Shown: in pieces, positions 1 through 34,176 of the stretch
How the letters are laid out: each line of letters starts with the position of its first letter
Position numbering within the stretch: position 1 is the first letter of the stretch
From: a virus
Direction: 5' to 3' (one strand)
DNA: 34,176 bases
IMG/VR virus record: IMGVR_UViG_3300037493_005411
Span: 1 to 34,176 of that record
The notes under the pieces: model-generated
The model's input: the letters and a program-made list of their open reading frames with translations, nothing else
Told to the model about the DNA's origin: nothing
The model's database searches: none
Made by a program: the position numbers and the translations under genes

Positions 1-1
1 A

Positions 2-1702
2 GCAGGTGGCGATGCAATTAGGGAATATCAATACGAAATGAAGGTTGCAAGTGCTAGAAGTACTCTCGCTGCTAAGATAAAGGAAGATGAGGTTACTGTT
101 TTTAAGACTTGGATTGGGCAAATGGAAGATGGTGTATCTGTCGTAGATTTTCTTGTTAAACATCAAGGATTTTCGGTTGAACAAGCAATAGATATGAATG
201 AAGTTTTAATTGAAGGGCAAAAAGTTATGGCTAAAAACAACTGGACAGTTGAACAGTGGGTTGATAGTCTAAAAGAATTTACTTCGGTACAACAAATGGT
301 CGAAGAAAGATTAAAAACAATGGCGGGTACAACAGAAATGCTTACATCATCTATAGATGCACTTTATCAACGACTTGGTTCTAAAATGACTCCTTTGTTT
401 GTTCAGTGGAATAATTTATTAAAAATATTTATAGATTTTATGGCTATGCTTCCAGGACCCCTACAAGCAGCTATAGCATTGTTTATAATATTAGCAGCTA
501 CTTTTGGTGATTTATGGTTTAAAACTTTAATGTTATTCGCTGCACTGGTGATGATGATTGCAGCTTTTAAAGCTTTAGGTGTTACTGTTAAAGATACATT
601 ACGCAGTTCTGCTGGATTGCAACTTGCATTTTCAAATCTGGCTAAAGAAGCTTGGGCTTTAAATGCAGCGTTATTTAGATTGACGTTTAGTACATTAAGA
701 ACAATGGGTAGTTTCTTATTACCCATCGCTATTATAATTATTGCAATAGACCATATAATGGTACATTGGGGCGATACTACAGCTATGTTAATAGGTACAA
801 TACTTATTCTTGTTAGTGCACTCTGGCTTTATATTAGTGCAGTTAGATTTTCCAAAACGGTGTTGGGTCAAGAAATTATTGCTACATTAAGAAGTGCTTG
901 GGCGCGTGTATTTAAGACTAAAGTTACTGAAGAAGATACTGGTGTAACGATTGTAGGAACAATAGCCGAAGCGTCATATTATGATACTGAAGTATTTGGA
1001 ATGGGTGTTCAGAAAGCATCACTTATTGTAAGATGGCGTCTTATTTGGGCCAAGTTAGCAGATTTAAAAGTTACAATAGTATCGACACTTGCTAAGTGGA
1101 AAAAGATATTTGTCGACAATCTCGAAAAAATAGGATTATATATGCAGATTTTCCTTACTGGATTTTTAACTGGTGAGTTATGGGCTAATATTGCGGCTAC
1201 ATATGCACAGGCTGGCGCTAATATGACTTTAGCTGGTACGATATTTGCTATAGGTCAAGCTATTAGAGTAGCTCTACCATGGCTTGCACTTATAGGTTTA
1301 GCACTAGGTGCGGTAATGTTAGCTTCTTCAAAGTCAGGTGACCAAGTAGTTGAAGATTACAGAGATAGCAGAGTTCCCGATGCTTTTAAATCTGGAAGAA
1401 AACATATTAAAAGTACACTTGAAGGTTTAAAGAGTGATATTGGAATGACTCTTACTCCTACAGGTATTAATGCTGCACAACCTTCAGTTTTAGCACCTAC
1501 AAGAAGCGTAACCAATAATGGAAAGACTACTGTAATCTCACCACAAACATCTATTTCATTTGGTAATATTACACTTTCTGGCGACCAGGCAAGTCTTGAA
1601 AAGATGAAAAAGATGATTAAGGAAGGCGTTGAAGAAGGTCAGAGAAAAATGATAAGAATTATTGAAAAGGATTATTTAGCTGAAGAAACGGGGAGTATAT
1701 AA
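2..1702 (+). CDS. Tail tape measure protein, C-terminal part (5' truncated)
   Basis: The reading frame is open from base 2 with no stop before the first ATG at 38, so this is the C-terminal part of a longer protein cut by the window edge. The visible part begins with a charged helical stretch containing repeated MKxMAG/LxxxMTPLF-type segments. A long hydrophobic region with several potential membrane helices follows (roughly residues 130-270 and 370-430, counted from the ATG at 38), then a low-complexity tail and a helical, basic end. Tape measure proteins of tailed phages set tail length and have this composition, with hydrophobic helices that enter the host membrane at DNA injection. Its position directly before a chain of baseplate genes supports the call. 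No peptidase or lysozyme domain is visible in this part. The stop codon overlaps the next start (TAATG). The family identity is inferred from composition and gene order rather than a motif. Confidence 0.8.
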   Translation, partial: AGGDAIREYQYEMKVASARSTLAAKIKEDEVTVFKTWIGQMEDGVSVVDFLVKHQGFSVEQAIDMNEVLIEGQKVMAKNNWTVEQWVDSLKEFTSVQQMVEERLKTMAGTTEMLTSSIDALYQRLGSKMTPLFVQWNNLLKIFIDFMAMLPGPLQAAIALFIILAATFGDLWFKTLMLFAALVMMIAAFKALGVTVKDTLRSSAGLQLAFSNLAKEAWALNAALFRLTFSTLRTMGSFLLPIAIIIIAIDHIMVHWGDTTAMLIGTILILVSALWLYISAVRFSKTVLGQEIIATLRSAWARVFKTKVTEEDTGVTIVGTIAEASYYDTEVFGMGVQKASLIVRWRLIWAKLADLKVTIVSTLAKWKKIFVDNLEKIGLYMQIFLTGFLTGELWANIAATYAQAGANMTLAGTIFAIGQAIRVALPWLALIGLALGAVMLASSKSGDQVVEDYRDSRVPDAFKSGRKHIKSTLEGLKSDIGMTLTPTGINAAQPSVLAPTRSVTNNGKTTVISPQTSISFGNITLSGDQASLEKMKKMIKEGVEEGQRKMIRIIEKDYLAEETGSI

Positions 1703-2364
1703 TGACACCAGGAATGTTACCACCGTTAGGTGGGTTGTTGGAAGGGGCATCTTCGACCAGTGATTTAACTACCAGTTACTCGATTAATAAAAGAAATACG
1801 AATGTTAAGTTAATATCTGCGGATAAAAGCATTATGGTTATTTTAAATGGAGTTGATAGTTTAACGCTTAATATAAATACTACTGCGCCTGAATATCAAA
1901 CAGATGCAGGATTTGAAATTAATGACCATCTTGCACTTGACGCGCCTTCAATTGATATAAGTACAACTCTTTCTGATGAGTGGGCTAAAACAGGAGGTGT
2001 AGCTGTTGAAGGAAGAGATACACTTCTCTCTAAATTAAGGGCATTAAGAGACAAGCGCGAGATATTTGATGTTGAATGTGACTTTGGTCGTTTTTCAGGT
2101 ATGATATTTGGAGACTTTAATATTGAGGAAGATAATAAAGCCATTAACTCATTTAAGGTTAATTTTGGTGTTAGAAGGGTTATTAGAGCGTCACTTATGG
2201 TTACGCAAATAAACTTTATTTACGATGAAGAAAACGACCATCTTTTAGGAATGGATGTTCAAACAGGTCAGACAGTAGAGATATCGCTATATGCATTCTC
2301 TCCTTTGTCAGAAAAAGACAAGAGTATGCTTGATAAGTTATGGGCCGTAACTCCGTGGGGGTAA
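1702..2364 (+). CDS. Distal tail/baseplate protein of unknown exact family
   Basis: A 220-residue soluble protein, mostly beta in character, with no signal peptide or membrane segment. Its start overlaps the tape measure stop and is preceded by GGGGAG. In contractile-tail gene clusters the gene after the tape measure usually encodes a component joining the tail tube to the hub (a LysM/gp53-like, Dit-like or tube-initiator protein). This protein contains no recognisable LysM motif. The stretch around residues 95-140 (ending in a FGRFSGMIFGDFNIEED segment) resembles beta-sandwich tail proteins that carry a local coordinate sub-domain, but that is an impression. Its job as a tail-to-baseplate connector is inferred from gene order. 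Confidence 0.6.
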   Translation: MTPGMLPPLGGLLEGASSTSDLTTSYSINKRNTNVKLISADKSIMVILNGVDSLTLNINTTAPEYQTDAGFEINDHLALDAPSIDISTTLSDEWAKTGGVAVEGRDTLLSKLRALRDKREIFDVECDFGRFSGMIFGDFNIEEDNKAINSFKVNFGVRRVIRASLMVTQINFIYDEENDHLLGMDVQTGQTVEISLYAFSPLSEKDKSMLDKLWAVTPWG

Positions 2365-2368
2365 TTAA

Positions 2369-2692
2369 ATGAATTATAATGCAAGATATAGTTTAGTGCC
2401 GTTTGATAAAATAATGATGGCCCCTCAGCGCCAAATGTTTAATTACTCAGGTTTAACAATTCAAGCTATATGGTATAGAAATATATATGATAATACTTTG
2501 TCATTAAGACTAAATGACCTGACTAATTATAGAACGTTAATACTTACGAAGATTGTATCTAAAGGTATCTCTGTTATCAGAGATAAGAATGGTATCGGAA
2601 TATTTGGTATATTTGTCTTTGATGAAAATATAGATGACCCAAAAGTATGGCTTTTGACAGAGAGTGATTTTAATTACTTGGGGGTATCCTAG
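2369..2692 (+). CDS. Baseplate plug-like protein
   Basis: A 107-residue protein between the connector and the hub gene. It opens with polar beta segments and contains the pattern L-R-L-N-D-L-T near residues 45-51, followed by beta strands and a short acidic end. Small proteins of this length and position in simple contractile baseplates belong to the baseplate plug family (DUF6983), which closes the tube end beneath the hub. I assign it by size, order and general pattern rather than a diagnostic residue. The stop overlaps the GTG start of the hub gene in TAGTG, so the two are probably translationally coupled. Confidence 0.6.
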   Translation: MNYNARYSLVPFDKIMMAPQRQMFNYSGLTIQAIWYRNIYDNTLSLRLNDLTNYRTLILTKIVSKGISVIRDKNGIGIFGIFVFDENIDDPKVWLLTESDFNYLGVS

Positions 2693-4023
2693 TGGGTTAT
2701 AGATATACTGAAATTAAGATTACTCCTACCTTTCAGTCTTTAGGATTTAATGACTTAAAAGGCGATGATTTAACTACTTTTAATAAGATGGTAAATTCGC
2801 TACTAGAACAAGGTGTTTCATATGAAACTCTTGAAGCTGAGTTAATGCGTGCGGGGAATGCTAGTGATGCACTAACGAGTGCTTTTCGTTACTTTGACCC
2901 AGATTATGATGCACCCAAGGCTCTAACGCTTAATTTAAATACAGGTAAGTTTAAAGATAATACAGAAACGGAATGGATTTATGGTTTAGATATTAACTTT
3001 GATTTAGAAACCAGAGGTGTGGGTTCTAAATCACAAAAAGGTATTATAACTGTATGGAATCTAGGTTATACGGCTTTAAATATTGTAAGTGCAGGTGCTG
3101 ATATTGTTTTAAGGTCCGGCTATAATATTAGATATGATACAATTTTTTCAGGTACAATTTTAGAGGTTATTACTGAAAGAGAGGATAATGATAAGAAAAC
3201 AACTATTAAGGTTATTGGTGCAGTAGTTGAGTTTAAAAATTATAAACATGGTCAATATATAGCTTATGGTAGAGATAATTTTAAACAGTCTATAACAAAC
3301 TGGCTAACAGCGACTACCACAAGTCATCTAGCAGGGGCGGGGCAAACGCATTATTTTAATGCACCTGGTGTAGCGTCGTTTGGATTACAAATTGAATTTG
3401 TAGGATGGGGTGATGATACATGGGCACGTGAACTTAATAAAAGAACAGGCGGTTATGTTAATACAATAAGTGAATATGGAACTACTATTACTGAGGGCCC
3501 TTATATTGATACAACGATTTTATTTAATCAAGTTGATGGAACCACGTACAATGATACCTTTGATATGTTAGAAGAAAAATACGATATAAAGATTATGTTC
3601 CTAAATAGAAAGATTTATATAATAAACGGTGATACACCGCTTCCGCTGTCTATAAGATTAACTTACTATTCTGGTTTAATTAGCTTTAATAGAACGCCCA
3701 AGACAGATGATACAGATTATACATTAACTAATGAATATACTGTTAGAAGTATTTTGTTACCAGATATATTTCCCAAGGCCTTAGTAGCAATACAACCATC
3801 GCTCTCTGATGTTGGTTATCAATATACTGAAAACGGTATTGAATTAACGCAGGAATATTATATAGTTACAGAGGCTGTATACAAGTCTACAGATGATGAG
3901 CATGTTTGCGAATTTAAATGTGTACCCGCTTCTGATTTTGAAGAAGCTTCTAATTATATCACAAATGTAGTTAATGATTTAATAGACGATGAATTGGCTA
4001 TGGAAGAGGAGGAATTACCTTAA
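2692..4023 (+). CDS. Baseplate hub protein (gp27/XkdQ-like)
   Basis: A 443-residue protein with a GTG start overlapping the previous stop. After a helical N-terminal 75 residues comes a beta-rich body. It includes the segment FDLETRGVGSKSQKGIITVW, then VLRSGY and FSGTILEVITER, which is the typical pattern of phage hub proteins: a strand turn announcing an outer barrel, then a 'force generating effect' loop in the gp27/late-control-D/XkdQ group. The C-terminus is acidic (EEEELP). The hub forms the trimeric ring that accepts the spike and seats the tail tube. The gene before (plug) and after (spike with a Gp138-like N-terminus) fit that role. There is no lysozyme or peptidase domain attached. 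Confidence 0.72.
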   Translation: MGYRYTEIKITPTFQSLGFNDLKGDDLTTFNKMVNSLLEQGVSYETLEAELMRAGNASDALTSAFRYFDPDYDAPKALTLNLNTGKFKDNTETEWIYGLDINFDLETRGVGSKSQKGIITVWNLGYTALNIVSAGADIVLRSGYNIRYDTIFSGTILEVITEREDNDKKTTIKVIGAVVEFKNYKHGQYIAYGRDNFKQSITNWLTATTTSHLAGAGQTHYFNAPGVASFGLQIEFVGWGDDTWARELNKRTGGYVNTISEYGTTITEGPYIDTTILFNQVDGTTYNDTFDMLEEKYDIKIMFLNRKIYIINGDTPLPLSIRLTYYSGLISFNRTPKTDDTDYTLTNEYTVRSILLPDIFPKALVAIQPSLSDVGYQYTENGIELTQEYYIVTEAVYKSTDDEHVCEFKCVPASDFEEASNYITNVVNDLIDDELAMEEEELP

Positions 4024-4622
4024 TGACATTAAGAGACGCTGTTATTAAAACTGTAAAAAGAGAAATACGAGACATTCATCGTGCTTGTATTTGTGAAGTA
4101 TTATGTGTTCATAAGGATAAGGTAAGATGTGATATATTATTTAAGTTTAATAGTACAAATAAAAAGAGTCACTATTCTCTATATAATGTTCCAATTTGGT
4201 ATCCTAAGGGCGGCAATTCTATAATATTAACCCCTCTGAAAGCAGGAGACACGGTCTTAGCTATATTTACAGATTTTAGTGCTAATGACTCATTAATCGA
4301 CCATAATATTAGGACTGAAACTGACAATCAAATAGAAGCAAATAGTGTTATTGTATTAGGAGGATTTATATTAGACACAGATATTGGGGCAACTATTGAT
4401 GGAGTAAAGGTTGAGGTTCCTGACACCCTTACAATCCTTTCCGACAGTCCAATAAGTATATCAACTCCAAAAATAATATCATCTACATTACCTACTGCCA
4501 ATGATTCTCATCGAGGGGAAATACGATTAGTTGCAGGTGGTGCGGGTGTAAGAGACAATCTCTATATGTGTATGAAGAGCAATGCAGATACTTGGAGCTG
4601 GAGATTAATAGTTGCTGGTTAG
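4023..4622 (+). CDS. Baseplate spike protein, Gp138/gpV-like
   Basis: A 199-residue protein. Residues 15-110 look like the OB-fold N-terminal domain of short phage spikes: a strand pair ending in VLCVHKDKVRCDI, then VPIWYPKGG and ILTPLKAGDTVLAIFTDFS, matching the P-V-x-G-x-x-x-L-x-G-D-x-V-L-x-F pattern known from Gp138 and gpV. A short beta stretch (about 115-155) could form the needle stem. The last 45 residues contain a segment with G-E-I-R-L-V and N-L-Y-M-C-M-K-S, resembling the small C-terminal tip module seen on tail proteins. The spike pierces the cell envelope when the tail contracts. It is coupled to the hub gene by a one-base TAATG overlap. Confidence 0.72.
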   Translation: MTLRDAVIKTVKREIRDIHRACICEVLCVHKDKVRCDILFKFNSTNKKSHYSLYNVPIWYPKGGNSIILTPLKAGDTVLAIFTDFSANDSLIDHNIRTETDNQIEANSVIVLGGFILDTDIGATIDGVKVEVPDTLTILSDSPISISTPKIISSTLPTANDSHRGEIRLVAGGAGVRDNLYMCMKSNADTWSWRLIVAG

Positions 4623-4702
4623 TTGAATAAGTTGCGGGAAGTTCTCCTTAACTGTCGTATGGTTGGGGGGACTATGAAAGAAATAAAACAAGAGGTAATT
4701 CA
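4623..4702. other. Intergenic gap inside the tail operon with a possible hairpin
   Basis: This 80-base gap is the longest within the tail module, where most genes touch. It holds one copy of the 17-base G-rich repeat described separately. It can also form an RNA hairpin: AGTTCTCC (4640-4647) pairs with GGGGGACT (4666-4673), including two G-U pairs. A short ATG-started frame inside it gives no credible protein. The next gene starts after AAGAGGTAATTC. The gap could carry a processing or regulatory site; nothing here is diagnostic. Confidence 0.4.
4653..4669 (+). repeat. G-rich intergenic repeat, copy 1
   Basis: The sequence is TGTCGTATGGTTGGGGG. The same 17 bases occur at 20116-20132, and a version with one inserted T lies on the opposite strand at 11057-11074. 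All three lie outside or at the edge of genes. The function is unknown. Confidence 0.7.
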
Positions 4703-5077
4703 ATGTCATTTGGAACAACGTTTGCATTAACAGAAACACCTGATGGTATGGATTTGGTATTCAATAGTGATTTAAAATTTGAAACTATTACTGGTAGTGA
4801 TAAAGTAGCGCAGGATATGAAGGTTTTATTTAAAACACAATTAGGTGAAGATATGTTTGCTACACGTTTTGGTGCAAACTTTATGTCTGTATTTTTAAGC
4901 AATACACCTACGTTGATTGTTGAGTCTGTATTGCGTGAAGCATTAAGTAAATACTCTTATTATAATAGTCTAAAAAGTATGAAAATCATTTCTACCGATT
5001 ATGTTAATAGAAGCATGACTGTAGAGTTAAACTTGATAGTGTTTAATGAATTAATAACTATAAATCTGGTGATATAA
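4703..5077 (+). CDS. Baseplate wedge protein gp25-like (GPW/gp25 family)
   Basis: A 124-residue protein with the layout of the gp25/gpW lysozyme-like-fold family. It has an LxxVxGxDKVAQDMKVLF-type helix (residues 30-48 here), then LGEDMFATRFG and a C-terminal beta strand pair. In this family the segment around T-x-x-G-E-x-x-x-x-x-x-x-G nucleates sheath attachment and wedge assembly. The gene lies between the spike and the J-like protein, as in P2 and T4-related baseplates. Its stop overlaps the next start in TAATG. Its presence is the clearest sign of a contractile tail. Confidence 0.82.
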   Translation: MSFGTTFALTETPDGMDLVFNSDLKFETITGSDKVAQDMKVLFKTQLGEDMFATRFGANFMSVFLSNTPTLIVESVLREALSKYSYYNSLKSMKIISTDYVNRSMTVELNLIVFNELITINLVI

Positions 5078-6165
5078 TGGTATACGGTGTAACGACTAAT
5101 GGATTTGTGAAAAAGACCTTTAATGTAATATTAACTGAAAAGACCAATAATGCGAAGGTTATATTTGGCAGTGATGTTGACTTAACAGATACGTCACCTT
5201 TGTATAAGTTCCTGCAGACTACTACTTTTGAAGAAGTTGCATTATGGGATATGGCAGAGACAATTTATTATAATGGATTTCTTGAAACAGCTATAGGTCA
5301 ATCATTAGATAAGTTAGTTAGATTGTTAGGGGTTTATAGATTATCTGCTTCAAAGTCAATTGGTGAGGTTACATTTACTGGTAATAATGGTGTTGTTATT
5401 AATGCTGGTGTTGGTGTGCAGACAGCATCAGGTATTCAATTTATTACAACAGAAAGTGGTACAATCTCTGGTACAACAGTAATTTTAGATATTGAATCAG
5501 TTCTTTATGGTGAAACGAATAATGTTGCGGCTACAACAATTAATGTATTATCGCAATCTATTGCTGGTGTTAGTTCTGTTAATAATGCGTTGTTAACTTC
5601 CGGCGGTGAAAACGTCGAAAGTGATGCAGATTTAAGATTACGTGCCATGGGTGCATTAGAATTAACTGGTAATGCAACAGTTGAAGCTATAAGACAGGCT
5701 GTGCTTGCAGTTTCAGGAGTAACCTATGCAAGTGTTATTGAGAATTTAACTACACACAGCGTTAATGTTGTTGTTTTAGGTGTAGCATATGATGCAAGTC
5801 CTACTAATCCTGTTTATATAGCTATTGATGAAACAAGAGCTGCGGGTATTGCATTTACATGGCAGAATCCAGCTGGTGTCACCGTTAATATAGTTACAGT
5901 TGTTGATGTTAATAGTCTAACAGTGCCTTCAGATGCTGTAACACAAATAACGACTGCGATACAAGGTTATATAAATGGTTTAAATATTGGTGCCGATGTT
6001 ATAAGAACAAAAATAATGGACGTTATATTTAACTTGGGTGATTGGGTAATAGATATAACGACATTGACATTAAATGCAGGTACAGTTAATATTGTAGTTA
6101 CTGCAACACAGAAAGCCGCAAGTGGTACAATGGGTGTTACAACTAATCCAATAACACCTCCGTAA
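5077..6165 (+). CDS. Baseplate J-like protein (gp47 family)
   Basis: A 362-residue protein. The first 85 residues are helical and contain the G-F-L-E-T-A-x-G-x-x-L-D-K-L-V-R-L-L-G motif typical of baseplate J proteins. A beta-rich central part follows with the V-x-x-G-x-x-V-x-T-x-x-G-x-x-F pattern (about 115-130). The ENVESDADLRLRA segment (about 180-192) matches the conserved E-S-D-E-x-x-R-x-R stretch. J-like proteins form the arms of the wedge that change conformation on host contact. The gene is coupled to gp25 upstream and followed after nine bases by the gp48-like gene, the expected partner. Confidence 0.85.
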   Translation: MVYGVTTNGFVKKTFNVILTEKTNNAKVIFGSDVDLTDTSPLYKFLQTTTFEEVALWDMAETIYYNGFLETAIGQSLDKLVRLLGVYRLSASKSIGEVTFTGNNGVVINAGVGVQTASGIQFITTESGTISGTTVILDIESVLYGETNNVAATTINVLSQSIAGVSSVNNALLTSGGENVESDADLRLRAMGALELTGNATVEAIRQAVLAVSGVTYASVIENLTTHSVNVVVLGVAYDASPTNPVYIAIDETRAAGIAFTWQNPAGVTVNIVTVVDVNSLTVPSDAVTQITTAIQGYINGLNIGADVIRTKIMDVIFNLGDWVIDITTLTLNAGTVNIVVTATQKAASGTMGVTTNPITPP

Positions 6166-6174
6166 GGTGATTAA

Positions 6175-6831
6175 ATGAGTAGAATTACAAATCTAATTAG
6201 AAGATTAACGGATGTTTATAATAGGGAACCCAGTGGAAATAACTATAAGATACTCTCTATAGACGGGTCTATGTATGAAGATATTAATGATATGTTAGAA
6301 GATGTATTATCGAGTCACTTTATTGGTGAGGCTACTGGAGTATCTTTAGATGGTATTGCAAAATTAGTAGGATTAACAAGGGAAACAGCCGAAGCTGATG
6401 ACCAATTTAGAGCGAGGATTCTTGCAAGAGTTCAAGGATTTATTGGCGGAGGTACTAAGTTAAGTATACAAACAGCTGTTGCAGAATTTTTAGGAGTATT
6501 GCCTGGTGATGTATTAATATCTGACGGATATTTGGATGCAGGTGCATATGGTCACTTTAGTGTACAATTCAATATAGGTACTGTACAAGGCGTCGGTCAA
6601 TCTTACGTTAGATTAGTTGCTCTTATTAATAGTGTAAAAGCTGCAGGTACAATACTAGATAATGTTAGTTACTTAATTTCAGAACATGTTCACGTTACCG
6701 AAAGTTACGGATTAACTGTAACCGATGACTGGATAAATGAGAATTCATCTGTAAGTGAAAATACACCTGCAAATATGTTTCTGCATAGGGCCGATATGAC
6801 GTTTTCAGATTCATTGAATGTAATACAATAG
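6175..6831 (+). CDS. gp48-like/tail protein I-type baseplate protein
   Basis: A 218-residue protein placed directly after baseplate J, where phages encode the small wedge partner (tail protein I, YmfQ/gp48-like). It shows G-V-S-L-D-G-I-A-K-L-V-G-L (about 60-72) followed by D-D-Q-F-R-A-R-I-L-A-R, a motif shared with J-like proteins and their partners: a helix pair that docks onto J. Residues 85-150 form a GGGTK-type loop with beta strands. The last 45 residues look like a flexible extension (VTESYGLTVTDDW and onwards). The start follows GGTGATTA. The exact subfamily cannot be settled by eye. Confidence 0.65.
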   Translation: MSRITNLIRRLTDVYNREPSGNNYKILSIDGSMYEDINDMLEDVLSSHFIGEATGVSLDGIAKLVGLTRETAEADDQFRARILARVQGFIGGGTKLSIQTAVAEFLGVLPGDVLISDGYLDAGAYGHFSVQFNIGTVQGVGQSYVRLVALINSVKAAGTILDNVSYLISEHVHVTESYGLTVTDDWINENSSVSENTPANMFLHRADMTFSDSLNVIQ

Positions 6832-6841
6832 GAGGAATAAA

Positions 6842-7306
6842 ATGTTAATAGAAGAAGGAATAAAGTTGAAAGGTCATGTGAAAATAGAGAAGGTAACACC
6901 TGAGGGTGTTAAATCAACAATAGAGGTCGATAATCTTATTCTTACAGATGGACTTGAAATATTTGTTGATAGACTTGCCGGACTTATTGCACAACCAGCT
7001 GTTGCTGCGATAGCCGCTGGAAGCAACAATACAGCACCCGTAGTGGGAGATACAGATGTAATAACACCGATTGTAACTGGCGGAGACAGAGCTGTTACTG
7101 CAAACACACATCCAACATCACCGGTCGGTAGATTCTTTGCAACATTTGCTGCGGGTGTAGCTACAGGTACATGGAGAGAATTAGCATTAGCTGATACAAT
7201 GGCCGCTAAAGGTGCAAGAAAATGTATAAGTAGAGTTACGTTTGCTGATACTGTTAAAGGCGGTTTAGACGTAATATCAGTTACATGGGAAATAACTTTC
7301 GCATAA
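6842..7306 (+). CDS. Tail appendage/fibre-attachment type protein
   Basis: A 154-residue protein with a pattern common in tail regions of unrelated phages. It starts with KLKGHVKIEKV, followed by VDNLILTDGLEIF, a glycine/alanine-rich mid-section, FFATFAAGVATGTWRELAL (about 99-117) and a final strand TVKGGLDVISVTWEITF. The second half (F-x-A-x-F-x-A-G-x-A-T-G-T-x-R-E-x-x-L) and the closing V-T-W-x-I-x-F are hallmarks of small structural proteins between the wedge and the fibre genes. It probably attaches or caps fibres. The start is set by AGGAGGAATAAA. No enzymatic domain is visible. Confidence 0.65.
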   Translation: MLIEEGIKLKGHVKIEKVTPEGVKSTIEVDNLILTDGLEIFVDRLAGLIAQPAVAAIAAGSNNTAPVVGDTDVITPIVTGGDRAVTANTHPTSPVGRFFATFAAGVATGTWRELALADTMAAKGARKCISRVTFADTVKGGLDVISVTWEITFA

Positions 7307-7318
7307 GGAGATAGGGTT

Positions 7319-8449
7319 ATGTCTTTCACTAAAAAGACTTGGGCAGTAGCAGATATTATATCAGCGGTAGAGCTCAATCGTATAGAACAAGGTGTAGAGG
7401 ATATATATAATCAAGCAGTCACTATGTTAGGTATAAAGTCTTTTCAACGAGATGTCATACTATCTCAATCTGACATTGCTGGTAAAGCACTATATTGTTC
7501 GACCTTGGGTGTTGCTCAATCCTCATTAGGTGCAACAACAACGCGGGGTATATTATTTAAAGAATATTTGGGCGGAGGTTTTAGATTTGAGGATAGTGTA
7601 GGTGCACTTAATTCTATACAGTGTGGTATTATTAATGGTGTTACTCCTGAAAGTCATCGTTCAAGACATCGAAGTGCAGACAATCTAGCAATTGCTGCAG
7701 ATATAGTAGTAGACGCAGCGGGAAATGGGGATTATACAACTGTCTCGGCAGCCATTGCTGTTGTTACCGCTGGTCAATGTATATTTATTAAGACAGGCGA
7801 TTATACAGAAAATGCTGCAATTACTATACCAGCTAATGTTCACTTAACGGGATGTATAGATTCAATACTTACAATGGTAGGTGCAAATTCTAATATTGTA
7901 ATGCTTGAGAGTTCTATAGTTTCTAATTTTAGATTAAAGAGCACAACACATACGTCGATGACGGAAGGTTTAATATATTCAGATACACACTACTGTATGA
8001 TAAGTAATATGTACATTGAAGCAAGTACATATGGTATTTTATATAAGAAGGGTTTTATGAGAATAGTAAACAATTATATAGAATCCGTATATACAGGTAT
8101 ATATTGCGATTCTGCAGCATCGTATCAAGCTATAATAGATAGTAATTATATATATATTACTGGTACTAATAACGCTGCGGGTGGTATAACCGGACAATAT
8201 TCCTATTGTATAATAACAAATAATATAGTTGTAGGAGCATATAATACTGTTGGATTTGGTATAGGCCATATAGGCGGAACAAATTACAATATGATTTCAG
8301 GTAATCATATAGAAACCAGAAATAGAGGTATTGTATTTGGCACATTATGTGATGGTGTATTAGTACATGGCAACACTGTATATAATTGTGTTACACCTTT
8401 CATATTCACAGGTACAAATATCATTAACGCGGAAAATATATCAGGGTGA
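7319..8449 (+). CDS. Beta-helix tail fibre 1
   Basis: A 376-residue protein. Residues 1-35 (SFTKKTWAVADIISAVELNR then EQGVEDIYN) are an attachment segment shared with the two following genes. At about 115 lies an SRHRS..D sequence, the counterpart of the RHxxGGAD hinge common in tail fibres. From about 130 to the end it is a right-handed parallel beta-helix of pectate-lyase/NosD type, shown by regularly spaced short repeats with ladder residues: SNMYIEAS, NNYIES, SNYIYIT, NNIVVG, GNHIETR, GNTVYN. Such fibres bind or degrade surface glycans. No catalytic residue set for a lyase can be assigned by eye. The stop is followed four bases later by the next ATG. Confidence 0.82.
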   Translation: MSFTKKTWAVADIISAVELNRIEQGVEDIYNQAVTMLGIKSFQRDVILSQSDIAGKALYCSTLGVAQSSLGATTTRGILFKEYLGGGFRFEDSVGALNSIQCGIINGVTPESHRSRHRSADNLAIAADIVVDAAGNGDYTTVSAAIAVVTAGQCIFIKTGDYTENAAITIPANVHLTGCIDSILTMVGANSNIVMLESSIVSNFRLKSTTHTSMTEGLIYSDTHYCMISNMYIEASTYGILYKKGFMRIVNNYIESVYTGIYCDSAASYQAIIDSNYIYITGTNNAAGGITGQYSYCIITNNIVVGAYNTVGFGIGHIGGTNYNMISGNHIETRNRGIVFGTLCDGVLVHGNTVYNCVTPFIFTGTNIINAENISG

Positions 8450-8453
8450 TGTA

Positions 8454-9578
8454 ATGGCTTTCACTAAAAAAGTTTGGGTTTCAGGCGGTAATATACCATA
8501 TACCGATTTAAATAGATTAGAAGTAGGCGTTAATGACATATATAATATAGCTGTTACGCTTAATGGTCACAAGACATTTGGTAGTAATCTATCACATATA
8601 GCGGCAAGTTCATATAAGATTAGTTTTAAGGCTGCTGCTGCTTCTAGGTCTTATATACATTCACCATCATCTACCGCTATTCAATTTGACCAAGAAGCGA
8701 GTTATACTAATCCGTTTAGATTTGAATCGCCTATAGGTACATTGGCTAATTTAGAGTTAAAAGATATTAATAGTATAGCTATAGAGAGTCACGCCGCAAG
8801 GCACAAAAATGGTGGTGCAGATACATTAATAAGAACACCAAATATAGTAGTAGCCCTGTCTGGACAAGGAGGAGATTATACCTCATTAAGTGCAGCAATA
8901 GCAGCCAGTGTAATTGGCGATGTTATTTATGTTAGAGAGGGCGTATATTATGAGTCTGGTATTATAACGCCAAAAAACAATACCACTATAATTGGTTCTG
9001 GCTGGAGAACAATTATTGAGTTAAATAGTACTAGTGCAAGATTTAATATGACAGGTAGTGGTGTTGTAATGAGGAATTTTACTATAAGAAATACAGTATA
9101 TACTGATGCAAATTATTTGGTTGAGATTTCTGGTTCATATGTAGTATTAGATGATATTTATGTAATATCTAGATTACATGGAATAAGAACAACAGGTACT
9201 AAAATATGGATAAAAAATTGTTTAGTTGAAAATACAATGGGTAGTACAGATGTAAGAGGAATAATGTTAAGTGGTTATGGTTGTTTTGTTACCGCTTGCA
9301 GAACTTTTAATTTTTTCCTTGGTATAAGCATGACAACTTCGAGACACATAGTTTCAAATAACGATATACAGGGTTATGGAGGAGGAGCCGGCCTACAATT
9401 ATTCAGCACTGCTAACTATTGTGTAATGAGTAATAATAGGGTTAGGTCTCACTTTACTTCTTTAATATTGGACTCAGGTGTTACAAGATGCATATCTAAT
9501 GGCCTAGCATATACATTGTCTGCAGCGCCTATTAATTCTGGTACTAATTGTAGTGTAACACAATCAATGGCATATTGA
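8454..9578 (+). CDS. Beta-helix tail fibre 2
   Basis: A 374-residue paralogue of the preceding fibre. I place the start at the ATG following GGTGATGTA, which gives MAFTKKVWVSGGNIPYTDLN and matches the N-terminus of its neighbour. An upstream in-frame ATG would overlap the previous gene by 83 bases. The attachment segment (residues 1-37) and the ARHKNGGADTL hinge (about 122) are conserved. A beta-helix follows with repeats such as MRNFTIRN, LDDIYVIS, IKNCLVEN, SNNDIQG, SNNRVRS. The helical body is very different from that of fibre 1 while the anchor is alike, which suggests shuffling of binding specificities. The C-terminus holds two cysteines and is not homologous to fibre 1. Confidence 0.82.
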   Translation: MAFTKKVWVSGGNIPYTDLNRLEVGVNDIYNIAVTLNGHKTFGSNLSHIAASSYKISFKAAAASRSYIHSPSSTAIQFDQEASYTNPFRFESPIGTLANLELKDINSIAIESHAARHKNGGADTLIRTPNIVVALSGQGGDYTSLSAAIAASVIGDVIYVREGVYYESGIITPKNNTTIIGSGWRTIIELNSTSARFNMTGSGVVMRNFTIRNTVYTDANYLVEISGSYVVLDDIYVISRLHGIRTTGTKIWIKNCLVENTMGSTDVRGIMLSGYGCFVTACRTFNFFLGISMTTSRHIVSNNDIQGYGGGAGLQLFSTANYCVMSNNRVRSHFTSLILDSGVTRCISNGLAYTLSAAPINSGTNCSVTQSMAY

Positions 9579-9587
9579 GGTGATTAA

Positions 9588-10700
9588 ATGGGTTTACCGC
9601 CAGGACCAAGTTATAGCAGCAAGACATGGACAGCAGGAGAAAAGATAACGGTTACCGCTCTAAATCAATTAGAGGATTATATAAATGCAATGTTTGTAGG
9701 TAATGTATCAATAACGGGTAATAAAACTCTTCCTGATGGAATGACAACAGAGGATTTAAAACTTATCGTTAGTACTGTAGAAAAGGGAAGAATATATCAC
9801 AATGGTACTAGGTTAATATTTAAGTCATTAGATAATAATCCGATTAAGTTTGCTGAAAATACTGTCGTATCCAATAGTGATTTGGAGGTATTTTCTGTTA
9901 ATGGTATAAAACCCGAAGCACATAAAAATAGACATGCTGTAAACGGCGCAGACCCTGTGTCTAGAAAAGCGACAGTGTTTGTAGGAACAAATGGCGATTT
10001 TACTACGATATCAGCTGCGGTTACTTATTGCACTACAAACTTTCCTAACGGTTCAAGAATATTTGTTACTACAGGTACATATAATGAGAATGTTACTTTA
10101 ACAACCAGTATGGATTTAATTGGTATGGGTAAACCAATAATAACAGGGCAGGTTAGTGTATTAGAACAAAGTACTGTTTCGGGATTTCACGTACAAAGTG
10201 GTATTGTAATTAGTACTGCAGGTGGATATAATGTTATAGAAAGAAATGTAGTTAACGGTGATTTGGGTATTGATGTTAGAGGTGTCCATAATGTTATTAG
10301 AAATAATTATGTTCTTGCGGGTGCATCACATCAAATGGGTATATTTTTAGAAGGTGCAGGTTCGGGTATTGTAATGGGTTATTCGAAGGTAATCAATAAT
10401 ATAATAAACGGATATGATAGAGGTATAGCTATTTATAATTACGGTCATATTGTTTCTGGTAATATAATCAATGGATGGGGAACTGAAGGTATATATGTAT
10501 TGGGTCCGGGCACCCCCGCGAATGTAGGATTAATCATATCAAATAATCATATTAATGCATTTACAAATTATGGTATTAGGTCAGGTAGCACTACTGCACA
10601 ATATTTATTAGTTCATGGTAATTATACTGTAGCGTGTGTTTCACAAATATCTATATTAGGTGCTGGTTCAATAGTTGAGAATAATCATAGCGGTACATAG
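9588..10700 (+). CDS. Beta-helix tail fibre 3
   Basis: A 370-residue third member of the fibre family, more divergent at the N-terminus. SKTWTAGEKITVTALNQLED still follows the K-x-W-x-x-G-x-x-I-x-x-x-x-L-N-x-x-E pattern of the other two. A NRHAVNGADPV hinge lies near 114, then TVFVGTNGDFTTISAAV opens the beta-helix. Ladder repeats include ERNVVNG, RNNYVLAG, INNIINGYD, SGNIINGWG, SNNHINAF, HGNYTV, ENNHSG. The GDFTTISAA segment is the usual entry to pectate-lyase-like folds in phage fibres. The start is preceded by GAGGTGATTAA. It probably forms a host-binding trimer. Whether all three fibres sit on one particle or act as alternatives cannot be told. Confidence 0.82.
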   Translation: MGLPPGPSYSSKTWTAGEKITVTALNQLEDYINAMFVGNVSITGNKTLPDGMTTEDLKLIVSTVEKGRIYHNGTRLIFKSLDNNPIKFAENTVVSNSDLEVFSVNGIKPEAHKNRHAVNGADPVSRKATVFVGTNGDFTTISAAVTYCTTNFPNGSRIFVTTGTYNENVTLTTSMDLIGMGKPIITGQVSVLEQSTVSGFHVQSGIVISTAGGYNVIERNVVNGDLGIDVRGVHNVIRNNYVLAGASHQMGIFLEGAGSGIVMGYSKVINNIINGYDRGIAIYNYGHIVSGNIINGWGTEGIYVLGPGTPANVGLIISNNHINAFTNYGIRSGSTTAQYLLVHGNYTVACVSQISILGAGSIVENNHSGT

Positions 10701-10711
10701 GAGGAAATATA

Positions 10712-11053
10712 ATGGATATAGTAATGATAGAGGAAATAGGTATAGTGACTATAGGTGCTATAGCTCTCGGCGTAGCATATTGGAAAAATCAAAACTTTAG
10801 GAATATGGTAAACTCTTATGTTAAGAAAGCATATAGAGAGAATAAGGAGTATATATTTCTCTACGCAGATGCACACTTGACAGATGTTCTTACTGACCTA
10901 AAGGTTGATATAAAAGCATCTACTCATAAGTATATTAAGAATGAAGTACTTAGACAGGCTATTGATGAAAAAGTTAATAACGGCTTAGATGTTACTGATG
11001 AGTGGGTAAAGAGAAAGTATAAAGAGATATTGGAAGAGCTTATGAAGGAGTAA
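10712..11053 (+). CDS. Small membrane-anchored protein ending the tail operon
   Basis: A 113-residue protein with one hydrophobic segment near the N-terminus (about residues 9-25, IGIVTIGAIALGVAYW). A highly charged helical region follows, with acidic and lysine-rich stretches to the end (KRKYKEILEELMKE). It is the last gene of the rightward tail operon and starts after AGGAGGAAATATA. A single-span protein with a charged cytoplasmic tail at this place could be a holin-like or envelope-interacting protein, but one span and the long charged tail are not specific. I do not recognise a family. The stop lies inside a perfect 7-bp inverted repeat. Confidence 0.65.
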   Translation: MDIVMIEEIGIVTIGAIALGVAYWKNQNFRNMVNSYVKKAYRENKEYIFLYADAHLTDVLTDLKVDIKASTHKYIKNEVLRQAIDEKVNNGLDVTDEWVKRKYKEILEELMKE

Positions 11054-11057
11054 GCTC
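11036..11057 (+). terminator. Hairpin at the end of the tail operon
   Basis: GAGCTTA (11036-11042) and TAAGCTC (11051-11057) form a perfect 7-bp stem with an 8-base loop spanning the stop codon of the last tail gene. The sequence then runs into CCCCCAACC and the opposite-strand G-rich repeat. It lacks a T-run, so it is not a classical intrinsic terminator. The position between converging operons suggests a 3'-end role. Confidence 0.35.
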
Positions 11058-11074
11058 CCCCAACCAATACGACA
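11057..11074 (-). repeat. G-rich intergenic repeat, copy 2 (one-base insertion)
   Basis: On the minus strand it reads TGTCGTATTGGTTGGGGG, the same as the other two copies except for one extra T. It lies in the 42-base gap where the rightward tail operon and the leftward preQ0 operon converge. Confidence 0.65.
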
Positions 11075-11095
11075 GGACCCGATGAACCTTGTCTT

Positions 11096-11845
11096 TTAAG
11101 AATACGTTACGGGGTCTTGGGAACCTGCTTCTTTAAATCCCGCGAGTCGCAAGATACAGGAATCACATTGGCCGCAAGGTTTCTCTCCTCCTGTATAGCA
11201 GCTCCATGTTAGATTGTAAGGTACATTCAAGTCGAGACCGCGTTTGATTATTTTTGCTTTGGTCAGCTTGAGTAGCGGAGCTTTTATTTTCAGCACTTTT
11301 CCTTCCACTCCTGCTTTAGTTGCTAAATTGGCAAGGATTGCGAACTGTTCAAGGAACTCTTCTCTGCAGTCAGGGTAACCGCTATAGTCCAACTGATTTA
11401 CCCCTATCCATATTTCTTCAGCTCCAACAACTTCGGCATATCCCATTGCAATACTTAACATAATTGTATTGCGCGCAGGTACATATGTGATTGGAATTTC
11501 TTTAGACATTTCTACCGATGACCTCTCCAAAGGCACATTATATTTATCGTCTGTTAGTGCACTACCGCCTATAGCTCTAAGGTCAACTTTAACTGTTTTT
11601 AACCCTTTAACATGAGTCGTATTTCCATAAGGTGTGGCTTCTACACTCTTAGCAATATAATGCATAACTACATCGTGTATGGCTCTTAACTCAGCACTAT
11701 GTTTTTGACCATATTCAATAGATAATGGATACACATCTCTATTCTCTGAGAGTGCTATAGCTATACATGTTGTAGAGTCCAAACCCCCAGAGGTAAGCAC
11801 TACTGCTTTCTTTCTTTTATCTTCTAACTTACCTGCCATTAGCAT
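11096..11845 (-). CDS. queC: 7-cyano-7-deazaguanine (preQ0) synthase QueC
   Basis: QueC converts 7-carboxy-7-deazaguanine to preQ0 using ATP and ammonia, the last step of the preQ0 pathway. The 249-residue protein has the PP-loop ATP site SGGLDST at 19-25. The family middle motif includes VPARNTIMLSIA and GVNQLDYSGYPDCR. The C-terminal zinc site uses C216, C224, C227 and C230 (CYTGGEKPCGQCDSC). Length is normal for stand-alone QueC; no amidotransferase domain is fused. The start overlaps the end of the HD-domain gene. A second ATG two codons on also overlaps that stop as TAATG, but the first has better spacing to GGAGG. It is the promoter-distal gene of the operon. Confidence 0.95.
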   Translation of the reverse strand: MLMAGKLEDKRKKAVVLTSGGLDSTTCIAIALSENRDVYPLSIEYGQKHSAELRAIHDVVMHYIAKSVEATPYGNTTHVKGLKTVKVDLRAIGGSALTDDKYNVPLERSSVEMSKEIPITYVPARNTIMLSIAMGYAEVVGAEEIWIGVNQLDYSGYPDCREEFLEQFAILANLATKAGVEGKVLKIKAPLLKLTKAKIIKRGLDLNVPYNLTWSCYTGGEKPCGQCDSCILRLAGFKEAGSQDPVTYS

Positions 11846-12420
11846 TTCTTAAGCCTCCTTGCTTCCATTTCTTTATCCAACTTCGGAACTATAGTTGCCA
11901 TATAGTCAGCCATACAAATAGCGTAATCCAACAGCTTAGTAGGTTGAGGACAATATGCATACCAGTGTGACATGTGACACTTTACTAAATCACATATCTC
12001 TTCTATCTTAGGCATTTCAAGCTTAAGTTCCTCATTAGCTAACTTAATTACCTCTGCGCCATCGTAAGGATGCTTCTTACCATAATCATATTGACTCCAG
12101 CCGCAATGTGGATAATACTTCCAATTACCTTCTTCCTTTTGACCTAAGAAAGTCGTTTTCGTTCTACCTATATCATGAAGCAAACAGGCAGCTATTAATA
12201 TATCTAACTGTTCACCCTTAATCTTAAACTCTCTAGCAATCTCCTCTGCACAAGCAACTGTATCAATCAAATGGTCCTCCATTGTTACTTCGTGTAAGTG
12301 ATGCTTACCACTTGGACTCGGGGGAAATGATTGTATCCAGTCCTTATACTTTTCAAGTATTGCTTTCGTTCCTTCTCTTATGTCCTTATTTTCTATTAGC
12401 TTTAGCTCTCGTTCCAACAT
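11839..12420 (-). CDS. HD-domain metal-dependent phosphohydrolase
   Basis: A 193-residue all-helical protein with the HD superfamily signature: H in MEDHLIDT, the HD pair in AACLLHDIGRTKT, H in KKHPYDGAEV and SHW, and a final D in YAICMADYMA. The HD is followed by GRTKT as in nucleotide phosphohydrolases. I choose the ATG preceded by GAGAAGGTGTTTAT; an in-frame ATG eight codons upstream lacks a site. It is coupled to queC, so a role in 7-deazaguanine or nucleotide supply is likely. It might clear phosphates from a pathway intermediate or hydrolyse a dNTP. In archaea the MptB HD enzyme acts after the FolE2-like MptA, which is an alternative, but the other genes here favour preQ0. The substrate cannot be read from sequence. 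Confidence 0.8.
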   Translation of the reverse strand: MLERELKLIENKDIREGTKAILEKYKDWIQSFPPSPSGKHHLHEVTMEDHLIDTVACAEEIAREFKIKGEQLDILIAACLLHDIGRTKTTFLGQKEEGNWKYYPHCGWSQYDYGKKHPYDGAEVIKLANEELKLEMPKIEEICDLVKCHMSHWYAYCPQPTKLLDYAICMADYMATIVPKLDKEMEARRLKKC

Positions 12421-12563
12421 ATAAACACCTTCTCGACAGTCCAATATTTTTTTACTACCTATACCAATATTTATCTTTTTATTTCAATGTCGACCGTATA
12501 GACATTATGTTTTTTCGTTGCGGCGCCTAATTAATATGGGTTAACATTTTAAAATTTTCTTCC
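12421..12563 (-). promoter_or_regulatory. 143-base gap, possible internal promoter for the HD-queC pair
   Basis: This is the only sizeable gap inside the leftward preQ0 gene run. On the minus strand it is AT-rich, with AAAAAGATAAATATTGG about 40-50 bases before the HD start, a plausible but weak archaeal TATA element. A small inverted repeat (AATGTC at 12486-12491 and GACATT at 12501-12506) lies just upstream of it, and a GGCGCC palindrome lies further up. It may allow queC and the HD gene to be expressed separately from folE2. No gene is visible in it. Confidence 0.35.
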
Positions 12564-13352
12564 TCAGGAATCGAAGTTCTTACTACCATGATACTTTTGA
12601 CCTTCTACCATTGCATAAGCATCATGTGTGTGAATACTCTCATAGTTTGTTGCTTCGACCTTATAATAGTTCACTTGTGGATGACGCATTAGCAATATTT
12701 TTGCTTCCCTTACAACATCTTCAACAAATCTTGGATTATTATAAGCCGCCTCTGTCACAAATTTTTCATCAGGTCTCTTTAATAAAGGATATATTGGACA
12801 TGAACCCGCTTTATTTGCAATATCTACTATCTCTTCTATCCATACCCATCCATCACATCTTACTGTAATTGAAACCACTCCTCTTTGATTATGTGCACCA
12901 TAATCACTAATTTCTTTGCTGCATGGACAAAGAGTAGTTACAGGTGTGTGAACAGTTAGAGTTAACTCATCATCATTGGCTTCAAATTCAACCTGAACTT
13001 TAATAAATGAATACATCTTGCTTACAGGCGCCTCTACTTTTATAAAATATGGAAACTTTACCTTTACATATCCACTAGTCGCACCTAATTTCTTTATAAT
13101 TTCAGGCATGATAGTCATAGAGAGTAGTTTCAAACTTAAAGGTTCATCAATACTTGAAAAGTACTGAACAAATCTACTCATATGCGTTCCCTTAATATCT
13201 TCAGGAAGTGAAACACTTGCATTAAATACTCCTACAGTGTGTTGTATTCCGTCGGTCTTGTCCTTCACCATTATAGGTAAAGATAGTCCTCTTATACCTA
13301 CTCTTTGAATGGTTATCCCTCTTTTGTCTGTTCCGTTTTGTACGTCTTTCAT
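12564..13352 (-). CDS. folE2: GTP cyclohydrolase IB (FolE2 family)
   Basis: FolE2-type enzymes open the ring of GTP to 7,8-dihydroneopterin triphosphate, the entry into the preQ0 pathway. The archaeal relative MptA makes the cyclic phosphate form. The 262-residue protein has the family blocks GTHMSRFV (about 55-62), the metal and substrate site CPCSKEISDYGAHNQRG (about 142-158), KRPDEKFVTEAAYNNPRFVE (about 192-211) and NYESIHTHDAYA (about 237-248). Length and motif order are complete, with no truncation. It starts after AAGGAAGGAATAATT, three bases behind the small cysteine protein gene. Linkage to queD, queE and queC makes preQ0 synthesis the obvious role. Confidence 0.93.
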   Translation of the reverse strand: MKDVQNGTDKRGITIQRVGIRGLSLPIMVKDKTDGIQHTVGVFNASVSLPEDIKGTHMSRFVQYFSSIDEPLSLKLLSMTIMPEIIKKLGATSGYVKVKFPYFIKVEAPVSKMYSFIKVQVEFEANDDELTLTVHTPVTTLCPCSKEISDYGAHNQRGVVSITVRCDGWVWIEEIVDIANKAGSCPIYPLLKRPDEKFVTEAAYNNPRFVEDVVREAKILLMRHPQVNYYKVEATNYESIHTHDAYAMVEGQKYHGSKNFDS

Positions 13353-13354
13353 AA

Positions 13355-13699
13355 TTATTCCTTCCTTCCTTTATGACTACGCCATACTCTCTTAATAAAC
13401 TGCGGAAGCAATTTACTATGAAAGTCAGCAACCTTTATTTTTTTACCCTGTGAATTATATACTTCACAATATTTGCAACCATCACTTATACAAAATGCAT
13501 CTAAAGTATCATCACAATCTTCTAAGTGACACTCTAAACATATCTTGCTACCATCGTTAAACATTATAGTTGCTTTCTTCATTAAATCCTCTGTCTCCTC
13601 TTCATCTCCATCTTCATCAAAAAAGGTGACAGGAACAATCTCACTATCTACTCTTTCGATACTAATATCTGTCTTCCCTTTAGAGACAGTTTCAAACAC
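13355..13699 (-). CDS. Small acidic cysteine-rich protein in the preQ0 operon
   Basis: A 114-residue protein of no recognised family with a GTG start, preceded by GAGGTGA that overlaps the end of queE. Residues 22-50 are very acidic and end in a strand-like MFNDGSK segment. Then come cysteines arranged as CLECHLEDC (about 54-61), a further C near 70, and CKYC (75-78), which could bind one zinc ion or an iron-sulfur cluster. The C-terminus is basic and ends in RSHKGRKE. Its place between queE and folE2 suggests a link to 7-deazaguanine metabolism or to the modified DNA, but this is only guilt by association. Confidence 0.7.
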   Translation of the reverse strand: MFETVSKGKTDISIERVDSEIVPVTFFDEDGDEEETEDLMKKATIMFNDGSKICLECHLEDCDDTLDAFCISDGCKYCEVYNSQGKKIKVADFHSKLLPQFIKRVWRSHKGRKE

Positions 13700-14393
13700 C
13701 GCGAGTCACCTCAGGCCAAATAACTTTATGCATTTGGATTTGCATTCTAACTGGAAGCTTATTTCTTAATATTCTACTTGCTAATTCTTTAGGCCAGTCT
13801 TCTTGTTCTTTACCCATACAAGGTGAGAAGATGATACTCCTGTTATTTTTATATTGCTCGGGTATTATTAAATCTACTACATCTTGTGCATAAATAAAAT
13901 CAGCTTCGTCTTTGATAACGAACTTAATTTCTGAATTTTTATCCAGACATCTCATTAATGCATAAATATCCCCATGTGACATAGGATTACCTGAACTTGG
14001 ACATTTAATATCGGTTATTATATAACAACCAAGTTCAATTAATTCCTTAGGTATAGCGTAACTTCCATTTGTTTCTATAGAAATAACAATTGAGCCTCCA
14101 AACCTTTCTCTTAATACCTTTATTAATAATATAAGCTCAGGTGCTTGTATTAACGGTTCACCACCAGTAAAACACACAAACATATAGTTATTGTGTCGAT
14201 ATACTAATTCGCTCTCAATATTCTTTAGAATATCTGCTGCACTTATCTCTGAGAACTTTTCTTCCTTTCTTGCATAGTCACTATCGCACCACTTACAATC
14301 CAAATTACATCCATATAGTCTTATGAACATTGTTGGTATTCCAGCGAAGGAACTCTCACCTTGTATACTTGTAAATATCTCACTTATCTTCAT
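13692..14393 (-). CDS. queE: 7-carboxy-7-deazaguanine synthase QueE (radical SAM)
   Basis: QueE rearranges 6-carboxy-tetrahydropterin to 7-carboxy-7-deazaguanine by radical SAM chemistry. The 233-residue protein begins with ISEIFTSIQGESSFAGIP, the usual QueE opening. It has the cluster motif C29-x3-C33-x2-C36 (CNLDCKWCDS), the SAM motif TGGEPLIQ (about 75-82) and ETNGSY (about 105-110). DIKCPSSGN (about 127-135) contributes to substrate binding in the family. All key residues are present. The start overlaps the queD stop in ATGA. QueE in archaea and phages typically has this compact length. Confidence 0.94.
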   Translation of the reverse strand: MKISEIFTSIQGESSFAGIPTMFIRLYGCNLDCKWCDSDYARKEEKFSEISAADILKNIESELVYRHNNYMFVCFTGGEPLIQAPELILLIKVLRERFGGSIVISIETNGSYAIPKELIELGCYIITDIKCPSSGNPMSHGDIYALMRCLDKNSEIKFVIKDEADFIYAQDVVDLIIPEQYKNNRSIIFSPCMGKEQEDWPKELASRILRNKLPVRMQIQMHKVIWPEVTRGV

Positions 14394-14839
14394 TCTTCTT
14401 CCTCCTTAAACGGCGGTTCTGTATATGCATATGTAACTGCAGACGACCTCTCACCCTCATAAAGTGTTACCTCAACGAGATGAAGCTGCGGGAATCGGGT
14501 TATTAATATATCTGCAAAGTATTGTGCTACATTCTCACAGGTTATTACATCTACAGGCATTTCTATTGCATCATCAAATGAAAAACATAATTCCCTATAG
14601 TCCTCCATTTTTGAACAATCAGAAATCTTCGGAAACCAAACCTTATGGTCAAACTGATTAAGCAGTGCTTTTACATCATTGAAATCTACAACCATTCCGT
14701 CCTCCTGTATAGTTCCAGAAAGTTCAACTACTACCTTCCAGTTATGACCGTGAAGATTAAAGCACTTCGTATCTACTGTATGCACCATATGTGCAGCTGC
14801 TAATGTTACCTCACACTTAATTGCCGAGAGTTTTTCCAT
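14390..14839 (-). CDS. queD: 6-carboxy-tetrahydropterin synthase QueD
   Basis: QueD turns dihydroneopterin triphosphate into 6-carboxy-5,6,7,8-tetrahydropterin. The 149-residue protein has the T-fold signature: zinc ligands H17, H30 and H32 (AAAH then LHGHNW) and the catalytic cysteine C26. It also has GMVVDFNDVK (about 48-57) for the strand and helix at the interface, an FDHK near 68-71, and TCENVAQYFA with LYEGERSSA near the end, the pterin-anchoring glutamate region. Length is slightly above bacterial QueD because of an insertion around 75-90. It starts after AGGAGGAAGCGTT and overlaps the DUF3310 gene by 23 bases. Confidence 0.94.
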   Translation of the reverse strand: MEKLSAIKCEVTLAAAHMVHTVDTKCFNLHGHNWKVVVELSGTIQEDGMVVDFNDVKALLNQFDHKVWFPKISDCSKMEDYRELCFSFDDAIEMPVDVITCENVAQYFADILITRFPQLHLVEVTLYEGERSSAVTYAYTEPPFKEEEE

Positions 14840-15155
14840 AACGCTTCCTCCTATTTATTTCACGCTTTAAATACCAAAGTGCTTTTTCTAAGTCCTCGAT
14901 ATCATTACCTTTTAAATCGCATCTGGCTATATACTTTATAGTATTGCCGAGATTAAATTTCAAATCCCAATCCTCAATAACGTCGATTGGTTCGTATTTT
15001 CTATCAGCATAATGCGGTGGGTGGTTTATTATATCCCTTTCCTTTTCTATCATTGGCACAGGACCATATACTCTTTCCTTAGCCATTCTAGGTTCTGTTG
15101 ATATATCCTTATGCATTCTTGCTTCAGTTTCCTTTTCTTCTTTAGTCTTCGTCAT
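14817..15155 (-). CDS. DUF3310-family phage protein
   Basis: A 112-residue protein. The first 40 residues are charged and probably flexible. The rest is the small DUF3310 helical domain common in phages: NHPPHY (about 45-50), YEPIDVIEDW, FNLGNTIKYIARC, and DIEDLEKALWYLKREI. Some database entries call this family a nucleotide kinase, but it lacks a P-loop and the biochemical role is not established. It sits upstream of queD in the operon, with its start inside the end of the metallophosphoesterase gene behind GGGAGGAAATAGAAG. A function in nucleotide pools would fit, without proof. Confidence 0.8.
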   Translation of the reverse strand: MTKTKEEKETEARMHKDISTEPRMAKERVYGPVPMIEKERDIINHPPHYADRKYEPIDVIEDWDLKFNLGNTIKYIARCDLKGNDIEDLEKALWYLKREINRRKRYGKTLGN

Positions 15156-16293
15156 CTTCTATTTCCTCCCTTTCGGCTTCTACTTCTCTGAAGTCACGAA
15201 GGTCTTCAAGACCCTCCTTCATCCTTCTATACATTCTTATTGTTCCATCAGGTCTAATTATAATCATTGGCATTGACCACTTCATACTTTCAAACCCGAC
15301 TCTGTCTGCATAATCATCATATACCACTGCATTTCCACAGACCATCATATATCTAATCTTTGCACCTACTTTAAATTCACCTACAGCACTTTCATGTGTA
15401 TGTGCCCTTACAATCACATCTGCATTACTTGCATATTGAGTAGAGTCAAATAGAGGTGCTCTGACATTCGGATGTAATGGATTAAATTGACTACCACCAT
15501 TCATCTTGTGTCTACAATATATAATTATCGGTATGTCATTCATTGTCACGATGAATTGGCCGCCATAATTTCCGTACTCTGAATTTTGTTTATTCGCTAA
15601 ATATTGCGTTATACGGAAGTGGTCCGATATTACTGACCTTATTTCGTGATTACCTTCAAACATGATGAGTAATTTCTTTTTGTCTGTTACTTTGTCAAAC
15701 AAGCTCTCGAGTATTGCAAGTTGACCATCCTTATCAACTATATTCGTAGTGCCTGCGGGAGCCATGGCATTAACACTGTTATCAATCATATCGCCAACAA
15801 ATGCTGAATATAATCCAGGTGTTTTAGCTATCACATCGAATACATATTCCATTGCACCATAATCACCGTGTTGATGACCTATATGAAAATCAGCTGCAAA
15901 TATAATTCCAATACTTAGACACCCAGTGAATTCAAACGTTTTAATCTCTGGTAGGAATCGATTGGTTTGTACCTCTGCAACTTTCTTAACACCCTTAAGC
16001 AAATCAGCACCGTACTCGGCGCGGGTTTTATAATCTGCTTTATAGGTAGGCTTATCTTCAAATTGGTCCTCTTCATCAACCCAATATATACAACCAATAT
16101 CCTTCTTATTCGAAGGCCTAAATCTTCGGATAGTTACACCCTTCTGTCTTAAATGAATAAACACCTTTAATACACCAGCTTTAGACATTACCAAAGCCTT
16201 CGCAATCTCTTCAGCAGATATGCCTCCCTCATCGAGCAATATATTATACACTTCATTTTCCCTAATTGACAATAATTTTTTTCTTTCAGCCAT
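15142..16293 (-). CDS. HTH-calcineurin-like metallophosphoesterase fusion
   Basis: A 383-residue two-domain protein. Residues 8-60 form a winged-helix module (RENEVYNILLDEGGISAEEI, then SKAGVLKVFIHLRQKGVTI). From about 125 onwards it is a metallophosphoesterase with all five metal motifs: AADFHIGH, GDMIDN, GNHE, CRHKMNGG and AHTHES. The C-terminal 35 residues are charged. Such enzymes include Mre11/SbcD-like nucleases and nucleotide phosphatases. The DNA-binding head suggests action on DNA. It is coupled to a Cas4-like nuclease upstream (GGTGACTTAATG), so the two may act together in DNA end processing or repair. A phosphatase role in nucleotide metabolism cannot be ruled out. Confidence 0.85.
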   Translation of the reverse strand: MAERKKLLSIRENEVYNILLDEGGISAEEIAKALVMSKAGVLKVFIHLRQKGVTIRRFRPSNKKDIGCIYWVDEEDQFEDKPTYKADYKTRAEYGADLLKGVKKVAEVQTNRFLPEIKTFEFTGCLSIGIIFAADFHIGHQHGDYGAMEYVFDVIAKTPGLYSAFVGDMIDNSVNAMAPAGTTNIVDKDGQLAILESLFDKVTDKKKLLIMFEGNHEIRSVISDHFRITQYLANKQNSEYGNYGGQFIVTMNDIPIIIYCRHKMNGGSQFNPLHPNVRAPLFDSTQYASNADVIVRAHTHESAVGEFKVGAKIRYMMVCGNAVVYDDYADRVGFESMKWSMPMIIIRPDGTIRMYRRMKEGLEDLRDFREVEAEREEIEDDED

Positions 16294-17051
16294 TAAGTCA
16301 CCTGTCCTTCATCCATTTTACATTTTCCTTCGTAAGGGCAATATTGGCAGCCCCAACCCGGATTCGCATCGAATTGTCTATTCTTTATTCCCTCTTTGAC
16401 CTTTTCCAAATTTCTAAAGAATGCTTTTCTCGACGCTTCTTTCAATTCTTCGAAGAACATATCCCCCGACCGCGCAAACATAATACCAATGTATTTCACT
16501 TTTCCAGGTACTATTTTATTTACCTCAGCCAAATGTGCATAACCAGCAAGTTCTAATCTATACTTACTATATGCACTATCATGTTTAGGTTTATCACTTA
16601 CCTTATAATCAATAACTACAAAGTCATCTCCTACCTTATCTATTCTATCTAATGTACCGTAGAACATTAATTCTCTGTCTTCCATATATAATTCTCGATG
16701 AAATGGGAAAAAGTCCATAGTGACCTTTCCCACCCCACCAAGATTATCAAATCGCGTCTGTTCGAGCTTTATAAAGTTCAAGTAATGAATCTCGGTTCCT
16801 AAAAATTTACTATATTCATCAGAGAGAGAAACTTGACCTGAAAGTATCTTTTCTTTATCTATTAGGTCATAAAGTTTCTCCACATCATTATGGAATATTG
16901 TACCAATAACCATAACCTCTGGTAAGTCCTCTGGTTCAAGATTATCGACAACCATATATTTAAATCTCTTAGGGCATTGCTTATACATATGTAGGCCCGA
17001 TTTCGAGAAAGCCATGGTGTCAAAGTTGAACTCCATAAAGCGTCTTGTCAT
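16293..17051 (-). CDS. Cas4/RecB-like PD-(D/E)XK nuclease with iron-sulfur motif
   Basis: A 252-residue protein of the Cas4/AddB-type nuclease group. C26 in YKQCPKRFKY pairs with a C-terminal triad C235, C238 and C244 (CQYCPYEGKC) to give a 4Fe-4S site. The nuclease core shows GTIFHNDVE (motif I histidine), YGTLDRID (motif II aspartate), FVVIDYKV (D-x-K) and LELAGYAHL (motif IV-like). All catalytic residues are present. Family members cut single strands from the end or trim ends. No CRISPR genes or array are nearby, so this is a phage recombination or repair nuclease rather than an adaptation protein. It lies between the DpdA-like fusion and the metallophosphoesterase and is coupled to both. 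Confidence 0.88.
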   Translation of the reverse strand: MTRRFMEFNFDTMAFSKSGLHMYKQCPKRFKYMVVDNLEPEDLPEVMVIGTIFHNDVEKLYDLIDKEKILSGQVSLSDEYSKFLGTEIHYLNFIKLEQTRFDNLGGVGKVTMDFFPFHRELYMEDRELMFYGTLDRIDKVGDDFVVIDYKVSDKPKHDSAYSKYRLELAGYAHLAEVNKIVPGKVKYIGIMFARSGDMFFEELKEASRKAFFRNLEKVKEGIKNRQFDANPGWGCQYCPYEGKCKMDEGQVT

Positions 17052-18670
17052 TAATCACCTGTTATCTGCTCGTCTGCAACAATAACAGCATCATCGAATT
17101 CAGACTCATCTGTTGTTGTGTATTTATCGCCTTTCATCTTTGCGAACAGGTTATTAACTCCCGCGAAGTATGCTCCATAGTTCCAAAGCATCTGTGCGTT
17201 GTACATTGCAGTATTTCTCTTTTCTGCAAGTGTTAGTCCTTGGAATGCCTCACCATCTTCTGGGTTAATCCACTTGTTAATTCTCGTCTGTACAGTTGGT
17301 GTTTGATTATCTACCTGCGTTACACCATATTTGTATAGTTCAACAAGTATCTTGGGGCTTCCAATACCGAAGGCATGAATTCCTAATCTTGGGTTTATCC
17401 TGTGTACATTATCGCAACAGAACTTATATCTATCTAGCGTCTTTTCCATCTTTTCTCCTGCTGAGGAACCGACACCAATGATATTGTTATCATTTTCGAA
17501 GATACCCATTTCGTGGAATGCATTTATACAAACCATGTATTCTCTCTTCTCGTAACCTTGCAACACATAAACCTTTCTTGCATTTGTTTCGAGCTTCATG
17601 AACTTTTCTGCATTCTCAATTGTTATCGCTTGTGCTTCTTGAACACTCATTCCACACTTGTCTAACAATTTTGGCTTGCACAGTACATCCAACATCACAA
17701 CAGTATCAGCGTCTACTGCATTAGCTAAAGCAACTACTTCCTTCTGTCTCTTGAACCAATCAGTATCATTCTTATCCATTGCGATAATTGAACTTGAATC
17801 AATCATCAGAGAGTCCATTAACTTCCTCTTGTTGATGATATCCTCAACCATTGGAAGCCTTGCTCTGGCATGCAATATATGATATGCACTAACCAAAATA
17901 TTCTTCTGTGGTAGCACTTGCCAATCAACCCTAACAGCTGCACCAAGTGTAAAGTAGAGTTTGAAATCTGGCGGAATAAATATATCACGTCCAGCCTTTG
18001 ATTCTTTTGGTGGTGCATCAAGAGCTTCACCAGTTAAATTTGGTATTGCAGCAAGAACCTTCGCCTTGCGGGTATACATTTTAACTTCATCGTTAAGTCT
18101 TGTCTTTGCAATATCACCAGATACCACTTTCTTTGCATACTTAACCCTCTGGTCTTCATCATCTATCTGCTTGAGGATATTGATATCAAACAAAGTAAGT
18201 TTTCCCAGATGGGCCTGTTCCTTCAAATATTCAGGTTGCTTAAGTACAGATAGTACATTCGTAACCGTTGAAGGTGTAGACTGGAATGTTTTACACAATG
18301 CCTTTATATCCTTACCATACTTATCAATCATAGTTTGATAAGATAATGACAATTCATATAACGACAAATCTTGTCTCTGTTCATTAAACAGTACAGCAAG
18401 CTCATATGCTTCTGATTCTGTTATGCCTTCATATACCGCACATGAGACTTCTGTTTCGCCCATCTTTTGTAGGGCTAAAAATCTACAGTGCCCAGATATG
18501 ATTTCATATTCGTCTATATCTGGAGACGGCTTCCAAACGGTTAGTGCACCCTTAAAACCCTTTGTCTTAAAAGTTTCCACCAAGTCATTTATATACTTGT
18601 CGTCGTACTCACTTCTCGGCTGATTCGGCATCAACCGTATTTTCTTCATCGGTAACGTTTCCGTTGACAT
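17051..18670 (-). CDS. dpdA: ParB-domain fused to DpdA-like TGT-fold DNA 7-deazaguanine transglycosylase
   Basis: A 539-residue fusion. Residues 8-110 resemble the ParB/Srx N-terminal domain (LMPNQPRSEY, then SGHCRFLALQKMG at 59-71, the counterpart of the ParB nucleotide-binding G-E-R-R box). Residues 115-170 match the ParB helix-turn-helix middle domain (LCKTFQSTPSTVTNVLSVLK). Residues 255-470 follow the TGT barrel: D291 in MIDSSS (general-base position), D328 in VVMLDVL, VLQGYEKREY at 369-378, IIGVGSS at 397-403, IHAFGIGSP at 431-439, and D454 in QVDNQTP as the likely nucleophile. The TGT zinc-binding cysteine motif is absent, as in DpdA enzymes that insert preQ0-type bases into DNA. It leads the preQ0 operon. 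The strong GGGAGG site fixes the start, 62 bases inside the upstream gene. Confidence 0.85.
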   Translation of the reverse strand: MSTETLPMKKIRLMPNQPRSEYDDKYINDLVETFKTKGFKGALTVWKPSPDIDEYEIISGHCRFLALQKMGETEVSCAVYEGITESEAYELAVLFNEQRQDLSLYELSLSYQTMIDKYGKDIKALCKTFQSTPSTVTNVLSVLKQPEYLKEQAHLGKLTLFDINILKQIDDEDQRVKYAKKVVSGDIAKTRLNDEVKMYTRKAKVLAAIPNLTGEALDAPPKESKAGRDIFIPPDFKLYFTLGAAVRVDWQVLPQKNILVSAYHILHARARLPMVEDIINKRKLMDSLMIDSSSIIAMDKNDTDWFKRQKEVVALANAVDADTVVMLDVLCKPKLLDKCGMSVQEAQAITIENAEKFMKLETNARKVYVLQGYEKREYMVCINAFHEMGIFENDNNIIGVGSSAGEKMEKTLDRYKFCCDNVHRINPRLGIHAFGIGSPKILVELYKYGVTQVDNQTPTVQTRINKWINPEDGEAFQGLTLAEKRNTAMYNAQMLWNYGAYFAGVNNLFAKMKGDKYTTTDESEFDDAVIVADEQITGD

Positions 18671-18953
18671 TTTCTTCTACCTCCCTTATTTCTTCAATTA
18701 TTTCGGTCTCAATTTTGACCAATACTATATGTGGCTTGCGTCTTGATATATCAACCATTTTATCCAATTTGTGATATTTCAAATACACACGCGTTCTGGC
18801 GAGAAAGTTATTAATATCTTTATCGCCCCTCCCTATTTCACTTTCTTCTATTTTAACTGATTTAACATTCATCCTCAGGAATTCATTAATAATATCTTTA
18901 GGATTTGCCGAAGGCTTACCGTCAACATCAGTTACTTCTACCATCTTTACCAT
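18609..18953 (-). CDS. Uncharacterised protein leading the modification operon
   Basis: A 114-residue protein, first gene after the TATA-like promoter at 18977-19001, starting after AGAGGAGGAACCACT. Residues 1-60 are mixed charge with an NPKDIINEFLRMNV helix and a DINNFLARTRVYLKYHK segment. Residues 75-85 form a hydrophobic strand (HIVLVKIE), and the last 30 residues are acidic. The final 62 bases overlap the start of the ParB-DpdA gene in another frame, so the two must be co-expressed. No family is recognised. An accessory or assembly role for the DpdA-like enzyme is possible from position alone. Confidence 0.7.
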   Translation of the reverse strand: MVKMVEVTDVDGKPSANPKDIINEFLRMNVKSVKIEESEIGRGDKDINNFLARTRVYLKYHKLDKMVDISRRKPHIVLVKIETEIIEEIREVEENVNGNVTDEENTVDAESAEK

Positions 18954-18976
18954 AGTGGTTCCTCCTCTTTTCTATC

Positions 18977-19001
18977 ATTTATATATTTATATATATATAA
19001 A
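18977..19001 (-). promoter_or_regulatory. TATA-rich promoter of the preQ0/DpdA operon
   Basis: The 60-base gap before the operon holds an unbroken A/T run which on the minus strand begins TTTATATATATATAAATA. It lies 24-48 bases before the start codon. That is the right distance for an archaeal TATA box with a transcription start about 10-20 bases before the AGAGGAGG site. A purine-rich GATGAG precedes it, where a BRE would be. The assignment depends on the archaeal interpretation. Confidence 0.5.
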
Positions 19002-19013
19002 CTCATCGGTATG

Positions 19014-19229
19014 TCACTTCTTCTTACACGATTCAATCGTTTGGTATATTACATCGGCATCTTTTCGTTGAATGAAGGTACCATATATGACGATTTTGTC
19101 TTTATTGGTGATGACTCTACCTACAAGACGATGGAGGCCGCTAACATAAAAGACACCACGCGTGAGTCCTTTCTCCTTCATAAATTGTTCGTATTCATCA
19201 TAGTTACCAGCAAGTAAAAATATCGTCAT
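19014..19229 (-). CDS. Small phage protein, LLAGNYDEY type
   Basis: A 71-residue protein. I start it at the ATG after GAGGTGTTAAT, directly behind the previous stop; a longer in-frame version lacks a site and would overlap the upstream gene. It begins MTIFLLAGNYDEYEQFMKEK, a pattern seen in short phage proteins of unknown role, then GVFYVSGLHRLVGRVI and a final IYGTFIQRKDADVI. The strand-helix alternation and the final tyrosine-rich part suggest a small compact alpha/beta domain. No catalytic motif is visible. It ends just before the promoter of the modification operon. Confidence 0.7.
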   Translation of the reverse strand: MTIFLLAGNYDEYEQFMKEKGLTRGVFYVSGLHRLVGRVITNKDKIVIYGTFIQRKDADVIYQTIESCKKK

Positions 19230-19230
19230 A

Positions 19231-19563
19231 TTAACACCTCGGAGTACATCTTGGGCAAGTACAATGAATATTTGCAGTACCATCTGGGCTTGCTTTACAA
19301 CAATGGATAGTTAGACAGCACTGTTCACCGCCCTTAGCACCACATACTGGACATTCAGTATATTGAGTTTTGTAATCAACATTGTAATGTAACATTATAG
19401 GATGTGCACTACCTCTAAATTGTCCTCTTACACATCTGCAAAACGGACATACATCAACAGTTTCATATGTAGGTTCTATTTCATCAGTCCGTAGTCTCAA
19501 TCTTTCCATCTTATCCCATTCATTAAATTCACCCATACATCCAGGGCACTTATAACTTCTCAT
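19231..19563 (-). CDS. Multi-zinc-ribbon protein
   Basis: A 110-residue protein rich in cysteine. It has CPGC (6-9) and CPFC (39-42) in the N-terminal half, CPVC (72-75) with a CC pair and HCC following, and a final CTCPRC. That is enough ligands for two or three zinc sites. The spacing resembles rubredoxin-like zinc knuckles used to hold small domains together. It is coupled by ATGA overlap to the upstream gene and by a TAATATG junction to the downstream one. The function is unknown; it may be a nucleic-acid-binding or protein-interaction module. Such cysteine-rich small proteins recur in this gene cluster. Confidence 0.75.
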   Translation of the reverse strand: MRSYKCPGCMGEFNEWDKMERLRLRTDEIEPTYETVDVCPFCRCVRGQFRGSAHPIMLHYNVDYKTQYTECPVCGAKGGEQCCLTIHCCKASPDGTANIHCTCPRCTPRC

Positions 19564-19805
19564 TTCATCCTCTCCAGTATTCTTTTTGCATCTTCTATAT
19601 CATCATCAATTATCTTATAGTTCTTCGATACTTCAACTTCAGATAGGAAATTAATACTATACGATACTCTTATTTCCTTACCGTTTTCACCAAAGACTAA
19701 GAAATATCTCATATTAAATGTGTTATAAAACATATCATATTTCTTTCCAATAATCGCTGCTAGTTGTGCAGCCACTGTCTTTTCTTCATGTGGTACGCCT
19801 AACAT
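19560..19805 (-). CDS. Hypothetical small protein
   Basis: An 81-residue alpha/beta protein with no recognised family. Residues 10-30 look helical (TVAAQLAAIIGKKYDMFYNT), then come strands around MRYFLVFGENG and KEIRVSYSIN, and a final acidic helix (DIEDAKRILERMK). It has no cysteine pattern or membrane span. It starts immediately after the stop of the small membrane protein gene and overlaps the zinc-ribbon gene by four bases, so it is part of the same transcript. Confidence 0.65.
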   Translation of the reverse strand: MLGVPHEEKTVAAQLAAIIGKKYDMFYNTFNMRYFLVFGENGKEIRVSYSINFLSEVEVSKNYKIIDDDIEDAKRILERMK

Positions 19806-20000
19806 TTAATTACCTCCATTCTTTCTATCACTTCTCATAAAATACGATTGAAATACTAACATAAGAATTGCCATTATTTCAGTACCCGAGAGAAGCGGTT
19901 CTATACCATGATTCCTCATATATATACTCGCACACACTAGCTCAAAAAATGCTATTCCACATATTAGTGTTAATAACCATCTAGCTGATATATCTACCAT
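19806..20000 (-). CDS. Two-span small membrane protein
   Basis: A 64-residue protein with two hydrophobic segments: about 8-28 (WLLTLICGIAFFELVCASIY) and about 40-55 (TEIMAILMLVFQSYF). Between them lie a short polar loop (MRNHGIEPLLSG) and a basic C-terminal tail. It starts after GAGGAGGAATAAA. It could be a small holin-like or envelope protein, but it lies among early genes rather than beside a lysin, so the function is open. Confidence 0.65.
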   Translation of the reverse strand: MVDISARWLLTLICGIAFFELVCASIYMRNHGIEPLLSGTEIMAILMLVFQSYFMRSDRKNGGN

Positions 20001-20083
20001 TTTATTCCTCCTCTATAATATCTATACCATAACGTAACGTATAGTGCTATTGTAAATATAATCGGTCCTGCTATTTGCCACAT
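19994..20083 (-). CDS. 29-residue membrane micropeptide
   Basis: A short frame, MWQIAGPIIFTIALYVTLW followed by RYYRGGIKW, with one hydrophobic span and a basic C-terminus. It is preceded by GGGAGAAGATTAAT, and its end overlaps the start of the two-span membrane protein by seven bases. Its last codons contain the Shine-Dalgarno site of that gene. The geometry matches the tight coupling seen elsewhere, so it may be translated, perhaps together with its neighbour. It could also be a leader sequence without a stable product. Confidence 0.45.
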   Translation of the reverse strand: MWQIAGPIIFTIALYVTLWYRYYRGGIKW

Positions 20084-20115
20084 ATTAATCTTCTCCCTGG
20101 AGAATCGCCTCTATA

Positions 20116-20132
20116 TGTCGTATGGTTGGGGG
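20116..20132 (+). repeat. G-rich intergenic repeat, copy 3
   Basis: TGTCGTATGGTTGGGGG, identical to copy 1. It lies in a short gap of the leftward gene run, antisense to it. Here the following bases allow a small stem, TGGTT paired with AACCA around the G-run. Confidence 0.7.
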
Positions 20133-20147
20133 AACCAGCATATACCT

Positions 20148-20543
20148 TCATTTCTCGAAACCATCTAACAGATTTGTTTTCTTAGACAAGCACTCTGCAG
20201 TCATTTGTCTGATATCAAACTTAACTTCGTTTTCATTAATATTAAAAACTCTTCCCTTTAGTATCTCTTCATATTGATAAAGAACCATCAGGTCATCGTT
20301 TGTTAACAACATAAATCCACCATCTAACAATATAGGACTAACATGTAACTTAAATCCCATTAGTGTCTTTATACTGCTACTTGTAAACATACATCTAGCA
20401 AATTCTTCATTTCGATATATTCTTAAAAATATATCTCGAGATACAACAAGTACAACTGGTTTATATCCTTGCTCATAGAGGAAGCATGCTTGTTCCATAA
20501 ACTTACTTATTAGATAGTCTGTTTCATCACATACATAAGACAT
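20148..20543 (-). CDS. Hypothetical protein downstream of nrdJ
   Basis: A 131-residue protein. The start after GAGGTGTGGTTAAT sits right behind the nrdJ stop; an ATG eleven codons upstream lies inside nrdJ and lacks a site. The first 30 residues form a helix (DETDYLISKFMEQACFLYEQ), then PVVLVVSRDIFLRIY and LMGFKLHVSP are strand-helix units, with ILLDGGFMLLT a beta hairpin. Phages carry proteins of similar look that belong to no characterised family. It is probably co-translated with nrdJ, but no motif points to nucleotide metabolism. Confidence 0.65.
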   Translation of the reverse strand: MSYVCDETDYLISKFMEQACFLYEQGYKPVVLVVSRDIFLRIYRNEEFARCMFTSSSIKTLMGFKLHVSPILLDGGFMLLTNDDLMVLYQYEEILKGRVFNINENEVKFDIRQMTAECLSKKTNLLDGFEK

Positions 20544-20544
20544 A

Positions 20545-22662
20545 TTAACCACACCTCGATTCTCCACAGCCCGCACATTTCATACAGCCTTCTTCAAACA
20601 CTATAGTCCCTCCACAAAGCGGACAAGCTCCTGTAGTATTCTCTTTCATCTTCATCTCACTAAAGCTTTGCAACGCCTGTCCAATAGCATCAGGACAACT
20701 TAATATTGGCCCCTTATCCATTCCAGGTTTCGGACACCTTATCCCTCTAATCTTCGTAATTATCTCATCGAGTGGTACTCCATTCCTTAGACTCGCGGAA
20801 ATAACCATACACAGAGCATCGTTAGCTGCAATCGCACAACCTCCACTCTTACCAATATGTGCAAATACCTCAAATATATTACCCTCATAACTGTTAATCG
20901 TAATATACATACTTCCACATCCTGTGTTAATCTTAACAGTTCTACCTTCTAATTCCCTAGGTCTCTCTTTCTTCTTCTCTGTACTCAACACTTGGAAAAC
21001 TCTACTACCGTCCCTATAGACAGTTAATCCCTTACATCCTGCCTTCCATGCATTAACATAAGAATTAAATACATCTTCAACACTCGCACTATTAGGCATA
21101 TTAATGGTCTTACTCACTGCATTATCGCAACCCTCTTGGAAAGCAGCTTGCATCCTAATATGTGCGTCAGCTGGTATATCACCCGATGTCTTAAACACTC
21201 TCTTAAATTCCTCAGGTACATTTAATTTCTGTAAAGACCCTCCAGCTTTAACAACTTCATCTACTGTCAAATTAACCTTACACTCTTTAATCTTCCCTTC
21301 TAAGAGAGGGCAGACATCTAAAAGTTCCTTATCTATGATGAAGCTTTTATGTGCGAGAGCAAAGTAAGGTTCGATACCACTAGAGCAACCAGCAATGCGG
21401 CTTAAACTGCCGGTAGGGGCGATGGTTGTACGTGTTGCATTTCTTGGCGGTTCATCCCAGTCACTATAGATACTGCTCTCCAAATTAGGAAATGAACCTC
21501 TATCTTCAGCTAAATTACAACTAGCCTCTAAAGCCTCAGTGTTAATAAATTCCATAATCTGATGTGCAAGACTAATAGCCTTTCCGCTATCATAAGGTAT
21601 ATCCAACATTATCAATAAATCAGCCCAGCCCATAACACCTAAACCAATCTTTCTATTAGCTTTGGTCTTCTCTTCAATCTTTTCCATTGGATACTTATTC
21701 ATATCTATAACATTATCCAAGAAATGTACAGCAATATGAATAACGCGAGCCAACTCATCATAATCAATATCCTTATCTTTAACAAACTTAGCAAGGTTAA
21801 CACTTCCCAAATTGCAACTTTCATATGGGAACAAAGGTTGTTCACCACATGGATTTGTTGCTTCTATTAATCCTAAACCTACTAGCGGATTATCATTATT
21901 AATCTCATCAATAAATATCACACCTGGTTCACCATTTTTCCAAGCCTGAAGTGATATCGTATCTAACATATGACGTGCATTTACAAATCTTACTATAGTT
22001 CCGTCTCTCGGATTAACTAATGCATAATCCTCATTTTTAGCTGCTTTCTCCATAAACTCATTTGTAATGGCAATAGATAAATTGAAGTTCGCTATGCTGC
22101 CTTCTTTATCCTTACACTTAATAAACTTTTCAATATCGGGATGGTCTATTCTCAAAACCCCCATATTCGCACCTCTTCTCATACCGCCTTGCTTAATAGT
22201 ATCCGTAGCACCATCAAAGGCCTTAAGAAATGAAATAGGACCACTCGACTTTCCCATAGATGAACTAACAATATCACCCTCAGGTCTTAATCTACTAAAA
22301 CTAAATCCGGTTCCTCCTCCACTCTTTTGTATCATTGCCATATCATATATAGACCCAAAAATCCCACTCATCGAATCCTCAATCGGTAATACGAAACAAG
22401 CACTTAATTGCTGATACTTTTTACCAGCATTAAATAACGTTGGACTATTAGGCAAGAATTTTAATTCTTCCATTATATCGTAAAACTCATTTTCTGTAGC
22501 CTTAATTTCTTTTGCTTTAGCACCATAGAGCTTATCAGCCGAAGCAATATTAATAGCTACTCTTCTAAACAAATCTTCAGGAGTTTCTATAACTTGCCCG
22601 CTCTCGTTCTTGTTCAAATATCGGTCATTAAGCAATATCTTAGCGTTCTCTGTTAGTTTCAT
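20545..22662 (-). CDS. nrdJ: Adenosylcobalamin-dependent (class II) ribonucleotide reductase
   Basis: A 705-residue reductase. The start is the ATG behind GAGGAGGGATAAA; the ATG five codons upstream is part of that site. Class II enzymes use vitamin B12 to form the thiyl radical and reduce ribonucleotides without oxygen. Signature parts are [12 protein letters not shown] (first redox cysteine, about 86), the [13 protein letters not shown] loop (about 115-127), NPCGEQPL near 270-277 holding the active cysteine, and [21 protein letters not shown]-terminal zinc-ribbon-like tail ([14 protein letters not shown]) follows, with a final cysteine able to relay electrons. Size and motifs match NrdJ; there is no intein. 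The two genes around it are coupled to it. Confidence 0.95.
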
Positions 22663-22673
22663 TTTATCCCTCC

Positions 22674-22859
22674 TCATAAATTACTCAACACCTCTTTTAG
22701 TTTCGCAATCCTCTTATTAGCTTCAATCAATTCCTTTTCGAGTTCAGCAATTCTTTTATTGCCCATTTCCATTGCTTTATCGAAACCAATTTCATGTGCT
22801 ATTACAAACATTTCATGTACCTTATCCGAAAGTTCTTCAATCGTTTGTTCTTTACCCAT
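22674..22859 (-). CDS. Small coiled-coil protein
   Basis: A 61-residue protein, almost entirely helical and charged. Residues 28-60 (AMEMGNKRIAELEKELIEAN and onward) show heptad-like spacing of I/L, suggesting a short coiled coil. It starts after GGGGTGATTAA and its stop overlaps the nrdJ ribosome binding site, so it is translated with nrdJ. The function is unknown. Confidence 0.65.
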   Translation of the reverse strand: MGKEQTIEELSDKVHEMFVIAHEIGFDKAMEMGNKRIAELEKELIEANKRIAKLKEVLSNL

Positions 22860-22863
22860 TTAA

Positions 22864-23007
22864 TCACCCCAGCGTTTGTTGGTTGCCGCCTCTCGATTCT
22901 AATTGTGCATCACATGTTCCATCTGCTTTAAGAAATATCATGTTTACAGTACAGAATCCTTTTACACTCTTCTTTACACATATTTTATCACACTTTATCA
23001 TTACCAT
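22864..23007 (-). CDS. 47-residue cysteine-containing protein
   Basis: This short gene has a strong AGAGGTGATTAGT site that overlaps the stop of the dUTPase-like gene. It ends four bases before the next start, inside its GGGGTGATTAA site. The product (MVMIKCDKICVKKSVKGFCT and onward) has cysteines at about 6, 10, 19 and 32, which could bind one metal ion. It is too short for a family call. The precise fit between its neighbours makes it a convincing real gene. Confidence 0.65.
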   Translation of the reverse strand: MVMIKCDKICVKKSVKGFCTVNMIFLKADGTCDAQLESRGGNQQTLG

Positions 23008-23012
23008 ACTAA

Positions 23013-23564
23013 TCACCTCTGTGGAACTTTCCATCCATCCTTTTCCTCAAATCTCTTCCAATTTCTATTATTCTTCTTTACATACTCACTATGTATCTCA
23101 AATGCATCACATCCTACATCATCAAATGCAACCATTACAAAATGTAGCAAATCAATTAACTCTTCTACTGCTTTTGCTCTGTCTAATTCCCAAGCACCTC
23201 TACCCCACCACTTATAAGGTATCTCATCAACATATTCAGCTACTTCAGCATATATAGCAAGAGAGTTTCTAATCATATGCATTTCTAATATGCCCCTCTT
23301 ATATTCATCTTCATTTATCTGCCCGCTTTTATAAAACTTCTCCATCATCTTTTCAGGAGTTCCTTCTCTGGGCGAATTGGCTCTGCTATAGTCTGTAAAC
23401 TTTTTATTCCTTTCAAATATGTCATCTAGCTTATCCTTCGTATCGCAGTGACCTAAGCATATAATACTTTCATTATCTTCACTACCGCCATATAGTTTTC
23501 CACATTGTTCACATCTATAGAACTCTTTTACTTCAAACTTATTTCCGCATGTACATATTATCAT
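23013..23564 (-). CDS. Zinc-ribbon plus dimeric dUTPase-like (MazG-superfamily) protein
   Basis: A 183-residue protein. Residues 1-25 have C4, C6, C18 and C21, a small zinc ribbon. The C-terminal half resembles all-alpha dUTP pyrophosphatases (DUTPase_2). EVAEYVDEIPYKWWG (about 107-121) supplies the first acidic pair, EELIDLLHFVMVAFDDVG (about 135-152) gives the E-x-x-D metal site with the typical HF, and YVKKNNRNWKRFEE is the family's closing motif. Such enzymes hydrolyse dUTP to dUMP and keep uracil out of DNA. The zinc ribbon is an added piece. It could instead hydrolyse another nucleotide. It lies near nrdJ, as expected for dNTP control. Confidence 0.8.
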   Translation of the reverse strand: MIICTCGNKFEVKEFYRCEQCGKLYGGSEDNESIICLGHCDTKDKLDDIFERNKKFTDYSRANSPREGTPEKMMEKFYKSGQINEDEYKRGILEMHMIRNSLAIYAEVAEYVDEIPYKWWGRGAWELDRAKAVEELIDLLHFVMVAFDDVGCDAFEIHSEYVKKNNRNWKRFEEKDGWKVPQR

Positions 23565-23746
23565 TTAGATTCCTCCTGTAATATATCTCCACCTTCTAAT
23601 GCAACAAAATGTTTACAAGGTTCATTAGGTTTACGAACTGAACCTCTAAAATAACTTTGTCTCCATTCATCAGGTATAGCTCTGAATCTATAGCACTTAT
23701 TTCTAATTCCACAATTCCTATCATCACACATTGTTATGTCTGGCAT
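23561..23746 (-). CDS. 61-residue cysteine-rich phage protein
   Basis: The start follows TTAGGAGGAGTTAAA; an in-frame upstream ATG has no site and overlaps the previous gene. The protein has CDDRNCGIRNKC (7-18) and a fourth cysteine near 45 in EPCKHF, a C-x4-C-x5-C...C set for one metal or an Fe-S cluster. The FRAIPDEWRQSYF segment suggests a short helix. The family is small, phage-type and of unknown role. It overlaps the dUTPase-like gene by four bases. Confidence 0.65.
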   Translation of the reverse strand: MPDITMCDDRNCGIRNKCYRFRAIPDEWRQSYFRGSVRKPNEPCKHFVALEGGDILQEESK

Positions 23747-23747
23747 T

Positions 23748-23933
23748 TTAACTCCTCCTAAAGTTTGCATATATAATATACAATACACATTTATCTTCAC
23801 CATCGCAATATTCAAGACAATTATAAATACTCTGCTTTATCATGCAAAAGTTTCTTTGCACTTTAATAGTATCTGTTATACCATTTACCCTTTCTGCAGA
23901 AGTCTCTTCCTTTTTAAAATTGCACTTTAACAT
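23748..23933 (-). CDS. 61-residue hypothetical protein with cysteine cluster
   Basis: The first gene after the intergenic inverted repeat, with a clear AAAAAGGAGATATTCAA site. It is basic at the N-terminus, and the C-terminal half has C30, C39, C43 and C49 in the sequence NCLEYCDGEDKC. This again suggests a small metal site. Its stop is part of the next gene's ribosome binding region. No family is recognised. Confidence 0.6.
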   Translation of the reverse strand: MLKCNFKKEETSAERVNGITDTIKVQRNFCMIKQSIYNCLEYCDGEDKCVLYIIYANFRRS

Positions 23934-23960
23934 TTGAATATCTCCTTTTTCATATCGACG

Positions 23961-24036
23961 TAATCGCTCTCCCTTTTAAAACTGTTTTGTTAACGTCTGG
24001 AGGTTTTTTTAACATTCTCCAAAGGGAGCGCGATTA
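23961..24036. repeat. Long intergenic inverted repeat next to polB
   Basis: The left arm TAATCGCTCTCCCTTT (23961-23976) pairs with the right arm AAAGGGAGCGCGATTA (24021-24036), 15 of 16 positions matching. Nested inside is TGTTAA (23988-23993) with TTAACA (24009-24014), and a run of seven T follows a GGAGG. It fills the 136-base gap between the end of polB and the next gene on the same strand. It could terminate or attenuate the replication transcript, or mark a replication start. There is no gene in the gap. Confidence 0.75.
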
Positions 24037-24069
24037 AGAATTAATATCAATTTAATGTTTAAAGTCCTC

Positions 24070-26430
24070 CTAGAAATTCCCTAATGTCATTTGTTTTTGA
24101 CCGCTTTTTACCTCGCTCATGGTTAATCCATACGCGATAAGTATCGGTTCTATTTTAGCGTCTATCACTTTGGCGGTCTGTACGTTCCAATCGATAATAT
24201 TATCATATTTAGACAAATCGTCCTCAGGGCCTAACGCAATCCTATCTACATCTTTAACAACTGTCTCACCTTTAAATACATAACTAACTTTACTCGGTAA
24301 ACCATCAGGTACTCTCTTAACATAAAATCTATATGGTCTACTATCTCTTCCTTCACCTACACCAAAGTTCTTTCCCATATAAGTATTGCTAAATATAATA
24401 TCTAACATACTGCCTGGATTACCATATTCCTTATAATCCTTCTTCATGGGTTTCGGTATACCAACTTCCTCTATATCTCCACTCTTTCTCATTCTAATAA
24501 TACTATCCTTAACAAATTGTCTAATCTCCTTCTCGCTCTTATCATGTAATATTAAATCTAATGCACCTACTTGCAATTTCTGACTTGTAGGACTACTATC
24601 GCTTCTTTTACTTTCAAACCCCTTAATAATAACCTCATCAGCCTCTTTACCTTTATACCAACAACACAAACCTGCATATCTCTTTTTCTTTCCACTAAAT
24701 AACAACCTACTATAAACTTGCTCAAACTCAATTATAGGTGGCATCTTCCATCCTTCAGTTTTAGCTTTCTCTTCAAACATAATATTAATATCTTTCTCTA
24801 ACATTAATCCCCACTCTACTGGGTCACCCTCGATAATCCTAGCCAATATACTATCTGTATCCCCATATAGCGCATCCATCTTTCTCTCATCAATATATGC
24901 AATAACTTGTTTAACTAATCCTCTTCCAATGAATGTAGTGCTTTTCGAAATTAACGGATAGTACAATCTGCTTCCAACATATGCAAAGTATCCATACACT
25001 GCAGCAGTCATTTGTTTATATGAATATTGTTCTAAATCATATACCTTATATCTTGGGTCACTTGTTTTTAATCCCTTCATCTTTTTCTTAACTTCGTTTC
25101 TTGCTGTATTTAACTTCTCTAACATCTTAGGAACAATTCCTTGCGGGAATCTCTTAAAATATACACCATCAATTTCAAATAACTCTTCTGGTTTGTATTT
25201 CTTTACATCTTGAGGTTTAACTAATGTCTCAGGAGACATATTGAAACTGATAATGATACTAGGATACATCCTAGCAAAATCCAATGCAATAACGTTCTTA
25301 AATACACCCTTCTTAGGTTGCACCACATATGCACCTTCAAACTTTTCTGTTTCTGCTCCAAAAAACTGACCTCCTGTAGGCACTGCAAATTTTCCATGAT
25401 ACTCTCTTAACAACATCATTCCAGCATATCTTCCAACAGTAAATGAGTCCTCAATAGAACATCCAGCTGTCTTTCTAATTCCATCAAAATGGTCAATCAA
25501 TTCTAAATGTCTATCTATATCAATTAACTTCTGAACATCGTCATTATTATAAGGTTCAATTATATCCAAAAACCTTCTATTCATCTTATTATTATAATCG
25601 AATTTCTCTTCTTTCTCCCAACCTAACTTATACTCATCTCTTGCTGCAATATCATCGAGTTTAAAACTTGGAAACACTTTATTTTGATAAAACTGCTTAA
25701 ATGCAGCTAACAAATCTACTACATTTCTTCCCATGACCCTTACTGTAGGGTACCTTAAATCAACATATCCAAACGGACTCAACATACCTGGGTCAATATT
25801 TAACTTCCTACATCTACTAATGATATAAGCTAAATCATAATAAACATTCCATCCAGTAATAATATCGGGGTCTAATAAATTAACCTTCTTAATAAACTCA
25901 TACAATACTGCAATTTCCTCATTTTCATTTCTAATTAACATCTGAACTATTTTATCTCCATTCATTGAAAATCCAATACATAATATCATATCTTTAGCTG
26001 CATTAGGGTCAATAGCATTGCCAGTAACTTCTGTTTCAATATCTAAATACATCTTATTATACTTCTGACCGTTATCCCTATCTATAGGAACTAAACTATT
26101 ATCAATAACTGTAAATCCAGATTTAATTTCCTTATCAATTAAAAATCTCCAAGGATACAATACATCAGCTTCATAAGTTACTGAATATGCCTCTCTTGCT
26201 GTTCTAACATCTTTAGGTAATCCAACATAAACTTTAGCAACTTCAGTACCATCAACACTAGTCATATACGCATCAGTATCTGTAACCTGGTGTTTAGGAG
26301 CCCAAAAATAAGGAGTATAATCTTCCTTTTCAAAAAGGCAAACCTTACCATTCTCGTCTCGCGCCCTAATTAAAATTACAGGCATTCCTTTTCTTACCGT
26401 GTAATCTGCACACATCAGCAAGTAGTCCAT
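24070..26430 (-). CDS. polB: Family B DNA polymerase with PIP box
   Basis: A 786-residue replicative polymerase with proofreading. Exonuclease motifs are DIETE (D130, E132), NVYYDLAY (D199) and YNNDD (Y294, D298). Polymerase motifs are DFARMYPSII at 384-393, KQMTAAVYGYFAY around 472-484, YGDTDSI at 522-528, and KKKRYAG around 581-587. The last residues QMTLGNF (780-786) form a Q-x-x-L-x-x-F clamp-binding box, so it should use a PCNA-type clamp supplied by the host. The architecture is that of archaeal/eukaryotic PolB rather than protein-primed enzymes; no TPR insertions are seen. No intein. It overlaps the upstream TGT-like gene by 16 bases and starts after GAAGGTTAAACC. Confidence 0.97.
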   Translation of the reverse strand: MDYLLMCADYTVRKGMPVILIRARDENGKVCLFEKEDYTPYFWAPKHQVTDTDAYMTSVDGTEVAKVYVGLPKDVRTAREAYSVTYEADVLYPWRFLIDKEIKSGFTVIDNSLVPIDRDNGQKYNKMYLDIETEVTGNAIDPNAAKDMILCIGFSMNGDKIVQMLIRNENEEIAVLYEFIKKVNLLDPDIITGWNVYYDLAYIISRCRKLNIDPGMLSPFGYVDLRYPTVRVMGRNVVDLLAAFKQFYQNKVFPSFKLDDIAARDEYKLGWEKEEKFDYNNKMNRRFLDIIEPYNNDDVQKLIDIDRHLELIDHFDGIRKTAGCSIEDSFTVGRYAGMMLLREYHGKFAVPTGGQFFGAETEKFEGAYVVQPKKGVFKNVIALDFARMYPSIIISFNMSPETLVKPQDVKKYKPEELFEIDGVYFKRFPQGIVPKMLEKLNTARNEVKKKMKGLKTSDPRYKVYDLEQYSYKQMTAAVYGYFAYVGSRLYYPLISKSTTFIGRGLVKQVIAYIDERKMDALYGDTDSILARIIEGDPVEWGLMLEKDINIMFEEKAKTEGWKMPPIIEFEQVYSRLLFSGKKKRYAGLCCWYKGKEADEVIIKGFESKRSDSSPTSQKLQVGALDLILHDKSEKEIRQFVKDSIIRMRKSGDIEEVGIPKPMKKDYKEYGNPGSMLDIIFSNTYMGKNFGVGEGRDSRPYRFYVKRVPDGLPSKVSYVFKGETVVKDVDRIALGPEDDLSKYDNIIDWNVQTAKVIDAKIEPILIAYGLTMSEVKSGQKQMTLGNF

Positions 26431-27167
26431 GGTTTAACCTTCTCTTCGTTAGCTAGCTCTCTCAGAATATCGCAATTCTGAATCGCGAATGCCAACTGTT
26501 CTTTATCGAACGCCATTTCAGGAGTATATTTAGTACTAAAAATAGAATCCTTTCTAATATACTTATTTTCTAATCCTGCTTTATAAGGCATTGAAGTATC
26601 AAAAGACATAACACTCTTTTGATTACACATACTTAACTCTTTTACACAACTTAATCCTAATAAATGAAACGGAATCGGTATCTTTTCATCGAGTGACCAA
26701 GTAAAAAATGGTCTAATATATCCCGTCATATCTCCCCACTCATCTTTAGCTAAACCAACAATATCTACATCACAACAAATCTTCTCATAACACCAAGTAA
26801 ACTCAGAAAGTGTTCTTCCATGCGGAACACCCATAACCTTAAACTTACATAATTCCTTCTCTGACATACATCCTAAAAACTCTAATGTAAACTCGGCTGT
26901 CTTCTTTGCATCTTTCCAAACGTCTGGTGCTACAATCGTAGTTGCACCAATAGCATCAGCCATTTCTAAATATTTCTCCACTGGATAAGCTTCCCTAAAC
27001 TCAAATACACCATTATCCAATATTAACTTTGCTCCCTCTTCGGTCCTCTTCTTATAAAAGGTTAAGAGGGCCTCCCTCTGTTCAACCCATTGGGCAACCG
27101 TCAGGTAATGCTGACAATTTTTATCCCCGCCGAGATGTTCAAAGGGAGGTATTGAGTAATAGTCCAC
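26415..27167 (-). CDS. Second TGT-fold protein, minimal DpdA-like
   Basis: A 250-residue protein that follows the tRNA-guanine-transglycosylase barrel without any extra domain. LILDNGVFEF has D51 in the place of the D-S-G-G general base, and TIVAPDVWKD has D82 in the substrate-recognition place. VMGVPHGRTLSEF corresponds to the V-Q-G strand, and IPFHLLGLSCVKEL to the H-x-x-G-x-G-x-P turn. SFDTSMP has D190 at the nucleophile place. The zinc-binding cysteine set of bacterial and archaeal TGT is missing, as is the PUA domain of archaeosine TGT, so DNA is a better substrate guess than tRNA. I use the GTG start behind AGGGGTGCATAAC; a GTG three codons upstream is also possible. It lies between the Sak4-like and polymerase genes, coupled to both. 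Confidence 0.75.
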   Translation of the reverse strand: MDYYSIPPFEHLGGDKNCQHYLTVAQWVEQREALLTFYKKRTEEGAKLILDNGVFEFREAYPVEKYLEMADAIGATTIVAPDVWKDAKKTAEFTLEFLGCMSEKELCKFKVMGVPHGRTLSEFTWCYEKICCDVDIVGLAKDEWGDMTGYIRPFFTWSLDEKIPIPFHLLGLSCVKELSMCNQKSVMSFDTSMPYKAGLENKYIRKDSIFSTKYTPEMAFDKEQLAFAIQNCDILRELANEEKVKPWTTC

Positions 27168-27168
27168 G

Positions 27169-28044
27169 TTATGCACCCCTAAGTGTATTATAAAATTCTT
27201 TTAAGCCAGTCCATTTGGTACCAGCTTTGCTTACTTCTGCAAACGTGTATTCTTTTCCTTCGACTTCTAAAGCACCTTTTGCTTTTTCTACTACAGCTAT
27301 AAATACTGTACCCGCACTACTGGTTGTTCTCTTTAAAAACAACTTTTGAAACATAATTCCAGGAGTCGACTTTTCCCAATCTGGTTTACTATCTTTCGTA
27401 ACAAGTTGTCCAGCTCTATATTCTTTTATCTCCTTCATATGAGTTGTAAAAAACCTATCACAGTGCAAGTGCTTTATTAACTGAATTACGGTCAAATAAC
27501 GTCTATTTCTTTTTGACCACTGCCATTGGTCCTTAATCTGCACATTGGGGTCTACTTTAAGGTCCTCGTATCTCATTACTTGTTCGCAAATTTTAAGTAG
27601 TGTATCAAGACCATCTAAACAGACAGCCTTGAGATTTAAACTTTCTTCGTTCTCAGTAATATACCTAATGATTGCGAGAACCTTATTATATGTCGTAACA
27701 TAATCGACCTTGCCATCCTGTAGCAACGTTGTGGGGTCCAGAATAATCATACCATCGTCATCAGGAAAGAACTTTTCCTTTAGAGGAGAACAGCTAGCAT
27801 CAAGGTCTATTATTATAACCTTTTTGCCAGCCTTAACCTCCTCTTCAGACCTACAGTCCATCATTACTCCAGATTTGCCCACACCGTCTTCGCCATAGAT
27901 AGCTGCACAGATAGGAGACCGGGTTTCGCGTTTAATCGCGCCTGTTATCCAAGAGGCAACTTCAGCATTGTTGAACGTCTTTGGTGCTTCGTCCTCTGCT
28001 GTGGCTTTCCCTGAAAGACCACCCCAGCCTCCATCTTCTGGCAT
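27169..28044 (-). CDS. Sak4-like RecA-fold ATPase
   Basis: A 291-residue P-loop ATPase. The first 25 residues are flexible. Walker A is GEDGVGKS (51-58), Walker B is in LKAVCLDGLDTLL (about 138-150), and the segment RFFTTHMKEIKEY (about 197-209) fits the sensor strand of AAA_24/Sak4 recombinases. These RecA-core proteins promote single-strand annealing and work with a partner SSB in phage recombination. The gene directly upstream encodes the ssDNA-binding candidate, the usual arrangement. It starts after GGTGAATTAAA, which also carries the previous stop. The exact subtype cannot be proven by eye. Confidence 0.82.
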   Translation of the reverse strand: MPEDGGWGGLSGKATAEDEAPKTFNNAEVASWITGAIKRETRSPICAAIYGEDGVGKSGVMMDCRSEEEVKAGKKVIIIDLDASCSPLKEKFFPDDDGMIILDPTTLLQDGKVDYVTTYNKVLAIIRYITENEESLNLKAVCLDGLDTLLKICEQVMRYEDLKVDPNVQIKDQWQWSKRNRRYLTVIQLIKHLHCDRFFTTHMKEIKEYRAGQLVTKDSKPDWEKSTPGIMFQKLFLKRTTSSAGTVFIAVVEKAKGALEVEGKEYTFAEVSKAGTKWTGLKEFYNTLRGA

Positions 28045-28045
28045 T

Positions 28046-29134
28046 TTAATTCACCTTTTGTACAGCTGATTGTGGTACTTCGTCAGCAGGCACTTTCATT
28101 TCAGGTATTGCAAACAATCCAGTGATATTCATTATGTAGTTTACTTCACCCTCTTCTGCCTGATAACTTGTTTCGTTCGTTTGCGCACATACAACTACAC
28201 GGGAACCGCTTCCGAAGTCAATATCTATTGACGGGGGAATGAATGTAGTCACACCGTTGTGGCCGCTGGGTAAGGAATCGTCTTCCAAAACCATCATTCT
28301 GTTTCCAGTTGTTGCATTCGGTACTGAGTCAATATACATGACATCTGCTTCAACAATGCAGAACCTCTTCGGTCCAGCATTTGAATTGTGGTACGTTTGA
28401 ATATCTCCAAGTACCATCATATACTGCTCATAAACCTTGCTGCTCTCTTGTATGTAGTCGCTAGGTTTCGTTCCGTTCGGTTCAAACACAATCTTTGTGT
28501 ATGGATTCAAAGACAGAATATCCTGCTCATTCTGCGTCTTTGCCACATTTGCTCTGAACGTAACTGGTACCATCGTCGGAACTTTAAGGTTAACAAGTCT
28601 GTCTCCCATCATCATGGAAAACAATTTCTTCTCGCCTTCATGTTCACATATACCAATCACATTCCTAATGTAATTGTGTTCAGGTAGGACTTTGCCGTAG
28701 TTCGGATTTGCATTACCATTTCCAAACGCCTTTTTGTTATCCAAAGCTTCTCCAGCTTCGTTGCAATATCCTTCCTTAATTGCCTTTGCCTTATCCTCTG
28801 CGAAAAGGGCAGCAGCAAGTTTCTTTGCTGACCGAACCATATCAAACGGTTCAGTAACACCGAGTATCATACCATTGAATATCAATGCTGGTGACCTCAG
28901 TTCCTGTCTAAAGTAACCCTTTACACGTGCCCATGCCCTACCAGCGATGATATTCTCATCTTTGGTGTTCATAACACTTTTCAAGGATTTAAATTCCTGC
29001 TCGTACTTATCCATTACAGCACTTGCTGGAATACCCATTTTCTTTTCGCACTCTTTCGACAAGATAGTCAGTTGCTGCATTATCTCGTCTTTCTTTCCTG
29101 TTGCTTTTTCTAATAGTTTTGCTATATCAGACAT
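28046..29134 (-). CDS. Probable ssDNA-binding/replication protein (OB-fold candidate)
   Basis: A 362-residue protein with no obvious enzymatic motif. The N-terminal 60 residues are helical (SDIAKLLEKATGKKDEIMQQ), and the rest is mostly strands with helices around FDMVRSAKKLAAALFAEDK. Conserved-looking segments are RVKGYFRQELRSPALIFNG (about 71-89) and VPVTFRANVA (about 187-196). The order AbrB-like regulator, this gene, Sak4 ATPase, then polymerase strongly suggests a single-stranded DNA-binding protein of RPA type, since Sak4 genes are usually paired with an SSB. This is inference from context and beta-rich character. I cannot see the OB-fold directly. It starts after GGAGGCATAAATA. Confidence 0.5.
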   Translation of the reverse strand: MSDIAKLLEKATGKKDEIMQQLTILSKECEKKMGIPASAVMDKYEQEFKSLKSVMNTKDENIIAGRAWARVKGYFRQELRSPALIFNGMILGVTEPFDMVRSAKKLAAALFAEDKAKAIKEGYCNEAGEALDNKKAFGNGNANPNYGKVLPEHNYIRNVIGICEHEGEKKLFSMMMGDRLVNLKVPTMVPVTFRANVAKTQNEQDILSLNPYTKIVFEPNGTKPSDYIQESSKVYEQYMMVLGDIQTYHNSNAGPKRFCIVEADVMYIDSVPNATTGNRMMVLEDDSLPSGHNGVTTFIPPSIDIDFGSGSRVVVCAQTNETSYQAEEGEVNYIMNITGLFAIPEMKVPADEVPQSAVQKVN

Positions 29135-29137
29135 TAT

Positions 29138-29371
29138 TTATGCCTCCCTTTCTTTAATTTCTTCTTCCTCTGTTATCTCGTTTATTGCCTTATCGTGGGT
29201 ATCGTATTTGTCGTAACCTTCACTGTCAACAACTCTGATTATTTTAAACCATATCTTGTCTCCAGCAACAATACCCATTTGCTCTCTTATTCTCTTTTCG
29301 ACAGTCACCTGTCCATTTCTTGCTAATTGCGCGTCGAATATTACATTGCGTCTTCTTCCATCTGTTTTCAT
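29138..29371 (-). CDS. AbrB/SpoVT-type transcription regulator
   Basis: A 77-residue DNA-binding protein of the swapped-hairpin AbrB family. NGQVTVEKRIREQMGIVAGD (about 19-38) followed by KIWFKII matches the family pattern (G-Q-V-T-I-P-K-x-I-R-E-x-L-G-I-x-x-G-D). The C-terminal part is acidic and probably flexible. It is the first gene of the leftward replication operon, behind its own TATA box and an inverted repeat that could be its operator. It would thus regulate itself and the divergent operon. This arrangement is common in archaea and their viruses. Confidence 0.85.
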   Translation of the reverse strand: MKTDGRRRNVIFDAQLARNGQVTVEKRIREQMGIVAGDKIWFKIIRVVDSEGYDKYDTHDKAINEITEEEEIKEREA

Positions 29372-29402
29372 AATATTCTCCCAATTTAATATAGCTTTTT
29401 GA

Positions 29403-29412
29403 GTATATAAAC
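29403..29412 (-). promoter_or_regulatory. Archaeal-type TATA box for the leftward replication operon
   Basis: The minus strand reads GTTTATATAC, about 32-41 bases before the AbrB-like start. A transcription start near 29382 would leave a short leader that just includes GGGAG (29378-29382). Fit and spacing are good for an archaeal promoter. Confidence 0.55.
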
Positions 29413-29417
29413 ATTTC

Positions 29418-29456
29418 TGATTGTCAACTAATTGATGTTGTTTTAGGAGACAATCA
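29418..29456. promoter_or_regulatory. Inverted repeat, candidate operator in the divergent region
   Basis: TGATTGTC (29418-29425) and GACAATCA (29449-29456) are perfect 8-base arms around a 23-base centre. The centre itself has CAAC and GTTG arms. It sits just upstream of the leftward TATA box and ahead of the rightward operon. The AbrB-like protein encoded next to it is the obvious candidate ligand. Confidence 0.5.
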
Positions 29457-29476
29457 TAATTTCATTTAGTAATAAT

Positions 29477-29485
29477 ACTATATCA
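29477..29485 (+). promoter_or_regulatory. Possible TATA element for a leaderless transcript
   Basis: TACTATATC lies about 21-29 bases before the ATG at 29506, and no Shine-Dalgarno site precedes that ATG. In archaea such spacing produces leaderless mRNA that starts at the ATG itself. A second AT element, CTATATAAAC, lies closer, at 29492-29501. Which one is used is unclear. Confidence 0.35.
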
Positions 29486-29505
29486 ACCATCCTATATAAA
29501 CATAT

Positions 29506-30111
29506 ATGAATGTCGAACCTTCCCCATTCGTATATCCGCAAACTATATATACTATTGTCGATATCATATATAATGGAAACCCTGATAAAATGATAGCAGT
29601 CGTAGGACCTGAAGGGTCAGGCAAATCAGAATATTGCCAAACCTTCGATAAGTTAATAGTACACGCAGCACCACGCACTTCTAAGTGGAAATCTCCTGAT
29701 AGTAAACTCGGGAGGATTTTTTATGAACTAGCGGTAGCAGCAGAAAGGTTTTGGGTATATATTAAGTTAGAGATGTCAATAGAGACTTATGATAATATTA
29801 TGTTAGATAATTGCTTTATCGATTCAGAGGTATATGGTCAACTTTGGTCAGTTAAAGTAGGAAGCATATTACCGTTGTTTATATCTAAGTTTTTGAGTAA
29901 CTTTTCGCCCAAGCCTGATGTTATTCATCAATTATCACCGTCTATGACTCTTAATGAAAGTGATAATGACTTACTGGAAGGTCTATATATATTTGCACTA
30001 AAACGCCATGGTTATATTCAGTATAATCAGAAACAATATAAGGAAGGTGTATTAACAATATGGAAAAAGGATTTGAATTCCTCGTCGATAGTCGAGAGAA
30101 AAAGGAACTAA
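29506..30111 (+). CDS. P-loop nucleoside/nucleotide kinase-like protein
   Basis: A 201-residue protein whose Walker A is VGPEGSGKS (33-41). Later YDNIMLDNCFIDSEVYGQLW (about 95-114) resembles the D-R-x-x-x-S-x-x-V-Y stretch of deoxynucleoside kinases and thymidylate kinases, in which the helix covers the base pocket. The C-terminal third is helical and lysine-rich with an SSSIVERKR end. It would supply dNMP or dNDP for the virus. Its first residues are not preceded by a ribosome site. The last 52 bases overlap the ERCC4-nuclease gene. Thymidylate or deoxynucleoside specificity cannot be distinguished. Confidence 0.72.
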   Translation: MNVEPSPFVYPQTIYTIVDIIYNGNPDKMIAVVGPEGSGKSEYCQTFDKLIVHAAPRTSKWKSPDSKLGRIFYELAVAAERFWVYIKLEMSIETYDNIMLDNCFIDSEVYGQLWSVKVGSILPLFISKFLSNFSPKPDVIHQLSPSMTLNESDNDLLEGLYIFALKRHGYIQYNQKQYKEGVLTIWKKDLNSSSIVERKRN

Positions 30112-30743
30112 CATTAGCTATAGTTGAAAGAAAAGGAATACCTCATAGGGTTACGGCTCTTACTGCTGGAGATTTTGCACTTAGAGATTTAAATTGCAAA
30201 CCAGTGAGGACTATTGTGGGAATTGAGCGTAAAGCAATTCCAGATTTAATGGGTTCGATCCAAAGTCAAAGAATATTTGAACAGTGTAAAAGACTTGTAG
30301 ACCTTTATGATATTCCATATCTTATGATTAGTGGAGATATAGGAGATTATTTAAGACGAATGGATAAAATACATCTTAAGACTAATATTAATGTCATCTA
30401 TGGAACGATTGCATCTTTATCGGTCAAGGGCGGCATACAAGTAATGTGGTTTCCAGATGACGTAACGTTAATTGATGTTGCTTATCGTATTTGTGAGAAG
30501 GTTAGTGAAGGTAAATATGACCAGGGATTCCGCAAGAAGGAAAAGTACCTGAATTTTACTGCAAGAAATATATTATCAGGCGTTCCGGGAATTACTCCCA
30601 GTCTTGCAGGTGATTTGCTTAAAACATTTGGTGATTTAAAGGGTGTCGCTAATGCACCCAAAGATGATTTAACAAAGGTTAAAGGCGTTGGAGATAGTAT
30701 GGCAGATAAGATTATTACATTGTTTAATACCAAATACCAATAA
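30060..30743 (+). CDS. XPF/ERCC4-type structure-specific nuclease
   Basis: A 227-residue protein with the ERCC4 nuclease core and a tandem helix-hairpin-helix end. D10 in FLVDSREKKE, D38 in TAGDFAL, and E56-R57-K58...D62 in VGIERKAIPDL form the G-D-Xn-E-R-K-X3-D active site of XPF, Mus81 and archaeal Hef. Residues 170-225 contain SGVPGITPSLAGDLLKTFG and VKGVGDSMADKII, the two HhH motifs that bind junction DNA. It is a short stand-alone form without a helicase domain, as in crenarchaeal and viral XPF. It would cut branched intermediates during replication or recombination. The start lies after GGAAGGTGTATTAACAAT. Confidence 0.92.
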   Translation: MEKGFEFLVDSREKKELTLAIVERKGIPHRVTALTAGDFALRDLNCKPVRTIVGIERKAIPDLMGSIQSQRIFEQCKRLVDLYDIPYLMISGDIGDYLRRMDKIHLKTNINVIYGTIASLSVKGGIQVMWFPDDVTLIDVAYRICEKVSEGKYDQGFRKKEKYLNFTARNILSGVPGITPSLAGDLLKTFGDLKGVANAPKDDLTKVKGVGDSMADKIITLFNTKYQ

Positions 30744-30752
30744 AGGGATACT

Positions 30753-31904
30753 ATGACACTATATGATAACGTTATAGACTATTTTAAAGCCTGTAACATA
30801 GCACTTTCGGAACGATTCGTTCCTTACTTTACGATTAGTGCTTGCTGTCATATGATAAATTTAGAGAATCAGAAGCGGGAGTTTGCTTTAGATGGGGGCA
30901 GGGTAGCAAACTTTAGAATGCATGTATTCTTCGTTGCACCTCCTGGTTTTATGAAGACCTTGGTTCTTATGAAAATGCTTGATGGACCTTATAGTGTATT
31001 TGGTACTACAGACGTCAAGACTGGATTTGAAGGTGCAATGACTGAAGCAGGATATGTTGGTACGATTAAAGGGGTAGAGGGAGAACCAGTCGTTATTTAT
31101 GGTGCAGCGTATGAACATCAAGAAAGCATATTAGGTATTGATGAGTTTGCACAACTTACAAACTCAATGAAGATGGAACATAGTATTAATCTTGATACAG
31201 CTATGTTAACGTCTTTAGATACAGGATATTTAAATAAGAGATTGGCTATGGGAAAAATTCGCTATGTTACACAGTTAACACTTTGGACGGGGTCTCAACC
31301 ATCGCGTTTTGACTTATCAAGTGGATTAGGTAGACGTTTAATGTTTTTATTCTTTATTCCAACTACTGAGGAAGAGGCTAAAATTCGTGCTGCTAGACGT
31401 GCTGGGAAAAATGTTAGAGCACCTGCAGATTTGTTAAATAATATTAGACACGATGTTACAGATATTATGACGAAGTTAAAGCATGTAACTAAGATAAAGT
31501 ATAGTAGAGAATTTTATATGGTATTAGATAAACTAGGAATACCGCATTATGAAGAAGACCTTTATGAAAGATTAGCATTAGGTTATACTATAGCTACTCA
31601 TAATTTTGGAACAGAGATTGAAGTTAAAATGGACGAAAGATTAAAGTTCCTAATTAATACCTCTAATGAGTGGAGAAATGAGATTAAAAGAGGTAGTGAG
31701 TTCAGTCAGGCAGTAAGTGTTATTAAGGAAATGACTAATTGCCCATTATCTGATGTGAAGAAGCGGTTGTCCAATATGGGTTGGACTTGGCAAAAATCTA
31801 CAGATATCATTAACATCATGGCACGACAGGGGATAGTGTCAATAGTAAAAGATAAATCAGGTTCCGGAGGCAGACCAAAGGAGATTATAATAATAAATGA
31901 ATGA
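30753..31904 (+). CDS. MCM-like AAA+ ATPase with C-terminal winged helix
   Basis: A 383-residue protein. Walker A is VAPPGFMKTL (61-70), with the lysine and threonine in place but an unusual methionine before the lysine. Walker B is ILGIDEF (126-132). Further on, LTLWTGSQPSRFDLSSGLGR (about 175-194) resembles the MCM sensor/arginine-finger region. Residues 320-370 (FSQAVSVIKEMTNCPLSDVK, then WTWQKSTDIINIMARQGIV) form a winged helix like the MCM C-terminus. The N-terminal MCM zinc and OB domains are missing. Together with the polymerase it could act as a replicative helicase or loader. The call is by pattern and a different AAA+ clade is possible. It starts after AAAGGGATACT. Confidence 0.65.
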   Translation: MTLYDNVIDYFKACNIALSERFVPYFTISACCHMINLENQKREFALDGGRVANFRMHVFFVAPPGFMKTLVLMKMLDGPYSVFGTTDVKTGFEGAMTEAGYVGTIKGVEGEPVVIYGAAYEHQESILGIDEFAQLTNSMKMEHSINLDTAMLTSLDTGYLNKRLAMGKIRYVTQLTLWTGSQPSRFDLSSGLGRRLMFLFFIPTTEEEAKIRAARRAGKNVRAPADLLNNIRHDVTDIMTKLKHVTKIKYSREFYMVLDKLGIPHYEEDLYERLALGYTIATHNFGTEIEVKMDERLKFLINTSNEWRNEIKRGSEFSQAVSVIKEMTNCPLSDVKKRLSNMGWTWQKSTDIINIMARQGIVSIVKDKSGSGGRPKEIIIINE

Positions 31905-31909
31905 TGAAA

Positions 31910-31964
31910 TATGCGTAGTGTGTCTGATTTTGGTTTTACCATCAGGGTTCCCGCATTACGCATA
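31910..31964. terminator. Hairpin between converging operons
   Basis: TATGCGTAGTG (31910-31920) and CATTACGCATA (31954-31964) form an 11-bp stem with one G-T pair. Inside, CTGAT pairs with ATCAG. The gene to the left ends at 31904 and the gene to the right, on the other strand, at 31993. A T-run (TTTTTTT) follows toward the right. It is a plausible bidirectional terminator. Confidence 0.5.
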
Positions 31965-31992
31965 CATCAAAAATTTCCTTTGGTATATTTTT

Positions 31993-32226
31993 TTAAGGGT
32001 AAAGTTGTTCGGAAAACTCTTGCCCTTCTTGTGTTGAGGTAAGCGCTAATAATTCGGCCTCTTCATCCCATACTGGGGATTTGGAAGGTATCTCTTTAAT
32101 TATGTCTCTGTATACAATATTTTGTCTATTACCAAGGTTACAGCAGTAGGCATAGTAAGCAGCGGCAATGGATATGACAAAGAGTATAACACTGCATAAT
32201 TCCAAAACATCACCTAAGGAACTCAT
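31993..32226 (-). CDS. Small N-terminally anchored membrane protein
   Basis: A 77-residue protein with one hydrophobic span (about 6-28, DVLELCSVILFVISIAAAYY). A short basic region and an acidic, soluble tail follow (residues 50-77). The start overlaps the deoxyribosyltransferase-like gene by 17 bases. The nearest Shine-Dalgarno sequence is poor, so the exact start is uncertain. The role is unknown. Confidence 0.55.
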   Translation of the reverse strand: MSSLGDVLELCSVILFVISIAAAYYAYCCNLGNRQNIVYRDIIKEIPSKSPVWDEEAELLALTSTQEGQEFSEQLYP

Positions 32227-32632
32227 CTTCCATTTCGTTGAAGTTTGTATATATGTCTGTGCAATGATGTTTTAACCAAGGATGATTTACATAACCATTT
32301 GTTATAACTCCTGCTATTAGTTTTTTCGATAGGTGTGCATAAACTATTTCCATTATTGTTCCATAGCTAGTATCCCCATTTATATATGCAATTATTGCAT
32401 CACAATCCTCTATAAGTGCTAAATCTTCTTCAACAATTAATCTTGGATTTAGGCTTCCTAACAAATTTAAAATATTTATATTCCCCTCATCGGCTCTTCT
32501 AACCAATTCTTGTTCCTTTTCTGAATCATAAAAAGGATTGACAAACGAATGCTGAAATCTACTCTCTGCTTTAAGTTGCCACTCTCTGATGAATTTGCGC
32601 GTACTAAATGGATGTGCAAGATAAATCTTCAA
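32210..32632 (-). CDS. Nucleoside 2-deoxyribosyltransferase-like protein
   Basis: A 140-residue protein using a TTG start behind AGGTGATTTAAG. It begins MKIYLAHPFSTRKFIREWQL, the typical first strand and loop of the nucleoside 2-deoxyribosyltransferase superfamily. NPFYDSEKEQ (about 32-41) and VEEDLALIEDCDAIIAYING follow, and then TSYGTIMEIVYAH (about 88-100), where E94 would be the nucleophile. These enzymes cleave or exchange the base of deoxynucleosides and deoxynucleotides. Here it would remodel nucleotide pools, perhaps for the modified base. Relatives with purely hydrolytic action exist, so the reaction is not fixed. Confidence 0.75.
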   Translation of the reverse strand: MKIYLAHPFSTRKFIREWQLKAESRFQHSFVNPFYDSEKEQELVRRADEGNINILNLLGSLNPRLIVEEDLALIEDCDAIIAYINGDTSYGTIMEIVYAHLSKKLIAGVITNGYVNHPWLKHHCTDIYTNFNEMEDEFLR

Positions 32633-32633
32633 C

Positions 32634-33098
32634 TTAAATCACCTTAGTCTCTCTGTCATAAGGGAATTTTAACCAGCCACAGTCTTCAGATAATAACACT
32701 CCTATATAATCTGGGTCTATTCGTGAAGTTGACCTTTTATATACAACGCCAGTATGAACAGATGTAAATTTTAATCCAGCCAATACACCCTTAACATCAG
32801 AAAGTGTTACACCTTCATCTGCAATATCATCAACTAATAATATCATATCTGTATATTGAAGTGTATGCAATCCCGTTAGATGTGACATTCTCGTTTCGCC
32901 ACTAGGTTCCTTATCTTTATATCTCTGTGCAAAAATAACTAACATCGGGATATTTAGCATTTTGCTTATATAAAGAGCAGGTACTAAACCTCCTCTACCA
33001 ATACCAATTACAACATCATACTTGATATTACTACCCTTTATTTGTGCAATCATAGTATCGATGTGACTCACATATGTATTCCAATCAACTTCAACCAT
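32634..33098 (-). CDS. Type I phosphoribosyltransferase
   Basis: A 154-residue protein with the PRTase fold. The ATG at MVEVDWNTYV follows AAGGAGTGGAATATA, with good spacing; an upstream TTG in frame lies inside the previous gene. DVVIGIGRGGLVPALYIS (about 28-45) forms the PPi loop, and ILLVDDIADEGVTLSDV (about 86-102) is the PRPP-binding motif with its acidic pair. Substrate specificity (xanthine/hypoxanthine/guanine type by look, VDDIADEG) is not readable. It sits with the deoxyribosyltransferase-like gene, and the pair suggests base salvage or exchange. Confidence 0.85.
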   Translation of the reverse strand: MVEVDWNTYVSHIDTMIAQIKGSNIKYDVVIGIGRGGLVPALYISKMLNIPMLVIFAQRYKDKEPSGETRMSHLTGLHTLQYTDMILLVDDIADEGVTLSDVKGVLAGLKFTSVHTGVVYKRSTSRIDPDYIGVLLSEDCGWLKFPYDRETKVI

Positions 33099-33247
33099 TA
33101 TATTCCACTCCTTATCCAAACGTTTGTTTCATAAGCTACTTTGCAATCATTAAGAAATTCTTCTTTACTCAATCCATGAGTTAGATAACTTTCAGAGACA
33201 GCATCAAGAGTCTTTAGTAGTCTGTCTCTTAAGTCATCTCTCATCAT
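33098..33247 (-). CDS. 49-residue hypothetical protein
   Basis: A short helical protein (MMRDDLRDRLLKTLDAVSES and onward). It fits exactly between two genes, overlapping the upstream stop in ATGA and giving TAATG with the PRTase start. The CGGTGATTGA site precedes it. It carries a single cysteine and has no family match. Its coupling makes it credible. Confidence 0.6.
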   Translation of the reverse strand: MMRDDLRDRLLKTLDAVSESYLTHGLSKEEFLNDCKVAYETNVWIRSGI

Positions 33248-33399
33248 TCAATCACCGGTTCATCTAAATATATGGTGTAGTGTTTATTACATCTGATACA
33301 AATACCAGATACTTCGGACATTTCTTCAACTTCTACGAAGTCGACCTCTCCGCAATCACATTCTATTTCAATTTGTATGGACGTGCTCAATATCTCCAT
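33244..33399 (-). CDS. 51-residue zinc-ribbon protein
   Basis: The ATG after GGAGGCCAAACCTA gives MEILSTSIQIEIECDCGEVD and onward; a longer in-frame start lies upstream but inside the coiled-coil gene. It has CDC at about 14-16 and CIRC at about 38-41, a four-cysteine zinc ribbon, with acidic strands between. Such mini-ribbons often serve as nucleic acid or protein adapters. It overlaps its upstream neighbour by 32 bases. Confidence 0.6.
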   Translation of the reverse strand: MEILSTSIQIEIECDCGEVDFVEVEEMSEVSGICIRCNKHYTIYLDEPVIE

Positions 33400-33724
33400 T
33401 AGGTTTGGCCTCCACAGGTTTATTCTCGGGTATTTTAACTTCTGTCTTTTTCTTTTCCTCTTCCTCTTTGTCCTTAGCCCATTTTTCAAAGTCTTCTTTT
33501 AGCTTCTTCTCTTCTAAGAACTTATTGAATATCATAATCGTATTTCTTGTGTTAGCAAACTCCATCTGATAGTGTTTGGTCATTCCAACAAGGTAATGAA
33601 TGTTATTTACTTCCTCATTCCTTATTCCCAATACATCATCTATCAACTTTTCAAGTCCTTCCATTCTCTGTTCCAAATCCTCTATGTTAGTTAAGTTCTT
33701 TTCTCTGCGCTGTTTTCTTGACAT
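33368..33724 (-). CDS. Charged coiled-coil protein
   Basis: A 118-residue, strongly charged helical protein. Residues 10-35 (LTNIEDLEQRMEGLEKLIDD) show a coiled-coil pattern, and residues 65-95 are lysine/glutamate-rich, followed by a proline-containing tail. It starts after AAGGAGGAATAGAAC. No domain is recognised; it may be a structural or scaffolding accessory. Confidence 0.65.
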   Translation of the reverse strand: MSRKQRREKNLTNIEDLEQRMEGLEKLIDDVLGIRNEEVNNIHYLVGMTKHYQMEFANTRNTIMIFNKFLEEKKLKEDFEKWAKDKEEEEKKKTEVKIPENKPVEAKPNGDIEHVHTN

Positions 33725-33727
33725 GTT

Positions 33728-33958
33728 CTATTCCTCCTTTAATACTTCTCTTGCTATTTCATTCCAAGGATTGGGATTTGCTGGTTTTACATCATCATAC
33801 ATCCAATTTGGTTGAATATCAGCCCAAGACCAAGCTTCTTTACCATCTACATGAAGATGAAATACAGGCTTTTCCTTCGGCATCTCAGGATGGTCAATTT
33901 CTAATAGTACTTTTTCTATTGCTTCTGCTATCTTTCTCTTTTCCTTTGCACTAAACAT
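33728..33958 (-). CDS. Hypothetical 76-residue protein
   Basis: A small protein with an N-terminal helix (AKEKRKIAEAIEKVLLEIDH) and a tryptophan/histidine-rich central part (HLHVDGKEAWSWADIQPNWM). The end is helical and polar. It starts after AGAGGGATTAAT and is the first leftward gene after the structured right-end segment. No family is recognised. Confidence 0.6.
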   Translation of the reverse strand: MFSAKEKRKIAEAIEKVLLEIDHPEMPKEKPVFHLHVDGKEAWSWADIQPNWMYDDVKPANPNPWNEIAREVLKEE

Positions 33959-33983
33959 ATTAATCCCTCTGTGTAGTAAAATG

Positions 33984-34176
33984 GGGGCCGGGTTTTTATC
34001 CCCGTCACCTTATAGACTTATACTACGTTGGGTCAGTAAGGCCTGTAGCGCCCCCTATTAAGATGTGCTGGATGTCTTCTCGTATTAATCCGAGCATGAC
34101 TGGGCACTCCAGCGGCACCAATGGCGGAATCGAAGGGAGCTACCCTTTTGGCAGGTCTTATGACCCTTCTGCACCA
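33984..34176 (+). ncRNA. Candidate structured RNA (cut by window end)
   Basis: This last 193-base segment carries no gene and is much richer in G+C (about 50-58% line by line) than the rest. It folds into nested stems. GGGGGC (33984-33989) pairs with GCCCCC (34050-34055). Inside it are CGGG/CCCG (33990-33993 and 34002-34005) and CCTTA/TAAGG (34009-34013 and 34037-34041) enclosing GACTT/GGGTC (34016-34020 and 34030-34034). Next comes a domain GTGCT/GGCAC (34065-34069 and 34103-34107) with GTC/GAC and CTCG/CGAG inside it. Last is GAAGGG/CCCTTT (34132-34137 and 34143-34148). Several stems need G-U pairs on the plus strand, so the plus strand is favoured. It matches no RNA class I can name. Confidence 0.5.

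Follow-up and report, generated by a model that had tools for sequence, protein, structure and literature searches.

The DNA analysed here, a stretch of 34,176 nucleotides from an uncultured phage (IMG/VR record IMGVR_UViG_3300037493_005411; hereafter the window), encodes a single polypeptide in which an N-terminal ParB module is joined to a DpdA-type transglycosylase barrel. Because FolE2, QueD, QueE and QueC are encoded in the same operon, the fusion is very likely a DNA preQ0 transglycosylase. In our analysis targeted preQ0 insertion, with the ParB half providing the targeting, emerges as the most likely role of the protein. With a probability of roughly 0.6 we propose a DpdA-type exchange of guanine for preQ0 in phage DNA that is targeted by the ParB part, proceeds without a normal CTPase cycle and is accessory to a stand-alone (solo) DpdA of the same phage. 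ParB-fused DNA modifiers and DpdA are each known; their combination in one protein appears undescribed.

Domain architecture and predicted fold

The fusion gene and its parts are as follows (residues refer to the encoded protein):

17051..18670, minus strand: ParB-DpdA fusion gene, 539 aa, start at 18670 and stop at 17051
Residues 4-96: ParB_N (Pfam, 37.4 bits, cut-off 26.3)
Residues 100-196: HTH_ParB (Pfam, 35.0 bits, cut-off 22.6)
18371..18493, minus strand: degenerate ParB nucleotide pocket, GHCR (residues 60-63) and FNEQR (residues 95-99)
Residues about 210-231: low-confidence linker (model unreliable around 219-227)
Residues about 232-519: DpdA/TGT barrel
17307..17800, minus strand: catalytic part of the barrel, with D291 (LMIDSS), D328 (LDVLC), Q371-G372, G399/G401, H432 and D454
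Residues 516-539: low-confidence C-terminal tail

An initial annotation, made from the letters alone, had described one 539-residue frame joining ParB and TGT-like parts. The open frame on the minus strand, the Pfam matches and the structural model bear this out; both domains are present, although they are wider than first given (ParB about 4-200, barrel about 232-519). The profile search that had been suggested at the time returns, in addition to the two ParB families, DpdA (PF23859, residues 326-440, 39.4 bits, cut-off 27) and TGT (PF01702, residues 305-468, 30.3 bits, cut-off 26.3), so that all four Pfam families lie above their curated cut-offs. The NCBIfam model parB_part (TIGR00180) matches residues 5-180 with 78.9 bits (cut-off 58.45). 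NF041059, the NCBIfam equivalog for DpdA of bacterial systems, scores 26.9 bits, far below its cut-off of 200, which by profile score places the fusion outside this narrow equivalog and within the wider Pfam DpdA family. The solved ParBs closest in sequence are Thermus Spo0J (E 7.6e-17) and Noc, and the DNA-guanine transglycosylase 7ui4 is found as a weak match.

Structure prediction of the full protein, likewise suggested earlier, yields an AlphaFold2 model (34 sequences) with a mean pLDDT of 84.7 and a pTM of 0.57; given this pTM, the predicted placement of the two halves relative to each other should not be trusted. In Foldseek searches the N-terminal half of the model retrieves ParB structures with bound CDP or CTP analogue (7bnk, E 3e-14; 7bnr; 6sdk), and the C-terminal half, which contains the TGT barrel, retrieves 7ui4, annotated as 'DNA preQ0 insertase DpdA' (E 2.7e-9), along with TGTs. 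VIA-align superimposes the model on archaeosine TGT 1iq8 (Z 24.8, rmsd 3.1, 274 residues) and on a TGT with preQ0, 2qii (Z 24.3, rmsd 3.1, 271 residues). The BFVD entry A0A6J5RUN9 ('ParB/Sulfiredoxin') can be aligned with the greater part of the model, which makes it a possible further fusion.

The catalytic half

The active site was evaluated in an alignment of 5 fusion members and 29 other phage DpdAs. Its invariant columns include D291, S292, D328, C331, Q371, G372 and Y378 as well as G399, G401, H432, F434, G435 and D454; the three aspartates that the initial annotation had assigned to base exchange (D291, D328, D454) are hence at the places given there and conserved throughout. In the alignment H432 is the equivalent of H196 of the phage 9g DpdA, and the histidine at position 196 was used by Hutinet et al. 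to separate DpdA from DpdA2 (PMC6884629). Since the fusion has no Cys past residue 419, the zinc-binding Cys cluster of TGT is absent, again as first described. The motif of the C-terminal helix is alike in the fusion and in 9g DpdA (YESRAAYNLWAY against YNAQMLWNYGAY).

Overall identity of the catalytic domain to other DpdAs is about 20-24%, and their DSGGF motif reads DSSSI in the fusion. In a tree the catalytic domains of the five fusion members form one clade (100/100), which is joined to the other DpdAs by a long, saturated branch. Judged by these sequence comparisons, the catalytic domain is a separate, deeply divergent and distant DpdA branch.

The preQ0 operon

The fusion gene is part of a minus-strand gene cluster, of which corresponding segments are found in two related IMG/VR contigs (L006 and L007) and in a sister phage (G048), all described below:

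19014-19283, minus strand: small gene, precedes the fusion gene on the same strand
18609..18953, minus strand: small conserved gene directly before the fusion gene, the start of which it overlaps; L006 has a clear homologue and G048 a weak one (z 6.2)
16293..17051, minus strand: PD-(D/E)XK nuclease (Cas4/exonuclease-like), next operon gene; conserved in L006, L007 and G048
15142..16293, minus strand: HTH + calcineurin-like phosphoesterase
14817..15155, minus strand: small protein, which we take to be DUF3310-like (PHROG 'nucleotide kinase')
14390..14839, minus strand: QueD
13692..14393, minus strand: QueE (radical SAM)
12564..13352, minus strand: FolE2 GTP cyclohydrolase
11839..12444, minus strand: HD-domain hydrolase, retained in the operon of L006 and G048
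11096..11845, minus strand: QueC, without a fused amidotransferase domain

The gene order 3' of the fusion gene is that of the list from the nuclease to QueC, with one further, unknown gene between QueE and FolE2. FolE2, QueD, QueE and QueC lie downstream of the fusion in the window, in L006 and in L007. The earlier statement that the gene heads the operon making preQ0 is correct as to the operon and not strictly so as to the position, as two small genes precede it; furthermore, the nuclease, HTH-metallophosphoesterase and DUF3310-like genes sit between the fusion and queD. That a ParB-type module is fused to a DpdA-type base-exchange enzyme next to a complete preQ0 pathway is supported. The cyclohydrolase of the operon is corrected here to FolE2: its assignment as QueF was rejected on the Pfam and NCBIfam matches.

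Neither a QueF nor an amidotransferase was found, which makes dPreQ0 the predicted product (pathway as in PMC6884629). In the mechanism that we propose, the operon enzymes would supply preQ0, and the fusion would exchange it for guanine in phage DNA to give dPreQ0. The N-terminal ParB_N and HTH domains would tether the enzyme to DNA, so that it may act on a particular region or form of phage DNA, working beside the stand-alone DpdA encoded elsewhere in the genome.

A second, stand-alone DpdA

The following gene was missed in the initial annotation:

26415-27176, minus strand: DpdA-like transglycosylase of 253 aa, stand-alone, flanked by the genes for an AAA ATPase and for DNA polymerase B

Its product is 26-28% identical to the DpdAs of Cellulophaga phiST and Flavobacterium immuto, matching the annotated DpdA of immuto and a que-cluster gene of phiST; the DpdA of these two phages belongs to the family of the solo enzyme and not to that of the fusion. 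The predicted structure (pLDDT 88, pTM 0.87) matches TGTs. In the IMG/VR loci fetched for the immuto/phiST DpdA family no ParB relative was found.

The sister phage G048 is 60-69% identical to the window in the polymerase, the ribonucleotide reductase and a 383-residue conserved protein. G048 shares the que operon and the solo DpdA (132/247 residues identical) with the window. No ParB-DpdA lies in the interval from the small upstream gene to the nuclease, nor was one detected by searching the whole contig. Since G048 thus has the solo DpdA and the operon without the fusion gene, the fusion is accessory in this lineage, where it would act as a second transglycosylase, and the solo DpdA is the more conserved enzyme of the lineage. 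The presence of a stand-alone DpdA also indicates that modification as such does not depend on a fused ParB. The contigs of L006 and L007, both of them fragments, give no match to the solo DpdA; L006 ends before that region, which makes the absence there uninformative.

Relatives of the fusion

All contigs with the fusion are metagenomic fragments from IMG/VR. L006 (530 aa) is 75% identical over its full length, and L086 (481 aa) shows about 50% identity and a disrupted C-terminus. In L098 the start of ParB_N is lost at the contig end and the remainder is intact. L007 is a probable carrier: its DpdA half is 71% identical and its sequence breaks off at the linker. We considered an assembly chimera as source of the fusion; since contigs other than the window carry it too, at 75% (L006) and about 50% (L086) identity, such an artefact is very unlikely.

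Further scans added no other member. Searches of 50,697 phage records and 72,556 plasmids returned no fused form and no record covering 80% of the query, no fusion was confirmed in the GTDB contigs scanned (also with an alignment as query), and scans for close relatives using single proteins gave no match. In a set of 49 phage-DpdA records, ParB_N shares the frame of DpdA in no more than two, the window and L006; this set includes L007, which is cut by the contig end, and leaves out L086 and L098. Long N-terminal frames on the viral DpdAs L010, L016, L042, L048 and others were rejected as fusions, being high-GC open frames with no second domain.

In both halves of the fusion, nonsynonymous differences are much rarer than synonymous ones. 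Between the window and L006, pN amounts to 0.17, 0.20 and 0.14 and pS to 0.80, 0.63 and 0.72 for ParB_N, HTH and DpdA, respectively. The resulting dN/dS is 0.17 for the HTH and 0.07 for DpdA, and the pair L086 and L098 gives nearly the same values (0.16 and 0.07); for ParB_N the ratio is not computable in either pair due to synonymous saturation. The DpdA half is thus under stronger constraint than the ParB half.

On the contigs of L086 and L098, genes for a sulfotransferase, a terminase-like protein and a portal protein lie downstream of the fusion; the terminase profile matches are weak in both L086 and L132 (the contig of L098) and the portal match in L132 is strong. QueC was not found in these two contigs, so that the enzyme there must use host preQ0, genes beyond the fragment or another base. 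No terminase was recognised in the window.

The ParB half and its nucleotide pocket

Canonical ParB proteins carry two nucleotide-binding motifs, the C-motif GERRxR and the P-motif ENLQR. Both are degenerate in the fusion. The C-motif reads GHCRFL in the window protein and GHCRYL in L006, and in L086 it contains an insertion and has its arginine displaced; the P-motif, readable in four fusions, is FNEQR in the window protein and L006 and YNEKR in L086 and L098. At the positions of Bacillus ParB, this corresponds to the replacements E78 to H, R79 to C and E111 to F or Y, while GxxR and the P-motif Asn are retained in the window protein and L006. Both motifs are intact in five phage ParBs found by plain tblastn, with ENLQR or ENIQR as P-motif. 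A GERR-like motif is present in 40/41 ParB-only viral relatives, and so is an ENLQR-like motif; as this set was fetched mostly by a pattern covering the latter motif, the second count is biased and only the GERR-like count is unbiased.

CTP hydrolysis by B. subtilis ParB needs E78 and E111, and the E78Q and E111Q variants lose hydrolysis and keep CTP binding and closure; PadC, which is without both glutamates, binds CTP and does not hydrolyse it (PMC8494293). S. coelicolor ParB no longer binds CTP once the Arg residues of GERR are substituted (PMC12207404). Together with this literature, the motif losses make a canonical CTPase cycle in the ParB half unlikely. As both hydrolysis glutamates are lost, a nucleotide, if bound at all, would more likely be used without a normal CTPase cycle, either in a PadC-like manner or as another NTP. 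The sequence leaves room for the ParB half to serve as a non-hydrolysing or otherwise gated DNA-binding module.

Alternative explanations

The initial annotation had envisaged the ParB part as a clamp under CTP control that may load the enzyme at a nucleation site, taken here to be parS-like, and let it slide, giving processive or regional modification. Such a clamp would fit the CDP/CTP-bound ParB structures found as best matches of this part and the retained GxxR and Asn; moreover, the E78Q/E111Q variants still bind CTP and close, so that glutamate loss by itself would be compatible with a clamp. The proposal in its canonical form is nevertheless not supported, given the substituted C-motif and the (F/Y)NE(Q/K)R P-motif of the four readable fusions, the displaced arginine of L086 and the effect of GERR substitutions in S. 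coelicolor. In addition, the enzyme stands in place of the C-terminal ParB dimerisation domain, for which Pfam gives no match in the fusion and whose position is occupied by the DpdA barrel. The postulated nucleation site likewise found no support: the sequence of the window that comes closest to parS carries three mismatches and falls within a coding region, and no palindrome common to the window and its relatives was found. No ParA was detected among the proteins scanned, which represent part of the genes of a genome fragment. Altogether we regard the clamp as unlikely. A more speculative variant, which we consider doubtful, is that a hydrolysis-dead ParB clamp stays closed on DNA and the enzyme writes preQ0 regionally, for example near the packaging or replication start, with free DpdA modifying diffusely; if true, one phage would possess a two-layer, position-coded DNA modification.

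The ParB domain could instead be an NTP-sensing or regulatory module, similar to DndB or DpdB, that gates the enzyme or represses the operon with no role in targeting. According to a ParB-fold survey, fusions of this fold bind CTP, ATP or GTP, their pocket differs with the fused partner and their nucleotide specificity is unpredictable from sequence (PMC12704722); besides, DpdB, the protein with which bacterial DpdA works, has been called a ParB-like ATPase (PMC12839542). On the other side, the ParB-type HTH is intact as in DNA-binding ParBs, and a PADLOC search, the library of which may lack a DpdB model, matched DpdA and not DpdB. A purely regulatory role thus seems rather improbable. That the solo DpdA modifies the DNA, with the fusion being inactive as an enzyme or having turned into a DNA-binding regulator, is suggested by G048, where the solo DpdA alone accompanies the same operon; this is very unlikely in view of catalytic residues that are all invariant in the five fusion members and of a DpdA half that is the more constrained one. 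Finally, the shared TGT fold would allow for RNA (tRNA) as substrate. With the zinc-binding cysteines absent, a ParB DNA-binding module attached, DpdA as best family and no tRNA gene in the window, we consider this extremely unlikely. The preferred reading remains preQ0 insertion into DNA with targeting by the ParB half.

Relation to known systems

The phage DpdAs of Enterobacteria phage 9g and mycobacteriophages (PMC6884629) resemble the fusion in the TGT-like barrel, the three Asp, the H196-equivalent His and the preQ0 genes alongside. The known phage DpdAs examined are single-domain proteins, whereas the fusion adds a ParB module and has its catalytic domain in the distant clade. The pairing of the two halves also resembles the bacterial Dpd system, in which DpdA and the ParB-superfamily protein DpdB serve to place preQ0 in DNA; there, however, DpdB is a separate protein, while here both parts form one polypeptide with a classical ParB_N and HTH as N-terminal part. 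Mycobacteriophage CRB2 encodes a ParB-superfamily protein next to DpdA, and this protein was proposed to resemble DpdB (PMC6392294). With the ParBs of ParABS, Noc and PadC the fusion shares the ParB_N and HTH fold, its model being close to 7bnk and 6sdk. Compared to ParB of ParABS it is without the CTP-hydrolysis glutamates and the C-terminal dimerisation domain, thus being an example of a ParB with both glutamates lost. PadC is similar in missing both of them, yet binds CTP (PMC8494293).

ParB-guided DNA modification has a published precedent in the ParB-methyltransferase fusions of phages and in the 'ParB-Tls locus'; for ParB-like proteins it was suggested that they bring the modifying machinery to sites while DNA is being packaged (Iyer 2013, as cited in PMC6536676). 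As far as described there, these systems likewise combine an N-terminal ParB with a DNA base modifier, which the fusion would be as well; the methyltransferase fusions transfer a methyl group, while the present protein would exchange the base as a transglycosylase. The position of the L086 and L098 copies upstream of terminase genes, the matches to which are weak, resembles the ParB-Tls locus. We found no ParB-DpdA fusion in the literature covered, an earlier mention being possible in Iyer 2013, Cui 2023 and supplements, which lie outside this coverage; the main text of the ParB-fold survey names neither DpdA nor TGT nor transglycosylase (PMC12704722).

To our knowledge, it is not understood how DpdA chooses the guanines to be replaced. 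Likewise, the literature describes it as unknown what ParB domains do when attached to DNA-modifying enzymes of phages (PMC12783734). A single-chain ParB-DpdA opens both questions to testing and would widen the range of ParB-fused enzymes to base exchange. Hereby, the window phage with its two DpdAs, one of them ParB-fused, and G048 with the solo DpdA only provide a natural pair for comparison.

Further genes of the window and the fusion locus in related phages

Besides the ParB-DpdA fusion gene, the following genes of the window may bear on the predicted DNA modification:

11839-12444 (-), HD-domain hydrolase, flanked by FolE2 and QueC
15142-16293 (-), phosphoesterase, part of the modification gene run
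16293-17051 (-), Cas4-like nuclease, part of the same run
26415-27176 (-), second DpdA-like transglycosylase of the window, stand-alone, adjoining DNA polymerase B and AAA ATPase genes
32210-32632 (-), nucleoside 2-deoxyribosyltransferase-like gene, with a Pfam match slightly under the cut-off
32634-33119 (-), phosphoribosyltransferase, closest to xanthine/hypoxanthine-guanine types

The stand-alone DpdA-like gene is kept in an equivalent position in the sister phage G048 (L134:8001-8765), which also encodes a phosphoribosyltransferase (L134:11576-12034), as does the que cluster of Flavobacterium phage immuto (L094:5792-6187). The phosphoribosyltransferase might salvage the guanine freed by base exchange. 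The 2-deoxyribosyltransferase-like gene lies immediately downstream of it. The HD-domain hydrolase is retained in both G048 and L006, a contig carrying the fusion. Moreover, the predicted modification could act as a putative shield of the phage DNA against the phage's own nucleases.

At L131:2006-3960 in Enterobacteria phage 9g, the dpdA gene adjoins a gene annotated as replicative clamp. This neighbourhood hints independently at possible cooperation between DpdA enzymes and DNA clamps.

Among the relatives of the fusion locus, a ThyX thymidylate synthase gene (L006:4782-5414) is inserted into the que operon of L006, with synteny otherwise kept. In a further fusion-carrying contig, L086, the fusion gene shows a deletion or frame change close to the C-terminus (L086:6170-6260), reflecting either an assembly error or decay.

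Follow-up and report, generated by a model that had tools for sequence, protein, structure and literature searches.

A small DpdA3-like protein, probably a DNA-guanine transglycosylase, encoded beside DNA polymerase B in a virus that also carries a ParB-fused DpdA

The window analysed here is the whole of a 34,176-nucleotide stretch of viral DNA (IMG/VR record IMGVR_UViG_3300037493_005411, positions 1 to 34,176). On its minus strand, genes for a Sak4-like ATPase, a small stand-alone TGT-fold protein and a family B DNA polymerase follow one another in this order (Table 1), an arrangement that a preliminary description of the sequence had claimed and that the Pfam and PHROG matches of both neighbours bear out. 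The small gene can be read from two GTG codons. We prefer the second, at 27167, because it lies 1 nt after the TAA of the Sak4-like gene, has a GGGGTG approximately 6 nt upstream, and gives a start residue shared with relatives (MDFYVIPP / VDYYSIPP); the first would yield a protein of 253 aa (27176-26415, minus strand). Residue numbers below (D54, D85, H119, H171, G174 and D193) count from GTG 27176. The 3' end of the gene overlaps the polymerase ATG (26430) by 16 nt.

Table 1. Features of the window discussed in the text
Feature	Position	Strand	Basis or detail
QueC (preQ0 synthase)	11096..11845	-	Pfam QueC 1.8e-69
HD-domain phosphohydrolase inside preQ0 cluster (queC-folE2)	11839..12444	-	Pfam HD 7.4e-12
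FolE2-type GTP cyclohydrolase	12564..13352	-	Pfam GCHY-1 3.9e-84; NCBIfam FolE2 above cut-off
QueE-like radical SAM protein	13692..14393	-	Pfam Radical_SAM; position in queC-folE2-queE-queD cluster
QueD-like 6-pyruvoyl-tetrahydropterin synthase family	14390..14839	-	Pfam PTPS 4.2e-23
ParB-fused TGT-fold protein (ParB_N and HTH_ParB plus a DpdA/TGT domain)	17051..18670	-	Pfam ParB_N, HTH_ParB, DpdA 4.7e-10, TGT 2.9e-7, all above cut-off
DNA polymerase family B, downstream of and overlapping small TGT gene	24070..26430	-	Pfam DNA_pol_B 3e-50
Small stand-alone TGT-fold protein (candidate DpdA3-like DNA-guanine transglycosylase)	26415..27167	-	250 aa, GTG 27167
D193 codon (SFDTSMP)	26598..26600	-	47/47 Asp; aligns with TGT/DpdA nucleophile motif
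H119 codon (GVPHG)	26820..26822	-	Position of TGT 'IIQGS' Gln
D85 codon (APDV motif)	26922..26924	-	47/47 Asp
D54 codon (ILDNG motif)	27015..27017	-	47/47 Asp; aligns with TGT DSGGF Asp, DpdA1 LDSGAF
Sak4-like AAA_24 ATPase, directly upstream of small TGT gene	27169..28044	-	Pfam AAA_24, phrog_124

As looked for in the genome of a DpdA3-like protein, a preQ0 gene cluster (FolE2, QueD, QueE and QueC) lies in the same window. Elsewhere in it, a nucleoside deoxyribosyltransferase-like gene adjoins a phosphoribosyltransferase gene (32210-33119, minus strand). The phosphoribosyltransferase (32634-33119) matches phrog_8995, shared with the PRTase of the preQ0 cluster of phage immuto, and could salvage released guanine. 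An open reading frame at 29506-30111 (plus strand) encodes a GPEGSGKS P-loop protein resembling thymidylate kinases; it gave no match to kinase profiles. The products of three consecutive genes at 7319-10700 (plus strand) have N-terminal features in common (K.W.....I...LNR.E) and resemble beta-helix tail proteins that are paralogous to one another.

The virus is probably an archaeal tailed virus, judging from its polymerase B, nearest to those of haloarchaeal tailed viruses, and from an ERCC4+HHH (Hef-like) nuclease (30060-30743) that matches only Methanobacterium virus Drs3; a baseplate gene gave mixed matches. Searches of IMG/VR found no close relatives of the small protein, the ParB-fused protein or the polymerase, and a search of 84,980 prokaryote genomes (GTDB) found none for either TGT-fold protein.

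As a single query, the small protein matched no Pfam family and no solved structure; it is matched by PHROGs 20335 and 19058, both of function unknown. A tblastn search of 50,697 phage records retrieved 15 relatives, and searches from two of the relatives added the Campylobacter CP220-type phages, Weizmannia Youna2, Aeromonas Ahp1 and Brevundimonas StAshley to the family. A profile of 46 relatives, with the window sequence left out, scored 110 bits (E 1e-32) against the small protein and at best 7.4 bits against 2000 shuffles of it, which argues that its motifs are not due to chance. Against the PDB, a nine-member family profile matched DpdA 7ui4, a DNA-guanine transglycosylase, with E 4e-5, the weaker matches being mostly TGTs; this result depends on the diversity of the alignment, since a profile from an immuto-dominated alignment found no TGT there. 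The AlphaFold2 model built with 39 viral homologues (mean pLDDT 80, pTM 0.81; pLDDT 31 without an alignment) is a single barrel with eight strands in barrel order, filling the whole chain and leaving no space for a PUA domain. All 50 matches listed in a Foldseek search of the PDB with this model were TGTs (best E 2e-8), and structural realignment with VIA-align, in both cases over 235 residues, gave Z 18.1 for archaeosine TGT 1j2b and Z 17.7 for DpdA 7ui4. The closest viral model, among the matches listed, was a Cellulophaga phiST protein (TM 0.82). By model, Foldseek and realignment, the predicted fold is of the TGT-type (beta/alpha)8 kind, and on profile and modelled structure the small protein is a member of the TGT superfamily. 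The unrelated TIM-barrel family that the preliminary description had named as a possible outcome of profile searches did not appear: profile and structure matches are to TGT and DpdA.

The five TGT-like motifs of that description are all present and in the right order. All of the 47 family members compared have D54, D85, H171, G174 and D193, so that the three aspartates, whose loss in homologues would have spoken against a TGT-like enzyme, are kept throughout. The columns of D54 and D193 align with E. coli TGT and with DpdA1/2, the motif around D193 being aligned with SIDSTTP in 7ui4 (HMMER) and with FDCVMP in E. coli TGT. D85 is aligned with an aspartate of DpdA1; the E. coli TGT row is shifted at this column, for which reason we only infer that D85 is the counterpart of the guanine-recognising aspartate of TGTs. 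At the position of the TGT glutamine, the small protein, BSP7, Youna2 and DpdA1 have histidine, and most other relatives have glutamine. No zinc motif (CxCxxC...H) follows the nucleophile motif of the small protein, where only two cysteines come after D193, and the C-terminal PUA domain typical of archaeal TGTs is absent, the protein ending with the barrel. Both absences had been reported before, and sequence and AlphaFold2 model agree on them.

These features bear on whether the small protein could be a tRNA-guanine transglycosylase working on host or viral tRNA. The fold is the same, the top single structural match is an archaeosine TGT with tRNA, and the host may be archaeal. We nevertheless hold this reading to be very improbable: the protein has 250 aa and neither zinc site nor PUA domain, it clusters with phage DpdA proteins from preQ0 clusters beside DNA polymerases, and there is no tRNA gene in the window.

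By sequence comparison, the small protein is a divergent member of a known small phage DpdA family (Campylobacter CP220, Flavobacterium immuto, Cellulophaga phiST, Bacillus BSP7), and not a new kind. It is 21-27% identical to its nearest relatives, and the family member in the immuto record is annotated 'DNA guanine transglycosylase, DpdA'. This membership was missed in the preliminary description, which had rightly read a TGT fold and two architectures. In a tree of 26 proteins and 280 columns, whose deep branches are long and of unsure order, a branch separates it and 12 others, the CP220/immuto/phiST/BSP7 set, from the remaining proteins (57/88; 59% of bootstraps), a modest support for the DpdA3-like clade. 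DpdA1 forms its own clade, DpdA2 another (100/99), and the small protein is in neither. At the profile level, the small family matches DpdA1 weakly (E 0.008), DpdA2 of Vibrio phage nt-1 with E 1.3e-5, and HVTV-1 gene 69, which we take to be DpdA4, with E 7.6e-6. We tentatively identify the small family with the DpdA3 of Cui and colleagues, who are said to have named this subfamily in 2023 and tied it to complete guanine replacement. Genomes of CP220-type Campylobacter phages are described, in a passage of Hutinet et al., 2019 (PMC6884629) that cites Crippen 2019, as highly dADG-modified, and these phages are listed in the same paper with preQ0 genes and with DpdA absent.

The other TGT-fold protein of the window carries its own DSS, LDV, QG and VDNQTP motifs, with the Asp motifs intact. 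In the tree, its TGT domain joins DpdA1 and mycobacteriophage DpdA (97/95). BLAST finds no match between the small and the ParB-fused proteins, and their kinship is visible only at the level of profiles (E 3.5e-5) and aligned columns. The two proteins thus differ in architecture, as previously claimed, and in subfamily as well. DpdB, of the ParB superfamily, generally accompanies DpdA (mycobacteriophage CRB2 paper, PMC6392294), so that a fusion of the DpdB-DpdA type is the simplest reading of the ParB-fused protein. None of the phage records matched this protein across 80% of its length. A viral protein of 424 aa, named 'ParB/Sulfiredoxin', weakly matches the fold of the small protein (E 3e-3, rank 37), which hints at ParB-TGT-type fusions elsewhere.

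To the preliminary description, two such enzymes in one virus seemed unusual, and the pairing does appear rare. We scanned 46 records (the window, 44 reached via DpdA3-like loci, and nt-1, whose enzyme is instead a DpdA2) with the Pfam DpdA and TGT models. A second TGT/DpdA domain above cut-off was found in the window only and in 0/44 other DpdA3-like records, in a set where many records are fragments, one lineage is dominant and the Pfam models miss DpdA2-type proteins (that of nt-1 was missed). Three records had DpdA matches near E 0.01, below cut-off. The genera with DpdA2 found by tblastn show no overlap with those in our DpdA3-like lists. As the preliminary description proposed, the two enzymes may differ in sequence context or in timing (replication-coupled versus clamp-guided). 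Could they also insert different deazapurines? This is less likely, as there is one preQ0 pathway and neither QueF, ArcS nor Gat-QueC was seen in the window, a partial record. The co-occurrence of both proteins would also suit a small protein that is a non-catalytic TGT-fold partner, binding DNA or helping the ParB-fused DpdA in the manner of the non-catalytic subunit of eukaryotic TGT, and active TGTs are dimers (PMC6884629). We give very little credit to such a role, since the catalytic-type aspartates are all kept, here and across the family, and since most records show no further TGT/DpdA domain in our scan, so that the small protein can presumably act without a partner of this sort.

Clusters of preQ0 genes are present in phages that encode the relatives, CP220-type Campylobacter phages included, and adjacency of the small gene to a DNA polymerase recurs: polB here, polA in BSP7 and Youna2 (8-nt overlap), and a DNA polymerase as the next gene in StAshley; in phiST, PolIII alpha lies two genes on from the dpdA3-like gene. 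This position beside unrelated DNA polymerases suggests action at replication. A dNMP/thymidylate-kinase-like gene is also found beside the dpdA3-like gene, or at most three genes from it, in 7 of 8 reference phage records (L001, L002, L003, L004, L008, L009, L010 and L011), and five genes away in the eighth. The seven nearby genes fall into four PHROG families (phrog_2107, 761, 139 and 19196), the Pfam model Thymidylate_kin being too strict for the phage kinases of these loci. The dpdA3-like gene is followed, in L001 (10900-11424) and in the majority of related IMG/VR loci, by a formyltransferase-like gene that carries the annotation phosphoribosylglycinamide formyltransferase; we take it to be, possibly, the preQ1 formylating enzyme of Cui and colleagues (2023).

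The recurrent kinases raise an alternative, nucleotide-level exchange, in which preQ0 would replace the base of dGMP or of another mononucleotide, a dNMP kinase would make the triphosphate, and the viral polymerase would insert it. Near-complete replacement and the missing DNA-binding subdomains would both be explained, and a modified-dGTP route has been proposed for Campylobacter phages (PMC6884629). HD proteins might contribute, possibly by depleting dGTP: one is encoded in the que cluster of the window, and in CP220 an HD and P-loop protein lies directly upstream of the dpdA3-like gene. In Z-genome phages, HD dATPases deplete their nucleotide. Several other dpdA3-like genomes have HD domains mostly far from dpdA3, so the idea is drawn from the window and CP220. 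Yet no kinase gene adjoins the small gene in the window, where the nearest candidate is the open reading frame at 29506-30111, recognisable by its P-loop only, and for this reason we keep exchange at the DNA level as the first model. Furthermore, characterised members of the TGT fold act on nucleic acid, and the kinases near dpdA3 could equally serve the salvage of guanine released by exchange in DNA, so that they fit either route. Cui and colleagues reportedly argue, in 2023, for post-replicative insertion. We thus see nucleotide-level exchange as unlikely, if worth keeping in mind.

On sequence and modelled structure, we consider it quite likely that the product of the small gene is a DNA-guanine transglycosylase from the small phage subfamily, reduced to one (beta/alpha)8 barrel, and that it replaces G by preQ0 in viral DNA. 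Building on its predicted fold and subfamily, its invariant residues and its neighbouring genes, we propose the following chemistry. FolE2, QueD, QueE and QueC of the virus would make preQ0. D193 would attack C1' of deoxyguanosine in viral DNA, guanine would leave, and preQ0 would take its place via a covalent D193 intermediate; a covalent Asp intermediate is established for the TGT family. D54 would serve as acid/base, with the purine being recognised by D85 together with H119. All this would be done without the zinc subdomain and the PUA domain that TGTs use on tRNA. The enzyme would probably work at the fork, on DNA that is single-stranded or has just been synthesised, given the location of its gene between those of the Sak4-like ATPase and the DNA polymerase, although a position in an operon is not proof of coupling to replication. 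Most or all guanines may be replaced. Substrate and extent of replacement are not simply transferable from the relatives, because of the low identity and because every relative with a named host is a bacterial phage. The ParB-fused DpdA would be an enzyme in its own right, supplied from the same preQ0 pool. An extension of this scheme, which we regard as speculative and rather improbable, is a two-tier system in which the small enzyme modifies guanine in bulk within the replication complex (possibly using dG mononucleotides on their way to the polymerase) and the ParB-fused DpdA, loaded in the manner of a ParB clamp, marks selected sites, giving bulk and site-specific layers of 7-deazaguanine.

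The enzyme class described here is known, but its pairing is unusual and its host probably so: the class of small DNA-guanine transglycosylases, possibly of the complete-replacement kind, is met in an apparent archaeal tailed virus and beside an enzyme of another subfamily. It offers a natural system for asking why one virus needs two guanine-swapping enzymes, and how wholesale guanine replacement happens, whether by exchange in fork DNA or in nucleotides. For this last question, a concrete lead comes from the repeated occurrence of the gene next to nucleotide kinases and to DNA polymerases that are unrelated to each other.

Compared with known systems, the small protein is closest to the small phage DpdA proteins (CP220/CPt10, immuto, phiST, BSP7), with which it shares a size of ~250-290 aa, a barrel-only architecture, the Asp/His/Gly motifs, a preQ0 cluster and a gene that often adjoins a DNA polymerase; it departs from them by its 21-27% identity, a probable archaeal virus, FolE2 in place of FolE, the lack of an adjacent kinase, and a genome that encodes another TGT-fold enzyme besides. 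With DpdA1 (phage 9g) and mycobacteriophage DpdA it has in common the TGT fold, the catalytic Asp motifs and, for 9g, the histidine at the TGT Gln position, but these form a separate subfamily, on whose side the ParB-fused protein sits and the small one does not. DpdA2 (Vibrio phage nt-1) likewise has the TGT fold and a preQ0 cluster, yet its members are longer (403-464 aa) and in a separate clade. Bacterial and archaeal tRNA-guanine transglycosylases share the fold (Z ~18) and the catalytic motifs, and differ by the zinc site and PUA domain that the small protein lacks, which makes a tRNA substrate unlikely for it. Finally, HVTV-1 gene 69, from a halovirus and hence also from an archaeal tailed virus, aligns at the HLLG and nucleophile motifs, whereas its protein has 386 aa and sits on a very long branch.
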